A DNA stretch of 64,000 nucleotides from Polyangiaceae bacterium (GTDB lineage: Bacteria > Myxococcota_A > Polyangia > Polyangiales > Polyangiaceae). Under the pieces are notes generated by a model. That model worked only from the letters and a program-made list of their open reading frames with translations, was not told where the DNA came from and ran no database searches. Below are positions 1-64,000 of this stretch, one piece after another. The position numbers and the translations under genes were made by a program. The DNA lies in NCBI GenBank assembly GCA_019637295.1, contig JAHBVX010000001.1, positions 1,091,501-1,155,500 on the forward strand, read 5' to 3'. Positions within the stretch are counted from its first letter, which is position 1. Each line of letters starts with the position of its first letter.

Positions 1-1456
1 GCTGCTGGCGGGTCTGCTCCGGCGCACGCGCCTCGAGCTCGCTCAGCACCTCGCGCGCCAGACGATCGGAGGTGCGAAGATCCGTCGGATCCCCCGAGCA
101 GCACACCCAGCGGAACGGTCCGAAGCCGTAGTCGAAGCACAGCGGTCCCATGATGTCCTCGACGTAGGACGGGTAGCGAAACTGGCCCGCCGCGTCGTGG
201 ACGTTCGCGCCCGCGCGCCCGGCCTCCACCAAGAACGCGTTGCCGTAGTCCCAGAAGTGCATGCCGCGGTCGGCGAGCAGGTTGATCGCGTCCACGTGTC
301 GGCGAAGCGACGCCTGGACGGCCCGACGAAAGCCGTCCGGGTCCTTGGTCAAGGACTCCCGGGCGCGGTCGAGCTCGAGGCCCGCGGGAATGTAGCCGCC
401 GCCGAACGGATTGTGGAGCGAGGTCTGATCCGAGCCGAGCTCGATGGGGACGTCGTGCTTGCAGAAGTGCTCCCAGAGATCGACCACGTTGCCCACGTAG
501 CCGAGGCTCACGGCCTCTTTCGCTCGCCTGGCGCGCTCGATGCGCGAGAGCAAGCGGTCGAGATCGCTCTCGACCTCCATCAGCCAGCCCTGCTCGTGGC
601 GCTTCTTGACCGCCGCCGGGTTGACCTCCGCGATCACCCCCACCGCGCCCGCGATCACGGCCGCTTTTGCCTGCGCTCCGCTCATGCCTCCGAGCCCGCT
701 CGAGACGAAGACCCGCCCGCCTAGGCCCCCATCGCTCGCGCCCAGGTACTGACGAGCCGCGCCGAGCAGCGTGATGGTCGTGCCATGCACGATGCCTTGC
801 GGGCCGATGTACATGAAGCTACCGGCGGTCATCTGGCCGTAAGACGTGACGCCGAGCGCGGTCAACTTCTCCAAGTCCTCGCGGGAGGAGTAGTTCGGGA
901 TCACCATGCCGTTCGTCACCACCACCCGCGGTGCGTTGCGCGATGACGGAAACAGCCCCAGCGGGTGCCCGGAGTACAGGACGAGGGTCTGCTCGCTCGT
1001 CATCTCCGCGAGGTACTTCATGGCCAGGCGGTACTGCAGCCAGTTCTGGAACACCGCGCCGTTGCCGCCGTAGGTGATGAGCTCGTAGGGATACTGCGCG
1101 ACGGCGGGATCCAGGTTGTTCTGGATCATCAACATGATCGCGGCAGCGTCGCGACAGCGCGCCGGATAGGCGTCGATGTCGCGCGCGAACATGTCGTAGT
1201 GCGGACGAAAGCGGTGACCGTAGATCTTGCCGAACCGTCGGAGCTCGTCCGCGAGCTCGCCCGCGAGGGGCTCGTGCCAGTGCCGCGGCAAGTAGCGAAG
1301 GGCGTTGGCCAGCGCCAGGCGCCGCTCGGCCCGGGTCAGCGCGGGGCTGCGCGGCGGCGCGCGGTCGACGCCCTCGCGGTACGGAGGCGGGTTCGGCAGC
1401 GCAGCCGGGATGCCTTCGAGCAGCTGCCGGTGGAAGTCGCGCTCGCCGTCGCTCAT
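1..1456 (-). CDS. hutU: Urocanate hydratase (urocanase), C-terminus cut by the window edge
   Basis: Converts urocanate to 4-imidazolone-5-propionate in histidine degradation, using tightly bound NAD. About 485 residues are visible from the ATG at 1454-1456, which has a GGAGG ribosome site five bases upstream. Recognisable blocks in order are NNLDPAVAQ, TYGGNGAVFQNW, LYSGHPLGLFPSS, YGQMTAGSFMYIGPQGIVHG, the dinucleotide loop SSGLGGMSGAQ, LGSDQTSLHNPF and FGPFRWVCCSGDP. These match the long (about 670-residue) urocanase type known from animals and some bacteria better than the about 560-residue enterobacterial type. The remaining C-terminal part lies outside the window, so neighbouring hut genes cannot be judged. 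Confidence 0.95.
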   Translation of the reverse strand, partial: MSDGERDFHRQLLEGIPAALPNPPPYREGVDRAPPRSPALTRAERRLALANALRYLPRHWHEPLAGELADELRRFGKIYGHRFRPHYDMFARDIDAYPARCRDAAAIMLMIQNNLDPAVAQYPYELITYGGNGAVFQNWLQYRLAMKYLAEMTSEQTLVLYSGHPLGLFPSSRNAPRVVVTNGMVIPNYSSREDLEKLTALGVTSYGQMTAGSFMYIGPQGIVHGTTITLLGAARQYLGASDGGLGGRVFVSSGLGGMSGAQAKAAVIAGAVGVIAEVNPAAVKKRHEQGWLMEVESDLDRLLSRIERARRAKEAVSLGYVGNVVDLWEHFCKHDVPIELGSDQTSLHNPFGGGYIPAGLELDRARESLTKDPDGFRRAVQASLRRHVDAINLLADRGMHFWDYGNAFLVEAGRAGANVHDAAGQFRYPSYVEDIMGPLCFDYGFGPFRWVCCSGDPTDLRTSDRLAREVLSELEARAPEQTRQQ

Positions 1457-1573
1457 GGGGCCCTCCTAGCGCGCTCCGGCGGCGGGGTCTAATGGCGCGA
1501 CTATGGGAAATCAAAGCGGAAACGAGGCGGCTTTGCGGACCGCGCGGATGGATGCCATCTTCGGGGCCGCACG

Positions 1574-2416
1574 ATGCGTTGGCTATCGCACATCGTGGTG
1601 CTCGTGGCGCTCTGCGTCGCAGCCCCCGCCTGGGCCCAGACCCAGGCCAAGTCGGTCCGCCACACGGTGAAGCGGGGCGAGACGCTGTCCTCCATCGCCG
1701 CGCAGTACGGCACCAACGTGGCGTCCATCTGTCGCTGGAACGGCATCAAGCCCACGGTGGTGCTCGCCCCGGGCCGGAAGATCGGCGTGCCCTTGCCGCC
1801 CGGGGCCAGGCCCCCGGTCGCGCCCGGGTCCAAGGCAGGCACCCAGCCAGCCGCGTCCGCGGGTGGATCGTGGAGCGACTACATCCAGACCCCCAAGCGC
1901 CCGGGGTACCTGACCCTCAAGAGCTACACCCAGTCTTGGGAAGGGCACGTCGTCACGCGCTCCGGCAAGATCCTGCCGGCAGCCCAGCGCGGCGTCGAGA
2001 CCGTGCTCTCGTCGTGGCGCACCGACTCGGAGAAGCCCATCCATCCTCGCCTGGTCAAGTTGATCGTGCAGGTGAGCGACGTGTTCGGCGGACGTCCCAT
2101 CCGGGTCGTCAGTGGCTATCGTGAGCCTCGCAACAATCACGGCAAGAACTCGCGGCACGCGCTGGGGCACGCCATCGATTTTCAGATCGAGGGCGTACCC
2201 AACTGGGCGGTGGTCGAGTACCTGCGCACGCTCGACCAGGTCGGGGTGGGGTACTACCCGAACTCGCACCATGTTCACCTGGACGTGCGGGAGCAGACTA
2301 CACACTGGGTGGATGTCTCGGGTCCCGGGCAGCGCGCACGCTACGTGAAGCCGAAGGCCCAGCCGGCACGAGGCAAGCGGCAGGTCGCGCGCTCGACCGG
2401 CTCACGCGCCCGCTGA
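1574..2416 (+). CDS. Periplasmic LysM plus M15/DUF882-type murein peptidase
   Basis: A secreted cell-wall enzyme of 280 residues. A signal peptide ends near AWAQT (residues 18-22). A LysM peptidoglycan-binding domain follows at about 28-75 (RGETLSSIAAQYG, ICRWNG), then a Pro/Gly linker. The C-terminal domain carries the zinc-peptidase signature SGYR, SRHALGHAIDF (about 190-205) and HVHLDV (about 232-237), with His/Asp/His ligands as in YcbK/MepK-type endopeptidases. By family it would cut peptide crosslinks in murein. It is divergent from hutU and followed after 49 bases by a channel gene, possibly co-transcribed. The exact bond cut is unknown. Confidence 0.85.
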   Translation: MRWLSHIVVLVALCVAAPAWAQTQAKSVRHTVKRGETLSSIAAQYGTNVASICRWNGIKPTVVLAPGRKIGVPLPPGARPPVAPGSKAGTQPAASAGGSWSDYIQTPKRPGYLTLKSYTQSWEGHVVTRSGKILPAAQRGVETVLSSWRTDSEKPIHPRLVKLIVQVSDVFGGRPIRVVSGYREPRNNHGKNSRHALGHAIDFQIEGVPNWAVVEYLRTLDQVGVGYYPNSHHVHLDVREQTTHWVDVSGPGQRARYVKPKAQPARGKRQVARSTGSRAR

Positions 2417-2465
2417 GGCGCGAGCGGAGTCTGGGCGCTCGAGGGGAGCCAAGCGAGGCGCCAGG

Positions 2466-4001
2466 ATGCAGTGGCTGACCAACACCGCCATCGAGGCCGA
2501 GCGCGCCGGCACTCACTGGATCTTGCTGTTCGTGTTGGTCAACACGATCTTGACGCGCCACTCGAAGGTGCGGCGCATCGTCGTGGGCCCGCTCGCCCTC
2601 TTTGGTCTCCACTTGCTGCTGCTCCCCGTGCTGGGCGCGCTGAAGCTGCGCGGGGAGGACCCCATCGGCTACACGGGCGTGCGCCTCGCCTGCTTGATGC
2701 TCGGCGCGCTCGCCTCGGTGATGGCCCTCGGCTCGCTCACCTTCACGCAGCTGACGCCACGCTTGCGCATCGAGGTGCCGCGCATCCTGCAGGACGTGAT
2801 CATCGGCGCTGCATCCGCCATCGCGCTGTTGGCCATGGCCTCGCGGGCAGGCATCCACCTGACGGGCCTGATCGCGACCAGCGCGGTGCTCACCGCGGTG
2901 ATCGGCCTCTCGCTGCAGGAGACGCTGGGCAACATCGTCAGCGGTCTGGCGCTGCAGATGGACGACTCGATCCACCTCGGGGACTGGGTCGTGGTCGGCG
3001 GCGTCGAGGGCAAGGTCACCCAGATCCGCTGGCGCTACACCAAGGTCGAGACGCGAGACTGGGAGACGGTGATCTTCCCCAACAGCATGCTGATCAAGGG
3101 GCAGGTCACCGTGCTCGGGCGGCGGGAGGGGGAACCGAAGCAGTGGCGCCGCTGGGTGCGCTTCAACGTGGATTTCCGCTTCCCGCCCCCCAAGGTGGTG
3201 GAGGTGGTGACCGAGGCGCTGCACGCGGCGCCCATCCCGCGGGTCGCCGAGACGCCGCGCCCGGACTGCCTGGTCATGGAGTTCGCGGAGAGCTACACGC
3301 GCTACGCCGTCCGCTACTGGCTGACGGATATCGCCGTGGACGATCCCACCGACAGCGAGGTGCGAATGCGCGTCTTCTACGCGCTGCGCCGCGCGGGCCT
3401 GCCGCTCTCCATCCCCGCTCACGCGCTGTTCGTCACCGAGGAGACTCAGCAACGGCAAGGTGACAAGGCGCAAGAAGAGCGAGACCGTCGTACCCGAGTG
3501 CTCGGGCGCATCGATCTGTTCGAGCGGCTGACCGAGGAAGAGCGCGCGGAGCTGGCTCAGAGCCTGCGTTACGCGCCGTTCTCGGTGGGCGAAGCGCTGA
3601 CGCAGCAGGGGGCAGAGGCGCACTGGCTGTACATCATCGAGACGGGTCGGGTTGCGGTACGCATCCGGGACGACTCCGGGCTCGAGAAGGAGGTGGCGCA
3701 GCTCGGCGCGGGTGAGTTCTTCGGTGAGCGCTCCCTACTCACCGGAGATCGCCGCTCCGCGACGATCGTGGCGCTGACACCGGTCGAGTGTTGGCGGCTC
3801 GACAAGTCGGCGTTCGAGCAGCTCCTCGAGCGACGCCCGGAGCTCGCCGACGAGGTGGCGGAGCTGCTCGCGCGCCGCCACACCGAGCTCGCGCGGGTGG
3901 CGGAGAACCTCAGCGCCGAGGCCGCCGCCAAGCGTCTGGCAGAGAGCCGCGTGGATCTGCTCGTCAAGGTGCGGCGCTTCTTCTCGCTGGAGAGCCGGTG
4001 A
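2466..4001 (+). CDS. MscS-family channel with C-terminal cyclic nucleotide-binding domain
   Basis: A 511-residue inner-membrane protein. Hydrophobic helices occupy about 15-155, ending in a pore-lining-like segment rich in Ala and Gly (SAVLTAVIGLSLQETLGNIVSG). The MscS cytoplasmic beta domain follows (DWVVVGGVEGKVTQIRWRYTKVET; FPNSMLIKG). After about residue 345 there is a CRP-like cyclic nucleotide-binding fold: LYIIETGRVAVRI, then GEFFGERSLLTGDRRSATIVA, the phosphate-binding cassette, then a helical tail. This matches bacterial cyclic-nucleotide-gated MscS relatives, which often respond weakly to stretch. Ligand and ion selectivity cannot be read from sequence. It ends six bases from the convergent GAF-like gene. 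Confidence 0.9.
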   Translation: MQWLTNTAIEAERAGTHWILLFVLVNTILTRHSKVRRIVVGPLALFGLHLLLLPVLGALKLRGEDPIGYTGVRLACLMLGALASVMALGSLTFTQLTPRLRIEVPRILQDVIIGAASAIALLAMASRAGIHLTGLIATSAVLTAVIGLSLQETLGNIVSGLALQMDDSIHLGDWVVVGGVEGKVTQIRWRYTKVETRDWETVIFPNSMLIKGQVTVLGRREGEPKQWRRWVRFNVDFRFPPPKVVEVVTEALHAAPIPRVAETPRPDCLVMEFAESYTRYAVRYWLTDIAVDDPTDSEVRMRVFYALRRAGLPLSIPAHALFVTEETQQRQGDKAQEERDRRTRVLGRIDLFERLTEEERAELAQSLRYAPFSVGEALTQQGAEAHWLYIIETGRVAVRIRDDSGLEKEVAQLGAGEFFGERSLLTGDRRSATIVALTPVECWRLDKSAFEQLLERRPELADEVAELLARRHTELARVAENLSAEAAAKRLAESRVDLLVKVRRFFSLESR

Positions 4002-4007
4002 CCCGCT

Positions 4008-4520
4008 TCACGCCACGCGCGCGACCGCCGGCGGCGGCGGGCTGGCGTGCTCCTGTCGCTCGCGCAGCTCGAGCTCGAGGGCGAGGTCCTCAGCCAGCGC
4101 CTCCAGCTTCCTGAGCGTGCGTCGCGACGTGCACGGCGGAGAGATCGCGACCGCGCCGACCAAGCCCCCCGGGGTCAGCAGCGGCATCACGAGCGCCTTC
4201 TCGGCCGGCAAGATCGCGCGCAGCCGGGGCGGTACGGTGCACAGCGAAGTGGTCTCGGTGACCTGCAGCCAGAGCGACAGCCACGCCTCGTCGTCGCCGT
4301 CGGGGTCAGGGCAGTGTCCCGCGACGGCGATGCGTGCCTCGTCCGCCGCGCGGTCGAGGGCGACGACGACGGCTGCCTCGGTCAGCTGCAGCGCGCGCTC
4401 CGCGAAATGCCGTAGGCGTTGCTCGCCGAGGGGCATTGGCGGACGCTCGAGGGTGACGTCGTCGGCGTCGTAGTCGAAGGGCAGGTCGAGGGACAGCACG
4501 GTGGTCGCGCGGATCCACAC
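4008..4520 (-). CDS. GAF-like domain protein
   Basis: A 170-residue soluble protein starting at GTG 4518-4520; no ATG is available upstream before an in-frame stop. The pattern AERALQLTEAAVVVALDRAADEARIAVAG, then LPAEKALVMPLLTPGGLVGAVAIS, then a terminal amphipathic helix (RTLRKLEALAEDLALELELRERQ) resembles a single GAF sensor domain. No output domain is attached. It lies downstream of a gene on the same strand, separated by a 186-base region filled with hairpins, so its expression may depend on that structured leader. GAF assignment is by fold pattern only. Confidence 0.55.
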   Translation of the reverse strand: MWIRATTVLSLDLPFDYDADDVTLERPPMPLGEQRLRHFAERALQLTEAAVVVALDRAADEARIAVAGHCPDPDGDDEAWLSLWLQVTETTSLCTVPPRLRAILPAEKALVMPLLTPGGLVGAVAISPPCTSRRTLRKLEALAEDLALELELRERQEHASPPPPAVARVA

Positions 4521-4561
4521 CAGAGCTCGACCCGAGGGGCCAAGTTCCGGGCAGCCGCCTC

Positions 4562-4678
4562 AAGAGCTGTCGAACAATCGACAGCTCTTTCATTCTGTCG
4601 CCGGGGAGGCACGCGCCTCCCCGCCCCAACGAAGTGAATTCGTTGGGGCCCCACCCCACGCGGGCCGGCTTCGCCGGC
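4562..4678. repeat. Array of four perfect intergenic hairpins
   Basis: Four back-to-back inverted repeats fill the gap between two leftward genes. H1 at 4562-4589 has a 12-bp stem (AAGAGCTGTCGA) and loop ACAA. H2 at 4602-4623 has a 9-bp stem (CGGGGAGGC) and loop ACGC. H3 at 4624-4648 has a 10-bp stem (CCCCAACGAA) and loop GTGAA. H4 at 4664-4678 has a 6-bp stem (GCCGGC) and loop TTC. A weaker fifth repeat, GTCAA-TTC-TTGAC, lies at 4688-4700. All stems are perfect. No long T-run follows, so they are not typical terminators on either strand. They may be extragenic palindromes or a structured leader or 3' UTR. Confidence 0.85.
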
Positions 4679-4706
4679 ATGAACTGGGTCAATTCTTGAC
4701 AGATCT

Positions 4707-5609
4707 TCAGTCCGCGTCGTCCAGCCAGGCGAAGAACCCCGCGTGCCAGCCTCGGAGGGCCGCGAGCAACCAGCCGGCGCGGGCGCCGAAGAAGCGAGCG
4801 TGCGCCGCGAGTCGGCTGGTGGTTGCCGGGGTCCCGAGCCCAGCAGCTAGCTCCGCGAGCAGTCGCTCCATCGGCGGCAGGGCGCGCACCTCCGCGAGCC
4901 GCGCCGGGTCGAGGGGCACCACCGCTGCGGTGCCCGCGGCCTCGACGCCGGCCGTGAGGGGCTCGAGCAGCGCGGGCGCGGACCACAGATCGAACCGGAC
5001 CCGCGCGAGCGGCGCGGAGTGCTCGAACAAGGTGGGCGACGCTGCGCTCGGGCGCGTCGCCGCGGCGTAGACCCAGAGCGTGCCGGTGAGCGGCAACGGC
5101 CAGGGCTCGGGCAGCGGACACGAGCGCGTGAGCTGCCAGCCCTGCGGCAAGCGCAGGCTCCGCTCGAGCAACTCGGCGATCTCAGCGCGCCGCGCGGTGA
5201 CGGTAGCGTCGGTCAGCAAGTTCGGGGTCTCGGAGCGTGGCGTGAGCATCACCTCGGTCCAGGCGGAGGCGCGCATCAGCTCCCAGCCCAGGGCCACGAC
5301 CCGAGCGGCCAGGTCCGGCTCGCGCAGCTGTGCCAAGAGCTCCGCCGTGCTCCCTCGCAGCAGGACTCGGCCCGTGCCCTCCTGGTCGGGCCGTTCGCCA
5401 ATGCTGACGTAGAGCTGTCGCTCGTCCGAGGGTACGGCGTAGCCGCCCACGAGCTTGGGCGCGCTGGCCACCGAGAGGCGCAGCACGCGCTCGTAGGGCA
5501 CGAGCGGCACCGTCTCCGCGACGGCGGTAAACCCGCCGGTTGCGGGTGCTTCCGTAGCGGCACGCTCACTCAAGCGGAACAGCGCGGCGGCCACGTGGCT
5601 GACGTTCAT
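4707..5609 (-). CDS. Uncharacterised protein, 300 aa
   Basis: I do not recognise this family. The ATG at 5607-5609 starts MNVSHVAAALFRLSERAAT. There is no signal peptide or transmembrane segment. The composition is rich in Leu, Ala and Arg with scattered Trp, and the C-terminus ends in the acidic WLDDAD. Strong codon bias toward G/C at third positions and the length support it as a real gene. It is divergent from the Gly-rich lipoprotein at 5662, and its stop is followed by the hairpin array. It may form a transcription unit with the GAF-like gene. Confidence 0.6.
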   Translation of the reverse strand: MNVSHVAAALFRLSERAATEAPATGGFTAVAETVPLVPYERVLRLSVASAPKLVGGYAVPSDERQLYVSIGERPDQEGTGRVLLRGSTAELLAQLREPDLAARVVALGWELMRASAWTEVMLTPRSETPNLLTDATVTARRAEIAELLERSLRLPQGWQLTRSCPLPEPWPLPLTGTLWVYAAATRPSAASPTLFEHSAPLARVRFDLWSAPALLEPLTAGVEAAGTAAVVPLDPARLAEVRALPPMERLLAELAAGLGTPATTSRLAAHARFFGARAGWLLAALRGWHAGFFAWLDDAD

Positions 5610-5661
5610 GCGTCGCAGGCCACGTTAGCACCGACCCCGGCTGCCGTGATACCATCCCACG

Positions 5662-6156
5662 ATGCACTCAGGTACTCGTCGCGTTGGGATCCTGGCGCTG
5701 TCGCTCGCGCTCGGAGCCTGCGGCAGCAGCAGCAGCGACGGGAGCGGCGGAACGAGCAGCGGCGGAGCGAGCAGCGGCGGAACGAGCAGCGGCGGAACGA
5801 GCAGCGGCGGAACGAGCAGCGGCGGAACGAGCAGCGGCGGAAGCGCGGGTTCGGCGGGCAGCGCAGGCGCCCAGTCGTTCGCGTGCGGTGCGCTAGCGAC
5901 CTGCAGCCCGGGGCAGTACTGCGAGAAGTTCATGGGCGGCGCCTGCGGCGGCAATCCCCCGGATGACGGCGGCACCTGCCCGCCCAACTGCTCGCTCACC
6001 CAGTGCGGCTCTTCGAGCGAGCCCGTCTGTTTGTGCACGGGCTTCCAGTGCAAGGACATGCCCTCCGGCTGCCAGGACTGCAGCTGCCTCTCGAGCGGAG
6101 GCTGCAGCTGCAGTGAGGACGGCGGCGGGGTGTATGTGACCTGCGCGGCGCCCTGA
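5662..6156 (+). CDS. Small Cys-rich lipoprotein with Gly-Ser repeat linker
   Basis: A 164-residue predicted lipoprotein. The lipobox LGAC puts the lipidated Cys at residue 20. A low-complexity GGTSS linker (about 25-70) follows, encoded by six 15-bp tandem units. The C-terminal about 90 residues hold more than a dozen Cys (CSPGQYCEKF, CPPNCSLTQC, CQDCSCLSSGGCSC), suggesting a disulfide-knotted surface domain. Lipoproteins of this build are common in myxobacteria and usually have no assigned function. The linker probably holds the Cys domain away from the outer membrane. Confidence 0.8.
   Translation: MHSGTRRVGILALSLALGACGSSSSDGSGGTSSGGASSGGTSSGGTSSGGTSSGGTSSGGSAGSAGSAGAQSFACGALATCSPGQYCEKFMGGACGGNPPDDGGTCPPNCSLTQCGSSSEPVCLCTGFQCKDMPSGCQDCSCLSSGGCSCSEDGGGVYVTCAAP
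5746..5835 (+). repeat. Six tandem 15-bp repeats in the lipoprotein gene
   Basis: The unit GGCGGAACGAGCAGC occurs six times without interruption; the second copy (5761-5775) has one A-to-G change. The unit is a multiple of three, so copy-number change would alter linker length but not the reading frame. Confidence 0.95.
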
Positions 6157-6210
6157 GCCGGGCGGGCCCGAGTTGCTCTGGGGCTCGGGGGCGGTATCTT
6201 CCCGCCCGCC

Positions 6211-6636
6211 ATGGCTCGGGAGCTCGTCGTCGCTGGTGTGCGGATCCCCGCGGCGGACCTGTCTGTGCGCGCGGTCCGCTCCAGTGGACCGGGGGGTCAG
6301 AACGTCAACAAGGTCTCCAGCAAGGTGGAGCTGCGCTTCGACCTTCGCGGCACTGCGGCGCTGACCGACGCGGTGCGCGCGCGCCTGCGGGTGATCGCTC
6401 GGAATCGTCTGGATGCCGACGGCTGCATCGTGGTCACCAGCCAGCTGTCCCGGGATCGCACCCAGAACCAAGAAGACGCCTTCGACAAGCTCGCTGCGCT
6501 GATCGCCCGTGCCCTGGTCGTTCCCAAGAAGCGCCGCGCGACGCGACCCAGCCCTGCGGCCCGCGAGCGGCGTCTCGACGACAAGCGCAAGCAGTCGTCG
6601 AAGAAGGCGGCGCGGCGCGGCCGCTCGGAGGAGTGA
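6211..6636 (+). CDS. arfB: Alternative ribosome-rescue factor ArfB (YaeJ/ICT1 type peptidyl-tRNA hydrolase)
   Basis: A 141-residue release-factor-like hydrolase that frees ribosomes stalled on mRNAs lacking a stop codon. The catalytic loop SSGPGGQNVNKV has GGQ at residues 28-30, followed by SSKVELRFDL, the usual domain 3 pattern. There is no codon-recognition domain. The C-terminal tail (about 108-141) is Lys/Arg-rich (KKRRATR, DDKRKQSSKKAARRGR), as in ArfB, where it enters the empty mRNA channel. The length matches the family (about 140). It stands alone on the plus strand after the lipoprotein. Confidence 0.92.
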   Translation: MARELVVAGVRIPAADLSVRAVRSSGPGGQNVNKVSSKVELRFDLRGTAALTDAVRARLRVIARNRLDADGCIVVTSQLSRDRTQNQEDAFDKLAALIARALVVPKKRRATRPSPAARERRLDDKRKQSSKKAARRGRSEE

Positions 6637-6727
6637 AAGCGAGGGCGGATTCTCCATGTTCGTGGAGAGTCCGCGGAGAGTCCGGGGCGCGCGGGATCGG
6701 CGGGCGCCCTCGGTCGTAGACTCGGGC

Positions 6728-7846
6728 ATGCGCTCAGCGTCCAGTCTCGTCGGTTGGCTCGTCGTCCTGGCGGCGGTCGTCCTCTACGTGCGCTTCGTCC
6801 CCGCGTGGTGGTGCGGGCGGGACGCGGCCGGTGTGGGGAGCGAGTCGAGCGCGGCCCTCGCGCGACGGGTGGCGCGAGATCTGGAGCGCCCGCGCTCGTT
6901 TCACACTGGCAGCGCTCGCTTCGACGGCGAGTGGACCTTCGGCACGGCGCAGATGGCAGCGCTCGGGCTCGGTCAGGTCGCGCTCGCGGCTCCGGCACGA
7001 CGCGCGTGGGCGGTCCTCCAGATGGACCGCGCCATCGAGGCTGCCCGCTCCGAGCCCGCGCGGGCCTTCGACGCGGAAGCCTGGTCCGAAGACCCGTTGG
7101 CCAGCCTGGACGGGGACAAAGATCACGCCGCCTACCTCGGCTACCTGAATCTGGCGCTCTCGCTGCGTCGCCGCCTCGGCCCATCGCCCACTGCTGGTCT
7201 GAGCGACGCGGTGACGGAGGCTCTACGCCGGCGACTGCGGCGCCGAGCGTGGCTCGAGACTTACCCGGGTGAGATCTATCCGGTGGACAACCTGGCCGCG
7301 CTCGCGTCCATCGCGCTCTATGACGCTGCCCTGCAGCGCGAGCCGGCTGAAGCGCGAAGGTGGCTCGCTCGCTGGGCCGAGGCCTCGCTCGATCCAGCGA
7401 CGGGCTTGGTGGTGCAGGCCGTGGACGCGACCGGACGGCCCGTGGACGCTGCGCGAGGCTCGGGGTCGGCGCTCAGCGCGTACTTCGCCAGCTTCGCGGA
7501 TCTGGAGCTGGCGCGGCGCATCGATCGCGCGGTCGGCGAGCATCTCTACCGAGAGGTGCTCGGCTTCGGCGTAGTTCGCGAGTACCCCGCGGGGGTCAGC
7601 GGGCGCGGCGACATCGACTCGGGGCCGCTGGTGTTCGGCTTCAGCATCTCCGCGAGCGGGTTCGGCTTCGCTGGCGCGCGTCTGTTCGGCGACTCGAGGC
7701 GTTTTGCGGGCTTGTATCGCACCTATCACTTGTTCGGTGCGCCGCGGGCGACGCACGGGGAGCTGTCGTTCGTCTCGGGCGGAGCGCTCGGGAACGCGAT
7801 CCTGCTCGCGATGCTCACGCGAGCCGACGCCCCGGTGCTGCCATGA
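6728..7846 (+). CDS. Membrane-anchored protein with alpha/alpha-toroid-like domain
   Basis: A 372-residue protein starting at ATG 6728; the frame is open further upstream, but this start immediately precedes a transmembrane or signal segment (VGWLVVLAAVVLYVRFVPAWW, about 8-28). The periplasmic part has conserved-looking blocks SLDGDKDHAAYLGYLNLAL, YPGEIYPVDN, RGSGSALSAYF and SGRGDIDSGP spaced along Ala-rich helices. This pattern resembles helical toroid enzymes, including the linalool dehydratase-like group, but I cannot confirm a catalytic role. A small hydrophobic ORF follows on the same strand. Confidence 0.65.
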   Translation: MRSASSLVGWLVVLAAVVLYVRFVPAWWCGRDAAGVGSESSAALARRVARDLERPRSFHTGSARFDGEWTFGTAQMAALGLGQVALAAPARRAWAVLQMDRAIEAARSEPARAFDAEAWSEDPLASLDGDKDHAAYLGYLNLALSLRRRLGPSPTAGLSDAVTEALRRRLRRRAWLETYPGEIYPVDNLAALASIALYDAALQREPAEARRWLARWAEASLDPATGLVVQAVDATGRPVDAARGSGSALSAYFASFADLELARRIDRAVGEHLYREVLGFGVVREYPAGVSGRGDIDSGPLVFGFSISASGFGFAGARLFGDSRRFAGLYRTYHLFGAPRATHGELSFVSGGALGNAILLAMLTRADAPVLP

Positions 7847-8031
7847 AGCGAGCCCTAGTCTCGACCTGGGCAGTCTTGGCACGATCAGATCACGATCGGC
7901 AAAGGAGGCCAAAACCCACGGAGAGCACCGGCGAGGCCGGCGCATGCTCGGTTACCGCATGGGAGCGCCGCGGGTTGTCGACAGGTCGCCTCGGTCACCT
8001 GACCCGTCAGAAGATCAGAAAGTGTCCTGGA

Positions 8032-8406
8032 ATGTGCAAGCAGCAAGCGCTCAAGTCGAGCCTGGTGCTGGCGGGGCTGTCCCTCGGCTGCTTGCTGGTG
8101 CACGAGCTGCTGCACCGCTGGCTGGCGAGCCGGGACATCGTGGCGGTGTTGCTGTCGCCGGGCGCCCACAGCCCCCTGCTCAGCCTCGCGGCCGCCCTCG
8201 GGTTCCTCGGCTTGCGCCTGACCGTCGCCCTCGTGCTCGGCCCGACGCTGATCGTGCTCGCGGGCTGCGCCGCAACTCGCTGGTTGCAGCGAGCGCGGCG
8301 CGGACGCACCCTCACGCCGCGTGGCACTCGAAGACTTCATCCCGACCATCTCCGCCTTGGCACCCGAGCTGACGCTGCGGCAGATGCGCCCGCCGGACCG
8401 GAGTGA
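8032..8406 (+). CDS. Possible small membrane protein, 124 aa
   Basis: From ATG 8032 the frame encodes two hydrophobic stretches (SLVLAGLSLGCLLVHELL; LRLTVALVLGPTLIVLAGC) and an Arg/Ala-rich tail. It overlaps the next gene by 86 bases, which is long for a genuine overlap, so the 3' part may be non-coding. The same frame stays open back to an ATG at 7843, which would overlap the previous stop as ATGA. The intervening residues look non-coding, so the shorter start is preferred. Confidence 0.45.
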   Translation: MCKQQALKSSLVLAGLSLGCLLVHELLHRWLASRDIVAVLLSPGAHSPLLSLAAALGFLGLRLTVALVLGPTLIVLAGCAATRWLQRARRGRTLTPRGTRRLHPDHLRLGTRADAAADAPAGPE

Positions 8407-9130
8407 GCTGTTCGCGTGCGTCGGCGTCGCGGGTCTGGGAGTGAGCCGTCGGAGCTGGACGAGCGAGGTCGAGCTGAGCGAGAAGCGGCTCAACGAGCTT
8501 CGCGCCGAGGTAGTGCCCAAGGGCGATCCGGGCGCGGCCGGGCCGCGCGGCTTTCGCCGCCTACGCACCGCGGCGCCTCGGTTCGGACGCTGCACGGACT
8601 GCTGGCTGAAGCCCGGCCTGGAGCTGTGCAGCGTGTGCGGTGGTCGCGCCCAGATCTTCGTGTCCGACGCGGCTCGCCCGTGCGGGTGTACTTCCGGGTA
8701 TCGCACCTGCGACAGCTGCGACGGGACGGCGCGAGCGGCGCGCGTGGTGGTGGAGTACTTCGAGGATCGGGCCCAGCCCTTCGCGCACGTCTTCTTCCCC
8801 GACGCGGGTGCAGCCGCGATCACGGCCATGCAGACCTTCGTCCGGCGGCGCCTCAGCGTTCCTGCGGCGCTGCGCATCCGGCTCGACGACGACTTTGCCA
8901 GTGGCGACGGCTACCGGGGCGGCAATCGTGGTGCGTTGGTGGCCGGCGCGCGCCTGGGCAGCGCGCTCGAGCACGCTCGTCACTATGTGGAGCGCCTGCG
9001 GAGTCTCCCGAGCATCGCCGCGATCGAGTTCGAGGCCCACGCCTGGCCCTTCAGCGTCTTGTCGTGGAACGCCGGTGCGGTCGCGTATGCGGCCTGCGAC
9101 GAGAACGGCCAGGCCACCCTGCTGGTCTGA
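8321..9130 (+). CDS. Uncharacterised protein with DnaJ-like CxxC zinc cluster
   Basis: A 269-residue soluble protein starting at GTG 8321. At about residues 87-130 it carries CTDC, CSVCGG, CGC and CDSCDG, a spacing that recalls the CxxCxG repeats of DnaJ-type zinc fingers and suggests one or two structural zinc sites. The flanking sequence has no J domain. The C-terminal 130 residues look like an alpha/beta domain (YFEDRAQPFAHVFFP, ALRIRLDDDF). No signal peptide is seen. Family unknown to me. It may be co-transcribed with the small membrane ORF that overlaps its start. Confidence 0.65.
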   Translation: MALEDFIPTISALAPELTLRQMRPPDRSELFACVGVAGLGVSRRSWTSEVELSEKRLNELRAEVVPKGDPGAAGPRGFRRLRTAAPRFGRCTDCWLKPGLELCSVCGGRAQIFVSDAARPCGCTSGYRTCDSCDGTARAARVVVEYFEDRAQPFAHVFFPDAGAAAITAMQTFVRRRLSVPAALRIRLDDDFASGDGYRGGNRGALVAGARLGSALEHARHYVERLRSLPSIAAIEFEAHAWPFSVLSWNAGAVAYAACDENGQATLLV

Positions 9131-9169
9131 GCGGCAGCGGGACCTGGAGATGGCGCTGGCACACCTGCG

Positions 9170-9188
9170 GGCCTTCTGCTAGAAGGCC
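9170..9188. promoter_or_regulatory. Hairpin upstream of the ABC-F gene
   Basis: The perfect inverted repeat GGCCTTCT-GCT-AGAAGGCC lies in the 106-base gap before the ABC-F start. It has an 8-bp stem and no T-run. It could end the upstream transcript weakly or be part of an ABC-F leader; sequence alone cannot decide. Confidence 0.5.
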
Positions 9189-9236
9189 GGCGCTTCGCGC
9201 GTCGCGACCCTCGACGCGCACCCCAGGTAGGACTCG

Positions 9237-10859
9237 ATGCTGACCGTCAACGACATATCCATGCGGTTCGGAGAGAAGATCCTCTTCGACAAGGTGAACG
9301 TCACCTTCAATGACGGCGAGCGCTATGGCCTGACGGGGCCGAACGGAGCCGGCAAGACCACGTTCATGAAGATCGTATCCGGGGACATCGAGCCACACGG
9401 TGGCAACATCAGCGTGCGTGGGCGTCTCGGGGTGTTGGAGCAGGACCACTCGATCTACGCGGACCAGCGCATCCTGGACGTGGTGCTGATGGGTAACGAG
9501 CGGCTGTGGGACGCGTTGAACGAGAAGGAAGTGCTCGTCGCCAAGGGAGACGCGCTGACGGACGACGAGGGCATGCGTCTTGGGGAGCTCGAGATGGTGA
9601 TCGCCGAAGAGGACGGCTACACCGCGGAATCCGAGGCCGAGGGGCTGCTCCTGGGCTTGGGCATTCCTGCGCAGATGCATCGAGAGAAGCTCGAGACCTT
9701 GCAGGGCGGCGATCGCGTGCGCGTCCTCATCGCGAAGGCGCTGTTCGGAAAGCCCGAGACGCTCTTGCTCGATGAGCCGACTAACACCCTCGACATCGCC
9801 AGCATCCGCTGGCTCGAGAGCTTTCTGATGAGCTACAAGGGCGCCGTGGTGGTGATCAGCCACGATAGGCACTTCTTGAACGAAGTCTGCACCAAGATCG
9901 CGGACATCGACTACGAGACCATCATCGTCTATCCGGGCAACTACGACGACATGATCACCGCCAAGGCGGAGGCGCGTGGATCCCTCGAGCTGTCCAACGC
10001 GGCCCGGTTGCAGAAGGTGACCAAGCTGCAAGAGTTCGTGCAGCGCTTTCGGGCGGGGTCCCGCGCCAGCCAGGTCAAGTCGAGAGAGAAGCAGCTCGAG
10101 CGTGAGAAGACGGCGCTCGCGGATCTCAAGCGCTCCAACATTCAGCGGCCCTTCATCCGCTTCGACCAGGCGCGGCCGAGCGGGCGCACGGTGCTCGAGG
10201 TGCACAGCCTGACCCACGCCTTCGAGCACGACGAGCCCATCGTCGAGGACTTCAACCTCACCGTGATGCGCGGCGACAAGATTGCGCTCGTGGGTCCGAA
10301 CGGCATCGGCAAGACGACCCTGCTGCGCCTGTTCCATGGCGAGCTCCAGCCGGACGCCGGCAAGGTGGACTGGGGCTACGAGACGCGGATTGGTTACATG
10401 CCCCAGGAGCACTCGGAGGCCATCGAGCGCTCGGAGCAGACGGCGCGGGACTGGCTGTGGAGCTTCAACGACAAGGCCGACGAAGAGAGCCTGCGGGCCC
10501 TGTTCGGTCGCCTCCTGTTCCGCAAGGACGAGCCCCTCAAGCCCACCAAGGTCTTGTCCGGCGGCGAGACCGTGCGGCTGCTCCTCGCCAAGCTCATGCT
10601 AGCCCAGCCCAACGTGCTGCTGCTGGACGAGCCGACGAACCACCTGGATCTGGAGGCCATCCGCGCCCTCACCGAGGCGCTCGACGTGTACCAGGGTACC
10701 GCCGTCTTCGTGACCCACGACCGCAACATGGTGGAGCGGGTCGCCACCCGGGTCATCGAGCTGAGCCTGGAGGGCGTGCGGGAGATCAGCCCCGACGCCT
10801 TCATGGAGGGCCGCTTCCTGGAGAAGCACGCGCTCTACCAGCAGCCCCAGGCCTGGTGA
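9237..10859 (+). CDS. ybiT: ABC-F ATPase, YbiT type
   Basis: A 540-residue cytosolic protein with two ABC ATPase domains and no membrane part. Such proteins act on ribosomes as translation factors. Walker A motifs are GPNGAGKTT (about 34-42) and GPNGIGKTT (about 351-359). Walker B/D-loop motifs are LLLDEPTNTLDIASIRWLE and LLLDEPTNHLDLEAI. The inter-domain linker is basic (RFRAGSRASQVKSREKQLER, then NIQRPFIRFDQ), as in YbiT. The first signature is degenerate (LQGGD), while the second is canonical (LSGGET); degeneracy in the first half is usual for YbiT. It is probably a housekeeping translation factor rather than an antibiotic-resistance ARE. Confidence 0.9.
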   Translation: MLTVNDISMRFGEKILFDKVNVTFNDGERYGLTGPNGAGKTTFMKIVSGDIEPHGGNISVRGRLGVLEQDHSIYADQRILDVVLMGNERLWDALNEKEVLVAKGDALTDDEGMRLGELEMVIAEEDGYTAESEAEGLLLGLGIPAQMHREKLETLQGGDRVRVLIAKALFGKPETLLLDEPTNTLDIASIRWLESFLMSYKGAVVVISHDRHFLNEVCTKIADIDYETIIVYPGNYDDMITAKAEARGSLELSNAARLQKVTKLQEFVQRFRAGSRASQVKSREKQLEREKTALADLKRSNIQRPFIRFDQARPSGRTVLEVHSLTHAFEHDEPIVEDFNLTVMRGDKIALVGPNGIGKTTLLRLFHGELQPDAGKVDWGYETRIGYMPQEHSEAIERSEQTARDWLWSFNDKADEESLRALFGRLLFRKDEPLKPTKVLSGGETVRLLLAKLMLAQPNVLLLDEPTNHLDLEAIRALTEALDVYQGTAVFVTHDRNMVERVATRVIELSLEGVREISPDAFMEGRFLEKHALYQQPQAW

Positions 10860-10861
10860 CC

Positions 10862-10873
10862 GAGGCTAGCCTC
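10862..10873. other. Perfect 12-bp palindrome
   Basis: GAGGCTAGCCTC lies two bases after the ABC-F stop and upstream of the IgGFc-binding gene. It could be part of a weak stem or an operator; no other evidence. Confidence 0.4.
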
Positions 10874-10901
10874 CCGCGGCGGGATGGCGCATAGTCGAGG
10901 C

Positions 10902-12584
10902 ATGGGGCATCTCGACTCGAAATTCCTTGGTGCGGGCCTGCTGGTCGGTTGGTTTGCGCTCGGCTGCTCGTCGGCGTCCGGGGGCGGCGGGGGCGGCGGT
11001 GGTGGTGCCGCCGTGGGCGGCGGCAACTCGGGCGGCTTCGGCAACTTCGGCAGCGGCGGTGGCATCTCCGTCGGCGGCAGTGGCGGCGGCAGCGGCGGCG
11101 ACGGCGGCTTCGTGGGCGACCCGAAGACCTGCGAAGAGGCCGCGCTGGCCAAGACCTACATCGGCTGTGACTTCTGGCCCACGGTGGTTGCCAACAGCGT
11201 GTGGGACATCTTCGATTTCACCGTCGTGGTGGCCAACGCCGGAGACGTCCCGGCAGATGTCGTGATCGAGCGCGCAGGTCAGCAGTGGACCGGCACGGTG
11301 GCACCCAACGGACTGCAGAAGTTCTTCCTGCCCTGGGTGCCGGCGCTCAAGGGCGAACAGGGCAACTCGTGCGGCTCGGCGGTCCCCCCGCCAGCATCGG
11401 TGCGAGCTCCGGGGGGCGCGTACCATCTCAAGTCCAGCGTGCCGGTCACGGTCTACCAGTTCAACGCGCTGCAGTACAAAGGCGCGGGCGGTCCCCCTGG
11501 CAAGAATTGGTCGAGCTGTCCCGGCAATCAGTTCTGCGCACAGTACGGGCAGGCCATCGGTTGCTTCTCTTTCACCAACGACGCCTCGCTCTTGCTGCCC
11601 ACGACGGCGCTCACTGGCAACTATCGCATCACCGGGCAGAAAGGCTGGTCGGTGGGCATGCCGGGTTACTTCGCGGTCACCGGGACGCAGGATGGCACCA
11701 CGGTGAATCTGAAGCTTGGCGCCACCTCGCAGATCATCGCGGGCGGCGGACTGCAGATCGCTGGCGCTGGTCAGATCGTGTCGTTCCCGCTGGCGCGGGG
11801 TGAGGTTCTGCAAGTGGTCGGCACTCCCACCTCGGATCTATCGGGCTCGCTGCTGCAGGCCTCGGCGCCGGTGCAGGTCATCTCGGGCATGCCTTGTGTG
11901 AACCAGCCCGACGACAAGTCGGCCTGCGATCACATCGAGGAGTCCGTGTTCCCGGCAGAGACCTGGGGAAAGCGGTACTTCGTGACGGTGCCCACGGGCC
12001 CCAACGGCAACGCGTACGGTCACATCGTGCGCATCTTCGGCAACGTGGACGGGACTCAACTCAGCTATCCCTCCGGGACCCCACCGAGCGCGCCGACGAC
12101 GATCAACGCCGGTCAGGTCGTGGACATCGGTCAAGTGTTCGGCAGCTTCGAGATCGTGGGTGATCACGAGTTTGCGGTCGGCTCCTTCATGCTCGGCGGA
12201 AGCGTGGTCGATCCCCAGGCGCCGGTCGGACAGCAGAAGGGCGATCCGTCGCAGAGTCTGGCCACGGCGGTCGAGCAGTTCCGCACCAAGTACGTCTTCC
12301 TCGCGCCGGATGACTACGACGTGAGCTACGTGGACATCGTGATGCCCAACGGCGCGCAGGTGGTGCTCGACGGCGCTCCCATCTCGGTCTCTCCCGTGGC
12401 CATCGGCACCGAGTTCGGCGTGGCCCGAGTCAAGCTGGGGGTCGGGGTGCAGGGCGCCCACCTCTTGACCAGCGACCTGCCCGTCGGGATCCAGGTGATG
12501 GGCTACGGCAATTACACCAGCTACCAGTACCCCGGCGGCCTGAACCTGACGGAGATCGCTCCCCCGCCGCCGCCGGTGCGCTGA
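10902..12584 (+). CDS. IgGFc-binding-domain lipoprotein
   Basis: About 560 residues from ATG 10902 (an ATG at 10884 would add six residues). A signal peptide and lipobox (FALGC, Cys 22) are followed by a Gly-rich stretch to about residue 70. The large extracellular domain matches the IgGFc-binding N-terminal family by its beta-rich repeats and the block HIEESVFPAETWGKRYFVTVP, here preceded by SGMPCVNQPDDKSACD. In animals the domain occurs in mucus-associated proteins. In myxobacteria such lipoproteins are surface proteins of unknown role; adhesion is a guess. It stands alone between the ABC-F and DUF454 genes. Confidence 0.8.
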   Translation: MGHLDSKFLGAGLLVGWFALGCSSASGGGGGGGGGAAVGGGNSGGFGNFGSGGGISVGGSGGGSGGDGGFVGDPKTCEEAALAKTYIGCDFWPTVVANSVWDIFDFTVVVANAGDVPADVVIERAGQQWTGTVAPNGLQKFFLPWVPALKGEQGNSCGSAVPPPASVRAPGGAYHLKSSVPVTVYQFNALQYKGAGGPPGKNWSSCPGNQFCAQYGQAIGCFSFTNDASLLLPTTALTGNYRITGQKGWSVGMPGYFAVTGTQDGTTVNLKLGATSQIIAGGGLQIAGAGQIVSFPLARGEVLQVVGTPTSDLSGSLLQASAPVQVISGMPCVNQPDDKSACDHIEESVFPAETWGKRYFVTVPTGPNGNAYGHIVRIFGNVDGTQLSYPSGTPPSAPTTINAGQVVDIGQVFGSFEIVGDHEFAVGSFMLGGSVVDPQAPVGQQKGDPSQSLATAVEQFRTKYVFLAPDDYDVSYVDIVMPNGAQVVLDGAPISVSPVAIGTEFGVARVKLGVGVQGAHLLTSDLPVGIQVMGYGNYTSYQYPGGLNLTEIAPPPPPVR

Positions 12585-12647
12585 TCCCCGTCATGTCCCG
12601 CCCGCGCGGGGGTGGTCCCGCGCGGCTGGGGGTGGGACTCTGTCCGC

Positions 12648-13043
12648 GTGCGTGTCGCGTGGGTCGTGCTTGGTTTGGGTCTGACGGCGCTGGGCTTTCT
12701 GGGCCTCGCGCTGCCGCTGCTGCCGGGCACACCCTTCTTCCTGGCCGCGGCCTGGGCCTTCGCGCGCTCGAGTCCGCGGCTGTATCGCTGGCTGCTCGGG
12801 CTGCCACGGGTCGGCCCCGCCATCCGTGACTATCGAGACGGACTGGGGGTAGCGCGCCGAACGAAGCTCGTCGCCGTGACGTTGGCGAGCGTGGCTGTCG
12901 GGCTGAGCGCCACGTTCGCCACGAGCGTAGCGCTCCAAATCTCGGTCGTGTTCGCCGGTGTCCTCGGCGTCGCGTTCGTGCTGTGGCGCGTGCCAACTCG
13001 TGAGGTCGTACTCGCCCAGCAGCATGAAGGCGCCCGCCGCTGA
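12648..13043 (+). CDS. DUF454 (YbaN-type) small membrane protein
   Basis: 131 residues from GTG 12648; a GTG at 12612 is an alternative. The N-terminal helix (VVLGLGLTALGFLGLALPLLPGTP), then FFLAAAWAFARSSPRLYRWLLG, and two C-terminal hydrophobic helices are typical of the DUF454 family (inner-membrane YbaN). The PLLPGTPF block is the best family marker. Function is unknown in the family. It is convergent with mdh. Confidence 0.8.
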   Translation: MRVAWVVLGLGLTALGFLGLALPLLPGTPFFLAAAWAFARSSPRLYRWLLGLPRVGPAIRDYRDGLGVARRTKLVAVTLASVAVGLSATFATSVALQISVVFAGVLGVAFVLWRVPTREVVLAQQHEGARR

Positions 13044-13056
13044 GGTGCAGCGGGCG
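13031..13056. terminator. Possible bidirectional terminator stem
   Basis: A GC-rich stem, CGCCCGC-CG-CTG / CAG-CGGGCG with loop AGGTG and a two-base bulge, spans the stop of the DUF454 gene and lies just beyond the mdh stop. Only short T-stretches flank it, so efficiency is doubtful. Confidence 0.35.
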
Positions 13057-13065
13057 TCCGGACCC

Positions 13066-14004
13066 TTAGCTCGACTTCTTGACGACCTCGACGACGCTCA
13101 TGACGCTCGCCGCGCTCTTCTCGAGCATGACCTTCTCCTCCGCGGTGAGCGCGATCTCCACCACCTTCTCCACGCCACCGGCGCCGATCACGCAGGGGAC
13201 GCCCATGAAGAAGTCGCGGTAACCGTACTCGCCCTCGAGGTAGGCGGCGCAGGGCAGCAAGCGCTTCTGGTCGTAGAGGTAGGCCTCGGCCATGGCCACG
13301 GAGGCCGCAGCCGGCGCGTAGTAGGCGCTCGTGCCCATCAGGCCGACGATCTCGCCGCCGCCCTTGCGCGTGCGCTCCACGATGGCATCGAGCTTGTCCT
13401 TGGCGATGAGCTGGGTGAGGGGTACGCCGTTGATCGTACAGTTCGACAGCACCGGCACCATGTCGTCTCCGTGCCCGCCGAGCACCATGGACCGGATGTC
13501 CTTGACGCTGGCGCCGGTCTCGCGTGCCAAGAACAGGTTGAAGCGGGCGCTGTCGAGCACGCCGGCCATGCCGACCACCTCGCTCTTGGGCTTGCCCGTG
13601 CGGCGCATCAGCTCGTAGACCATGGCGTCGAGTGGGTTGCTGATCACGATCATGAACGCGTTCGGACAGTGCTTCTTGGCGTTGTCCGCCACGTCACGGA
13701 TGATCGGCACGTTGGTGCCGACGAGGTCATCCCGGCTCTGGCCCGGCTTGCGCGGAATGCCTGCCGTGATGATCAGGACGTCCGCACCCGCGCAGTCCGC
13801 CCAGTTGCTGGTGCCGGTGACCTTGGCGTCCGAGCCCAGGAGCGCGCTGGCCTGCTCCAGATCCAGGGCCTTGCCCTTCGCGAAGCTCTCTTTGGGCGGG
13901 ATGTCGAACAGGATCACGTCGCCGAGCTGCTTCTGCACACACAGGTTGGCCAGCTCACCGCCGATGTTACCGGCTCCAATCAAAGCGATCTTCTTGCGTG
14001 CCAT
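13066..14004 (-). CDS. mdh: Malate dehydrogenase, LDH-like type
   Basis: Interconverts malate and oxaloacetate with NAD in the TCA cycle. 312 residues, the family length. The nucleotide-binding loop is GAGNIGGELA (10-19). The acidic residue ending strand 2 (ILFDI) indicates NAD rather than NADP. Substrate-site motifs are IPRKPGQSRDDL, VISNPLDAMVY and the catalytic histidine in LGGHGDDMVP. The ATG at 14002-14004 is preceded by AAAGGG. Monocistronic by layout. Confidence 0.96.
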   Translation of the reverse strand: MARKKIALIGAGNIGGELANLCVQKQLGDVILFDIPPKESFAKGKALDLEQASALLGSDAKVTGTSNWADCAGADVLIITAGIPRKPGQSRDDLVGTNVPIIRDVADNAKKHCPNAFMIVISNPLDAMVYELMRRTGKPKSEVVGMAGVLDSARFNLFLARETGASVKDIRSMVLGGHGDDMVPVLSNCTINGVPLTQLIAKDKLDAIVERTRKGGGEIVGLMGTSAYYAPAAASVAMAEAYLYDQKRLLPCAAYLEGEYGYRDFFMGVPCVIGAGGVEKVVEIALTAEEKVMLEKSAASVMSVVEVVKKSS

Positions 14005-14091
14005 CGTCGAACCCTTTCTGACTGCGGGCGCCCGGGTGCGGCGCCGGTGTCGCGCGTGCGGACCTAGATCACAACCCCCCGCGCCGCAACG

Positions 14092-14700
14092 TCAGTCGGT
14101 CCGGGCGTACGGTTCGATGCAGCTGGGTTCGCGCTCGAGTCGGATGGGCGTCATCCGTTCGGGATGACGGCCCTGGATGGGACCGTAGAAGGCTCGCAGG
14201 CGGTCCATGTCGCGCGCCATGTCCCCGCTGAGCTCGAGGGTGGGACCGAAGCCGCCGACGCGCCGGCGGTAGTCGAGGAAGCTGCACACAATCGGCACCT
14301 TGGCGCGCCACGCGATCCAGTAGAAGCCGCTCTTCCAGTGCTCCCTGCGGCTGCGGGTGCCCGGGGGCGAGACCACCACCAGCAGGGAGTCGCGACGAGC
14401 GAACGCGTCCACCGTGGCGCCGACCAGGTCCCGGCTCTGGCTGCGGTCCACCGGCACCCCGCCCAGGCGAGTGACCAGCGGGCCGAGCCCTGGAGTCCGC
14501 ACCACCGACTGTTTGACCATCCACTGGATGTCGAGACTGAAGCTCCACGCGAACGCAACGAGCAGCACGCCGTCGAGATTCGAGGTGTGGGGCGCCGCGA
14601 TCACGACCGCCTTGCGCGCTTGCGGGCGCTCGCCCTCTGCCCGCCAGCCCAGCGCTCGGATGAGGTTCTGGCCGGCCAGGCGCTGAGACGTCGAAATCAT
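14092..14700 (-). CDS. Lysophospholipid acyltransferase-like protein (PlsC fold)
   Basis: A 202-residue protein with the acyltransferase signature H-x4-D as HTSNLD (about 38-43), preceded by VVIAAP. A block corresponding to the family's EGTRS motif appears as SPPGTRSRREHWKSGFYWIA (about 112-131), and GGVPVDRSQSRD is the acyl-acceptor region. There is no clear transmembrane helix, so it may be peripheral. The E-to-P change in the EGTRS-like motif and the short C-terminus match the small 1-acylglycerol-3-phosphate acyltransferase-like subgroup of unknown substrate. It is upstream of mdh on the same strand with 87 bases between. Confidence 0.75.
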   Translation of the reverse strand: MISTSQRLAGQNLIRALGWRAEGERPQARKAVVIAAPHTSNLDGVLLVAFAWSFSLDIQWMVKQSVVRTPGLGPLVTRLGGVPVDRSQSRDLVGATVDAFARRDSLLVVVSPPGTRSRREHWKSGFYWIAWRAKVPIVCSFLDYRRRVGGFGPTLELSGDMARDMDRLRAFYGPIQGRHPERMTPIRLEREPSCIEPYARTD

Positions 14701-14887
14701 GGGGAGTGGCGCGGAGACAGCTTAGCCGAAGCGGTCCATGCCAGCGCGCAATTGATGGTCGTCAGCGCCAATATCCAGGGTTCGCTTCATGTGTGGGCCC
14801 CAGCCGTTCCCTGCGGACAGGGCCGGTTTCAGCCGCCCGTGCGAGCGGCGGTTGACGCTGGCGCCGTGCTCGGTTTTCGTGGCACGG

Positions 14888-15640
14888 ATGGCGAGGTCGT
14901 TGCTGCTGTTGTTCCTGTGTGTGGCGTGTGGCGGAGCGAAACCGGCGGCGACCACGCCCGAGACGGCGACCAAATCCACGGCGCCCGCCGTCGCGGACAA
15001 CCCCGAGCCCGCGGACTCCAAGGAGAGCGAACCCCAGAAGGACGGCAGCGCTGGGGTCCCGACGGCGTGCGCGAGCCAGCGAGACGGGATGTGCCTACCG
15101 GACGGCAAGTTCGTCACTCGGCTGTGTCAGGGGAACTATCCGAGCGTCGCGCTGGCCCTGTTCCGCAAGTCGAGTCCGTTCACTCGCGGCTATCTGACTC
15201 GCAAGACTCGCGCCTGGAACGCGTCGGGGGGAGCGTCGGATGCGGGTGAGCTGGAGTTCGACGAGGAGGTGTTGGTGCTACGCCACCGAGCCAGTGACAT
15301 GGGCGGCATGCAGGTGAGCGGCGCCATGGGCGGCTACGACGCGATCCGCTGGAGTGGTTCCTGCGTCACGCTGGCGTCCGAGGAGCTGACGTTGAAGCTG
15401 CCCCCCAAGGCGAAGACCTCCAAGGTGGAGTGGCGCTTCCTGGATACCAACCTGCAGGAGGCGCTCAGGACCGATCCCAAGGTGGACTCGGCCTACATCG
15501 CTCGCCGGCAGGAGTGCAAAGGCGCGACCATGGGGACCGTCAGCGCCAAGTGCGAGAAGGCGGACGCCAAGCTCAGTGAGGCCATCGTGGAGTACGTGCG
15601 CGGCGGCGGCGAGGTCCCGCCGCCGGAGAAGCTGCCATGA
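14888..15640 (+). CDS. Uncharacterised lipoprotein, 250 aa
   Basis: ATG 14888 gives MARSLLLLFLCVAC, a textbook signal with lipid Cys 14; the frame is open upstream, but no better start exists. A disordered Thr/Pro/Glu linker reaches about residue 62. The mature domain has several Cys (TACASQRDGMCLPDGKFVTRLC, SGSCVTL, RQECKG, SAKCEKA). The block MCLPDGKFVTRLCQGNYP recurs in myxobacterial lipoproteins, but I know no function. It overlaps the YtxH gene by ATGA, so the two are translationally coupled. Confidence 0.75.
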   Translation: MARSLLLLFLCVACGGAKPAATTPETATKSTAPAVADNPEPADSKESEPQKDGSAGVPTACASQRDGMCLPDGKFVTRLCQGNYPSVALALFRKSSPFTRGYLTRKTRAWNASGGASDAGELEFDEEVLVLRHRASDMGGMQVSGAMGGYDAIRWSGSCVTLASEELTLKLPPKAKTSKVEWRFLDTNLQEALRTDPKVDSAYIARRQECKGATMGTVSAKCEKADAKLSEAIVEYVRGGGEVPPPEKLP

Positions 15641-15951
15641 TGCGAGAAGTGCTCACGGCCTGGCTCAGCAGCGAAGCTGGGCGTCGGGCCGTGGCCGAGG
15701 TCTCGGCGGTCGGCGCCGAGGGCGCCAAGCAGGCAGTCCGCTCGCTCTCCCGCGTGTCGCTCGGCTCGGCCGTGCTGCTACCCAGTGTGGGGGCCTTCGC
15801 TGCGGGAGCCCTCGTGGGCGCGTCGCTCGGCGTCCTCTTCGCGCCTCGCTCTGGACGCGAGACCCGGCTACGCCTCTCGCGAGCCGTGGGCGAGGGCTGG
15901 TCCCGCCTGACCGGTAGCCGAGACCGTGGCATCGTGACCATCGAGTCATAG
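15637..15951 (+). CDS. YtxH-like small membrane protein
   Basis: A 104-residue protein with one central glycine/alanine-rich transmembrane helix followed by the YtxH signature [16 protein letters not shown] (about 67-82). Its start overlaps the stop of the preceding lipoprotein gene by four bases. YtxH proteins are general stress-associated membrane proteins of unknown activity. Confidence 0.75.
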
Positions 15952-15979
15952 GCGGGCAGTCGCCCGGAAGGAGACCTCA

Positions 15980-16747
15980 ATGGAGATCAAAGATCGAGTT
16001 GCGCTCGTCACCGGCGGCGCGTCTGGGCTGGGCGCGGCGACCGTCAAAGCATTCGTAGAGCGGGGCGCTCGCGTCGTCATCGCCGACAAGGCGGTGGAGC
16101 CGGGCCAGGCGCTGGCCAAAGAGCTGGGCGATGCGGTCCGCTTCGTCGAGACGGACGTCACGAACGAAGCGCAGGTCAGCGCGGCCATCGAGCGTGCCGC
16201 GAGCGACCTCGGTGGCCTTCACGTGGCCGTGGGGTGCGCCGGCATCGGAACCGCGGGCCGCGTAGTCGGCAAGCACGGCCCCTTCGACTTGGGTCTCTTC
16301 ACGCTGACCATCAACGTGAACCTGATCGGTATGTTCAACGTGATGCGCCTGTGCGCCGCCCGGATGACGACCAACGAGCCGAACTCGGACGGCGAGCGCG
16401 GGGTGTTGATCACGACCGCTTCCATTGCCGCCTTCGACGGTCAGATCGGGCAGGTCGCGTACAGCGCCTCGAAGGCGGGGGTGGTGGGCATGACGCTGCC
16501 GGTGGCTCGCGAGCTGTCCAAGTTCGGCATCCGCGTGCTCACCATCGCCCCGGGCTTGTTCGACACGCCGATGATGGCCGGGCTGCCGGCGGAGGCCCGC
16601 CAGTCCCTGGAGGCCACCGTGCCCTTCCCTCCGCGGCTCGGCCGCCCGCGCGAGTTCGCCGCGCTGTGTCTCACCATCGTCGAGAACCCCATGCTGAACG
16701 GCGAGACCATCCGCCTCGACGGCTCGCTGCGTATGGCGCCGCGCTGA
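15980..16747 (+). CDS. SDR oxidoreductase, 3-hydroxyacyl-CoA dehydrogenase type II-like
   Basis: 255 residues of classical short-chain dehydrogenase. The NAD-binding motif is TGGASGLG (11-18). An Asp at the end of strand 2 (VVIADK) indicates NAD. The active site is the Ser of TTASIAAF with YSASK (Tyr-x3-Lys). The C-terminal [14 protein letters not shown] and [14 protein letters not shown] blocks are typical of HSD10-type 3-hydroxyacyl-CoA dehydrogenases, so fatty-acid or branched-chain amino-acid oxidation is likely. A perfect GGAAGGAG site at 15966-15973 sets the start. Confidence 0.88.
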
Positions 16748-16779
16748 AATCGGGTGAGGAGCGCAGCGGAGCGCCCAAG

Positions 16780-18129
16780 TCAACGCATGGTCACGAGCTC
16801 TTCGGCCGCCGTCGGGTGGATGGCCACGGTGGCGTCCAGGTCTGCCTTCGTGGCCCCCAGCTTGAGGGCGACGGCGAAGCCCTGCAGCATTTCGTCTGCG
16901 CCCAGGCCAATGACGTGGATGCCCACGACGCGTTCCTTCGGACCCGCCGTCACGAGCTTCATGCAGGTCTTGGGGCGACGCTCGGTGAGGGCGTGGTACA
17001 TGTTGCGGAACGTCGTGGTGTACACCTTGACGCCGTCCTGCCCGTACAGCTCGCGCGCCTCGCTCTCGGTCAACCCCACCGCGCCGATGGGCGGATGGCT
17101 GAACACGACCGTGGGCACGTTGCGATAGTCGAGCTTGGCGGTCGGTTGACCGCCGAAGATGCGATCTGCGAGCTGGCGCCCCGCGGCGATGGCGACCGGC
17201 GTCAGCTGCACCTTCCCGGTGACGTCACCGATCGCGTAGACACGTTCGATGTTCGTGTTCTGCCACTCGTCCGCCACGACGTGTCCGTCGTCGTCGAGCG
17301 CGACCCCGGTGAGCTCGAGCCCCAGGTTCGTGGTCGCAGGCGCGCGGCCGGTGGCCCACAGCAGGCAGTCGATCCCCTCGAAGCCCAAGCCGCCGCCACC
17401 GATCAAGCGCAGGCTGCCGTCGGCGGCGGGTTCAATCCGCTCCAGCTCCGCGCAGGGCACGATGGAAATCCCAGCGTGACTCAGCTCCTCCATCAGCGCG
17501 TCGCGGATTAGCGAGTCGAAGGCCTTGAGCAGGTGTTCGCCGCGCAGGATCAGCGTGACCTGAGCGCCGAGGGAGCGCAGCATGCCCGCTAGCTCGACGG
17601 CGATGTAGCCAGCACCCACGATGGCGACGCGGTCTGGTCGGCGGGTGAGCTCGAAGAAGCCGTCGGAGGTGATGCCGTGCTCGGCGCCGGGCAGGTCCGG
17701 GACCCTCGGACGCCCGCCCGTCGCGATCACGACGTGGTCGGCGCCGACGCTCTCGGCGTCCACGCTCACGACATGGGGTGAGTGAAACCGGGCGAAGCCG
17801 CGGATGTGCTCGACGCCGGCCTCGGCCAGGTTTCGAGCGTAGATCTCGTTGAGCCGCGCGACGTAGGCGTTGCGCTTCTCGACCAGCGTAGGGAAGTCCA
17901 GCTCGGCCGGCGCGACGCCGAAGCCATAATCAGCGGCGTCCCTCAGCTGCTCGGCGAGCACGGAGGCGTTCCACATGACCTTCTTCGGCACGCAGCCCAC
18001 GTTCACGCACGTGCCGCCGAGCCGCCCGGACTCGACCAGCGCTACGCTCGCGCCGTACCCCGCCGCGCGACGAGCCGCCGCTAGTCCGCCGCTGCCGCCG
18101 CCAATCACGAGCAAGTCGAAGCGCTTCAC
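16780..18129 (-). CDS. gor: Glutathione-disulfide reductase
   Basis: A 449-residue FAD/NADPH flavoenzyme that reduces glutathione disulfide. The FAD loop is [14 protein letters not shown] (10-23), and the redox pair is Cys41/Cys46 in [13 protein letters not shown]. The NAD(P) loop is [11 protein letters not shown], and the second FAD motif is YAIGDVTG. The C-terminal HPTAAEE supplies the partner-subunit base. VNVGCVPKK rather than LNxGCIPSK separates it from lipoamide dehydrogenase. A response-regulator gene lies 57 bases upstream on the same strand, so the two may be co-transcribed; a LuxR-type regulator is divergent beyond it. Confidence 0.92.
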
Positions 18130-18186
18130 GGTCCGAATCTACAGCGACCTCTCGGGAGAGAAGCCTGCGAGAGTGCTTGACGCAGA

Positions 18187-18687
18187 TTATGCGCTGTTGC
18201 TGCGGCCTTGCGGAGCGAGGCGCATGATCTCCGCGAGCGCGAGCTCGGCGGAGAACGGCTTCTCCAAGATCCGCACTGGCGTCCGCCGAGCGCGCAGCGC
18301 CAGCGGATGGGTGGGGCTGCCGGTCATGAACAGCATCCGCTCGCTCAGCGCTGGCTGGTGCGCGACCAGCCACTCGTAGAGATCGACCCCGCACTCTCCC
18401 GGTAGGCAGATATCGCTCAAGATCACGTCCACCTCGAGGCCCGCGTCGAGCTGCTCGATGGCGGCCTCGACGCTGAGCAGGACGGTGACCTCCAGGTCCA
18501 CGAAGGCCCGGAGCAACGATCGGCCGATCATGGGCTCGTCGTCCACCACGAGCACTCGCACCCTCCCGTCCGAACCGTCCACCCGCAGACCAGAGCAGCG
18601 ACGCGCCTCGGCGTCGCCTGGCCGAAGCGCCAGGCGGCTCCCCCCTGTCAGACGCGCCAGTTGCCGCGCTGACCTGCAGCTGCGCAC
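18187..18687 (-). CDS. Single-domain response regulator (receiver only)
   Basis: The receiver domain occupies about residues 43-160: VRVLVVDDEPMIG (acidic pocket), DVILSDICLPGECG (phospho-Asp), MLFMTGSP (switch Thr) and ILEKPF (Lys). No output domain is attached. The long frame begins at GTG 18687, but the first about 35 residues look unstructured. Starts at GTG 18582 or 18561 would give a more typical receiver, and GGGAGG lies directly before the latter. It is upstream of gor on the same strand, with no histidine kinase nearby. Confidence 0.8.
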   Translation of the reverse strand: MRSCRSARQLARLTGGSRLALRPGDAEARRCSGLRVDGSDGRVRVLVVDDEPMIGRSLLRAFVDLEVTVLLSVEAAIEQLDAGLEVDVILSDICLPGECGVDLYEWLVAHQPALSERMLFMTGSPTHPLALRARRTPVRILEKPFSAELALAEIMRLAPQGRSNSA

Positions 18688-18736
18688 AGTTCAGCCTCAA
18701 GTGGGGTGAGGGGCCCGCCGTTCTGAAGGATCAGCG

Positions 18737-19627
18737 ATGAGCAAGGCGAGGCTCCCGACCAAAAGCATGCTGAAGGGCGAGGAAGGTCGCAGGCCGACCA
18801 GTCGGCCGCCGGCGGACGGAACCCTGAACTTGGTGGTGGATCCCCGAGGCCGGCTCAAGGCATGCGAGCCCCGGCTGGCAGAGCTGCTCGGCGCCAACGG
18901 CAGCGCGCGCACCCTGCACGAGCTGCTCGGCGTGGCGGCCCTGCCCAGCGAGCTGGGCAGGGCGCTCAAGGTCGCCCGCCAGGGGCGGGGATGTCGGGTC
19001 GAGGTGCCGCTGAAGCGCGTGGACGGGAAGCTCCGCGTCGAGTTCGAGGTCGAGCCGCACGCTGCTGGGGCGTGCCTCGTGCTCGAGCGGCTCGTGCCCG
19101 GAGAGCCCGGGGTTCGTCCCACGGTCTACGAGGTACAGCTCGGCGGTCGGGAGTTCGGGCGGCTGCGAGCCATCGGCACGCTGCGCGGCCGCGTGGCAGC
19201 ACACGGCGTGCGCTGTCACGAGCACTTCGCGGCCTCGCCCGAGCCGTGCGCGGGCTGCCCCGCGCTGGCCCTCAAGGAGCAACCCAACACCAAGCGGGTC
19301 AGCGGAGTGATCGTGAGCGGGACCTTGCCGCACTGGGTCGCACACGCAGAGCGCAAGGACTCCCAGGTCTGTCGAGTCGTCTCGGTGCCGCTCGCCGAAG
19401 AGTCCGTAGGTGAGCTCTTCCAAGCTCGGGTGAGCCACCTGGCGGCGCGCTCCGGCCTGAGCGACCGCGAGCGTTCCGTCTTCGATCTGGTCTTGCTGGG
19501 ACGCAGCTTCGAGCAGATTGGCTCCGTGCTACGCATCACGCCCCGCACGGTTCGCTTCCACCTGGGCAACATCCTGGCCAAGGTGGGCGCGGACTCGCGG
19601 GCGGACCTGTTCAGGGTCCTGCTCTGA
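18737..19627 (+). CDS. LuxR-type transcription regulator with PAS-like and Cys-cluster sensor region
   Basis: 296 residues. The C-terminal about 60 residues form a LuxR/FixJ helix-turn-helix (SGLSDRERSVFDLVLLGRS, ITPRTVRFHLGNILAKVG). The N-terminal part resembles a PAS fold (LNLVVDPRGRLKACEPRLAELLG). Between them lies CHEHFAASPEPCAGCPAL (about 158-175), with a Cys-x10-Cys-x2-Cys pattern able to bind a metal or sense redox. There is no receiver domain. ATG 18737 has GAAGGA upstream. It is divergent from the receiver-gor pair, so control of glutathione reductase is plausible but unproven. Confidence 0.75.
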   Translation: MSKARLPTKSMLKGEEGRRPTSRPPADGTLNLVVDPRGRLKACEPRLAELLGANGSARTLHELLGVAALPSELGRALKVARQGRGCRVEVPLKRVDGKLRVEFEVEPHAAGACLVLERLVPGEPGVRPTVYEVQLGGREFGRLRAIGTLRGRVAAHGVRCHEHFAASPEPCAGCPALALKEQPNTKRVSGVIVSGTLPHWVAHAERKDSQVCRVVSVPLAEESVGELFQARVSHLAARSGLSDRERSVFDLVLLGRSFEQIGSVLRITPRTVRFHLGNILAKVGADSRADLFRVLL

Positions 19628-19631
19628 CTCC

Positions 19632-20891
19632 TCAGGGGCTGGGGATGTCGAACTCGTCGCGGGTGACGCCGTCCGGGTCGAAGACTCGGCCGGCGAGGCC
19701 CGAGGCGGTGATCTCCAGCAGGGCCATGTGGTGGAACTTGCCGTGGCTCTTGCGCTGCGCGCAGACGGGTCGATCGGCGTTGGCGTCGATGTCGCCGAGC
19801 AATCCTCCGCCGCCGCCCACCGTCAGATAGGTGATCGTCTTGGTCGGATCGCTCAGTGGGACTTCGAAGCGCTCGTAACCGTGCATGTGGCCTTGCACCA
19901 CCAGCGCCACGCCGTGCTCCTCGAACAGGGGTTCGAACAGCTGGCGGGCGCTGCTGTTCTGGCTCTTGTCGCCACAGGTGATGAACGGCTTGTGGAAGTA
20001 CACCACCGAGAAACGGTAGCCGGGCCGTGCCTTGGCCGCCGCGATCTCGCCCTTGAACCAGCCGAGCTGCTCGGAGGCCGCGTCCAGCGTGGCCTCGGTG
20101 TTCAGCGTGAAGAACGAGACGCCGCCGCTGTCCACGCGGTAGTACGCGTCGGTCCCTCCGAAGCCGGCCTTGTCGAAGAAGCGCAGGTAGTACTGGTCGT
20201 ACTCATCGTCGTTCTCGAGTTCGTGATTGCCGATGGACGGGTAGAAGGCCCCTTGCCGCAGCATGGGGGCGAGCGCGGCGAACCAGTACACCCAGGTGTC
20301 GAAGCCCGAGGCGTAGTACTGCACGTCCCCCGCATGGATCGAGAAGTCGTAGTCGAGCTCGTCGGCGACCGCGAGCAAGCGCTTGGTGGCGTCCCCGAGC
20401 CCCGGGTTGGTGTCCGCCATGGCCAGCACGCGAAAGCTCGAGCCTGGCGCTCGGGCCGTGCAGAAGCGACCGGCGTGCGCGTCGGAGCCACCCACGCGGT
20501 AGCGGTAGCAGGTTCCTGCGGTGAGCCCGGTGAGCAGGGCCTGGCGATTGAAATAGGTGCCCGCCTCGTCGGCCGGGGCGTCGGCGTTGAAGGGCGCGTA
20601 GTAGGTGTTGTCGATGGTGAACGCGGTCGACGTCGCGGTGAAGGTCTGCGCGGCGCCGCCGGCTTCGGGAGTCAGCTCGACGTCCCTCGAGGCCGTGTCC
20701 GCGCACGCCTCCCAGCGCAGTCGCGCGCTCGTCTCGTCGATGCCCAAGGTCCAGGGCCGCTTGCTGATACCGGGCTTCGGGCACGCGCTGCCGCTTCCCC
20801 CGCCGCCGCTCGCCGCCGCTGGGGTCTCGCCGTTGCCACAGCCGACCGCGGTCAGCGCCACCAGCGCTCGTGCCCAAGTTAGCTTGCTCAT
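19632..20891 (-). CDS. Purple acid phosphatase-type metallophosphoesterase lipoprotein
   Basis: 419 residues from ATG 20891. Lipobox AVGC gives Cys 18. A fibronectin-like N-terminal domain (STAFTIDNTYYAPF, GLTAGTCYRYRVGG) precedes the catalytic domain: MADTNPG, AGDVQYY, SIGNHELEND, VVYFHKPFI and VQGHMHGYERF, the ordered metal-ligand motifs of the family. The architecture is that of purple acid phosphatases. It would act outside the inner membrane on organic phosphate. It is the last of three leftward genes, 55 bases after the solute-binding-protein gene. Confidence 0.88.
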   Translation of the reverse strand: MSKLTWARALVALTAVGCGNGETPAAASGGGGSGSACPKPGISKRPWTLGIDETSARLRWEACADTASRDVELTPEAGGAAQTFTATSTAFTIDNTYYAPFNADAPADEAGTYFNRQALLTGLTAGTCYRYRVGGSDAHAGRFCTARAPGSSFRVLAMADTNPGLGDATKRLLAVADELDYDFSIHAGDVQYYASGFDTWVYWFAALAPMLRQGAFYPSIGNHELENDDEYDQYYLRFFDKAGFGGTDAYYRVDSGGVSFFTLNTEATLDAASEQLGWFKGEIAAAKARPGYRFSVVYFHKPFITCGDKSQNSSARQLFEPLFEEHGVALVVQGHMHGYERFEVPLSDPTKTITYLTVGGGGGLLGDIDANADRPVCAQRKSHGKFHHMALLEITASGLAGRVFDPDGVTRDEFDIPSP

Positions 20892-20946
20892 GGCTGCAGC
20901 TTCGAACGATCGGGCCGTGCGCGCCACACTCAAAGGATGGCGCCCG

Positions 20947-22251
20947 TCAGCGCTGGCGCCATGCCGCCCCCAGCTCCCAGCGCGACAGCGAGCTGAGCTC
21001 GGGGATCTGAGCGCCGCGGATCCCCAGCTCACCCACGACCCCGGCTCGGAGCGTGGCCCCGAGCCGCCGGGCATCCTCCGGCGCGTGGGCCGGCGGGCGG
21101 CGGGCCAGGTCGGGGGCCAGGTGGGACAGGAGCGAGAGCATGGCCCCCCGCGGCCCCGGCGCGCCCCGACGCGTGAACTCGAGCAGCAGCGCGAACCGGC
21201 CGCTCCGGCGGCGCTGCGCGAGCTCGGCTCGGGGTCGCTCCACGGCTCTGACCTCGTGCCCGGGTCGCCCCATCAGCGTCGCCAGCTGCCGACCGATCTG
21301 TGCCAGCTGCGGGCAGTCCTCCGCCACCAGCAGCTCGGCCGGCGCGCCGGTCCAGGCGGGGCTGCCGCGCGGGGCCCCGGGGAGCCCGGACAGCCCCAGG
21401 TGCGACAGCTGCGCCGGAGCGATGGCGTCGAGCAGGGTCTGCAGGACGCCCGGCGCGCCCCACTCCCCCGCATCGGGTCCGGCGCGGAGCGTCACCCAGC
21501 CCGCCGTGCCCGCGTCGAACCGAACAGCTCCAGGCCGCGGCCGATGCAGATACTCGCCCAGCCAGGACAGCTCGGCCTCCCGGGTCTCGAACGCGCGGAG
21601 CGATTCGGACAGCGTCGTCGCGCGGCGCACCTCGATCCGCTCCAGAAAGGACGGACCGCGGGCGGCTACCGGACTTCTCGCCAGCAGCGCCCGTCCGGGC
21701 GACAGGGTGGCTCGAAATGCCCCGGTGCCGTCCGGGGTGCGGGGGGAGAAGCCCCGGGGCACGATGGCCGTGACCGGGCTGGCGAGTACGGCGGACACCA
21801 AGCGCGCGTCGGGGGTCGCGACGCGGATGGCGAGTGGGTCCGTCGGGTCCAGGGTGATCCGTCCGAGCTGCGAGAGCAGACCGACGCCGGCGAGCTGAGC
21901 GGAGCGGAGCAGTGACGAGAGCACATCGCGTGCGTCGAGCCCGAGCCCTCGAGCGGTCATCAAGTTGGGGCGCAAGCGCACCCGCGAGCCGCGCTCGACG
22001 CTCTCCGGCAGGCCGCTCGCCAGGGCAGGGTAGGCGCGCCCCTCGGCGTCGAGGGCGTACAGCGAGTCGGTGATGGCGGCGCCAAACAGCGCTCCAGCCA
22101 TGTCGTCGGGGGCGTGGGGATCGATGCCGTCGACCGGCCAAGGCAAGACCCAGCGAACGACCCCGCCGGTCGGTGTGCGTCCCAGCGCCGACGCGGTCCC
22201 CAGCGCGGTGCTCGCGGCAAGGAACGTCCGTCGGGATAGCGCCGCCCTCAT
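20947..22251 (-). CDS. Solute-binding protein, family 5-like, Tat-exported
   Basis: 434 residues. The N-terminus SRRTFLAAS is a twin-arginine export signal, followed by a hydrophobic segment. The mature part has the layout of family-5 (peptide/nickel) binding proteins: VRWVLPWPVDGIDPH, ALFGAAITDSLYALDAEGR, LRPNLMTARGLGLDARDV, PDGTGAFRA. No permease or ATPase gene accompanies it in the window. It overlaps the upstream FG-GAP-like gene by four bases, so the two are coupled. The missing transporter partners suggest use in sensing, sharing of another transporter, or a non-transport role. Confidence 0.7.
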   Translation of the reverse strand: MRAALSRRTFLAASTALGTASALGRTPTGGVVRWVLPWPVDGIDPHAPDDMAGALFGAAITDSLYALDAEGRAYPALASGLPESVERGSRVRLRPNLMTARGLGLDARDVLSSLLRSAQLAGVGLLSQLGRITLDPTDPLAIRVATPDARLVSAVLASPVTAIVPRGFSPRTPDGTGAFRATLSPGRALLARSPVAARGPSFLERIEVRRATTLSESLRAFETREAELSWLGEYLHRPRPGAVRFDAGTAGWVTLRAGPDAGEWGAPGVLQTLLDAIAPAQLSHLGLSGLPGAPRGSPAWTGAPAELLVAEDCPQLAQIGRQLATLMGRPGHEVRAVERPRAELAQRRRSGRFALLLEFTRRGAPGPRGAMLSLLSHLAPDLARRPPAHAPEDARRLGATLRAGVVGELGIRGAQIPELSSLSRWELGAAWRQR

Positions 22252-23597
22252 CGCAGGACCCAGACCGCGTTGGCGGTAGCCACCACGATGGGTTTGATTG
22301 ATGCGGTGTCCTCGCGCGCGCAGGTCGCGATGGCGTGTACGCCGCTGGGAACGGGAACGCGCAGACGCTGCTGCAGCGTACCGTCGTCCCGCCAGGTGTG
22401 AACGAGCAGAGCGTCGGCCGAAGGCTCCAGCGTGTCGACTGTGGAAATCAACTCGGGTTCGCCATCGTCGTCCAGGTCGGCGATGGCGAGCTGCGCCCCC
22501 GCGCCGTCGAGCCGCGCCTGTCTGCCCGTAGCGTCGCGCAGCACGACGACGCCCTGATTGGCAAGTCGCGCGGCGCGTACGACCGTCTTGTCGCCTCGGC
22601 GCGTGACGTGTGTGCTGCCGGCGAGGGCGTCCACCTCGCCCGAGAAGCCCGCCGCGAGGGGCGCCGGGTCACCCACGATGCACGGGCCAATTTCCGCGCG
22701 GATGGCCAAACCGGTAAGGGGCGAGCATCCCCCGGCCGGCCAGGGCACGCGTCGCCCGAGCTTGAGTGGCGCGCCGGGCGTCGCGCTCAAGCGGATTGCG
22801 TCGAGCCGGTCGCTGATGCCGATGTCCGTGTCGCCGTTGGTCGCGATCCACGCGCTGCCCAGCGGCTGGCGTAGCGGCGTGCGCGATAGCGGTGACAGGT
22901 CCGCCCAGGCGAGGGTGCGGAGCGCCGTGAAGCGCTCCTTTCTGATTCGGCCGACGCGGATCCGGTGACGTCCGACGAGCACGATCTCTTGCGCACCGTC
23001 GGCGTCCGTATCGCCGCACGCCACCGCCAGGGGCAACGGCTCCTCTGCGGCGGCGCGGTCGATGCGCTTGGCCACTAGCGGCACGGCCGGCAAGAAGGCG
23101 CGCAGCTCGGCGTCGATCGTCACTTCGGTGAATGCGCGTCGACGGGGTTCGGGGTTGGGCACGCGCACCCGATCCCAGAAGCCGCGCGCGACTGGGTACA
23201 GTTCGGCGGTCACCCGCAACTTGCCCTGGCGGAGTTCCAGGCCGACGTGCAGCAGCGAGCCCCGATCGCTCGCCAAGGCCCGCGCGCGGCCGAGCGGGGC
23301 CAGGTCCGGCGCCGCCTCGACGCCCAGCGCGCCGGCGACGACCCGCGTGACGCGGCGCTCGAGCTGATCCGGTGGGGACAGCGCTGCGTCGCTGGTCGCG
23401 CTGCTGCCGACGGCCAGCGTTCCGGCAGGCAGCGGGTGCAGAGCTCGGCACAGCTCCGCCCCCACCTCGGCCAGCGCCCCACCGCGAGGCGGGGGGCAGC
23501 CCGCGTCCGCTGCGGACGCAGGGCGCGGCAGCAAGGCGGCCCCGGCCAAGAGCGCGGCGCCGAGACGTGTTCCCGAAGGTGCGTTGAGTCCTGCCAA
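22248..23597 (-). CDS. Secreted FG-GAP/VCBS-like repeat protein
   Basis: 449 residues from TTG 23595-23597, supported by AAAGGAG six to seven bases upstream. A signal peptide ends near RPASAADAG. At least two FG-GAP-like calcium loops are visible: GDTDADGAQEIVLVG and ADLDDDGEPELIST, set in a beta-propeller-like sequence. The first about 150 residues resemble an Ala/Leu-rich lead domain. Function unknown. It heads a leftward operon with the solute-binding protein and phosphatase, and faces the beta-barrel/TPR operon across 72 bases that must hold both promoters. Confidence 0.7.
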   Translation of the reverse strand: MAGLNAPSGTRLGAALLAGAALLPRPASAADAGCPPPRGGALAEVGAELCRALHPLPAGTLAVGSSATSDAALSPPDQLERRVTRVVAGALGVEAAPDLAPLGRARALASDRGSLLHVGLELRQGKLRVTAELYPVARGFWDRVRVPNPEPRRRAFTEVTIDAELRAFLPAVPLVAKRIDRAAAEEPLPLAVACGDTDADGAQEIVLVGRHRIRVGRIRKERFTALRTLAWADLSPLSRTPLRQPLGSAWIATNGDTDIGISDRLDAIRLSATPGAPLKLGRRVPWPAGGCSPLTGLAIRAEIGPCIVGDPAPLAAGFSGEVDALAGSTHVTRRGDKTVVRAARLANQGVVVLRDATGRQARLDGAGAQLAIADLDDDGEPELISTVDTLEPSADALLVHTWRDDGTLQQRLRVPVPSGVHAIATCAREDTASIKPIVVATANAVWVLR

Positions 23598-23669
23598 ATC
23601 TCGCTCCTTTGCGCTCCGAGGATAAACTGCAGCCTCTTTTCCGCCAGCTGTGATATCCGAAGCGGCGGA

Positions 23670-24362
23670 TTGCTCGTTCGGCTACCCCCCCTGTTGCTGG
23701 CCCTCGGCCTCGGTGTCCTCGCCCTGCTGGGTCCGCGGCCGGCCGCGGCGCAGTGCGTGGACGAAGCGCTCAAAGAGCAACTGGTCGGGCGTCGCGCCTA
23801 CCGGGGGGTGGTGCCGCGCCTGTTCAAGAAGGCTCTCCGGCACGAGATTTCGCCCATGGGCGGATGGTACGCGGGTGACATCAGCGATGGGGCACCGGTG
23901 TACGGCGGGGCATACACGTTCCACTTCAGCGAGTACCTGGGCCTGGAGGCGTCGTACTTCCGCACCAAGCAGCGCTATGGGTTGCTGGAGGCCATCATTG
24001 ACCGGCAGCAGGGCCTCATCGCCTTCGTGGACTCGCCCGAAGAGGACATGCAGCTGTTCTTGGGGCACCTGATCTGGTCGCTGGCGTACGGCAAGGTTCG
24101 CTGGCTCGGCGGTGGGATCGGCCGCTATGACTTCTACCTCTCCCTGGGTGCCGGGGCCACGGATACGTCGTCCACCGGCGGGCTGGGCATCACGGGCTCC
24201 GGCGGGTTCGGCATGAAGTTTTACCTGCTCGACTGGTTGGCGTTCCGGCTCGACGCGCGCGACCACGTCCGCAACCACCGCGCTCCGCTCGGGGTGGACA
24301 AGGTGGTCAACGACATCACGCTCATGGGCGGCCTGAGCGTCTTCATCCCGTTCAAGAGCTAG
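23670..24362 (+). CDS. Outer-membrane beta-barrel protein (GltA/GltB-like)
   Basis: About 230 residues if translation starts at TTG 23670, directly before a signal peptide (LALGLGVLALLGPRPAAAQ); no ATG or GTG fits. The mature protein alternates aromatic/polar strands (GAYTFHFSEYLGLEASYFRT, GRYDFYLSLGAG, LLDWLAFRLDARDHVRNH) and ends VFIPFKS, an outer-membrane barrel end. It matches the myxobacterial outer-membrane beta-barrel family that includes gliding proteins GltA/GltB. It is first in a five-gene operon with three large TPR proteins. Confidence 0.75.
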   Translation: MLVRLPPLLLALGLGVLALLGPRPAAAQCVDEALKEQLVGRRAYRGVVPRLFKKALRHEISPMGGWYAGDISDGAPVYGGAYTFHFSEYLGLEASYFRTKQRYGLLEAIIDRQQGLIAFVDSPEEDMQLFLGHLIWSLAYGKVRWLGGGIGRYDFYLSLGAGATDTSSTGGLGITGSGGFGMKFYLLDWLAFRLDARDHVRNHRAPLGVDKVVNDITLMGGLSVFIPFKS

Positions 24363-24458
24363 TCGCCCGAGGGCTCGCGGGATTTCCCGCCCCAGCGCGG
24401 GCCGAGCGCGCAAGCTTGGGGGACCCCAGCGGCGGGCCCCGTGGTAGCATCCGGCCCC

Positions 24459-25190
24459 GTGAAGCCCAAGATTACGCCGCTCGGCCGGGTGCTGTTCGCG
24501 CTCGCCATCGTACTGCTCGCGCTCGCCGCCACCGCTCAGCCCCGGAAGGACAAACCCGGCAAGAAGGTCGAGGCCGACGCACCTGTGGCGACCGAGCCCG
24601 CGCCCGCTGCAGCGCCCGCCGCCACGGACGACCTCGGCGCGCCGCCGCCCAAGCCGGCGCCTGGCTCCGAGAAGGTCACGCCCTCACCGCTCAACCCGGC
24701 GGCGAACGAGTTCGCGGAGGCCAAGCCGCGCCCGCCGCCCGAGAGCTACGACAAGCTGATGGGCGAGATCGCGGCACTGCGCGGGCGGGTGGCTGCGCTC
24801 ACCACGACGTTGTTCTCGAGCAAGCTGCGCGTGGAGATCGAGACGGACGATCACGACGCGGCGCGGATCACGAAGCTCGTCGTCACCCTGGACGACGGGG
24901 TGGTGTACGTGGCCCCGGCCCGATTCAGCGCCGAAGATGCCAAGGTCGTCTACGAGCACGCCGTCGCGCCTGGGCACCACGTGCTCGGTGTCGAGGTCGA
25001 GCGCACCGACGCGCGTGGCCGCGAGTACCAGAGCTGGCAGGCCACGAAGACCAGCATCGTGGTCCCCGAGGGCAAGCGCGTCGTGGCTCGGGTGGTCATC
25101 GAAGACGACTCGGATATGGCCAAGGACTTCCCCGAAGACCAGGACGGCACCTACGAGCTGAATTTCAAAGTGCGAGCCCGGGTCCAGTAA
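24459..25190 (+). CDS. Pro/Ala-rich exported protein with beta domain, Glt-like operon
   Basis: 243 residues from GTG 24459 (another GTG at 24441). A signal sequence ends at ALAATAQP. A disordered Ala/Pro linker runs to about 90, then a short helix (YDKLMGEIAALRGRVAAL) and a beta-sandwich-like domain (KLRVEIETDDHDAARITKLVVTLDDG; GHHVLGVEVERTD). The linker can mislead automatic annotation toward dihydrolipoamide acyltransferase, but no lipoyl or catalytic motif exists. Its TAA stop shares the A of the next gene's ATG. A periplasmic bridging role between the barrel and TPR proteins is inferred from context only. Confidence 0.7.
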   Translation: MKPKITPLGRVLFALAIVLLALAATAQPRKDKPGKKVEADAPVATEPAPAAAPAATDDLGAPPPKPAPGSEKVTPSPLNPAANEFAEAKPRPPPESYDKLMGEIAALRGRVAALTTTLFSSKLRVEIETDDHDAARITKLVVTLDDGVVYVAPARFSAEDAKVVYEHAVAPGHHVLGVEVERTDARGREYQSWQATKTSIVVPEGKRVVARVVIEDDSDMAKDFPEDQDGTYELNFKVRARVQ

Positions 25191-27274
25191 TGCGCGTCCG
25201 GTCCCTCGTCTGGACTCTGGCTCTGTGCCTGGCTGCCGCCAGCGCCAGCGCGCAGGGCAAGGGCAAGCCGGCCAAACCCGCGCCCATCGAGCCCGCGCCC
25301 GTCGAGCCCGCGCCCGCCGAGCCCGCGCCCGTGGCGCCTGCGCCGGCAGCCGAGCCGGGCGAGGCGCCGCCCGAGCCCGCGTCCCCGCGGGACAACGATC
25401 CAGGCTCACCCGATACCCGAAGCCAGGGGGCGCGCGCCTATCAGAAGGCGCTCGAGCGCCGGCGCCTCGCGGCCACCACCCCCCTGAGCCGGCAGCGCCT
25501 GCGCGACGAGCTCGCCAAGGTCGAAGAGAAGCTGGCCGACGGGCGGCGTGACGAGGCCATCGGTGATCTGGTGTATCTGGTCGAGTCCCCGCGCTTCGAC
25601 GCGTTCTCGTCCACCGAAGAAGGTCGCAACGCCCTGCTGCTGCTCGGTGAGTCGCTGGGCCGCGCCGGCGCGACCCAGCCGGCGCGGGGCTATCTGGTCA
25701 AGCTGCTCTCCGGCAAGACGAGCGATCTCTGGTACCGGCGCGCCGTGCGCGCCCTGGTGGACGTAGGGCTCGAGAGCGAGCAGCCGGACGCGGTCCTCAC
25801 GGACCTGGCGGTGGTGACGAACGCTGCCCCGGAGGAGCTCCGCGGTGACATCGCCTACCTTCGGGGTCGCGTCGCCGAGAAGCGCGGTCGAGCCGCGGAG
25901 GCCCTGGCGGAGCTGCGCAAGGTGTCCCCACGCTCTCGGTTCTGGGCGCAGGCGACCTACCTGTCCGGCATGATCGAGGTGGAACGCGGCGCGTTCAAGA
26001 AGGGGGAGAACCTGTTCTGCAAGGTAGCCGACCCGAAGCTGACGCCGAAGGTGGCGCCGCTGTTCGGCGGCGGGGACTTCTTTCGGGTCCGTGACCTCGC
26101 GCGCTTGGCCCTCGGCCGGGTCGCGCACGAGAATTTCCGCTTCGATGACGCGCGCTACTACTACTACCTGGTGCCGCGCGACTCGGACCACATTCCGGAG
26201 GCGCTGTACGAGTCGGCGACCACCCGCTACGAGGCGAAGGACTACGACGGAGCGCGTGAGCTGATGAACGAGCTGCGTGCGCTCGACGTCAATCACCCGT
26301 ACGAGGACGAGGCCTGGGTCCTCGACGCTTACCTGGACATGGCCACGTGCCGCTTCGACCGTGCGGACGCGAAGCTGAACGAGTTCCTCAAGCGCTACGA
26401 GCCGGTGCGCGACTCGGCGCGACGCATCGCTCGGGACGCCTCGGCCGTGAAGAAGCTGGTGGAGGCAGTGCGCACCGGGGGCGATCCTGCCGCGGCCGGA
26501 ATCGGCGGGGACGCCAAGGGTCTGCGCACCCTCGGCGGCCTCTTGCGCGTGGACGCGAGCTACGGCCGAGCCGCGCAACGCATGGCGCAGCTCGACCATC
26601 AGCTGTCGGGCCTGCGCGGTGCGATCGGCGAGATCGACGAAGCGCAGCGCCGCCTGGCCACACCCAAGTCCGTGCGCCCCCAAGCCGCTGGATCCCTGGC
26701 GGATGCGCCGACGGAGAAAATGCGGCGCATCGAGTCGCAGCTCGCGGAGGTGCGCCGGCTGATGCGGGATGCCGAGCGCAGTCGCCGCGGCAAGAAAGGG
26801 GAGCTCGATGCTCTGGCCAAGCAGGCGGACGCGCTGGAGCTGCAGGCCAAGGCGGCGCGCGCGTCCCTCGCGCCCACTTCAGAGGCCAAGAAGGCAACCG
26901 CCACGACGGACCAGGAGCTGTCGAAGGTGCTGACTGACGATCGGGAGCGCGCCGTCGAGCTCTATGCGGCGGCGGAGGCCCTGCGAGGCAAGGTAGATAC
27001 GCAGCAGCTCGAGCTCGCCAAGGACGCGCTCGTCCGCCTCGACCGTCGCCTGTCTCGGTTGTTGCGCCGCGCGCGCCTCGGTCGGGTCGAGACGGTCCTC
27101 GGCCAGAAGCGAGCCCTCGAGGTCGAGGTGGAGGCGCTGACCCAAGGCCTGCTGCCACAGTCCATCGTCGACTCGCTCGATGCTGCGCGCTACCTGCGCG
27201 ACGACGAGGAGTACTGGCCCTTCGATGGCGAGGATTGGGAAGACGAGTACGTCGGTGGGGAGGGACTGCGATGA
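25190..27274 (+). CDS. Periplasmic TPR protein, GltC-like
   Basis: 694 residues from ATG 25190; the frame is open upstream, but this ATG begins a clear signal peptide (LALCLAAASASAQ). After a repeat of Pro-Ala-Glu-Pro units, helical TPR-like pairs run about 75-420 (DEAIGDLVYLVESPRFDAF, GRAAEALAELRKVSP, FDDARYYYYLVPRDSDHIPEAL, YDGARELMNELRALD). A coiled-coil segment follows at about 450-660 (QRMAQLDHQLSGLRGAIGEI, RIESQLAEVRRLMRDAE). The tail is acidic and aromatic. Length, signal and TPR-then-coil layout fit the gliding-motility protein GltC. It overlaps both neighbours. Confidence 0.75.
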   Translation: MRVRSLVWTLALCLAAASASAQGKGKPAKPAPIEPAPVEPAPAEPAPVAPAPAAEPGEAPPEPASPRDNDPGSPDTRSQGARAYQKALERRRLAATTPLSRQRLRDELAKVEEKLADGRRDEAIGDLVYLVESPRFDAFSSTEEGRNALLLLGESLGRAGATQPARGYLVKLLSGKTSDLWYRRAVRALVDVGLESEQPDAVLTDLAVVTNAAPEELRGDIAYLRGRVAEKRGRAAEALAELRKVSPRSRFWAQATYLSGMIEVERGAFKKGENLFCKVADPKLTPKVAPLFGGGDFFRVRDLARLALGRVAHENFRFDDARYYYYLVPRDSDHIPEALYESATTRYEAKDYDGARELMNELRALDVNHPYEDEAWVLDAYLDMATCRFDRADAKLNEFLKRYEPVRDSARRIARDASAVKKLVEAVRTGGDPAAAGIGGDAKGLRTLGGLLRVDASYGRAAQRMAQLDHQLSGLRGAIGEIDEAQRRLATPKSVRPQAAGSLADAPTEKMRRIESQLAEVRRLMRDAERSRRGKKGELDALAKQADALELQAKAARASLAPTSEAKKATATTDQELSKVLTDDRERAVELYAAAEALRGKVDTQQLELAKDALVRLDRRLSRLLRRARLGRVETVLGQKRALEVEVEALTQGLLPQSIVDSLDAARYLRDDEEYWPFDGEDWEDEYVGGEGLR

Positions 27275-30200
27275 GGCGAACTCACCTCGCCGCGCTCGCC
27301 CTCTGTCTGTTCGCGGCCAGCGCCCACGCGCAGACCGGCGAGCCGGGCAGCCCGGCGATGGCGGGCGAGAAGAGCCAGATCAAGCCGGTGGGCGAGCGCA
27401 AGCTCGGGGCGCGCGCGCGCCCGACGCACAAGAAGCAGACCCAGAAGAAGGAGGACGCCGCGCGCGCTACCCGCGTGAGCCTGCAGATCCCCGAGCGGCT
27501 GCGCAAGGCCCTCGAGCGCAAGATCGACGCGCGCATCGCCTGGAACATCCAGCAGCAGAAGAAGCTCCGCGGGGACGCGCTGAAGCTGCTGCGCAAGTTC
27601 GTGGCCGAGAGCCCCGAGGACTCGGACGAGTTGCCCGAGGCGCTGATGCGGCTCGGCGAGCTCGAGTGGGAGGAGTCGAGGGATCAGTTCCTGGTCGACT
27701 TCAACGCGTGGGAGAAGAAGCCGCAGGAGCAGCGCGGCGAGCCACCGTCCCCCAACTACCAGGCTGCCCGCGGGCGCTTCCTCCGCGTGCTGAAGAACCA
27801 CAAGACGTTCCGCAGCTACGACCTGACGCTCTACGTCGACGGGTTCCTCGCCAACGAAGAGGGCAAGTTCGAGGATGCGCTCGGCCGCTTCAACAAGATC
27901 CTCGAGTGGTTCCCCAAGAGCCGCTTCGTGCCCGATGCTCACATGGTTCGCGCCGAGTACGAGTTCACCAAGGACGCCCCCAACTACCAGACGGCCTTCG
28001 AAGAGTACGAGTTGGTGCTGAAGTACAAGGACAGCCCGCTCTACGACCTGGCGTTGTTCAAGAGCGCGTGGTGCCTCTGGCGCCTGGGTAAGACGGATCT
28101 CGCTGCGCGCCGCTTCCTGACCGTGTTCAAGGACTCGGCGGAGGCGAACGAGCGCGGCAAGTCGCGGGAGGAGATCGACGAGCTACAGCGGGAGGCGCTC
28201 AAGAACCTGGTCGCGGTCTTCGTCGAGGACGAGAAGAACCGCGCCGAGGACATGCATCAGTTCCTGGTCAAGGCGGGCGGCGACAAGTTCGCCGGGCGCA
28301 TCGTCCGGGCGCTGGCCGAGGCGCTCTACGAGCAAGCCCACTACGAGCGCGGGATCGAAGCCTACCGGCTGCTGCTGAAGCTCGAGCCGATGAACCCCCA
28401 GGCGTACCGCCACGCGTTGGCGGTGGCGCAGGGCGACTCCACCATGGAGGCGTGGAAGAAGCTGCAGGAGGACTACCGCTGGATCATCGCGGAGTACGTG
28501 CCGCCGCGTCCGCCCAAGAAGGGGCAGAAGCCCGCGAAGGCGGGCGCGTGGACTCGGGTTCAGCAACCGGTGACCCTGGCCGCCGCCACCAAGGCGGTGA
28601 AGGCGCAGCTGCGGGACGACGCGGTGGGTCTGCACGCCAAGGCGCAGGCGGACAAGGTCAGCCGCAGCCAATACGAAGGCGCAGCGGGGCTGTACCAGGT
28701 GTACCTCTCCCGCTTCGGACACGAGTTGGACTCGTACGAGGTGCACTACAACCTCGCCGAGATCTATTTCTACCACATCGACAAAGAGGACAAGGCCGCG
28801 GACGCCTACCTGGCCGCGGTTCGACTCGACCCCAAGGGCAAGCTGAGCCGCAATGCCCTGTACAACGCGCTCGCCGCGCTCGAGCGCGCGCGTGCGCGAG
28901 AGTTCGAGGCTCGCCGCGCCGCCGGCAAGAAGCAGGAGGAGTCGCCCCTCGACAAGCAGCTCACCGAGGCGATGGAGTTGTACGTCAAGAGCTACCCCAA
29001 CGACTCGGAGGTCCCCGAGCTCTTGTTCCGACAGGGCAAGCTCTACTACGACTACGAGGTCTACGATCCCGCGGTGCGGCAGTGGGGCCTCTTGCTCGAG
29101 AAGTACTCCTCGAGCCGCTTCGCGGTGGGCGCGGGTGAGCTGATCCTGGACTCGTTCAACAAGAGCAAGGACTACGAGAACATCGAGACCTGGGCGCGAC
29201 GGCTCAAGACGGCACCGTCGTTCATGAAGCCGGAGCAACAGGCCAGGTTGAACACGCTGATCGTTCAGGCGGTGTTCAAGCAGGGGGAGCAGCACGCCGA
29301 GGCCAGTCGCCACGACAAGGCCGCGCAGGCTTATCTGCGTGCGGCGACGGAGTTTCCCAAGGAGCCCAGGGCTGCACAAGCCGCCATCAACGCCCAGGTC
29401 GAGGCTCGGCGCGCGGCGGACCTGCCGACCCTGAAGGCCGCCGCTGCGCTGCTCATCAGCGACCATCGCGCGCGTCCGGAGGCCGCCCAGGGACTGTGGA
29501 TCGCGGCGACCACCCACCAGGAAATCGGGCTCTTCAGCGACGCCGCTGGGTACCACGAGGTCATCGTGGAGAGCTTCCCCAAGTACGAGCATCACAAGGA
29601 CGCCGCGTTCAACGCGGTCTTGCTCAGGACTACGGTCGGCGATCACGCCAAGGCCATCGAGAACGGCAACAAGTTCAAGAGGCTGTATGGCCGCGACGAA
29701 GCCGCCGACGAGGTCACCTTCCTGATGGGCAAGGCCCACGAGAAGGCGGAGAAGTGGAAAGACGCCGAGCGTCTCTACGCCGACTATGCCCGCGCCGCGC
29801 GCCGCCCCGGCAGCCAGGTCGAGGCCTACACTCGGCTCGCCAGTGTGCGTCTCCGCGCGGGCGACGTGAAGGGCGCGGACACCGCGCTGGCCAGCGCGCT
29901 CAAGACGTACAAGCAGCGCAAAGGGGCTATCGACGCGGATGGCCGCTATTTCGCCGCCAAGGCGCGCTACATGCAGGGAGAGCGCGTGCTGCAGGACTAC
30001 GAGCGCGTGAAGATCGAGGGCGAGGTCAAGCAACTCAAGGAGCGTCTGCGCAAGAAGAGCGAGCTGCTCAAGCGTGCGGCCGACACGTTCCTGGACACCG
30101 CCGAGATGGGCGTCGCGGAGTGGACCACCGCGTCCCTGTATCAGATTGGCTTCACCTACGAGTCGTTCTCCAAGGCGCTGCTCAACTCACCGCCTCCTGA

Positions 30201-30630
30201 CAGCCTGAGCGCGCAGGACAAGGAGCTGTATTCGCAACAGCTCGACGAGTTCGTCATCCCGATCGAGGAGCGCGCGCTCGAGGCGTACGAGAGTGGCTGG
30301 CTGAAGGCACGAGAGCTGGGGATCTTCAACTCCTGGACGGCCAAGATGCGCGAGGCGCTCGGGCGGCTGAACTCGGAGCTGTTCCCGCCGCTTCGAGAGA
30401 TTGGCTTCGAGCTCCGCTCGAAGGGGCCCTCTGCGCTGCCAGCCTTGATCGAGGCGCCGCGCCGCACGAAGGCCCAGCGCAGCGAGGCCTACACGATCCC
30501 GTTGGAGGAGACCTTGGCCGAAAAGAAGGAGGCGGCGGCAGCGAAGCCGGCGCCCGAGGCCGAGGAGCCGAAGGCGGAGCCCCCGTCGGACAATCCCTAC
30601 AAGCCCACCAAGCCAGGAGGGCAGAAGTGA
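27271..30630 (+). CDS. Large periplasmic TPR protein, GltD/AgmU-like
   Basis: 1119 residues from ATG 27271, overlapping the previous stop (ATGA). A signal peptide ends at ASAHAQ. At least ten TPR-type helix pairs are spread over the protein (KFEDALGRFNKILEWFPKSR, YQTAFEEYELVLKYKDSPLY, YERGIEAYRLLLKLEPMNPQ, YEGAAGLYQVYLSRFGHELD, HDKAAQAYLRAATEFPKEPR and others). The C-terminus is Lys/Ala/Pro-rich (EEPKAEPPSDNPYKPTKPG). Size and repeats resemble M. xanthus GltD (AgmU), a periplasmic scaffold of the gliding complex. Ordinary TPR assembly factors are the alternative. Confidence 0.75.
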   Translation: MRRTHLAALALCLFAASAHAQTGEPGSPAMAGEKSQIKPVGERKLGARARPTHKKQTQKKEDAARATRVSLQIPERLRKALERKIDARIAWNIQQQKKLRGDALKLLRKFVAESPEDSDELPEALMRLGELEWEESRDQFLVDFNAWEKKPQEQRGEPPSPNYQAARGRFLRVLKNHKTFRSYDLTLYVDGFLANEEGKFEDALGRFNKILEWFPKSRFVPDAHMVRAEYEFTKDAPNYQTAFEEYELVLKYKDSPLYDLALFKSAWCLWRLGKTDLAARRFLTVFKDSAEANERGKSREEIDELQREALKNLVAVFVEDEKNRAEDMHQFLVKAGGDKFAGRIVRALAEALYEQAHYERGIEAYRLLLKLEPMNPQAYRHALAVAQGDSTMEAWKKLQEDYRWIIAEYVPPRPPKKGQKPAKAGAWTRVQQPVTLAAATKAVKAQLRDDAVGLHAKAQADKVSRSQYEGAAGLYQVYLSRFGHELDSYEVHYNLAEIYFYHIDKEDKAADAYLAAVRLDPKGKLSRNALYNALAALERARAREFEARRAAGKKQEESPLDKQLTEAMELYVKSYPNDSEVPELLFRQGKLYYDYEVYDPAVRQWGLLLEKYSSSRFAVGAGELILDSFNKSKDYENIETWARRLKTAPSFMKPEQQARLNTLIVQAVFKQGEQHAEASRHDKAAQAYLRAATEFPKEPRAAQAAINAQVEARRAADLPTLKAAAALLISDHRARPEAAQGLWIAATTHQEIGLFSDAAGYHEVIVESFPKYEHHKDAAFNAVLLRTTVGDHAKAIENGNKFKRLYGRDEAADEVTFLMGKAHEKAEKWKDAERLYADYARAARRPGSQVEAYTRLASVRLRAGDVKGADTALASALKTYKQRKGAIDADGRYFAAKARYMQGERVLQDYERVKIEGEVKQLKERLRKKSELLKRAADTFLDTAEMGVAEWTTASLYQIGFTYESFSKALLNSPPPDSLSAQDKELYSQQLDEFVIPIEERALEAYESGWLKARELGIFNSWTAKMREALGRLNSELFPPLREIGFELRSKGPSALPALIEAPRRTKAQRSEAYTIPLEETLAEKKEAAAAKPAPEAEEPKAEPPSDNPYKPTKPGGQK

Positions 30631-31724
30631 CTCGTCTAGGCGCGGCCGTCGCGGTGGCGCTGCTGCTCGCGGCCTGCGGAGGCGGAGGCCGACAGGAGGC
30701 CAAGGCGCCGGTGTTGCCGCCCGCCAACCCGGAAGCAGCCAGCAAGATGGCTCGCGCGGTGGCCACCGCCAAGGACGCTGGCGGCAGGAAGCGCGCGATC
30801 GAGCTGCTGCGGCAAGCGCTGAAGCTCGACCCAAACCTGTGGGAAGCTCGCTACAACCTGGGCGTGCTGCTGGCGGAGGAGGGTGAGGTCAACGACGCGG
30901 AGAAGGAGCTGGCGGCTGCGTTCGAGCTCGCGCCCAACGCGGAGGACGTCGTCGTGGCGCTGGCCGAAGTGCGACGGCGGCGCGGGGACGCCAAGGGCAG
31001 CGCTGCGGCGCTCGAGCCCTTCGTGAAGCAGCATCCGAAAGCCGTGTCGGCGCGGATCGCGCTGGTCAGCGCGTTGCGTGAGTCGGGCAACGTGGACGCT
31101 GCCATCGAGCACGCCCGCGAGGTGCTGGTGCGCCGGCCGAGTGATCCGAACGCGCTCGCCGAGCTGGCCATGTCGCACTTGACTCGCGGTGAGACCGACA
31201 CCGCGGACTTGTTGGTGAAGGAGGCGCTGAAGGCGGATCCGAACAACGCCATCGCCGAGCGCACCGCGGGTCTGGTGGCGCTCAAGCGGGGTGATGACGC
31301 CGTCGCCTTCCAGCACTTCGCCAAGGCCAGCAGCCTCGATCCGAAGGACACCACCGCGCGCTTGAACACCGGCACCGTGCTGCTGCAGGCAGGGGTCTAC
31401 GACAAGGCTGTAGAGGAGTTTCGCGGTGTGCTCGCGGTCAAGCCCGGTGATACACCGGCGGAGCTTGGGCTGGCGGCGGCGCTGCGGGGCCTGGGGGCGC
31501 GGGACAAGCCGGGCCCGTATCAGGAGGCCGAGCGCGTGCTCAAGGCCGTCTTGGCCCGAGAGCCCAAGAACCTCAACGCGCTGTTCAACCTCGCCGTCCT
31601 CTACGCCCACTTTCTCGCCAAACCCGGCGAGGCCAAGCCGCTGTTCGAGCGCTTCTTGGGCGTCGCGCCGGCGTCCCACCCCGCTCGCGCCGAAGCACAG
31701 AAGATGGTCGCTGCTCAGAAGTGA
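30627..31724 (+). CDS. TPR lipoprotein, GltE-like
   Basis: 365 residues from GTG 30627 (GTGA overlap with the previous gene). Lipobox LLAAC gives Cys 17. Eight or so canonical TPRs follow (RAIELLRQALKLDPNLWEAR, AIEHAREVLVRRPSDPNALA, AVAFQHFAKASSLDPKDTTA, KAVEEFRGVLAVKPGDTPAE), much more regular than in the two upstream proteins. Lipid anchoring plus TPR matches the gliding-motility TPR lipoprotein GltE. As the last gene of the operon it may link periplasmic scaffold proteins to the outer membrane. Confidence 0.75.
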   Translation: MTRLGAAVAVALLLAACGGGGRQEAKAPVLPPANPEAASKMARAVATAKDAGGRKRAIELLRQALKLDPNLWEARYNLGVLLAEEGEVNDAEKELAAAFELAPNAEDVVVALAEVRRRRGDAKGSAAALEPFVKQHPKAVSARIALVSALRESGNVDAAIEHAREVLVRRPSDPNALAELAMSHLTRGETDTADLLVKEALKADPNNAIAERTAGLVALKRGDDAVAFQHFAKASSLDPKDTTARLNTGTVLLQAGVYDKAVEEFRGVLAVKPGDTPAELGLAAALRGLGARDKPGPYQEAERVLKAVLAREPKNLNALFNLAVLYAHFLAKPGEAKPLFERFLGVAPASHPARAEAQKMVAAQK

Positions 31725-31740
31725 GGAGCCGACGAGGACT

Positions 31741-33258
31741 TCAGAGCAGGAGCGGGTGGCTGGCGAGGGCTTCGTTCAGCTGCACCAGCGGGCTCTGGGC
31801 GGGCAGGGACTTCGAGACCTCCTGAAGCTCCGCCTTCGCGGCCTGCAGCTGCGCGCGGTCCAGCGCCCGGAGCGCCTCCGCGACGGTCATGACGGCACGC
31901 AGCCGCTGAGCCTCGAGGGCCGGCTTGCTGGCGTCGAAGAGCTCCGGACTGGTCGTGCTCGAGGGCTCCGTGGACTCGACGTTGCCCCAGGCAGTCGTCT
32001 TGTACTTCACGACGACCGAGAGCGGCTCCGTCGACGAGGTGTGGGCCAGCTCCTCGCTGCAGGTTTGGAGCCGGAACAGGAAGACCTGCACGCCATCCGA
32101 GCTCAGATCCGTGGCCGCGTCGGGATCGAAGCTGGCGGTCAACTCCTGCTCGGCGCCGCGGGTGAGCGTGAAGTGCCAAGGCAGCTGCAGGCTCACGCTC
32201 ACGTTGTAGAGCGCCACGCTGAGCATCTCGGGCACCATGGCGCCGACGTACTCGACCTCTTGCGACGAGCCCGCGTGCACGAAGTGCCCCCCTCCGGTGC
32301 GCGCCAGGGCGCGGAAGAAGCGATCCGGCAGCTCGGTCGCGGCGCCAACGCTGATGGCGCTCAGCCGGGCGCCTTGGGCCGTCAGCTCCGAGAGGGCAGT
32401 CGCCGGGATGCGCGCCGGATCGTCCTTGCCGTCGCTGAGCAGGAAGGCGCGGTCTCCTGCGCCGAGGACCAGCGTCGGATCCTGCAAGACCGTCGCTAGA
32501 GCGTCCGTGATGCTGGCCTCGCCGTCCACGCCGCTGACTTCGTCGATGCTGCTCGGGCTCGCGCCGGAGACCGTGCGCAAGGACAGCTGCGCTTCGCTCG
32601 GCAGGTGGGACGCGATCGCGTGTGCGACCTGCTTGGCGCGGCCGAGGGGCGAGCTCGGATCTTGTGCGTCACCCATCGAGAGGGTGTCGTCGATGATCAG
32701 CACGACGTGCTGGTTGGCTGGCGGAGGCACCGACGGAGCGTGCACCAGCACCAGCAGATCGAACTGGTTGCCGGCCACCTGTCGCAGCTGCGTCAAGACC
32801 GTGGGGGCAGAGGCGGAGCCGGGGACGAGCAGCCCGGTGTCGGCGGACGGCTCGGCGTAGTAGTTCAGGAAGTCCTGTACCCGGAGCAGCTGCGGGATGG
32901 GCGCGACCTGGGCGCGCATGAGCTCACCCGCGACCGCAGGGCTGGCAAAGCCGCCCGACTCGGCCACGGAGACGTCCACCTCGGAGCCGTGCCCCGTCAT
33001 CTGCTCGCAGCCCGCGACCTGGTCCGGCGCGAGGGCCTGCTGCGCGGCCTGTGCCTGCTCCGTCCACTGACCAGTCGGCTCGTCCATGATGGGCCCCCCA
33101 CCGAAGCTGCCTCCGAGCCCCAGGCCCGCGTCAGCCCCCGGCCCGCCGCCGACGGCGCCACCTCCATCCGGTCCAGCCCTCTGCTCGAGCTGCTCATCGC
33201 ACGCGATCGCCAGCGCGCCCACCATGCCCAAGCCCAACCCGAGCTGCACCAGTCTCAT
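31741..33258 (-). CDS. VWA-domain lipoprotein (YfbK-like)
   Basis: 505 residues from ATG 33258. Lipobox AIAC gives Cys 20, followed by a Gly-rich linker. A segment with the pattern RVQDFLNYYAEP (about 125-137) matches the N-terminal region of YfbK-type proteins. The von Willebrand A domain follows with an intact-looking metal site: VLIIDDTLSMGD, DALATVL and LLSDGKDDP; the usual DxSxS appears as DDTLS. The C-terminal about 150 residues form beta strands and a final helical pair. It is downstream of an FHA gene on the same strand with a 108-base gap. Probably a surface or periplasmic assembly protein. Confidence 0.8.
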   Translation of the reverse strand: MRLVQLGLGLGMVGALAIACDEQLEQRAGPDGGGAVGGGPGADAGLGLGGSFGGGPIMDEPTGQWTEQAQAAQQALAPDQVAGCEQMTGHGSEVDVSVAESGGFASPAVAGELMRAQVAPIPQLLRVQDFLNYYAEPSADTGLLVPGSASAPTVLTQLRQVAGNQFDLLVLVHAPSVPPPANQHVVLIIDDTLSMGDAQDPSSPLGRAKQVAHAIASHLPSEAQLSLRTVSGASPSSIDEVSGVDGEASITDALATVLQDPTLVLGAGDRAFLLSDGKDDPARIPATALSELTAQGARLSAISVGAATELPDRFFRALARTGGGHFVHAGSSQEVEYVGAMVPEMLSVALYNVSVSLQLPWHFTLTRGAEQELTASFDPDAATDLSSDGVQVFLFRLQTCSEELAHTSSTEPLSVVVKYKTTAWGNVESTEPSSTTSPELFDASKPALEAQRLRAVMTVAEALRALDRAQLQAAKAELQEVSKSLPAQSPLVQLNEALASHPLLL

Positions 33259-33349
33259 ACCGAGCAGTGTTGCACGCTTCGTGCCGCCCGGGATCACCGG
33301 CGGAAAACGCCGTCCGCCCACATCAGCCCACCGATCCAGCGGCCAGAGT

Positions 33350-33367
33350 GGCACAGCTGGGTGTGCC
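33350..33367 (-). terminator. Weak hairpin after the FHA gene
   Basis: GGCACA-GCTGGG-TGTGCC forms a 6-bp stem starting right after the FHA stop codon. There is no T-run, so it is at most a weak terminator or processing signal between the FHA and VWA genes. Confidence 0.3.
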
Positions 33368-34102
33368 TCAGCGCTGGGCCAGTGCCCGCCAGTCCAGGGT
33401 CACGACATCCACGGCAGCGACCACGTCCGGAAGCTCCTGTCGCACCTCGGGCGGAAGCGAGCCCCGGTGAGCGCTCGCCAGCTCGACCACGTAGTCCACC
33501 CACGCGCCGTGCCCGGTCGCCCGCGCGAGCTTGAGGGCGAAACGATAGGCCTCGGCCACCACGGCCGGGTCGAGGGGCTTGCCCCGCCGGGCAGACGCGA
33601 GCAGCTCGTCCAGGTGCGGCTCGAGGATCCGTCGAACCTCGTCGAGCTGCCCCGCCGCGAGCGCGGCCTCTGCGCTCTCGCCCAGGATGGCGAAGATGCT
33701 CGCCGCGTTCGTGTCCAGCTCTGGCGCCTCGGGCGGGCGCTTCTTGTAGCGTGGGATCTCCGCGGAGGTGGTGACGTTGCGCGGACCTCGCGGCGCTTGC
33801 ACGCCGCTGTGCAGCCAGAAGAGCTGCCCCCCAATGCGCACGCGACTGCCGGCGGCGAGCTCCCGACGGCCCGTGATGCGCTGCTCGTCCACGAACGTGC
33901 CGTTCGTGCTGCCCAGATCCTCGAGCACGACGCGACCTTGATCGAGCAGGACTCGCGCGTGGATCCGGCTCACGAGCGGATCGTCGTCGAACCTCAGGTG
34001 ACAGCCCATGTCCCGACCGATCAAGAGCTCGCGCTCACCGAGCGGGGCGTCGCCGTTTGGGCAGCGCAGCCACCAGCGAGGGGTTTCCCGTTGGTCCGAC
34101 AT
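33368..34102 (-). CDS. FHA-domain protein
   Basis: 244 residues from ATG 34102. A forkhead-associated phosphothreonine-binding domain sits at about 15-85 with all key features: LIGRDMGCHLRF (Gly-Arg), LVSRIHARV (Ser-x2-His) and DLGSTNGTFVDEQRI (Asn-Gly). A short linker (about 100-120) precedes a helical C-terminal domain of unknown type (ASIFAILGESAEAALAAGQ, DEVRRILEPHLDELLASARR). It likely reads Ser/Thr kinase signals; a kinase gene lies at 50.1 kb, but no link can be shown. No membrane segment. Confidence 0.88.
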   Translation of the reverse strand: MSDQRETPRWWLRCPNGDAPLGERELLIGRDMGCHLRFDDDPLVSRIHARVLLDQGRVVLEDLGSTNGTFVDEQRITGRRELAAGSRVRIGGQLFWLHSGVQAPRGPRNVTTSAEIPRYKKRPPEAPELDTNAASIFAILGESAEAALAAGQLDEVRRILEPHLDELLASARRGKPLDPAVVAEAYRFALKLARATGHGAWVDYVVELASAHRGSLPPEVRQELPDVVAAVDVVTLDWRALAQR

Positions 34103-34242
34103 CTCGAAATCCGTCAGCTCGTCGCGGGCCGCGAGGCCGTCGAATCTGGATTGAGCCGAGTCATGCTCTGAGCAGTATTCCAGACGTCCGGCCCTGGGTC
34201 GAGGCCGGCGTTGCGACCCGCTTGCCCGCGCCGACCTCGGCC

Positions 34243-35424
34243 ATGCCATGCTGCGACCGCTTGAGCACCGCCGTCCTGCAGCTTCCCGACGCCATGGAAG
34301 AGGTCCTCGTCGCCGGTCACCCGTGGGTGTACCGCGAGCGGATGCCGCCCGCATTTAGGGCCGAGTCCGGCGCGATGGTTCGGGTCCGCGCGGGTCGCTT
34401 CAGCGGCTACGGGATCTTCAGCCGAGGCGGGCAAATCGCGCTGCGCATTCTCTCGTGTCACGAGCCCCCGGACGCGGCTTGGGTCGCGGCGAGGATCCGC
34501 GACGCGCGCGACCTGCGCGCGCCGTTCATCGCGGCTGACACGACCGCCTATCGCCTCGTGTTCGGCGAGGGAGACCTACTTCCGGGTGTCACCGTGGACG
34601 TCTACGGCTCCTTCGGTGTGGTCGCGACCTACGCCGACGGTCTCGACGCTCTGGCTCGCTGGGCCGCGGAGGCTGCCACACTCGAGCTCGGGCTCGCGGG
34701 TGTACTCTGGCGCCGGCGAGCCGAGAGCGAAGGAGCGAGAGGGACTACGCTGCTCTCGGGGAGGCAGCCTCCCGGCGAGGTCGTGGTGAGCGAGCACGGG
34801 GCGCGGTTCGCGGTGGATCTGGTCCGGTCGCAGAAGACCGGACTGTTCCTGGATCACCGCGAGAATCGCCGTCGAGTGGCGATGCTGTGTGCTGGAAAGA
34901 GCGTGCTCAACCTGTTCGCGTACACTGGCGGTTTCTCGGTACATGCCGCGCTGGCGGGGGCTCGGCACGTGACGAGCGTGGACGTGGCTCAGCCCGTCAT
35001 GACCGCGGCCATGCGCAACTTCGAGCTCAACGGGCTCGACTCGGCAGCGCACGAGTTCGTGGCCGAGGACGCGTTCGCCTGGCTCGAGTCGGCCCGCCGA
35101 CGGGGTCTTCGCTACGACGTCGTGATCTGCGATCCGCCGAGCTTCGCCAAGCGCCGTGAGCAGCGACGCGACGCCCTCAAGGCGTACAAGCGCCTCAACT
35201 CGGCGGTGCTGCGGGTGGTGTCGGCGGGAGGCTACTTGGCTACCGCGAGCTGCACGTCGCAGGTCGAGCCCGAGGCGTTTCGACGGGTGGTGGCCGAGGC
35301 CGCGATGCGGGCGCGGCGCCGGCTTCAGCTGGTGCTCGAGGCGGGGGCCGGACCTGACCATCCGACACTGGTGGTGCATCCCGAGGGACGCTATCTCAAG
35401 TTCCTGCTCGGCCGCGTCACTTGA
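34243..35424 (+). CDS. Class I SAM-dependent rRNA methyltransferase, RlmI-like
   Basis: 393 residues. The N-terminal PUA-like RNA-binding domain includes GHPWVYRERM and VRAGRFSGYGIFS. A linker (AYRLVFGEGDLLPGVTVDVYG) follows, then a Rossmann methyltransferase: KTGLFLDHRENRR, VLNLFAYTGGFSVHAALAGA (SAM loop), SVDVAQP, and VICDPPSFAKRR (Asp-Pro-Pro). This order is that of RlmI/RlmK-type 23S rRNA m5C methyltransferases. A Cys in TASCTSQ is the candidate catalytic nucleophile. The start at ATG 34243 gives the usual family length. It overlaps the convergent OmpA gene by eight bases. Confidence 0.88.
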   Translation: MPCCDRLSTAVLQLPDAMEEVLVAGHPWVYRERMPPAFRAESGAMVRVRAGRFSGYGIFSRGGQIALRILSCHEPPDAAWVAARIRDARDLRAPFIAADTTAYRLVFGEGDLLPGVTVDVYGSFGVVATYADGLDALARWAAEAATLELGLAGVLWRRRAESEGARGTTLLSGRQPPGEVVVSEHGARFAVDLVRSQKTGLFLDHRENRRRVAMLCAGKSVLNLFAYTGGFSVHAALAGARHVTSVDVAQPVMTAAMRNFELNGLDSAAHEFVAEDAFAWLESARRRGLRYDVVICDPPSFAKRREQRRDALKAYKRLNSAVLRVVSAGGYLATASCTSQVEPEAFRRVVAEAAMRARRRLQLVLEAGAGPDHPTLVVHPEGRYLKFLLGRVT

Positions 35425-36802
35425 GCAGCTTGAACTCGATCCGCCGATTCTTCTGCTTGCCGGCCCAGGAATTGTTGTCGGCGATGGGCTCGTCCGGTCC
35501 AGCGCCCCGCGTCGCGATGCGACCGTCGGCGATCCCCTTGGCCACTAGGTACGCCTTCACAGCGTCGGCGCGAGCCTTGGACAGCTCGAGGTTGCGCTCG
35601 CGCGGGCCGTCCGTATCGGTGTGCCCGCTGATCTCCACGCGCACCGAGGGGAACTCGGCGAGCACGTCGTACGCCGCGTTCAGTCGCTTGTTCGAGGCGG
35701 GGCGGATGGTCGCCTTGCCCGTGTCGAACTCGATGCCCTCGATCACGCCGGTGAACTGCTTGATCTTCTCGGGTACCTCGTCCGGGCAGCCGTCGTCGTC
35801 CTGGTACTGATTGACCGTCTCTGGCTCGTTCGGGCACTTGTCCGCGTCGCCGAGGATGCCGTCCTTGTCCGGGTCCGCATCCACGGGGCAGCCGTCTGGT
35901 GCGACGCCGGCGGTGTCCGGGCACTTGTCCTGCTCGTCGGTGACGCCGTCGCCGTCCCTATCCCTCAGCGGGCAGCCGTCCGGGGCGACCCCCGCCTCGG
36001 AGGGGCATGCGTCCTGAGCGTCCATGAAGCCGTCCCCGTCGCTGTCGCGCACGGGGCAGCCGTCCGGTGCGGCGCCGGCCTCGTCCGGGCAAGCGTCCCG
36101 ATCGTCGAGGAAGCCGTCGCCGTCCCGATCCGGACGCGGCTTCAGCGAACGCTTGCGGTTCAGGACGAAGGTGAGCGAGCCGATGACCTCCGGGTGGTGC
36201 GTCAACGAGCCGTCGTCAGCGCCGTTCTTCTGTGTGAGGTTGTCGCGCACGTCGAGGCGCAGCATCAGGAAGTCGTCGAGGGGCGCCTTGACGCCCAGAC
36301 CGAAGTGGAAGAGTGGGTCCCCGTCGCTGCCCATCGCGTTGCTGCCGGCGCCCATGCGCCCGCCACCCGCCACGACGAAGGGGACTACGCTGTAGAGCGG
36401 CAGCTGCCCGACCAGGTGTCCGCGAAAAGCCCACAGGCCAGCGGAGTCATCGTCCTCGGTTCGGGTGGGCATCACCGCACCCTCGAGCTCAGCGCCGACG
36501 AAGGTCAGCGGGAAGTAGCCCAGGCGAAGCCCGATGTCCGGCGCGATGCTGCGGAATGCTTGGTGGCTCTTGTTCTCGTCGTGGAAGTTGTGGTCCTTGG
36601 ACGGGAACAAGACGCCGCCGAACAGGCTCACCTCGAACAAGCCGTCCTCGGGCTTGTTCTCGCTCAGGTAGCCCGAGCTCGACGTGTCGAGCCCGCCTGA
36701 CGTCGAGAAGGACGCCGAGGCGGCGGCATCGGATTGAGCTAATGCGGTCTCCGGGAGCGAGGCCAGCAATAGAACGCAGAGCCAAGTGGACTTCATTTTC
36801 AT
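35417..36802 (-). CDS. OmpA-family outer-membrane protein with TSP3 calcium repeats
   Basis: 461 residues from ATG 36802 (MKMKSTW). The signal peptide ends at ETALAQS. An N-terminal beta-barrel (about 50-240) is followed by four Asp-rich thrombospondin type 3-like repeats (DRDGDGFLDDRDACP, DSDGDGFMDAQDACP, DRDGDGVTDEQDKCP, and a diverged fourth) with paired Cys. The C-terminal OmpA peptidoglycan-binding domain has IEFDTGKATIRPASNKRL, ISGHTDTDGPRERNLELSKARA and NRRIEFKLL. It tethers the outer membrane to murein. Last of a leftward cluster after another barrel gene. Confidence 0.92.
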   Translation of the reverse strand: MKMKSTWLCVLLLASLPETALAQSDAAASASFSTSGGLDTSSSGYLSENKPEDGLFEVSLFGGVLFPSKDHNFHDENKSHQAFRSIAPDIGLRLGYFPLTFVGAELEGAVMPTRTEDDDSAGLWAFRGHLVGQLPLYSVVPFVVAGGGRMGAGSNAMGSDGDPLFHFGLGVKAPLDDFLMLRLDVRDNLTQKNGADDGSLTHHPEVIGSLTFVLNRKRSLKPRPDRDGDGFLDDRDACPDEAGAAPDGCPVRDSDGDGFMDAQDACPSEAGVAPDGCPLRDRDGDGVTDEQDKCPDTAGVAPDGCPVDADPDKDGILGDADKCPNEPETVNQYQDDDGCPDEVPEKIKQFTGVIEGIEFDTGKATIRPASNKRLNAAYDVLAEFPSVRVEISGHTDTDGPRERNLELSKARADAVKAYLVAKGIADGRIATRGAGPDEPIADNNSWAGKQKNRRIEFKLLK

Positions 36803-36863
36803 GGCGAATCTCCGAGGAGAGGCTAGTACGCCACCCCTGTTGACCGCGAGCGCGGTCTTGAAC

Positions 36864-37598
36864 TCAGAGGTCGAACGCATACCGAAGGGATGCGCCCCCC
36901 AGGATGGCGATGGGCGGGTCAGTGCTGCGGAGGCGGGACATCCCGTCCCCGTAGCTGCGCACCCCGGCGTGCGCGGAGAGCGCGAGGTGGGGGCTGACCT
37001 GGTACCACTCCAGGCCCAGCGCACCCCCGAAGTAGAGGTTCATCGAGTCGGCATTGGTGTAGCCGTAGACGAACAGGACATCCTCGCTGACCTCCGCCAT
37101 GCCTGCGCTGCCCTGCAGGTAGATGCCGAGCCAATCGGCGGGTCGCAGCGTGAAGCGCAGCCCAGCGCCAACGCCATAGTGCGCGTAGCCGCGGGGCTCG
37201 GGCGGCCGGGCCGCGTAGGAGGTCGTCGCGAAAGCGACGTCCGCTTCGCCGAACAGCATGAGCCAGGAGAGCGGCTCCACGCCGAGCTTGAAGTGGAACC
37301 AGGGCGACGTGGGCGACACGTTCTTCATGGTGCCGAGGTGGCTCAGCGCGCCGACGCCGGTCTCGATCACGATGCCTTGTGAGCGGGGCGGCGGCGGGGG
37401 TGCCTCGGGCTCCTCCTCCACCGGGCCGATGTCTCGGGAGCCCGGCATGCCGCGGGAGTCGAGCCAGGCCTCGATTTCCGCCTGGGTCATGTCCCGCCGC
37501 TGGGGCTGCTCTTCGGCCGCAGTGGCGAGCGCCGCCGTCGCGAGCGTCACTGCCCCTGCCATCAGCGAGCCCAAGCTGCGGTCTGCCACGAGGCCCAC
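36864..37598 (-). CDS. Exported outer-membrane beta-barrel-like protein
   Basis: 244 residues from GTG 37598. A signal-like segment (LMAGAVTLATAALATA) is followed by MTQAEIEAWLDSRGMPG, an acidic/proline linker (about 58-72), then alternating strands ending in LGGASLRYAFDL, a C-terminal Phe-x-Leu expected of outer-membrane barrels. The family is not recognised beyond this. It lies 15 bases after pyrE and 61 bases before the OmpA gene, all leftward. Confidence 0.65.
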   Translation of the reverse strand: MGLVADRSLGSLMAGAVTLATAALATAAEEQPQRRDMTQAEIEAWLDSRGMPGSRDIGPVEEEPEAPPPPPRSQGIVIETGVGALSHLGTMKNVSPTSPWFHFKLGVEPLSWLMLFGEADVAFATTSYAARPPEPRGYAHYGVGAGLRFTLRPADWLGIYLQGSAGMAEVSEDVLFVYGYTNADSMNLYFGGALGLEWYQVSPHLALSAHAGVRSYGDGMSRLRSTDPPIAILGGASLRYAFDL

Positions 37599-37613
37599 GT
37601 TAGCGCGTCCCCC

Positions 37614-38171
37614 TCAGCCCATGAAGTCGTTTCGCGTGAAGAGGGCTCGGAGGACGAGGCCCCCGGCCTCAATCGTTTCGCGCCCACCTTCACGGCGATC
37701 GACCAGGGCCACGATGCCGCCCACCGTCGCGCCAGCCTCGGTCAAGGCTCGAACCGCCGCGAGGCTCGAGCCCCCGGTCGTGATCACGTCTTCGAGCAGG
37801 ACCACTCGCGCTCCGGGCGCCAGTGCTCGGTCCCCCTCGACCAGCTTGGCGCTGCCGTGGTCCTTCTGCTCCTTGCGGACGTACAGGGCCGGGAGGTCTC
37901 GACCGCGCTGGTGGCTGATGAGGCTGACGGCGCTGGCAAGCGGACAGCCGCCCAAGGCGACCCCCGCCACGGCGGCGACGGGGCCGAACGCATCCAGGGC
38001 CTCGAACATCAGCTCGCCGACGAGGGCGTGACCTTCTGCGGTGAGCACCGTCTGCTTGCAGTCGATGAAGAAGTCGCTCTCCTTGCCGGAGGCGAGGATC
38101 ACTCGCTTCTGCTCGAAGCTGCGCTCCCTCAGCAAACTGAGCAGCCGCTGGCGACGCTCATCGGCCGTCAC
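37614..38171 (-). CDS. pyrE: Orotate phosphoribosyltransferase
   Basis: Joins orotate and PRPP to give OMP in pyrimidine synthesis. 185 residues from GTG 38171, which overlaps the stop of the upstream bactofilin gene (GTGA). Motifs are FILASGKESDFFIDCKQ (N-terminal, shifted but recognisable), AGVALGGCPLASAVS, YVRKEQKDHG (catalytic loop) and the PRPP motif VVLLEDVITTGGSS. The coupling to cytoskeletal genes is unusual for a nucleotide enzyme. Confidence 0.92.
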   Translation of the reverse strand: MTADERRQRLLSLLRERSFEQKRVILASGKESDFFIDCKQTVLTAEGHALVGELMFEALDAFGPVAAVAGVALGGCPLASAVSLISHQRGRDLPALYVRKEQKDHGSAKLVEGDRALAPGARVVLLEDVITTGGSSLAAVRALTEAGATVGGIVALVDRREGGRETIEAGGLVLRALFTRNDFMG

Positions 38172-38770
38172 GCGCGACTGACCTTCTTCTTCTTTCCCCG
38201 CACGCTCTTGCCGAGTGCAGGGACGACCGGCGCGGGCGGGCGGTCCGCCGACCGGGTGTCCGGCGCCTTCTTGCGCTCCGGGCTGGCGGGCGCCGGTGCT
38301 GCCGCCACCGGGGCGGGAGCGGCCGCGGCCTTGGCGGGGACCGGTGCTGGGGCCACCGGTGGAGGCGCAGGTCGCTCGAGTCTGACGGGCTCGGGGACGC
38401 GCCGGACTGCGGCGACCGCTGCGCGCCGCGGAGCCGCCGGCTCCCCCTCGGTGCGGACTCGCCCGCGCACCAGCGCGCCTTCGGCGACCCCGATGCGAGG
38501 GGCGGTCAGATCCCCGACCACCCGAGCGCCGCGCTCGAGCAGCACCGCTTCGGCGCCCTGCAGGTCACCCGCGACCTGCCCGGCGATTACCAGCTGAGCG
38601 CCGCGAATGTTGCCCTCCACGCCGCCCTGCTCGCCGAGCGCGACGTCTCCGTCGACCTCGACGTCACCGTGCACGCGACCGCGGATTTCGATCGAACCCG
38701 AGCCGCGAATGTTGCCGCGGACCACCGTGCCTTGAGCAATGATCGAGGTGCTGGGCATCGGCCGGCTCAC
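38168..38770 (-). CDS. Bactofilin with long Pro/Ala-rich tail
   Basis: 200 residues. A bactofilin core (about 10-105) is made of short beta-helix turns: GTVVRGNIRGSGSIEIRGRV, GDVEVDGDVALGEQGG, VEGNIRGAQLVIAGQVAGD, LERGARVVGDLTAPRIGVAEGA. The C-terminal half is disordered, rich in Ala/Pro/Val, and ends in a basic patch (SVRGKKKKVSRA). Bactofilins polymerise without nucleotide into filaments that localise cell-wall or chromosome-segregation factors. It overlaps the upstream bactofilin gene by four bases and the downstream pyrE by four bases. Confidence 0.9.
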   Translation of the reverse strand: MSRPMPSTSIIAQGTVVRGNIRGSGSIEIRGRVHGDVEVDGDVALGEQGGVEGNIRGAQLVIAGQVAGDLQGAEAVLLERGARVVGDLTAPRIGVAEGALVRGRVRTEGEPAAPRRAAVAAVRRVPEPVRLERPAPPPVAPAPVPAKAAAAPAPVAAAPAPASPERKKAPDTRSADRPPAPVVPALGKSVRGKKKKVSRA

Positions 38771-39081
38771 ACGTCCATGTCGACGCTGCCCTTGAAGGAC
38801 GCGCCGTCCGCGATGGTCAGCCGGGAGGCCTTGACGTCACCGATCAGGCGCCCGCCGGCCTGGATGTCCACGCGGTCCCGCGCGGTCGCGTTGCCGGTCA
38901 CTTGACCGCCGATCGTCAGTGAACTCGCGGACACGTCGGCCTCGACGACGCCACCTGCTGCGATGTGCACGGGACCGGACGTGGTCAGCACGCCTCGCAC
39001 GGTTCCGTGCACGGCTACTTCCTCGTCTGCCGTCAGCTCGCCTTCGATCGTCAGCCCCTCGCCAATCACACTGCCTGCCAT
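38767..39081 (-). CDS. Short bactofilin
   Basis: 104 residues, almost wholly beta-helix core: GEGLTIEGELTADEEVAVHG, VHIAAGGVVEADVSASS, LTIGGQVTGNATARDRVDIQ, AGGRLIGDVKASRLTIADGA. There is no extended tail, so it probably co-assembles with its two neighbours. Middle gene of three consecutive bactofilins; the first lies 20 bases upstream. Confidence 0.9.
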   Translation of the reverse strand: MAGSVIGEGLTIEGELTADEEVAVHGTVRGVLTTSGPVHIAAGGVVEADVSASSLTIGGQVTGNATARDRVDIQAGGRLIGDVKASRLTIADGASFKGSVDMDV

Positions 39082-39101
39082 GTTCGTTCCTGTTCTCGCC
39101 G

Positions 39102-39455
39102 TCAGCGCCCGCTGGCGAAGTCGAGCGAAAATTCCGTCTCGAGTCGAACGTCCACCGTCGCGCCCGGCTCGATGGTCACGCTGTTGCCCACCAGGTCGCC
39201 GCGCACGCTGGCCCCGGTGCGCACCTGGATGTTACCGGTGCAGCGGGCGTCCCCGCGCAACTCCCCCGCGATGTCGAGGGACTCCGCCGCGACGTCCCCC
39301 TCCACCCTGCCGCCGGCCGCGATTTCGGACCGGCCGCCCACGCTGACATCCCCCTGGACCGCGCCCTCGATGCGCAGCGCGCCCTTGCCACTGACCCTGC
39401 CCGCCACCTGCGTGGCGGCGCCAAGTACGCTCGTGTCCGAAGTCAGCTTTGCCAT
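39102..39455 (-). CDS. Bactofilin, first gene of the triplet
   Basis: 117 residues from ATG 39455 (MAKLTSDTSVLG); the open frame extends further upstream but the residues there look non-coding. Core turns are VAGRVSGKGALRIEGAVQG, VSVGGRSEIAAGGRVEGD, VAAESLDIAGELRGDARCTG and ASVRGDLVGNSVTIEPGATV. Three neighbouring bactofilins with one long-tailed member recall M. xanthus BacN, BacO and BacP, although the parAB/padC genes found there are not in this window. Confidence 0.88.
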   Translation of the reverse strand: MAKLTSDTSVLGAATQVAGRVSGKGALRIEGAVQGDVSVGGRSEIAAGGRVEGDVAAESLDIAGELRGDARCTGNIQVRTGASVRGDLVGNSVTIEPGATVDVRLETEFSLDFASGR

Positions 39456-39807
39456 CGGGAGTGCGGGCGGCACGCTAGACCAAGGGGGAGGATTCGGCAA
39501 CGGTGCGCCCTGGCTTTCCCAAGGGCGACGAGGCCGGCCCCGGAGCCCCCCTTGGGCGCCAGCGGCGCCCCTCAGGCGACGGAGCGCTTGCACAGGGCCC
39601 TGGCCGGCGTTAGTCTGCGCCCGTCACAGCGTTTTCGGTACCGCCTGCCTGCCTCTCGATCGAGACCGCGGAAAGTCAGTTCTCCGACAGCGACCCTGTG
39701 TAGCAGCGGCTTCCCGCTGCACCCGTCGTATCGCGGAGCGGCACCTCGAACGGCGGACGAGATGCACCCGGTGCATCGCTGCCGTGATTCGAGAGTAGCA
39801 GAGACAG
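39456..39807. other. 352-base intergenic region, divergent promoters and structured leader
   Basis: This is the only stretch over 300 bases without a gene call. It separates the leftward bactofilin cluster from the rightward RRM gene. It holds an 8-bp inverted repeat CCCAAGGG/CCCTTGGG (39518-39525 and 39549-39556), GGCGCC-AGC-GGCGCC at 39555-39569, and two hairpins close to the RRM start (listed separately). An open frame through it lacks coding character. I see no convincing -10/-35 pair. Confidence 0.6.
39702..39777 (+). promoter_or_regulatory. Two-hairpin leader of the RRM gene
   Basis: GCAGCGG-CTTC-CCGCTGC (39702-39719, 7-bp stem) and GATGCAC-CCG-GTGCATC (39761-39777, 7-bp stem) lie 31-106 bases before the RRM start. 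They may form a structured 5' UTR through which the RNA-binding protein or temperature acts. Both stems are perfect; function is inferred. Confidence 0.5.
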
Positions 39808-40173
39808 ATGAGCAACCGACTTTATGTAGGCAACCTGGCATTTCACACCACTGAAGACACCCTGCTTCGCGCGTTTGCCCAGTTCGGCGACGTGGCCGAG
39901 GCCAAGCTGGTCCTCGACCGCGAGACGGGTCGCTCACGCGGCTTCGCGTTCGTGTCGATGGCATCCGCCGAAGACGCGCAGCGCGCCATCGAGCAGATGG
40001 ACGGTTCGGATCTCGACGGTCGCGCCCTGCGCGTGAACATCGCCGAGGAGCGGCGCCCGCGCAGCGGCGGTGGCGGTGGTGGCGGTGGCGGTGGCTTCCG
40101 CGGCGGCGGTGGTGGCGGCGGTGGCGGTGGTCGCAACGGCGGCCGCGGGGGCGACCGCGGAGGTCGCTGGTAG
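39808..40173 (+). CDS. RRM RNA-binding protein with glycine-rich tail
   Basis: 121 residues. One RNA-recognition motif (3-80) has RNP2 LYVGNL (5-10) and RNP1 RGFAFVSM (44-51). The tail after about residue 86 is glycine with Arg/Asn/Trp (RGG-like patches, ending GGRW). This is the build of cold-induced or RNA-chaperone glycine-rich proteins of cyanobacteria and some Proteobacteria and myxobacteria. It is monocistronic: a structured leader precedes it and a strong terminator follows 11 bases after the stop. Confidence 0.93.
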   Translation: MSNRLYVGNLAFHTTEDTLLRAFAQFGDVAEAKLVLDRETGRSRGFAFVSMASAEDAQRAIEQMDGSDLDGRALRVNIAEERRPRSGGGGGGGGGGFRGGGGGGGGGGRNGGRGGDRGGRW

Positions 40174-40183
40174 TACGGGGATC

Positions 40184-40224
40184 GAGCGGCGCGGCGCGCA
40201 TTTCGCGCGCCGCGGCGCTCTCTT
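40184..40224 (+). terminator. Rho-independent terminator of the RRM gene
   Basis: A 16-bp stem with a single mismatch runs from GAGCGGCGCGGCGCGC (40184-40199) to GCGCGCCGCGGCGCTC (40205-40220), with loop ATTTC and TCTT after it. It is the strongest simple terminator structure in the window and starts 11 bases after the RRM stop. Confidence 0.75.
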
Positions 40225-40240
40225 CCGTCGCCACACGTCG

Positions 40241-40525
40241 ATGACCCGCTCGAAAGCGAGCCAGCTCCGAGCGCTCGAGCTCGCTGTAGACGCCGCGGGA
40301 GTGGCGTGGGCGGCAGGCTTTGCGGATGCCCTCGGCAAAGAAGGGCGGGCCGTAGCTGGGGGATGGCCGGGGACCCTCTCCGAGGCGCGCGCACGCGTGT
40401 CCCAGTGCGCGGCTGGTCGCGTGACGCCGGACGAGCTCGATCAGCTCACCCGCCGTGCCTACGACGCGGCGAAGCGCGAGTGGCTCGAGCGCGCCGGGCC
40501 TACGCCTGACGATACCGCCGAGTGA
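40241..40525 (+). CDS. Small uncharacterised helical protein, 94 aa
   Basis: From ATG 40241. Predicted to be mostly helical and soluble (SKASQLRALELAVDAAG, SEARARVSQC, TPDELDQLTRRAYDAAKREW), with an acidic end (PDDTAE). No family recognised. It follows the RRM terminator and ends three bases from the convergent TrmH gene. Good codon bias but short. Confidence 0.55.
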   Translation: MTRSKASQLRALELAVDAAGVAWAAGFADALGKEGRAVAGGWPGTLSEARARVSQCAAGRVTPDELDQLTRRAYDAAKREWLERAGPTPDDTAE

Positions 40526-40528
40526 ACG

Positions 40529-41251
40529 TCACTTCGCGCCAGCAGCGCCCGCCCGAGGAGCGCTCGCGTCGAGCACCTCCTCCGCCCGTTTGACGGTGCG
40601 GTACAGACCACGCGCATAGAGCAAGCGCTGCGCGGTCCGGCCCAAGTCCCCGCTCCTGCCGCGCGTGGCGAAGGCGAGCAACACGGCGGCGGAGACGCTC
40701 ACGTTCAGGCTCTCCACGAAGCCCCGCATCGGGATGCGCACGCTGTCGTCTGCTGCCCGGGCGAGGGCCTCGGAGATGCCGTCGTGCTCGTTGCCCATCA
40801 CCAGCGCGACCCGGGGAATCGTGGCCAAGTCGTCCGGGACCAGCCTGCCCTCGGGGTGAGTGGCCACCAAGCGATAGGCCTGCTGGCGGAGTGCGCCGAT
40901 CGCCGACTCTGCGGTCGGGTGAGTCGTGACGTCCACCCAGCGTTCGGTGCCCTTGGCCACGTTGGCCGAGACCAGGAAGCTCTCGCTGCGGGGCACGATG
41001 TGCACTGATTGGACACCGAAGGCGTCCGCGCTGCGTAGCACCGCGGCGCCGTTGTGCGGATCGTGCGGCGCGTCCATCACCAGCGTGACGCTCTGCAGTC
41101 GATCGCCGATCACCTGCAGGAGGCGAGCGCGTCGCGGCTCGAGCACGAGCGGCTCGAGCACCTCGATCACGCGCTCGACGGAGAACGGCGCTGGCCAAGG
41201 GGTCGCGAGCAGAGGCTCCGGCGTGAACACGTCGGCTTCGTCGCGGCGCAC
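40529..41251 (-). CDS. trmH: SpoU/TrmH-family RNA 2'-O-methyltransferase
   Basis: 240 residues from GTG 41251. The SPOUT knot motifs are [20 protein letters not shown] (motif 1, with the catalytic Arg), [11 protein letters not shown] (motif 2) and [20 protein letters not shown] (motif 3). N- and C-terminal helical extensions match TrmH-type tRNA Gm18 methyltransferase rather than TrmL. It lies four bases after the DAHP synthase gene and is probably co-transcribed with it. The exact target base is not certain. Confidence 0.85.
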
Positions 41252-41254
41252 GGC

Positions 41255-42274
41255 TCAGCTCGCCCGAGGCTGGCCGACGGCCTGCCGTACTCTCTCGACC
41301 TGCTGCATGAGCTGCTCGAACATGTCGAAGGTCAGCGCCTGGGGCCCGTCCGAGAGCGCCTTGGCCGGGTCCGGGTGTACCTCCACCATCACGCCGTCCA
41401 CGCCGGCGGCCACCGCCGCACGAGTCATCGGCGTGACCGCAGTGGCGACGCCCGTGCCATGGGACGGATCCACGACCACCGGCAGGTGCGTGATCTGCCT
41501 GAGCAGGGGCACGATCCCGAGATCCAGCGTGTTGCGCGTCATGGTCTCGAAGGTGCGGATGCCGCGCTCGCACAGGATGACCTGGTAGTTGCCGCGCGCG
41601 ACGATGTACTCGGCGGCCATCAACCACTCCTTCACGGTGCTCGACAGGCCGCGCTTGAGCATGACCGGCTTGCCCAGCTTGCCCACGGCCTCGAGCAAGG
41701 AGAAGTTCTGCATGTTGCGCGCGCCGATCTGCAAGATGTCGGCATACTTCGCGACCAGCTCCAGCGTCTCCGTGTCCTTCACCTCGGTGATGACGGGCAT
41801 GCCGGTCTCCTCGCGAGCCCGAGCCAGGAGCCGCAGCCCTTCCTCGCGGAGTCCTTGGAAGTCGTAGGGGCTGGTGCGCGGCTTGAAGGCACCGCCGCGC
41901 AGGATCGTGGCGCCGTGCCTGCGCACGTGGTGCGCCGTCGTCAGCGTCTGCTCCTCCGACTCCACCGAGCAGGGGCCGGCCATCACCGTGAGCGACCCGC
42001 CGCCAATGGCCGTGCCCTGGAGCTCGATCACCGTGTCGTCGGGCTTCACCTCGCGGCTGACGAGTTTGTAGGGCTTGCTGACCGCGACCGCCTCTTGCAC
42101 GCCGGCCAAGCGGTTGAACAGCGCCGGGTCGAGCGCGCTCTTGTTGCCGGTGACGCCGATGGCCACTCGCACCGCGCCGGGGATTTCGTTCGGCGTGAAG
42201 CCGAGGTCGCGGATGCGGTCGCGCACCGCCGCGATCTGCTCGGTGGTGGCGCTGGAGGACATCACGATCAACAT
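41255..42274 (-). CDS. aroF: 3-deoxy-7-phosphoheptulonate (DAHP) synthase, type I-beta
   Basis: First enzyme of aromatic amino-acid synthesis, joining PEP and erythrose 4-phosphate. 339 residues: an N-terminal ferredoxin-like regulatory domain (1-70; [20 protein letters not shown]) and the catalytic barrel with [48 protein letters not shown] and [10 protein letters not shown]. This layout is that of Thermotoga-type feedback-regulated DAHP synthase. It is divergent from trxA across a 151-base region that should hold both promoters. Confidence 0.94.
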
Positions 42275-42425
42275 GGCGGCAGGACTTATATCAGCGCCGG
42301 CGTGGCGTCGGCGAGAGCCCCTGAAATTTCACGCTCTTGCCCGGGTCGGCAACAGAATCGGCCGAAGCCGCTTCCGCGACTGCCGGGTGGGCATTATGTT
42401 GCACCCCTCAGGAGCAAACCGAATC

Positions 42426-42749
42426 ATGGCCAGCCAAAACGTACACGTTTTCAACGACCTCAACTTCGAGCAGGAGGTCCTGAAGAGCGACAAACCCGTG
42501 CTCGTCGACTTCACGGCGACGTGGTGCGGTCCCTGCAAGGCCCTCGCGCCCATCGTCGACCAGCTCGCGGACGAGATGTCGGGCAGCGTCAAGGTGGGCA
42601 AGCTCGACGTGGATGAGTCGCCGATCACCGCCGGGAAGTACGGCGTCCGCGGCGTGCCGACGGTGATGGTGTTCAAGGATGGTGAGCGCTCCGCGCAGAC
42701 CGTCGGCCTCACCACCAAGGCGAAGCTGAAGGAGCTCGTCGGCGCCTGA
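42426..42749 (+). CDS. trxA: Thioredoxin
   Basis: 107 residues with the active site WCGPC at 33-37, the cis-Pro region GVPTVMVF and the conserved DFTATWCGP and KLDVDE blocks. Reduces protein disulfides using thioredoxin reductase. A CAGGAG ribosome site lies about 12 bases upstream of ATG 42426. The next gene on the strand follows with almost no gap. Confidence 0.95.
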   Translation: MASQNVHVFNDLNFEQEVLKSDKPVLVDFTATWCGPCKALAPIVDQLADEMSGSVKVGKLDVDESPITAGKYGVRGVPTVMVFKDGERSAQTVGLTTKAKLKELVGA

Positions 42750-42850
42750 GTCGGCGCACGCGCTTCGTCATCGGCGCGCACGCGCTCAATGTCGTCTCTC
42801 ACCTCATCGTAGCCGCGGCCCTCGCACGCTGGCTGTCGTGGCCAGCGGCC

Positions 42851-43876
42851 TTGGGCGCAGCCGCCTTGGTCGCGATGCTGGTCTCCGTCCGCTTGCAGAC
42901 CCTGGGCGGCGCGCGCCGGAGGCCCGCGTGGTTGACTCGCTGCATCGACGAGCCCGTGTTCGTGCAGTGGGCGGCGGCGGCGCTGGGACTCTTCGCTATG
43001 ATCCCGGGCGCTGCCCTGTGGGCCCTGCTCCGGGGCGCGGGGTACCCCATCGCGCTGACGGACGTCGCGCTGGCCGCGTTCGCGGCGGGCCTCGCGCTCG
43101 CTCTCTGGGGAACGTTCGTCACGCGCCGTCGGGTGACCGTGCGTCACCTCTCCGTCGAGCTCGAGGGGCTCCCGGACGCCTTCGACGGATACCGCATCGT
43201 TCAGCTCACGGATCTGCACATTGGGAACTTCGATCGGGTAGCCCAGGGTCTGAGCTGGTCCCGGCTCGCCAACACCTTGGATGCCGATCTGACGGTGGTG
43301 ACCGGTGATTTGGTGACCACCGGCACGAGCTTCTATGCCGACGTCGCTCAGGTGCTGGGGGAGCTCGCGGCTCGAGATGGGGTGTTCGTCATCCTCGGCA
43401 ACCACGATCAGTGGGATGGCGATGCGTTTCGTCGCGTGCTTACGGAGCACCGCTTGCGCGTGCTCGCCAACGAGTGGGTCGAGCTGCGGCGAGGTGACGC
43501 CCGGCTCTTGCTTGCCGGCTTGGACGATCCGTACGTCGGTCGCGCGGACTTGGATCGGACCCTGGCTGGTCGGCCCGACGCGGTACCGACGATTCTACTC
43601 TCCCACTACCCGGACTACTTCGAGCGCGCCACCGAGCACGGGGTCGCGCTGGTGCTCGCGGGGCACACCCATGGCGGCCAGATCGGCCTGCCGCTGTTCG
43701 CGGACCGCATCAACATCGCCACGCTGACGGGGCAGCGGGGACGCGGTTTGTTTCGACAGGGCAGCGCCTCGCTCTACGTCAGCTCGGGGCTCGGCACCAC
43801 CGGCCCGCCGCTGCGCGTCGGCGTCGCGCCCGAAATCGCCTGCATCACTCTGCGACCACTCGCGAAGTCCGCGTGA
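42851..43876 (+). CDS. Membrane metallophosphoesterase (YaeI/YkuE type)
   Basis: 341 residues from TTG 42851, with hydrophobic segments to about 95 and a metallophosphoesterase domain after about 110: LTDLHIGN, VTGDLVTTG, LGNHDQWDG, LLSHYPDYF and AGHTHGGQ (all ligand motifs present). The same frame continues upstream to a CTG at 42746 that would overlap the trxA stop; those 35 residues (AHALNVVSHLIVAAALARWL) look like another membrane helix. So the true start may be upstream. Related enzymes act on membrane lipids such as UDP-diacylglucosamine or cyclic phosphodiesters. Confidence 0.8.
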   Translation: MGAAALVAMLVSVRLQTLGGARRRPAWLTRCIDEPVFVQWAAAALGLFAMIPGAALWALLRGAGYPIALTDVALAAFAAGLALALWGTFVTRRRVTVRHLSVELEGLPDAFDGYRIVQLTDLHIGNFDRVAQGLSWSRLANTLDADLTVVTGDLVTTGTSFYADVAQVLGELAARDGVFVILGNHDQWDGDAFRRVLTEHRLRVLANEWVELRRGDARLLLAGLDDPYVGRADLDRTLAGRPDAVPTILLSHYPDYFERATEHGVALVLAGHTHGGQIGLPLFADRINIATLTGQRGRGLFRQGSASLYVSSGLGTTGPPLRVGVAPEIACITLRPLAKSA

Positions 43877-43934
43877 AGGGCGCCCGGGCACGCGGAGGTC
43901 GCCAGAGGCTGGACGTTGCACTAGCATTGACGCC

Positions 43935-46900
43935 ATGAAGCGCGACGCGCTGCGCAGACTGGTGCGATGGGGCGTCGTTGGCGTCGGCGCCAGCGTGGTC
44001 GCGAGCGTCTCGTGCGCGCGCGGACCCAACGGCCCTGGCGGGCGGGTCTCCCTGCTCGATCCCACGGGGCTCGGCGCGGCGTACCAGTCCCCTGCCGTCT
44101 GGCGCTATCACCCCCCGCGAGAGGCGCCCTTGGGCGCGCGTCTGGATCTGCCCGGCTCCAGCATCCTGCTCGCCGGCGACCGCGGCGAGCGCTGGCTGGC
44201 GAGCAGCAAGACGGGAGAGGTCGTCGCTGCGGCCCGCCTGGCGCCGGAGCGGCTGGTGGCCATCATCCAGCGCGGTAGCGAGTTCGCGTTCGTGGGCCAG
44301 TCGGGCACCAGCTACGAGTCGGCTTCGCCGCTCGGCCCCTTCCTGCGGTCCAGCGCGCCGCTGGACCGGCTGGCGAAGGTCGAGGCGGCCGCCGGTATCA
44401 TCGTGGGCATCACCGCGCGCGGTGCGCTGGTGCAGAGCGGCGATGGCGGGGCAGTGTGGCAGCCCGTCGGCGCCGAGGGTGGCCGCTTCGTCGACGTCGC
44501 GCTCGGCCCTGGCGGCGCGGGACTGGCGCTGGCGGTGCCCGAGTCCCTGTACGCGACCCAGGACCGGGGTTCGTCCTGGCAGAAGCTCGACATCGCCCCC
44601 TTCGGCGCGCTGCGTCTGTCCGCGGACGGCAAGAGCGGGATCGCCGTGGACAGCGCGCTCGGACCTCGGCGCTGGGACCCGACGTCGAAGGCCGTGCTCA
44701 GCCCCATGGCCGCGATGCCGGCACGGCACCGCTTTCAGCTCACCAAGCCGCCCCCGCGCGGACCGGACGCCTCGGCGCTCGAGCAACGTCGCGCCGTGGT
44801 CGTCGCTGGCGAGTACCTCGAGATCGCTCAGTCGGGCGAGCGCAGTCAGCCCGGATGGTTGCTGTGGCGCGGTCGCTTCGACGGTGCTCTCACCAGCTCT
44901 CCTCTCGAGCTGGCCAAGGGCTGCAGCGCCGTGCGTTTGGCTGCGTTCGGGGACTCGCTCGCGCTCTTGTGTGCGACTCGCTCCCTCGGTGCTCAGCAAG
45001 AGCTGACGCTGCACCTGAGCGACGACCGCGGAAAGTCGTGGGCCAAGGACGCCGAGCCCATCGTCGGGCGCATGGCGGAGCTCTCGCTGGTCGTGGCGCG
45101 CGGTGGACAGGTCGCGCTCAGCGGCGTCTGCCCGCCGAGCGCTCGGGCCCGAGGCTGCAGCCCGTTCGGTGTCTACTATCGACGCAAGGCAGAGCGTGAC
45201 GCGGGTGCGCGCGGCAAGCTGGCCCAGGCGGTGCGCGAGGTGCGCGCCGCCACCGACGCTACCACCGAAGAGCCGCCCGTCGAGGCCGAGCACGAGCTGG
45301 GGTTAGCGGCGACGCCCTCCCTCGAACGCACGGCGAGCGCCCTGGCGGTGTCGAGCGACGGCGCCGCCATCTACGCGCTCGGCAAGCGGACCAAAGGCAC
45401 AGCCTACGGCATCTACGTGTCGCGGGACGGAGGTCGCAGTTACGAGAGCAACGACATCCCCGAGCTCGAGGCGGCGCCGTCGTACGATGGCGATGACGAC
45501 GAGTACGGAGGTCGGTTTGCCCGCCCGGCGTCGCGGAGCGCCGCCAGCAGCGTCCCGCTTCAGATGTCCGCCGCGGACGACGGTACGATCTCGGTCGTGT
45601 TTCGCCAGGGTGGCCGCCTGGTGCTCGCGCTGGCGGACGCAGACGGTCGTCTCGTCCAGCTCACGCGGCCACCCGTCGAGGTTGCGCTGCTCGGCGCGTA
45701 CGGGTCCCGCGCCCTCGGCGTCGCTTCGGGCAGCGGTCGCGCGTGGGAGTCCCTCGACGGTGGCGCTACCTGGGATCCGATCGGCAAGGTCCCGGTCGAT
45801 CCGTGCCCGGGGGGAGGCGGCTGCGAAGCCATCGTCCACTGCGCGGCTCCCGGCTGCGTGGTGGGCTCGGAGCTCAGCCGGGTCGGCTGGCGTGGCCAAG
45901 CCGACGACGACCATGGCGTGCTGTCGCCGCCCGAAGACACTCGGCTGGCGTTGTCGGATCGCCGCGTGCGGACGGCGCTCAGTTGCTCATTGTCCGAAGG
46001 CGGCTGGCAGCCCTTGGTCGACGTTGGAGCTGCGCCCACGGCCGCCACCGCTGCCCTTGGAAAGGCGGCGTGGTTCGCCGTCGCCTCTGCGCCCCAGACC
46101 GCCTCGGCGCGGGTGGTGCGGGCGTTGATGGGCTCGAAGGGCAAGCTCGAGGCGCAGGTGCTGCTCCCGCCGGCGGCGCGCCCGGCCCAGCACGCGCTGT
46201 ATGCGTCCACGCAGATCGAGGGTGCTGCAGCGCTGCGCTACCTGACGCCGGAGGCCAGCAAGCAAAGCCGCCTGACGAACGTGGAGGTGGTGTGGGAGAA
46301 CCTGCTCGAAGGGCGCACTTACCGCGCCAAGATCGCCGACGGCGGCGCCTACTCGCCAGGCGACCACACCCCGGGGAGCGGCGCGGAGACGGCGCACGTC
46401 GATCTGCTGAGCATCACCGCAGGAGGTCTGTATCTACGGCTGCATCGAAGTCCGCGGGATGATCAGCCCACCTATTTCCTCGATGGCCGCGCGGTGACCA
46501 CCGTGCCGCCCGTGTCGTGGCCCGCGACCTCCCTGTCGGCGCGTGTGACGGAGATGGTTCACGCCGGGTCCGGCAAACACGTGCCGGTTCGCCTGTACGA
46601 AGACGGGGCAGTCGTGATCGCCGGTCGCGCGACAGGCTCGTCGTACTCGTTCGAGGCGATGACGGCCAGCGTGCCCCGCGCCAAGGACTTCGGTCTCTCG
46701 CTGACGCGGGACCTCACCTACCTGAACGGCGCGCCGGGGCTGGCGCTGCTGCTCTTCGACCCCCAGGGCTCCGAGCGCAGAAATCAGTTCTTCCCCTTCG
46801 CGAGCGCGGGGGCCGCGCTGGGTCAGGCGGTGGAGCTGCCGACCCAGCTCGACTTGGCCGACCCGCCCAAGCGCTGCAGCGCCGTGGCGCGCAAGGACCA

Positions 46901-47264
46901 GCCTCGGGTCGTGGTCCCGTTCCAAGCAGGCAGCAGGCACCCCATCTTGGTTCAAGACGCGGTCGAGCCCATGAGGCTCCTGCTCAGCGCCAGGGCCGTT
47001 CTCCACGGCTCACCCGCCGACCCCTGCCTGGCCGCGCTGGATGCCGACCCCATCGTGCTCGATCCGGACGACGACACCGCCCGCGTCGAGCGAGCCATCG
47101 TGCTCCTGGACGACCTGGAGAACTCCTGGCTGTTCCGCTCGTCACCCGCGGCGGGCCGCTCGAGGGTCGAAGCGCGTGCGATGAGCTGTCGTTTCGATCC
47201 GAGCGCCGAAGTACCCTTCGAAGTGTACAGCGCGCCCGGTACGCAGCTCCGGCGGGGGAACTAG
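43935..47264 (+). CDS. Giant Asp-box beta-propeller lipoprotein
   Basis: 1109 residues. Signal and lipobox-like SVSC (Cys 27). At least five Asp-box (BNR) motifs are visible: SGDGGAVWQ (about 168), TQDRGSSWQ (about 211), SDDRGKSWAK (about 362), SRDGGRSYE (about 495) and SLDGGATWD (about 605), which mark two consecutive beta-propellers like those of sialidases and photosynthesis-assembly factors. The C-terminal about 350 residues are beta-rich without the motif. No sialidase catalytic set is obvious, so it is probably a surface binding protein. It stands alone between the phosphoesterase and purB. Confidence 0.75.
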   Translation: MKRDALRRLVRWGVVGVGASVVASVSCARGPNGPGGRVSLLDPTGLGAAYQSPAVWRYHPPREAPLGARLDLPGSSILLAGDRGERWLASSKTGEVVAAARLAPERLVAIIQRGSEFAFVGQSGTSYESASPLGPFLRSSAPLDRLAKVEAAAGIIVGITARGALVQSGDGGAVWQPVGAEGGRFVDVALGPGGAGLALAVPESLYATQDRGSSWQKLDIAPFGALRLSADGKSGIAVDSALGPRRWDPTSKAVLSPMAAMPARHRFQLTKPPPRGPDASALEQRRAVVVAGEYLEIAQSGERSQPGWLLWRGRFDGALTSSPLELAKGCSAVRLAAFGDSLALLCATRSLGAQQELTLHLSDDRGKSWAKDAEPIVGRMAELSLVVARGGQVALSGVCPPSARARGCSPFGVYYRRKAERDAGARGKLAQAVREVRAATDATTEEPPVEAEHELGLAATPSLERTASALAVSSDGAAIYALGKRTKGTAYGIYVSRDGGRSYESNDIPELEAAPSYDGDDDEYGGRFARPASRSAASSVPLQMSAADDGTISVVFRQGGRLVLALADADGRLVQLTRPPVEVALLGAYGSRALGVASGSGRAWESLDGGATWDPIGKVPVDPCPGGGGCEAIVHCAAPGCVVGSELSRVGWRGQADDDHGVLSPPEDTRLALSDRRVRTALSCSLSEGGWQPLVDVGAAPTAATAALGKAAWFAVASAPQTASARVVRALMGSKGKLEAQVLLPPAARPAQHALYASTQIEGAAALRYLTPEASKQSRLTNVEVVWENLLEGRTYRAKIADGGAYSPGDHTPGSGAETAHVDLLSITAGGLYLRLHRSPRDDQPTYFLDGRAVTTVPPVSWPATSLSARVTEMVHAGSGKHVPVRLYEDGAVVIAGRATGSSYSFEAMTASVPRAKDFGLSLTRDLTYLNGAPGLALLLFDPQGSERRNQFFPFASAGAALGQAVELPTQLDLADPPKRCSAVARKDQPRVVVPFQAGSRHPILVQDAVEPMRLLLSARAVLHGSPADPCLAALDADPIVLDPDDDTARVERAIVLLDDLENSWLFRSSPAAGRSRVEARAMSCRFDPSAEVPFEVYSAPGTQLRRGN

Positions 47265-47412
47265 GAGCAGGTCTCAGAACCTCCCGCCGCCGGACCGGTC
47301 GATCCATCGCCGCTGGCAGCGTTGCGCGCCGCGGGGCGCTCCTCACGTATTGACGGTCCGTCGCTGCACGTTGTTGCCGACTCGCCCGCGCTGACCTAGT
47401 CCTTCGGCCACC

Positions 47413-48717
<1,305 letters not shown>

Positions 48718-48721
48718 AGCC

Positions 48722-49465
48722 GTGTACCAAGGCTCTCGCATCGCCGTCGTCGTCCCCGCCTACCGGGAGCAGCAGCGCATCGAGGTGACCATCGCCGGGC
48801 TTCCCAGCTGGGTCGATCACGTCGTGGTGGTGGACGACGCCAGCGACGACGGCACGAGCGCGCGCGTGCGCGCCTTGGCGGACACGCGGGTGACGTTGAT
48901 CCGCCATGAGGCCAACCGCGGCGTGGGCGCGGCCATCGTCAGCGGCTACCGCGCAGCGCTGGCCCAGGGGGCGGACGTGCTCGTGGTGATGGCCGGCGAC
49001 AACCAGATGGACCCCCGGGATCTGCCCGCGCTCCTCGCCCCGGTGGTGTGGGGACACGCCGACTACGTCAAAGGTAACCGCTTTCTGCACGTGGAAGCCG
49101 CACGGATGCCGCTCCCGCGCCGCCTCGGCAGCGCGGCTCTGTCTAGACTGACGCGCGCGTTGACGCGGCTCGACGTGGACGACACCCAGTGCGGCTACAC
49201 GGCGCTCGGCGCGAACGCGGCGCGCGCCTTGCCGCTCGAGGAGCTCTGGCCCCGCTATGGCTACCCCAACGATCTGCTCGGCATGCTCGCTGCAAGGCGC
49301 CTGCTGGTGCGAGAGGTGCCGGTGAGGCCCGTCTACGCCGGTGAGGCGAGCGGCCTCCGCCCCTGGCATCTGGCCACCATCGCCTGGGTCGCGCTGCGCC
49401 GGCACGCCCTCGAGCGGGGCACGAGGAGCGCGGCATCGTCCCTCGGAGACGTCGCGATCTCATGA
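48722..49465 (+). CDS. Glycosyltransferase family 2
   Basis: 247 residues from GTG 48722; TTG 48686 inside purB is an alternative. GT2 motifs are VVVPAYREQQRIEVTIAGLP, HVVVVDDASDDGTS, LIRHEANRGVGAAIVSGYRA and VVMAGDNQMDP (a DxN-type metal site in place of DxD), as in dolichyl/polyprenyl-phosphate mannosyl- or glucosyltransferases. There is no membrane anchor at the C-terminus. The acceptor is unknown. It overlaps the following gene by ATGA. Confidence 0.88.
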   Translation: MYQGSRIAVVVPAYREQQRIEVTIAGLPSWVDHVVVVDDASDDGTSARVRALADTRVTLIRHEANRGVGAAIVSGYRAALAQGADVLVVMAGDNQMDPRDLPALLAPVVWGHADYVKGNRFLHVEAARMPLPRRLGSAALSRLTRALTRLDVDDTQCGYTALGANAARALPLEELWPRYGYPNDLLGMLAARRLLVREVPVRPVYAGEASGLRPWHLATIAWVALRRHALERGTRSAASSLGDVAIS

Positions 49466-50079
49466 CCCACCGGCGGGGACGCCTCGTGCTCTGGGTCGCC
49501 CTCGCGTTCGGCCTGGTGCCGCTCGCGGTCCTCGCCCACGGGTGGCTGACCTACCCGAGCGATCGCACACCCGAGGGTGCGTATCTGCGCGTCATGAGCG
49601 CGGTGAATCGCGACGCGCCCGAGGCGTTCTTCGCCTACCTCGAGACCGAGGCGCAGCATGCCTGCTACACCGTGCGCAACTATCGCAGCAAAGCGCGCGA
49701 GCGGGTGCTCGCGGCCTACCCGGAGCCGGAGCGTTCCACGCTCGCGACGCAGCTGCGCGACGAAGCGGAGGCGCATGATGGCGCGGACGTGTTCGCGCTG
49801 CACGCCCGGCAGCGGGGCTGGCTGGATCGATTGCGGCGAGATCTGTCTGGTGTGAGCGCCGTGGAGATCGTCGGTGAGCGTGCGACGGTGGTCACCGCCA
49901 AGGGCACGCGCTATCCGTTTCGGAGGCGCGACAACGGCATTTGGGGCCTGACGCTGTTCACCTCCGCGCTGGTTCAGGAGGCCGAGCGGGCGGCGAGGGA
50001 CGCCGCGTTGATCGAGCGATCCGCCGCCGACTACGAGCGCGCGCGGCGGCTGGAGGGGGATGCGGCTGCTCCGCGCTGA
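49462..50079 (+). CDS. Membrane-anchored uncharacterised protein
   Basis: 205 residues with a signal anchor at about 8-27 (LVLWVALAFGLVPLAVLAHG). The exported part resembles an NTF2-like/DUF4878-type fold (PEGAYLRVMSAVNRDAPEAFFAYLE; ATVVTAKGTRYPFRRRDNGIWGL), followed by a helix rich in Ala and Arg. Start ATG overlaps the glycosyltransferase stop. Family not identified. Confidence 0.6.
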   Translation: MTHRRGRLVLWVALAFGLVPLAVLAHGWLTYPSDRTPEGAYLRVMSAVNRDAPEAFFAYLETEAQHACYTVRNYRSKARERVLAAYPEPERSTLATQLRDEAEAHDGADVFALHARQRGWLDRLRRDLSGVSAVEIVGERATVVTAKGTRYPFRRRDNGIWGLTLFTSALVQEAERAARDAALIERSAADYERARRLEGDAAAPR

Positions 50080-50123
50080 CTTGCCCTCGCGGTGACGACC
50101 AGGCCCCTGCTACGCTTCGCGTC

Positions 50124-51458
50124 GTGGACAGCGCCACCCTCTCGCCCGGGACCGTGATCGCGGACCGCTTTCGGGTCGTGCGGCTGCTCGGGGCCGGGGG
50201 CATGGGCGCGGTGTACGAAGTGGAGCACGAGGTGACGCTGCACCGGCGCGCGCTCAAGTTGTTGCACGGGGAGCTGGCACGGGAGCCCGAAGTCGTCAGC
50301 CGATTCCTGCGCGAGGCTTCGGCGGCGGGTCGCATCGGCAGCGAGCACATCGTCGAGACCTTCGACGCGGGGCGACTCCCGAGCGGTGAGCCCTACCTGG
50401 TGATGGAGCTGCTCGAAGGTCACACCCTCGAGCGGCTGCTCGCCGACGCCGGTGGTCGACTTCCCCTCACGCAAGGCCTGTCGATCGTGTCGCAGGCGGC
50501 GCGAGGCATCCACGCCGCGCACGAGGCCGGCATCGTGCATCGTGACGTCAAGCCGGAGAATCTGTTCGTCGTCCGCGGGCCCATCCCAACCGTCAAGGTC
50601 CTCGACTTCGGAATCTCGAAGTTCGATCCTGCGCTCACCGGCACGCCCTCGCTCACGGTCGATGGGCTGGCGATGGGCACGCCCCACTACATGTCACCCG
50701 AGCAGGTGCGCGGACAGTCCGACATCGGACCGGCCACGGACATCTACGCGCTGGGCGTCGTGCTGTACGAGACCATCACGGGCAAGAAGCCCTTCGACGC
50801 CGAGACGCTGCCAGCCCTGAGCGTCGCGATCCACGAAGGCGAGTACGCGCCGGTAGAGAGCTTGCGCCCAGGTCTCCCGATGGCGCTCGGCGGCATCGTG
50901 GCGCGGGCGCTGGCGCGGCAGCCCACGGCTCGCTTCCGCACCGCCTCGGAGTTCGCCGACGCGGTCAGCGACGTGCTCGCGGGTCTGGGCGCCGCAGCCC
51001 CCGAGAGTCACTCGCCTACGCTCCGGGTCGAGGCCGCCGCGCTGGCGCACTCCCTCCTGCCTCCCCCCGCTACCCGGCCCGCGCCCACTGCTGCTGGCAC
51101 GAAGGATCTCGGTCACACCCAGCTGTCGCCGGGCGAGCCTCGGCGCTCCTCGGTCGCGTGGGTGGCCCTGGCGGCGGCGGCGGGGGTCGCGCTCGTCGTG
51201 ACCGTCGTGCTGCTCTGGGCGCGTCGCCCCGCCGAGGTGACCGCCGCGAGCGCCGAGCCCTCCGCGGTCCCGGCGCCTCAGCCCAGCGCGCTGCCTGGCG
51301 TGGCGCCCGTGGTGAGCGCGCGTCCGGAGCCCGAGGACGCAGCACCGTCCGCGCTCCCGCCGTCCACGAAGCCCGCGCCCGGATCCGGCAAGAGGTCACC
51401 CGGCGGTGGTGGTACACGAGCAAAGGAGCATGGGCTTGGGACCGAAGATCCGTTCTAG
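50124..51458 (+). CDS. Ser/Thr protein kinase with one transmembrane helix
   Basis: 444 residues from GTG 50124. A complete Hanks-type kinase domain (about 12-285) has LGAGGMGAVYEVEH (Gly loop), RALKLL (ATP Lys), HRDVKPENL (catalytic loop, about 138), DFGISKF (Mg site) and GTPHYMSPEQ (P+1). A Pro/Ala linker, then one transmembrane helix (VAWVALAAAAGVALVVTVVLLW, about 345-366), and a short disordered Pro/Ser exterior. Typical of myxobacterial sensor kinases. Its 3' end overlaps the PEGA gene by 29 bases. Confidence 0.92.
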   Translation: MDSATLSPGTVIADRFRVVRLLGAGGMGAVYEVEHEVTLHRRALKLLHGELAREPEVVSRFLREASAAGRIGSEHIVETFDAGRLPSGEPYLVMELLEGHTLERLLADAGGRLPLTQGLSIVSQAARGIHAAHEAGIVHRDVKPENLFVVRGPIPTVKVLDFGISKFDPALTGTPSLTVDGLAMGTPHYMSPEQVRGQSDIGPATDIYALGVVLYETITGKKPFDAETLPALSVAIHEGEYAPVESLRPGLPMALGGIVARALARQPTARFRTASEFADAVSDVLAGLGAAAPESHSPTLRVEAAALAHSLLPPPATRPAPTAAGTKDLGHTQLSPGEPRRSSVAWVALAAAAGVALVVTVVLLWARRPAEVTAASAEPSAVPAPQPSALPGVAPVVSARPEPEDAAPSALPPSTKPAPGSGKRSPGGGGTRAKEHGLGTEDPF

Positions 51459-52917
51459 CACCGTTGCGCTATGGCTCCTGGTCGTCGCGTCTTTCAGCCC
51501 CGAGAGCGCGGCACAGGGCTCGGAGCGCGATCGCAACGAGGCGCGTGAGCGGTTTCACCGTGGCCTTCAGCTCTTCAACCAAGGCGACGACGCTGGGGCG
51601 CTCGCCGAGTTCGAGCGCGCTTACGAGCTGGTGCCGTTGCCGTTGATCCAGTTCAACATCGGCCTGGTGCACGCCGCCATGGGCCGGCCGGTGGACGCAG
51701 TGGAGGTGCTCGACCGGCTCCTCGCCGCTCCGGCGGAGCTGGATGCGCAGAAGCTGGCGCGCGCGCGGACGGTGCGCAGCGAGCAGCTGGCCATGATCGG
51801 AGAGCTCGACGTCGTGTCGAACGTCGCAGGCGCCAACATCGAGGTGAACGGCGTGGTCCGGGGGCGCACTCCACTCCAGCGTCCGCTCCGGGTCGCCCGT
51901 GGGACGCACATCGTGGGTGCGGTTGCGCAGGGTCACCTGCCGCTCCGCAAGGAAGTCCGGGTGCCGAGCGGTGGCGTGACGCGGGTGGAGTTGAACCTCG
52001 ATCCCGCGGACGGTCGCCTGGCCGCGCTCGAGCTGCGCGTCGTGCCGGTGGGCGTGGAGGTGCGGCTGGAAGGCCGCCGGCTGGCGACCACACCGCTTCC
52101 GGCGCCTCTGTCCCTGCCGCCGGGTCGCCACCGCGTCGAGCTCGCGCGGCCCGGCTACCGCAGCGAGACGCGGGAGGTCGAGCTGGGGCCCGGGGCCACG
52201 GGGCAGCTGACGGTCACCCTCGCGGTGGACTCCGGCGCGCTCGCGCAGCAGGGAGGCACCCTCGTGCTCGACGTGAGCGAGCCCAACGCCAGCGTCTGGA
52301 TCGACGGCAGCAAAGCGAACCTGACGGCGCGCTTGCCTCACGGGCCCCACGAGGTGCGCATCGAGCGCGCTGGATTCCTGCCGTTCACGCGGGAAGTCAG
52401 CGTGCCTCGGGGTCGATCCATCGCTGTGCGGGTCGAGCTCGAGCCCACTCCTGCAACGCGCGCGGCCTACGTGGCGCGCACCACCAGTCAGCGCACCTGG
52501 GGTTGGGTCGCCACCGGCGCGGGCACGGCGTTCGTCCTCGGCGGCGCGGGGTTCCTCGTGTACAACGCGCGTGCCGACGCGGACGCCACGGACCACTACG
52601 AGTCCGAGGCGCGCAAACACGAGGCCGGTGGGGCGTGCGAGCGAGGGACGGACAAGCAGACCCCGGCTTGTCTCGAGCGCCTCCGATTGGCGCTGGACGA
52701 TCTCGATGCCGTTCGTGCCCGTGAGAAGTTCGGCTGGATAGGGGTGGGGGTGGGCGTGGCGGCGGTCGGGGCGGGGGCGTACTTGCTGCTCTCGGGCGAC
52801 GATCCGAATCGTTACGAACCCGGACCCGACAGCGACGTGTTCGGCGCGTCGCGCCTCGCCCCCGTCCTGTCCTTGACGGCGAATGGCGGTTTCCTCGGGG
52901 TTCGTGGCGGTTTTTGA
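51430..52917 (+). CDS. TPR/PEGA-domain exported protein
   Basis: 495 residues from ATG 51430 (AAAGGAG is only one base upstream; GTG 51406 is an alternative). A signal peptide ends at ESAAQG. TPR-like repeats run at about 25-95 (HRGLQLFNQGDDAGALAEFE, QFNIGLVHAAMGRPVDAVEV). Three PEGA-type beta repeats follow (GANIEVNGVVRGRTPLQRPL; VEVRLEGRRLATTPLPAPLS; ASVWIDGSKANLTARLPHG), then a transmembrane helix near 370 and another near 440. Proteins of this build often sit beside kinases in myxobacteria, suggesting an envelope partner of the upstream kinase. Confidence 0.85.
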   Translation: MGLGPKIRSSTVALWLLVVASFSPESAAQGSERDRNEARERFHRGLQLFNQGDDAGALAEFERAYELVPLPLIQFNIGLVHAAMGRPVDAVEVLDRLLAAPAELDAQKLARARTVRSEQLAMIGELDVVSNVAGANIEVNGVVRGRTPLQRPLRVARGTHIVGAVAQGHLPLRKEVRVPSGGVTRVELNLDPADGRLAALELRVVPVGVEVRLEGRRLATTPLPAPLSLPPGRHRVELARPGYRSETREVELGPGATGQLTVTLAVDSGALAQQGGTLVLDVSEPNASVWIDGSKANLTARLPHGPHEVRIERAGFLPFTREVSVPRGRSIAVRVELEPTPATRAAYVARTTSQRTWGWVATGAGTAFVLGGAGFLVYNARADADATDHYESEARKHEAGGACERGTDKQTPACLERLRLALDDLDAVRAREKFGWIGVGVGVAAVGAGAYLLLSGDDPNRYEPGPDSDVFGASRLAPVLSLTANGGFLGVRGGF

Positions 52918-52950
52918 GCGCGGTCAGGCTTCGCGCTATCCTGGCGTTCG

Positions 52951-54000
52951 ATGAGGCGACGCCTTGGTAGCATCCTGGTGTTGGTCGGCGCTGGGCTCGC
53001 CTTGGGCAGCGGCTGCGGCGACACCAACGAAGAGCGCATTCGCGCCGCGACCTTGCTCGAGGGTTGCCTGATCAACAGCGATTGTCAGGCGCCGTTCGTG
53101 TGCGTGTTCCGCAAGTGTCACAAGCAGTGTGAGACTACACGCGATTGTGATGACGGCACGCGCTGCGTGGTCGGCGAGAGTGGGTTGAACGTTTGCCAGC
53201 CGGACACGCCCTGCAGCTACAACAGCCAGTGTCCGGGCTCGCAGGTCTGCGCCATCGACGGGGAGTGTCGCGATCAGTGCGCGGCGGATCGTGATTGTGT
53301 CGCCGAGCAGGTGTGCGTCACCGGTGTGTGCGCGGACACCGAGGAGCTCGACCAAGGGGAGCTGCCCGTCGTGGATGCGGGCCCGGCGGACGGCCGCCCC
53401 TGCTCCTACAACAGCGAGTGTGAGCTGCCCCTCGCGTGCATCAACGGTCTGTGCAAGATCGAGTGCTTTCAGGATCGGGACTGCACCTATGGTTTGGTCT
53501 GTTACCTGAACCGCTGCTCGCTGCCGAGCGCAGTGCCCGATGGCGGCGCGGCGGACGCGAGCAGCGGCACCGGAGGGGTGGACGCGTCGGCGGGAGCGAA
53601 CGGCGTCGGAGGCAACGCCGGCGCCGGAGCCTCGGGCCTCGGTGGCGCGAGCTCGGGCGGCGCGAGCTCGGGCGGGACCGGCGGCAGCGGGTTCGGCGGG
53701 ACGGGCGGGACGAGCGGCAGCGGCGGCAGCGGCGGCAGCGGCGGCAGCGGGTTCGGCGGGACCGGCGGCAGCGGGTTCGGCGGGACGGGCGGGACGAGCG
53801 GCAGCGGCGGCAGCGGCGGCAGCGGGTTCGGCGGGACGGGCGGGACGAGCGGCAGCGGCGGCAGCGGCGGCAGCGGGTTCGGCGGGACGGGCGGGACGAG
53901 CGGCAGCGGCGGCAGCGGCGGCAGCGGTCAGGGCGGCAGCGGCGGGACGGGCTTGGCGGGCGCCGGAGGCGTGAGCGTCGGCGGCACCGGTGGTGGGTGA
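52951..54000 (+). CDS. Cys-rich lipoprotein with expanded Gly/Ser repeat tail
   Basis: 349 residues. Lipobox GSGC gives Cys 22. About 30-190 hold repeated Cys modules (CLINSDCQAPFVCVFRKC, CSYNSQCPGSQVCAIDGEC, CAADRDCVAEQVCVTGVC, CSYNSECELPLACINGLC, CFQDRDCTYGLVCYLNRC), each with a regular Cys spacing like EB/dickkopf-type modules. The last about 150 residues are Gly/Ser/Thr repeats, including three exact 17-residue copies. Probably a surface adhesin or stalk. It overlaps the next lipoprotein gene by 11 bases. Confidence 0.8.
   Translation: MRRRLGSILVLVGAGLALGSGCGDTNEERIRAATLLEGCLINSDCQAPFVCVFRKCHKQCETTRDCDDGTRCVVGESGLNVCQPDTPCSYNSQCPGSQVCAIDGECRDQCAADRDCVAEQVCVTGVCADTEELDQGELPVVDAGPADGRPCSYNSECELPLACINGLCKIECFQDRDCTYGLVCYLNRCSLPSAVPDGGAADASSGTGGVDASAGANGVGGNAGAGASGLGGASSGGASSGGTGGSGFGGTGGTSGSGGSGGSGGSGFGGTGGSGFGGTGGTSGSGGSGGSGFGGTGGTSGSGGSGGSGFGGTGGTSGSGGSGGSGQGGSGGTGLAGAGGVSVGGTGGG
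53764..53916 (+). repeat. Three perfect 51-bp tandem repeats
   Basis: Units at 53764-53814, 53815-53865 and 53866-53916 are identical and each encodes GSGFGGTGGTSGSGGSG plus frame neighbours. A diverged copy lies at about 53683-53763. The unit length is a multiple of three. Confidence 0.92.
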
Positions 54001-55012
54001 CGGGTCACAGCGGGTCCGGCTCGGCCTGGTCGGATGCGCCGTGTTGCTCGGGCTCGGCGCCTGCGGCCCCTCGGATGAAGCGCCGGCCGAAGCGCGCTGG
54101 AGGATGGTCTTCGAGCAACTCGACGGCGCCGTCATCTCCGTGCACGGGACGAGCGCGAGCGACGTCTGGGCGGTCGGAGGCGATCCGGGCACTGGCCCGC
54201 TCGTGCTGCACTACGACGGCGCGCGCTGGACTCGCAGGCAGAGCGGCGCCTCGGCAGATCTGTGGTGGGTGCACGCGCTCGCTCCCGACGACGTGTTCTT
54301 CGGTGGCTCGAAGGGGACCATCCTGCGCTTCGACGGCACCAGCTTCGAGTCCCTGCCGACCCCGTCGGACGCCACCGTGTTCGGGATCTGGGGGACATCC
54401 TCGAGCGATCTCTGGGCAGTGGGTGGCGATCCGCTGGTGGTCGGCAAGGCCTTCGTGTGGCGCTTCGACGGTCAGACCTGGGCACCTGCAGCCGGCATGG
54501 TGGACGTGCCGGTCAGCAGCTATTTCAAAGTCTGGGGCAGGAGCGCGACGGACGTGCGCATCGTCGGTAGCGACGGCGTCATCCTTCACTTCGACGGAGA
54601 CGCATTCACCGCAGCCGACTCGCCCACGACACGGCGGTTGCTCACGCTGCACGCCAGTCCAGACGCTCCTTGGGTCGCCGTGGGTGGGCTTGGTGTCGCG
54701 GTAGTGCTCGAGGACGCGGGAGCCGGCTGGCAAGACGTGACCCCCGAGGAGCCGCTCAAGGCCATCATCGGCGTGCATGTGCAGGCTAACGTCGGCTACG
54801 CGGCGGGCAATGGTGGCACCGTGCTCGAGCGGACCGCGACCGGATGGAAGCGACAGTCACTCGGCTTCGACGTCTTCCAAGACTTCCACAGCGTGTGGAT
54901 CGATGAGACCGCGGGCGTTTGGGTCGCTGGTGGGGACCTGGCGACCTCGCCGCTGGTGAGCGGCGTCTTGATCCACCGCGGCGAGAAGCCCCCCAGCCGT
55001 CAGCTCGACTGA
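53990..55012 (+). CDS. Propeller-like lipoprotein
   Basis: 340 residues from GTG 53990 (GTG 53993 is equally possible). Lipobox LGAC gives Cys 25. Repeats of the type SVHGTSASDVWAVGG, HALAPDDVFFGG, GIWGTSSSDLWAVGG and KVWGRSATDVRIVG recur about every 45 residues, typical of beta-propeller blades of the myxobacterial type. No catalytic motif. Its last 13 bases overlap the convergent rhodanese gene. Confidence 0.75.
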   Translation: MVGDGSQRVRLGLVGCAVLLGLGACGPSDEAPAEARWRMVFEQLDGAVISVHGTSASDVWAVGGDPGTGPLVLHYDGARWTRRQSGASADLWWVHALAPDDVFFGGSKGTILRFDGTSFESLPTPSDATVFGIWGTSSSDLWAVGGDPLVVGKAFVWRFDGQTWAPAAGMVDVPVSSYFKVWGRSATDVRIVGSDGVILHFDGDAFTAADSPTTRRLLTLHASPDAPWVAVGGLGVAVVLEDAGAGWQDVTPEEPLKAIIGVHVQANVGYAAGNGGTVLERTATGWKRQSLGFDVFQDFHSVWIDETAGVWVAGGDLATSPLVSGVLIHRGEKPPSRQLD

Positions 55013-55437
55013 GCTCGACGCTTCACGTCCGCGTAGCTCTGTCCCGCTGGCGCGCCGGTCTCCACGGGCAGAGCCAGCTTGCTCCAGCCAGGGGTCGATC
55101 GGCCGAAGGCGTCGCGTGAGCCCTCCCAGCCCGTGACCAGATCCGCCAGCTGCGTGTACCCCGCCTGCACCAGCATCTCTGCGGCGCGCCGGGAGCGGGC
55201 GCCGCTGCGGCAGGACAACAGCAGCTTGTCGGTCGTCGAGAAGAGCTGCTGCACGACGTCCAGGAACTCCGGATTGGGCACCATGCCGCTGTCCGCACGG
55301 TGCATGAGCGGCACGTTCAGGGAGCCAGGGATGTGCCCGGCCTCGAACTCGGGCTCGCTGCGCACGTCCACGCAGACGTACCCCGCTTCGATGAGCGCCT
55401 TCGCGCGTTCTGGATCGGCGTCTTCGATTCGCGTCAC
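55000..55437 (-). CDS. Rhodanese-domain protein
   Basis: 145 residues, a single rhodanese domain. Landmarks are VDVRSEPEFEAGHIPGSLN and the active-site loop CRSGARSRRAA with Cys 76 as nucleophile, followed by YTQLADLVTGWEGS. The six-residue loop fits sulfur transfer (thiosulfate or persulfide). No signal peptide, so cytosolic. It stands alone, convergent with the propeller lipoprotein and divergent from RNase J. Confidence 0.88.
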   Translation of the reverse strand: MTRIEDADPERAKALIEAGYVCVDVRSEPEFEAGHIPGSLNVPLMHRADSGMVPNPEFLDVVQQLFSTTDKLLLSCRSGARSRRAAEMLVQAGYTQLADLVTGWEGSRDAFGRSTPGWSKLALPVETGAPAGQSYADVKRRAQSS

Positions 55438-55540
55438 GGCCCTGGTCTACGCTCCGGCGGGTGGCGCGTCAAACGTCCGAGCCCCCCGGTCGCCCTGGCC
55501 TGCGCCCTGAGTTACTCTCCGGCGAGCGAGTACCGTCTTC

Positions 55541-57181
55541 ATGAGCCGAGCCATCCGTGTCGTCCCGCTGGGAGGGTTGGGGGAAATAGGCATGAACTGC
55601 CTGGCCATCGAGCAGAGTGACGGGATCCTGGTCGTGGACTGCGGGACGAGCTTCCCGCAGGACGATCTCGGGGTCGACGTCGTCCACCCGAACCTGTCGT
55701 ACCTGTTCGAGAACGCCGAGCGGGTGAGCGGTGTCGTGCTCACCCACGGTCACGAGGACCACATTGGCGCGCTCTCCTTCCTGCTCGAGCGCGTCGACGC
55801 TCCGGTGTGGGGGCCCGCTCACGCCCTCGCGCTCGTGCGCCGTCGCTTCGAGGATCGAGGCTTCGCTGCGGCCCGGGCGCGGCTGACCGAGGTGACGCCG
55901 CGGCGACGGTTCGGCGTTGGCCCGTTCGAGGTGGAGCCCATCCGGGTCGCGCACTCGATCACCGAAGCGACCGCGCTCGCGATCCGCACCCGAGCTGGGC
56001 TGGTCGTACACTCGGGGGACTTCAACTTCGACCCGGATCCCCCGGACGGCGAGCCAACGGACGAAGAGCGGCTCTCCGAGCTCGGGCGAGCCGGCGTGGA
56101 GCTGCTGCTCTCCGACAGCACCAACGTGGACGTGGAGGAGCGAGCCGGCTCCGAGCGCGAGGTGGGCTTGGCGCTCGGGCGCGTGATCGCAGCCGCGAGC
56201 GGCCGGGTGTTCGTCGCGTTGTTTGCCAGCAACGTGCAGCGACTCCGCTCGTTGGGCGACATCGCTCACGCTACCGGGCGGAAGATCTGCCTGCTGGGCC
56301 GGAGCCTGAACACGCAGGTGGACATCGCCCAGCGGCTGGGCAAGCTGAGCTGGCCCTCCAACTTGCTCATCTCCGCGGAGCAGGCCGCTACCCTCGCGCC
56401 CGAGTGCGTGCTCGCCCTCACTGGCGGCTCGCAGGCCGAGCCCACCTCGGCGCTTCGTCGCCTGGCCTCGGGTGACCACCATCAGCTGCAGATCACCGCG
56501 GGAGACACGGTCGTCATGTCTGCGCGTATCATTCCGGGCAACGAACGCACGGTGCTCGACATGTCGTGCGACCTGCTACGCCAAGGTGCGCACCTCGTCA
56601 CACGCGTGACGGATCCGGACGTACACACGAGCGGTCACGCCGGCCGCTCGGAGCAGCGCCGCCTGATCGAGCTGCTGAGGCCGCGGGCCTTCCTTCCGAT
56701 CCACGGCACGCTGCACCACCTGCTCCGGCACCAGGAGTTGGCGCGCGAGATGGGGGTGGCCCACACCTCGGTCACGGAGAACGGCGGTGTGGTCGCATTC
56801 GACCCGGAGCTGGGTCTGATGGCCGACGGCCGCGTCCCCCACGGTCGGGTCTACGTCTCGGCGACCGGCGAGGCGCTCCCTCCCGGCGTGCTCAAGCGTC
56901 GCGCCGAGCTCGCGCGCTCCGGCAGCGTCGTGATCAGCGTGGTCTTGTCCGAGACCGGCGAGCCTCGGGCAGCGGCCCGAGTCTCCTCTCGCGGAGTCGC
57001 GGGCCTGGACGACGCTCCCCGCGCTCTCGAGCGCGTGGCCCAGGCGGTGTCCGACGCGCTCGCAGGCAAGCGCCGAGGCCTGGCCGCCGACGAGCTCGTG
57101 CGCCGCGCCGCACGGCGAGTCATCGTCGCCGAGGGGGGCGCGCGTCCGGTGATCGAAGTGCACCTACTTCGCGTAGAGTGA
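55541..57181 (+). CDS. rnj: Ribonuclease J
   Basis: 546 residues of metallo-beta-lactamase/beta-CASP nuclease with 5'-exo and endo activity in mRNA decay and rRNA processing. Zinc site: TRGHEDH-type motif as LTHGHEDHIGAL (about 66-77), then VAHSITE and HSGDFNFDP. Beta-CASP motifs are LLSDSTNVD, FASNVQRL, GGSQAEPTSAL and the C-terminal HTSGHAGRSEQ and PIHGTLHHL. The C-terminal domain (about 445-546) is present. Usual length for the family (about 550). Confidence 0.93.
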   Translation: MSRAIRVVPLGGLGEIGMNCLAIEQSDGILVVDCGTSFPQDDLGVDVVHPNLSYLFENAERVSGVVLTHGHEDHIGALSFLLERVDAPVWGPAHALALVRRRFEDRGFAAARARLTEVTPRRRFGVGPFEVEPIRVAHSITEATALAIRTRAGLVVHSGDFNFDPDPPDGEPTDEERLSELGRAGVELLLSDSTNVDVEERAGSEREVGLALGRVIAAASGRVFVALFASNVQRLRSLGDIAHATGRKICLLGRSLNTQVDIAQRLGKLSWPSNLLISAEQAATLAPECVLALTGGSQAEPTSALRRLASGDHHQLQITAGDTVVMSARIIPGNERTVLDMSCDLLRQGAHLVTRVTDPDVHTSGHAGRSEQRRLIELLRPRAFLPIHGTLHHLLRHQELAREMGVAHTSVTENGGVVAFDPELGLMADGRVPHGRVYVSATGEALPPGVLKRRAELARSGSVVISVVLSETGEPRAAARVSSRGVAGLDDAPRALERVAQAVSDALAGKRRGLAADELVRRAARRVIVAEGGARPVIEVHLLRVE

Positions 57182-57196
57182 CGTAAGGTCGGCAGG

Positions 57197-58228
57197 ATGA
57201 CTCGGTCGAGCCTCGCCGCGCTGTTCGTGACCCTACTTTCGGCGGGCTGCGACCGAGACCGCGAGCCACCATCGCGCCCCGCTGTGGCGGCCCCGGCGAG
57301 CGCGCCCCGCGACACCTCGACGGTGCTCGACGACCCCAGCTTCCGCTTCCCGGGTGCGAGTCGAGTGGTCGCCATCGGGGACGTGCATGGTGACCTCGCT
57401 GCGACACGCCGCGCGCTGCGCTTGGCCGGCGCCATCGACGACAAGGACGACTGGATCGGCGGGGAGCTCGTCGTGGTTCAGACTGGGGACCAGCTCGACC
57501 GGGGTGACGACGAGCCCGAGATCCTGGATCTGCTCGAGGCGCTCGAGCAGAAGGCCCAGCGGGCGGGCGGACGGTTGTACGTCCTGAACGGCAACCACGA
57601 GGTCATGAACGTGGCTGGTGACCTGCGATACGTCACCGAGGACGGCTTCCTGGACTATCGCGACGTGAAGCCCTCCTCGGTCACCGTGGCGCGACAGCTC
57701 GAGACCTTCGAAGAGAAGATGCGTGGACGTGCAGCCGCCTTCCTGCCGGGCGGCAAGGAAGCGCTGCGCCTCGCCAAGCGCAACGTCGCCATCATCGTGG
57801 GCGACACCGTGTTCGCTCACGGCGGCGTCTTGCCTGGGCACGCGCGCTACGGCCTCGGTCGCATCAACGCCGAGGCGAGCGCGTGGATGCGGGCCGAGAC
57901 GCGCCGTATCCCCCAGCAGCTCGACGGCCCGAGCAGCGTGATCTGGACGCGAGACTACTCGGAGACGCCCACCAGCGAGCGAGCCTGCGAGGCCCTCGGT
58001 CGCACCCTCGAGCTGCTGCGCGCCAAGCGCATGGTCGTGGGGCACACGGTGCAAGACGCGGGGATCAGCAGCGCGTGCGGTGGGCGCGTGTGGCGCGTGG
58101 ACGTCGGCCTCGCCAAGCACTACGGGGGCCGCACGAGCGTGCTCGAGATCCGAGGCCAAGAGGTGCGGCCGCTGACCCCGGTCGACGCCGCCCCGGACGC
58201 TGCCAGCCCACCCAAGCCCACGCCGTGA
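57197..58228 (+). CDS. Shewanella-like phosphatase (Shelphs), lipoprotein
   Basis: 343 residues. Lipobox LSAGC gives Cys 18. PPP-type phosphatase motifs are IGDVHGDLAATRRAL, TGDQLDRGDDEPE (the usual GDxVDRG with Leu), LNGNHEVMNV and FAHGGVLPG; the metal ligands are all present. The order and GDQLDRG/GNHE pattern match Shelphs proteins rather than classic PP1. Starts 15 bases after RNase J and may be co-transcribed. Substrate unknown; location periplasmic or surface. Confidence 0.85.
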   Translation: MTRSSLAALFVTLLSAGCDRDREPPSRPAVAAPASAPRDTSTVLDDPSFRFPGASRVVAIGDVHGDLAATRRALRLAGAIDDKDDWIGGELVVVQTGDQLDRGDDEPEILDLLEALEQKAQRAGGRLYVLNGNHEVMNVAGDLRYVTEDGFLDYRDVKPSSVTVARQLETFEEKMRGRAAAFLPGGKEALRLAKRNVAIIVGDTVFAHGGVLPGHARYGLGRINAEASAWMRAETRRIPQQLDGPSSVIWTRDYSETPTSERACEALGRTLELLRAKRMVVGHTVQDAGISSACGGRVWRVDVGLAKHYGGRTSVLEIRGQEVRPLTPVDAAPDAASPPKPTP

Positions 58229-58318
58229 CGTTTGGGTCCGTGCGGCGCGGGAGCGGCGCGGCGCACGCGGCGCCAGGGGCCCGTGTTCGCCCGCTCGGGG
58301 GCGCGGTATACGGGCGTC

Positions 58319-59569
58319 ATGACGCAAGGGACCGAGTCCTCGGATGTACCGGCTGCGACGCCATCGCTGAACCCGGCTGCCAGCAGGTTACTCGAGCAGA
58401 TCTCGCGGCAGGGTCCGTTCGAGGCCGTCGACCTGTTGCTCGAGCACCCGGACGAGCTCGTGGTCAGCGTGCTCACCTTCGAGAACCCCGCGATCGCGGA
58501 CGAGATCTTGTGGCTCCTGCCCGAGGAGCGCCGCAACCGCATCCTCGAGGCAGCCACGGCTGCCCAGCGCGAGCAGTGGTCGAGGAATCACTCCTTCCCG
58601 GAGGACAGCGTGGGTCGGCTCATGAGTCCTCCGACCGCCGTGTTGCGCCCGGATCATCAGGTGAAAGACGCGATCGAGCGCTTGCGCCCGATCGTGAAGA
58701 AGGCCCTCGTGTCCTACGGCTGGGTCGTGGATGAGCAGGGCCGGCTCGTGGGCGTGCTGGTGTTTCGCGAGCTCTTGTTCGCACAGGCCGAGCAGCGGCT
58801 CGACGAACTGATGGTCAAGAACCCGTTCTCGCTTCGTCCCGAGCTCTCGCTTCAGGAGGCCATGCGTGAGGCGCTCCGGCGGCACTTCCCGGTCTACCCC
58901 GTGTGCGACGAGTCGGGGCGACTGCTCGGCATCCTGCGCGGAGAGAACTTGTTCGAGCAACAGGCGTTCGAGCTCAGCGCACAAGCAGGCACGATGGTCG
59001 GTGTCGAGAAGGAGGAGCGGCTGGCGACGCCCTGGTCGCGTAGTCTCAAGTTTCGCCATCCCTGGCTCCAGCTCAACCTATTCACGGCCTTCATCGCCGC
59101 CGCGGTGGTGGGCGTCTTCCAGGACACGCTCGATCGTCTCGTGGTGCTCGCCGTGTTCTTGCCCGTGCTCGCCGGTCAGTCCGGGAACACCGGCTGCCAG
59201 GCGCTCGCCGTGGCGCTGCGTGGCATGACGCTGGGCGAGCTCGATCCGGGCAAGGCCCGCCAGGTGGCCATGAAGGAAGGCCTGCTCGGCTTGCTCAACG
59301 GCGGGCTGGTCGGGCTGACGGCGGCGGCCGGGATGCTCTTGTTCGCCAAGTCTCAGGGCCACCCGGCGGCGTGGACGCTGGCGCTGGTCGTGCTGATCGC
59401 CATGATCGGCAGCTGCACCGTAAGCGGGATCTCCGGCGCGGTGGTGCCGGTCACTCTCAAGCGTCTAGGGGCGGACCCCGCAACGGCGTCCAGCATCTTC
59501 CTGACGACCGCGACGGACGTCGTCAGCATGGGCATGTTCCTGGCGCTCGCGTCGTGGCTCATCCCGTGA
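58319..59569 (+). CDS. mgtE: Magnesium transporter MgtE
   Basis: 416 residues. An N-terminal helical MgtE_N-type domain (about 20-95; VDLLLEHPDELVVSVLTFEN, ILWLLPEERRNRILEA) is followed by two CBS domains (about 100-225; VGRLMSPPTAVLRPDHQVKD, ELMVKNPFSLRPELSLQEAM, HFPVYPVCDESGRLLGILRG). Five membrane helices follow, with VLAGQSGNTGCQALAVALRG and the pore-lining regions SGAVVPVTLKRLGADPA and TTATDVVSMG. The CBS part gates Mg2+ flux in the family. ATG 58319 chosen; the open frame upstream is not coding-like. Confidence 0.93.
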   Translation: MTQGTESSDVPAATPSLNPAASRLLEQISRQGPFEAVDLLLEHPDELVVSVLTFENPAIADEILWLLPEERRNRILEAATAAQREQWSRNHSFPEDSVGRLMSPPTAVLRPDHQVKDAIERLRPIVKKALVSYGWVVDEQGRLVGVLVFRELLFAQAEQRLDELMVKNPFSLRPELSLQEAMREALRRHFPVYPVCDESGRLLGILRGENLFEQQAFELSAQAGTMVGVEKEERLATPWSRSLKFRHPWLQLNLFTAFIAAAVVGVFQDTLDRLVVLAVFLPVLAGQSGNTGCQALAVALRGMTLGELDPGKARQVAMKEGLLGLLNGGLVGLTAAAGMLLFAKSQGHPAAWTLALVVLIAMIGSCTVSGISGAVVPVTLKRLGADPATASSIFLTTATDVVSMGMFLALASWLIP

Positions 59570-59575
59570 GGGCGC

Positions 59576-60562
59576 TCAGCTGCGGGCGGGCACGGCCAGC
59601 AGCAGCGCCTCCTGCGTGCCCGGGGGCGCGAGCTCGCCATCGTCGAGCAGTCGCACGTCGAGCTCCCTGCCCACGCCGGCGGCGACCGCGACCCTCACGG
59701 CTCGCAGCGGCTCGAGCGGCCCGCCCGGGCTGCCCAGGGTCTCCGGCGAGCGGCTGGCGCTCGGGCTCTCTACGGCGCGGGGCCTGAGCACCTCCGGGAT
59801 GCTCGGCACCGCCGGCTCCACGCTCGGCGCGGCGAGCTCCGCGCTCGGCGCCGCGAGCTCCGGGCTGGCCGCCACCGGCGCCACTGGCTCTCGCGCCGCG
59901 AACTCACGCGTGGAGTTGCGGGGTGCGGTGGGCTCCGGCGGCGGAACGTCGATGGGGGCGGGCGGTGGTGCGTCGGCTGCAGGCTCGCTCGCGCCAAAGG
60001 AACGGATGTCCATCACCATGGTCCGCTCCGCGCGCACCGTGATGCCCACGTTCACCGCGGTGGCTTCGTCGTCTTGGGAGAGGCGGGGGGGCTCGGGGCG
60101 CGCTCGCTTCGCCACCGGGGCGGTCGTCTCCGCGGGGGCGGAGTCCCGCACCGACTGCGCAGCAGCCTTGAGCAGTCCGGTGTCGGGGCCTTCGAGGTGG
60201 GTGATGTCATCGAGCGCCACGCGGTACGGCGCGGTCGGCATCATGGGGTTCTTCTGGCCCCGGGCGCTCCCTGACTCGACCCGCTCGGTGGACGGCGCCG
60301 CACCCAGACTCGGGACCGCCGGCTCGGCGGATGGAGCAGGCGCGATCTCGAGCAGCTGCGCGGCCCGGTCGAGATCGTCCGCGCGTTGATGATTGCCCTC
60401 GGCCGTGGCCGCTTGCACGGCGTGATGGAGCCAGCGCAGGGCCAGGTCGCGCTCTCCTCGGGCCCACGCCGCCGTCGCGGTCTCCACGGCCCAGCGCACG
60501 TCGGACGAGTCGTCCGCCCGCGGGTGCAGGATCTGTTGGATCCAGACCGAGCTCTGGCTCAT
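59576..60562 (-). CDS. Ala/Pro-rich protein with N-terminal TPR-like helices
   Basis: 328 residues from ATG 60562. The N-terminal about 70 residues resemble a helical pair (AVETATAAWARGERDLALRW; QRADDLDRAAQLLEI). The centre is disordered (Pro/Ala/Glu repeats such as AAPSAELAAPS), with a short motif ATAVNVGITVRAERTMVMDI that resembles a phospho- or protein-binding peptide. The last 50 residues look like a beta domain (VRVAVAAGVGRELDVRLLDDGE). Family not recognised. It overlaps the thiolase stop by four bases and is co-transcribed with it. Confidence 0.55.
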   Translation of the reverse strand: MSQSSVWIQQILHPRADDSSDVRWAVETATAAWARGERDLALRWLHHAVQAATAEGNHQRADDLDRAAQLLEIAPAPSAEPAVPSLGAAPSTERVESGSARGQKNPMMPTAPYRVALDDITHLEGPDTGLLKAAAQSVRDSAPAETTAPVAKRARPEPPRLSQDDEATAVNVGITVRAERTMVMDIRSFGASEPAADAPPPAPIDVPPPEPTAPRNSTREFAAREPVAPVAASPELAAPSAELAAPSVEPAVPSIPEVLRPRAVESPSASRSPETLGSPGGPLEPLRAVRVAVAAGVGRELDVRLLDDGELAPPGTQEALLLAVPARS

Positions 60563-61770
60563 CGAGCGCTCTCGAACAAGGTGGCGATGCCCTGACCCAC
60601 GCCGATGCACAAGGTGCACAGGCCGACCTTGGCGCGGGGCCTCTGCTTCATGGCAGACATGAGCGTGGCCACGATGCGTGCGCCCGAGGCGCCGATGGGG
60701 TGACCGAGCGCGATCGAGCCGCCGAGCACGTTGACCCGCTCCGGATCTAGATCGAGGCCGCGCAGGCAAGCCAAGCTCTGCGCGGCGAACGCCTCGTTGA
60801 GCTCGATCACGTCGACGTTGGGGATGCGCAGGCCGGCGCGCGCGAGCGCCTTCTTGGATGCCGGGATCGGCCCCTCGCCCATGTAGTTGGGATCGAGTCC
60901 CACGGTGGCGCAGGTGACGAAGCGCAGCGCGGGCGTGAGCCCGAGCTCGCTCAGGCACCGCTCACTGGCGAGCAAGACGGCCGCTGCACCGTCGTTGATG
61001 GGGGACGAGTTGCCCGCGGTGACGCTGCCACCTTCCCGGAAGGCGGCCGGCAAACGCGCGAGCGACTCGAGCGTGCTGTCCTTGCGCACGCACTCGTCGC
61101 GCTCCACGTTGATCGGCGGTCCCTTGCGCTGAGGCACGGCGACCGGACAAATCTCGCCGGAGAACGCGCCTTGCTCCCACGCCGCGTGTGCCTTCTGCTG
61201 CGACGCTAGAGCGAAGGCATCCTGCTCCTCGCGACCGATGCCGTACTTCTTCGCGACGTTCTCCGCCGTTTCTCCCATGCTGGTCAGCCCGTAACGCTGC
61301 TCGAGCCTGGGGTTGGGGTAGCGCCAGCCCAGGGTCGTGTCGTAGATCGTCGGCGGCATGCGCGAGAAGGGCTCCTCCGCCTTGGGCATCGAGTACGGAG
61401 CGCGGGTCATGCTCTCCACTCCGCCGGCGATGACCAGGTCCGCCTCACCCAGGGCGATCAGACGCGCGCCCTCGTTGACCGCTTCCAGCCCCGAGCCACA
61501 CAAACGGTTGACGGTGACCGCCGGGACGTCGTGGGAGACACCCGCGATGAGCGCGGCCATGCGGGCCACGTTGCGGTTGTCCTCCCCCGCTTGATTCGTG
61601 GCGCCGAACACCACGTGTCCGAGGCGCTCGCGAATCACCGGGTGTCGCTCGAGCAGCGCCTCGATCACCCGAGCGGCGAGATCGTCGGTGCGAACCGACG
61701 CGAGCGCGCCCCGATACCTGCCGATCGGAGTGCGAACGGCATCGACGACGAAGACAGCCTCCAGCGACAT
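60559..61770 (-). CDS. Acetyl-CoA acyltransferase (thiolase)
   Basis: 403 residues. Catalytic Cys 90 in NRLCGSGLEAV, His in GGSIALGHPIGASGAR (about 348-363) and second Cys in CIGVGQG near 386. The N-terminal VVDAVRTPIGRYRGALA and the ESMTRAPYSMP block fit the beta-ketoadipyl-CoA/3-ketoacyl-CoA thiolase group (PcaF/FadA). Uses CoA to split or join 3-ketoacyl-CoA. It is divergent from the CrtC-like gene. Confidence 0.93.
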   Translation of the reverse strand: MSLEAVFVVDAVRTPIGRYRGALASVRTDDLAARVIEALLERHPVIRERLGHVVFGATNQAGEDNRNVARMAALIAGVSHDVPAVTVNRLCGSGLEAVNEGARLIALGEADLVIAGGVESMTRAPYSMPKAEEPFSRMPPTIYDTTLGWRYPNPRLEQRYGLTSMGETAENVAKKYGIGREEQDAFALASQQKAHAAWEQGAFSGEICPVAVPQRKGPPINVERDECVRKDSTLESLARLPAAFREGGSVTAGNSSPINDGAAAVLLASERCLSELGLTPALRFVTCATVGLDPNYMGEGPIPASKKALARAGLRIPNVDVIELNEAFAAQSLACLRGLDLDPERVNVLGGSIALGHPIGASGARIVATLMSAMKQRPRAKVGLCTLCIGVGQGIATLFESAR

Positions 61771-61878
61771 GCGAGGAGTCTAACTCAGCGCATCCGCGCC
61801 CGCGACACCCGCAATCGTGGCCGGCGATCGACGGTTGACTCTTCCCTACGGCCCGCATTTCCGTACCCTGTCCGGGCC

Positions 61879-63291
61879 ATGCCGCCGCCCTGGAACATCT
61901 GGCCCTATCACCGCACCGGCTCCGCCGTCACCTTCCCTCGCGACGAGGGCTGGCATCGGCTCCTCCCCGGCCGCATCGCCAACCCGGCGCTCTCGGACAT
62001 GGAGTGGGTGTATCTCAACGCGCACGTGAACGAGGTCGGGGGTCAAGGGCGCTCGTTCATCGTGTTTGCCGCCTACTTCACCCAAGGGCTGCGCTTCCTG
62101 GTGGTGCGCGCCTTCGACCCTCAGGACGCGTACCTCGGCGCCTGGACCGGCACCGCCTGGGGTCTCTTGCGGGCGTCCCCCGAGCGCCTCGACCTCACCT
62201 TCAAGCACGGCGGCGGGACGGACGAGTGGAGCACGCGCACCGACGCCGGTGGCCAGGCGATTCCGTTCTCGTCGCGGCTGGTCGCCAAGGACGACGCGGG
62301 CGCGTTCTCGGTCGCCCTCGAGACGACGAACACCAAGCGGCCGTACGAGGCCGGTGGCCGTGGCTACCTTCCCTTCGGCCAGCGAGGCGCGTTCTACTAC
62401 TACTCGCTCACCCGACTGCAGGTCAGCGGCACGCTGGAGCTGACGCGGCTGGATGGAGGCGGGCGCGAGACCGTGAACGTCGAAGGCGTCGGCTGGTACG
62501 ACCACCAGTGGGGGCCGTTCTACGTCACGCCCATCCGCAACAAGAACCTGGAAGAGTACGAGTGGATGAGCATCCAGCTCGACACCGGCGACGAGATCCT
62601 GCTCACCACCGTGTGGGAGCCCCACGGCGAGACGCCGAGTCTTCCGGCCTACGGCGGCGCGGGGCTCGTGCGGGCCGATCAGACCTTCGACAAGCTCATC
62701 GGGTCACACCGCTGGAAGCGCACCCGCTTTTGGCGCTCGGGCAAGCAGCACGCGACCTACTCTGCCGGGTGGACCTTCGACGCGCCCGAGTGGGACACCC
62801 ACCTGGTGATCAAGCCGCGTTACCACGATCAGCTCACGCCGCTGATCGACGCGCCGCCGCCGAACCTGCTCGGCACCGTCAGCCGCCTGCTCGAGGGTTG
62901 GGCCACGCTGCTCGGGGACTTCTGGGAGGGAAGCTGCCGGGTCGAGGGCACCTTCGGCGGCAATCCGGTGAAGGGTCTCGCCTTCGCAGAGCTCGTGAAG
63001 CGCTACGAAGATCCGGTGTTCCGGGTTCAGGTCGTGCGCAACGAGCCCGGCCTGTGCGTGCTCGAGTGGCGGGTGGAGAACCCAGACGAGCAGGTGCCGC
63101 TGAAATTCCGCTTCTACCTCGAGCGCGAGGACAGCAGCCCCATCCTGGACGAGTCGGATCTCGACGTGCCCGTCTACGTGCTCGACGACCCGAGCCTGCC
63201 CAAGAACGAGACGCTGGTCGTGCGGGTCGTGGCTACCAGCCAGGACGGCGCGATCTCCGGGACCGCCGCCACCACCCTGGTCTTGCGCTAG
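61879..63291 (+). CDS. CrtC/AttH-type lipocalin-like protein
   Basis: 470 residues. An internal double lipocalin-like beta-barrel: [79 protein letters not shown] and [17 protein letters not shown]. The GWYDHQWG block is characteristic of hydroxyneurosporene synthase (CrtC)-type carotenoid 1,2-hydratases and the related AttH family. No signal peptide. No carotenoid gene lies nearby, so a lipid or polyketide hydration role is as likely. It overlaps the convergent NUDIX gene by four bases. Confidence 0.75.
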
Positions 63292-63779
63292 CGCGCCACG
63301 GCCAGCTCGTGGTCCAGCATCGCGTCGCCGTCGAACACGAATCTTCCGTCGAAACGGCGTCGTGCGATCAGGTGCGGTAGCCAGAGCGCGTCGTCGACCC
63401 ACATCTCTGCGTAAGGGATGGCGTGCAGGGGCGTCCACAGGGGCACCGCCTCCGCGGTCTCCTCCGGAGTTCCGGACAGAGCCTCGGCGCGGAACACGGT
63501 GACGAAGATGCTGTAGCCATCCACGAACTGAAACGCGAGCGTGCCGCCCTCGCTCAACTGCGCTGGCGTGACCCGGAGCTCCTCTTCGACCTCGCGGACG
63601 GCGGCGTCGAGCGCAGTCTCGCCCGGGTCGATGCGCCCGCCGGGCCCGTTGATCTTGCCCGCGCCGAGGCCTCGCTTCTTGCGGATCAAGAGCACCTGGT
63701 CGTCGCGCAAGACGAAGCACAGCGTGGCCAGGTCCTTGGCGCGCCAAGTGGTCCAGTCGATGTCGGCGAGGCAGCGCAT
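63288..63779 (-). CDS. NUDIX hydrolase (8-oxo-dGTPase-like)
   Basis: 163 residues. The Nudix box [22 protein letters not shown] (about 47-68) has Gly-x5-Glu-x7-Arg-Glu-x2-Glu-Glu in place. [16 protein letters not shown] before it resembles MTH1-type 8-oxo-dGTP or 2-OH-dATP hydrolases, which sanitise oxidised nucleotides. Substrate not proved. Cytosolic. Confidence 0.88.
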
Positions 63780-63820
63780 CGGCCCGAGCTTACCGCGAGG
63801 TGGCCCGTCGCGCTGACGCT

Positions 63821-64000
<180 letters not shown>

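Follow-up and report, generated by a model that had tools for sequence, protein, structure and literature searches.

The window (the whole stretch of 64,000 nucleotides that was analysed) contains a genuine five-gene operon on the forward strand, with every frame open (Table 1). The genes lay in the order originally described, and the last three were coupled by overlapping start and stop codons at 25190 (TAATG), 27271 (ATGA) and 30627 (GTGA), again as described. Genes 1 and 2 were separated by a gap of 78 bases. A codon-usage gene caller selected all five genes, which is weak support as the caller was trained on the same genes. A promoter scan found none (0.6 expected), and a terminator scan was at chance level (6 found, 5.0 expected).

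Table 1. Features of the host genome; positions without a contig name are those of the window
Feature	Position	Strand	Description
Gene 1	23670-24362	+	230 aa, TTG start, true start uncertain; outer-membrane beta-barrel, GltA/B-like (OMP_myx_plus)
Gene 2 (P2)	24441-25190	+	249 aa; exported, Pro/Ala-rich; no named family
Gene 3	25190-27274	+	694 aa; GltC-like, TPR plus coiled-coil, exported
Gene 4	27271-30630	+	1119 aa; GltD-like TPR protein, exported
Gene 5	30627-31724	+	365 aa; GltE-like TPR lipoprotein
Detached gene	36864-37598	-	predicted outer-membrane protein, CglE/GltH-like via relatives
GltF, GltG, lipoprotein Y	C1:130784-133713		
Window-type GltG	C1:131314-132723		NF033768 (AgmX/PglI) 75.7 bits, cut-off 40
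Canonical Glt cluster	C12:847.8-878.5 kb		GltC 285.6 bits, GltG 333.2 bits
Two motor-type sets	C19:210155-214384		MotA/ExbB-ExbD-ExbD (AglR-Q-S-type)

Kinship of the encoded proteins

The GltC- and GltD-like proteins were related to Glt proteins beyond generic TPR similarity. In hhalign, the GltC-like protein scored 98.9% against the host's own GltC (TPR control: 0.3%). The GltD-like protein scored 99.6% across 920 columns against the host's own GltD (TPR control: 0.8%) and 98.4% against a host paralog on contig C19. The controls rule out a generic TPR reading for these two proteins. With single sequences (phmmer), the GltC and GltE matches were modest, and window GltD recovered neither host paralog.

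The profile check suggested with the original prediction stayed below the equivalog cut-offs (NF033756 for the GltC-like protein: 87.4 bits, cut-off 450; NF033758 for the GltE-like protein: 97 bits, cut-off 225), and kinship beyond TPR came from hhalign. The lipobox of gene 5 (LLLAAC) was seen directly, and a different TPR model scored higher than NF033758. As another TPR lipoprotein likewise scored 95%, a generic TPR reading still stands for the GltE-like protein, whose identity depends more on position than on sequence. The proposed resemblance to Glt was thus specific for GltC and GltD, extended to the barrel family and to a Glt/Nfs-like layout, and held for GltE mainly by position. Judged from sequence, GltC and GltD homologues that lie side by side and whose similarity exceeds that of TPR repeats in general, a mark of the Glt/Nfs superfamily, are present.

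Gene 1 exceeded the cut-off of the NCBIfam profile OMP_myx_plus (TIGR04565, 87.2 bits, cut-off 60), a family that also contains the host's GltA/B-like barrels. Its structure model had 8 strands (mean pLDDT 75.4), and the closest folds were OmpA, OprF and OmpW (Foldseek, best E 9.5e-6). P2 had no NCBIfam or Pfam match in the profile search. P2 homologues were present in operons of the window type (those like the operon described here) and of a second type, here called G4. The P2 model comprised a helix plus an Ig-like beta-sandwich at the C-terminus, a fold judged by eye from strand order, with pLDDT block means of 78-93 across most of the sandwich. A fold search against the PDB gave no match at E<=1e-3.

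One gene overlooked in the original prediction lies 5 kb downstream of the operon, still within the window (detached gene in Table 1). An HMM built from the gene that ends full operons matched it (3e-15). In blastp outside the family, the best of the proteins compared was the last gene of the operon in genome G027 (31%, 1.3e-24). The protein itself had no NCBIfam or Pfam match; its homologue in L103 reached 53.4 bits with CglE (NF033755), below the cut-off of 70. In full operons this gene closes the set; in the host it is detached.

A second locus and motor-type genes

GltF, GltG and lipoprotein Y were found 0.98 Mb from the operon. Inspection by eye gave the window-type GltG a single membrane helix plus a linker rich in Gly, and AgmX/PglI was its only domain above cut-off, with no FHA match. 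NF033768 alone is a poor test for GltG, having 27 matches of its own, and the GltG equivalog model gave 68.8 bits (cut-off 650). GltF and Y had no named-family match in the profile search. A GltG-type adaptor with a C-terminal AgmX/PglI domain, also a mark of the Glt/Nfs superfamily, is encoded in trans. An FHA protein within the window (33368-34102) was considered as the missing GltG and set aside; it has an FHA domain and no AgmX/PglI match.

Six MotA/ExbB matches were found in the genome and none inside the window, so the statement that the window holds no motor gene was correct. Two AglR-Q-S-type sets lie on contig C19. Their first proteins were 40-45% identical to the motor proteins between F and G of G4-type operons, which a model built from the host's own sets had detected and which are supported by position and ExbB-ExbD-ExbD make-up. 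Against the four remaining MotA/ExbB-family proteins of the host, identity was 24-28%, except for two short stretches of 70-71 residues (34% and 38%). No AglR family model matched the sets; the best match was TolQ, below cut-off. A six-frame search found no AglR/Q/S-type gene in the window, the window-type stretches or the F-G-Y stretches, and the control loci were found.

The genome search suggested earlier thus yielded AglR-Q-S-type sets, a window-type GltG and a canonical Glt cluster separate from the operon. The reading "without its motor" is not supported: the motorless look results from the limits of the window and from the split of the operon.

Gene order, trees and co-occurrence

We searched 15 named-genome loci (L027-L041), down to 34% identity, with a six-frame HMM search. 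The GltD-like frame was followed by the lipoprotein in all 15, which supports the gene calls more strongly than the codon-usage caller does. P2-C-D-E was contiguous in six (L027-L030, L039, L041) and C-D-E in L040. D-E was separated from C by other genes, or C was outside the stretch, in L032, L033, L035, L036, L037 and L038; in L031 and L034, the stretch begins inside D.

Longer arrangements were found in L209 (G177; Y-barrel-P2-C-D-E-F-G), L210 (G147; barrel-P2-C-D-E-F-G), L213 (G140; D-E-F-G), L100 of the sister family (barrel-P2-C-D-E-F-G) and L039, L041, L103, L105 and L135 (barrel(s)-P2-C-D-E-F-G-Y-H). Hence, relatives from the host's own family, from a sister family and from further families of the class have GltF and GltG contiguous with C-D-E, and the half-operon is derived. 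Y was solitary in nine stretches (L194-L197, L199-L203). In G147, G154 and G185, Y stood alone although GltG remained with C-D-E, meaning that the two need not travel together.

Several loci had incomplete gene calls (e.g. L098, L106, L107, L190). L100, L106 and L107 were re-called, with the model retrained where coverage was low. A six-frame check of the window-type loci added GltF (L101, L209, L211), E (L037) and F-G-Y (L190). Three contigs carry two names (L027/L217, G155; L030/L099, G051; L032/L096, G071), L034 is probably G167, and L198 overlaps L209 (G177).

The window type formed its own clade in the GltD tree (17 rows, support 100) and one clade in the GltG tree (22 rows, 100/99). Nine split rows, including the host GltG, formed one clade (100/99) nested within the window type. 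G4-type rows formed their own clades (D tree: 100, G tree: 100/97); no Nfs row was included in either tree. Window-type GltD and GltG fall outside both the Glt and the G4 clade. The idea of an ancestral platform, a half-machine that preceded the full one, was rejected given the full operons in all these families and the single nested clade of split GltGs.

Co-occurrence was evaluated in 60 family genomes, one per species, with thresholds chosen after the scores were seen. A strong match to window GltD (P0004) was found in 25 of them, in a patchy distribution. Y was present in 23 of these 25 and in none of the other 35 (Fisher p=1.3e-14), and the GltG model reached E<=1e-58 in 19/25 versus 0/35 (Fisher 8.7e-11). 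Of the six GltD genomes below this level, four show pieces at contig edges; for G167 and G168, no such piece was among the matches listed. G032, G181 and G151, which have no window-type GltD, carry long other GltGs that fall just short of the threshold (best 4.3e-55). By our own reading of the rows, 12 or more of the 35 genomes lacking the window type had a GltD-like and a GltG-like match close together on one contig, meaning that a Glt-type cluster exists there without it.

These data bear on two alternatives. The operon could be an alternative outer-membrane module of the host's gliding machine, exchanging with the canonical GltC-D-E in Agl-Glt. The same families do occur in one genome, motors are possibly shared, and the set's last gene resembles CglE in a relative. 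We consider this unlikely: the window type includes a GltG of its own and forms a separate clade in both trees, Glt-type clusters persist without it, and M. xanthus mutants in the G3, G4 and G5 gltD copies are described as unaffected in motility (PMC3169522). A static envelope scaffold, or a Tol/Ton-like-driven system that lost its motor coupling, would fit the missing adjacent motor, the split and patchy operon and the match of the GltD-like protein to the YbgF model (91.6 bits, cut-off 90.1). This is equally improbable, as a GltG with an AgmX/PglI domain tracks the operon and AglR-type motor sets are present in the genome.

Interpretation and comparison with known systems

With a probability of roughly 70%, the operon encodes those subunits of a paralogous Glt/Nfs-type envelope transducer that sit in the outer membrane and periplasm, with GltG, GltF and Y at a second locus after a split. 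It is probably a separate, non-gliding version that was split during evolution. The data place the split of a once contiguous operon in an ancestor shared by some members of the family. In the mechanism that we propose, protons flowing through a motor of the AglR-Q-S type, such as the C19 sets, would move GltG. GltG would in turn engage P2 and the C, D, E and F proteins in the periplasm. These may transmit force to the outer-membrane barrel, the CglE-like protein and Y, which would thereby move a surface polymer or adhesin. Most likely, the window type is a motor-driven envelope transporter of surface cargo. The sequences show the kinship, the paralogy, the split, the co-occurrence and the motor-type genes, whereas the formation of a complex, the motor coupling and the cargo are what we infer here.

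A narrower form of this reading is a surface-polysaccharide machine that moves or organises exopolysaccharide or a coat polymer, in the way that Nfs acts on the spore coat. Nfs moves along with Exo polymer (PMC3858216), and the host's third paralog operon (C19, G4-like) and L109 adjoin Poly_export/SLBB and porin-like genes. No export gene was noticed beside window-type loci, whose neighbours were viewed by eye and in few cases family-searched, and we regard this form as rather doubtful. Somewhat less doubtful, if still tentative, is an undescribed class of motor-driven surface machines, forming one lineage of the Glt/Nfs superfamily in the host's class (apparently Polyangia), with P2, Y, its own adaptor, a borrowed AglRQS-type motor and a non-gliding task. 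P2 is shared with the G4 type, and Y was not seen in the other types.

If the reading as an undescribed class is true, one cell has three cargo complexes for apparently two AglRQS-type motors. Glt and Nfs use one motor for gliding or spore-coat assembly via switched envelope complexes. An additional lineage of paralogs, equipped with an adaptor and subunits of its own, would allow natural with/without comparisons of the tasks that such complexes perform besides gliding, as 25 of 60 genomes have the window type and Glt-type clusters also occur without it. Moreover, when a machine seems to lack a motor within one window, the rest of it may lie 1 Mb off, where comparison of relatives and co-occurrence can recover it.

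In M. xanthus, nfsA-H is described as one cluster, a Glt paralog with its motor in trans (PMC3858216); clustering of C, D and E is therefore not unusual. The description of Nfs there comprises eight genes homologous to gltA-H, P2 and Y not being among those named, whereas both occur in the window type. The Agl motor is reported to serve both Glt and Nfs, and AglR to bind GltG and NfsG in two-hybrid assays (PMC3858216, PMC3169522); Nfs has been placed next to Glt (PMC3169522).

We infer that the M. xanthus G4 cluster (MXAN_1922) belongs to the G4 type, together with the host's C19 paralog. P2, C, D, E, F and G are common to the G4 and window types. In the two G4-type cases tested (host C19, L109), polysaccharide-export and porin-like genes lie next to the operon, and in four G4-type loci F and G flank an AglRQS-type set, whereas the window type has the barrel, Y, a CglE-like gene and no adjacent motor. 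A GltJ-like Zn-ribbon cluster (L118 by family match; L127 and L132 by visual inspection), which perhaps corresponds to M. xanthus G5, shares the barrel, C, D, E and F with the window type. It differs by its own clade and a GltJ-like protein (NF033761, 165.3 bits, cut-off 450), and no P2 or Y match was found in it.

Compared with Glt (M. xanthus and the host's C12 cluster), the window type is a separate clade, has P2 and Y, and has its genes at three places in the host; neither GltI nor GltJ was seen in its set. Its GltC, GltE and GltG are below the equivalog cut-offs, as are the host's canonical GltC, GltE and GltG. The GltA/B-type barrel, GltC-GltF, the GltG-type adaptor and the gene order are alike.

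Composition of the window operon and its kinship to Glt proteins

The five-gene cluster of the original prediction was borne out. All five genes lie on the plus strand, and the last three are coupled by overlapping start and stop codons. The barrel was modelled with eight strands and a fold resembling OmpA, OprF and OmpW. The model of the periplasmic Pro/Ala-rich protein (P2) was a helix plus a beta-sandwich, Ig-like in appearance, for which a fold search of the PDB gave nothing at E≤1e-3.

Glt-type genes, motor sets and neighbouring genes in the host (C1, C12 and C19, host contigs; other positions refer to the window)
Feature	Position	Strand	Match or content
Outer-membrane barrel, GltA/B-like	23670–24362	+	OMP_myx_plus cut-off reached
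P2	24441–25190	+	family searches: no named family
GltC-like	25190–27274	+	NF033756, 87.4 bits (cut-off 450)
GltD-like (P0004)	27271–30630	+	profile match to host GltD, 99.6%
TPR lipoprotein, GltE-like	30627–31724	+	assignment weaker than GltC/GltD
Convergent gene	31741–33297	-	VWA-like by eye; no match in Pfam or NCBIfam
OmpA-domain protein	35417–36802	-	thrombospondin type 3 repeats; TraB match in the C-terminal part, 136.5 bits (cut-off 700)
Last gene of full operons	36864–37598	-	no family match in NCBIfam or Pfam
Three bactofilin genes, side by side	38168–39473	-	Pfam PF04519
GltF, GltG and lipoprotein Y	C1:130784–133713		found with models from full operons
Canonical Glt	C12		two barrels, GltC (285.6 bits), GltD, GltE-like, GltG (333.2 bits), giant TPR protein in GltI position
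C19 operon	C19, about 273–284 kb		P2, C, D, E, small GltF-like gene (by eye), GltG-like
Two divergent MotA/ExbB-ExbD-ExbD sets	C19:210155–214384 (L019:6156–10385)		back to back

In hhalign comparisons, the window GltC family profile scored 98.9% against the canonical GltC of the host and 98.5% against the C19 paralog. For the GltD profile, the match to host GltD extended across 920 columns, and the C19 paralog scored 98.4%. By contrast, a TPR-rich segment of the host GltI-like protein, taken as control, gave only 0.3% with the GltC and 0.8% with the GltD profile. Hence, the proposed Glt likeness held for GltC and GltD. The GltD kinship is distant, because a single-sequence phmmer search with the window GltD recovered neither host paralog. 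The GltE assignment is weaker on sequence grounds: another TPR lipoprotein also reached 95%.

The convergent gene stops 16 bases past the operon. CglB is a gliding adhesin with a VWA domain. In L030/L099 and L097, too, genes that look like bactofilins by eye lie close to the window-type operon (L numbers denote compared loci).

The other half of the set

The original prediction had described an operon without its motor half. This was not supported: GltF, GltG and Y were found together about 0.98 Mb away from the window operon. The interpretation as a whole is therefore supported in part, while the observation itself was confirmed.

In other families of the class, the full set is present at five loci: L103, L105 and L135, plus L039 and L041, which come from named records. 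It consists of one or more barrels, P2, C, D, E, GltF, GltG, Y and a last outer-membrane-type gene. L100, whose source belongs to the same order but a sister family, has barrel-P2-C-D-E-F-G, and L101 has P2-C-D-E-F-G, one intervening gene, then Y and the last gene. With the full-operon models, the last gene was also found in the window, and it lies downstream of D-E in L028, L030/L099, L034, L097 and L098. The L103 homologue of this gene is similar to CglE (53.4 bits, against a cut-off of 70). Of the sequences compared, the nearest to host GltF was a Labilithrix GltF directly after E (65.6% over 61 aa), and the nearest to host GltG and Y were in the sister-family operon.

A divergent gene with FHA and sigma-54 activator domains lies upstream of the full operon in L039, and similar-looking genes (by eye) in L102, L103, L104 and L105. 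No such gene was noticed beside the window operon.

Gene order, co-occurrence and the split

Fifteen matching loci were recovered from named genomes (by record title, five Polyangiaceae, two Polyangia, one Labilithrix, one Kofleriaceae, five 'Myxococcales' and one 'Proteobacteria'). D was followed by E in all 15 (six-frame search). P2-C-D-E was contiguous in six and C-D-E in one further locus; in the remainder, D-E was parted from C or the contig was cut. L211 (genome G185, 11775–13433) and L212 (G154) lack a recognisable P2 gene in the interval from barrel to C, and P2 may have been lost or fused there. In G185, the C-like protein bears near its N-terminus the motif SPLNP..NEF, known from P2 of other genomes.

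Relatives of P0004 of any type occurred in 110 of 140 Myxococcota genomes (E≤0.001). The window-type clade rows, for which only the best loci were compared, all came from the host's class or from named Myxococcota records. Within the family (60 genomes), 25 had strong P0004 matches (E≤1e-60), 23 of these had Y, and 35 had neither (Fisher p = 1.3e-14, which overstates independence owing to shared species ancestry). The two P0004 genomes without Y, G140 and G166, are 80% and 82% complete. The window-type GltG model (E≤1e-58) matched 19 of the 25 vs none of the 35; both thresholds were picked after the scores were seen. Four of the six exceptions show pieces at contig edges, and G167 and G168 had no window-type GltG among the matches listed. 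G032, G181 and G151, which lack the window-type GltD, have long GltGs of a different kind that narrowly miss this threshold (best 4.3e-55). By our reading of the match lists, in at least 12 of the 35 (G006, G032, G089, G148, G150, G158, G162, G169, G176, G181, G182 and G183) a GltD-like match lies near a GltG-like match on the same contig, so a Glt-type cluster can exist without the window type.

The genes of the set were parted in more than one way, since detached F-G-Y, Y alone and all-together arrangements all occur. In the host and at eight loci (L185–L192), F-G-Y is adjacent yet detached from C-D-E. In L184 (same genus), 4 kb separate F from G-Y, while L193 has G on one strand and Y on the other, at a distance of about 9 kb. 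Y stands alone in L194–L197 and L199–L203, including G147, G154 and G185, whose GltG stays with C-D-E. D and G share one contig and strand within about 3.3 kb in G177, G147, G185, G154, G140 and G165; in G161 they are 5.3 kb apart with other genes in between. In G177, these genes are all together (Y-barrel-P2-C-D-E-F-G).

In the GltD tree (47 rows, built by the quick method with SH-aLRT as the only support measure; of its three long rows, two are the C12 and C19 copies of the host), the 17 window-type rows grouped in one clade with support 100. The Glt, G4-type (the C19 lineage) and GltJ-linked types each formed one clade apart from it. In the GltG tree (44 rows, careful method), the 22 window-type rows were a single clade (100/99). 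Within it, nine split GltGs, including that of the host, formed one clade (100/99) adjoining five GltGs of contiguous operons from the same family. A single split affecting some members of the family is the simplest reading.

By eye, detached F-G-Y lies beside ribosomal L21/L27-like genes in L187, L188 and L192, and G4-type operons have the same neighbours in three other genomes (L109, L117 and L120). This is possibly a shared ancestral locus.

Motor sets and comparison with known systems

The host carries three Glt-type systems: canonical Glt on C12, which also has a small GltF-like gene (by eye), the C19 operon and the window operon. As predicted, the window contains no motor gene (none of the genome's six MotA/ExbB matches), and a check of the genome for AglRQS-type sets found the two on C19. 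The first proteins of these sets were 40–45% identical to those between F and G in four G4-type loci. With the remaining four MotA/ExbB-family proteins of the host, identity was 24–28%, except for two stretches of 70–71 residues at 34% and 38%. The label 'AglRQS-type' is based on position and make-up, because no AglR model matched the C19 sets (top NCBIfam match TolQ, under its cut-off) and the G4-operon motors were themselves located with a model built from the host sets. An H+-pyrophosphatase gene lies directly downstream of one set.

In the G4-type operons of L117, L128, L130 and L107, GltF is separated from GltG by an AglR-Q-S-type set. Downstream of the operon, both the host C19 copy (L018/L043) and L109 have porin-like and Poly_export/SLBB genes. 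These neighbours are a direct genomic link from a Glt-type machine to polysaccharide export.

On a survey mostly of listings, no publication was recognised as describing the window operon type. A supplementary figure of Luciano et al. 2011 (PMC3169522) includes copies from Sorangium, Haliangium and Plesiocystis, and window-type members may already be drawn there. The same paper gives the functions of G4, G5 and M2 as unknown, with motility unaffected in the mutants tested, and places Nfs next to Glt; both our trees were built without any named Nfs row. MXAN_1327 was placed under Tad-like pili in a 2023 paper (PMC10196010), which is not reconciled here. WzpB (MXAN_1916) was described with WzaB (PMC9603273), and judging from numbering and gene order, their locus would adjoin G4 (MXAN_1922).

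Agl-Glt and Agl-Nfs serve as models for a probable mechanism (PMC3169522, PMC3858216). By analogy, the proteins would form a complex in which an AglRQS-type motor moves GltG, while the components in the periplasm and outer membrane carry a polymer or adhesin at the cell surface. A six-frame search of the window-type and F-G-Y stretches found no motor-type genes, with control loci recovered; under this mechanism, the motor would thus have to work in trans. A polysaccharide cargo is plausible because of Nfs and the genes next to G4-type operons.
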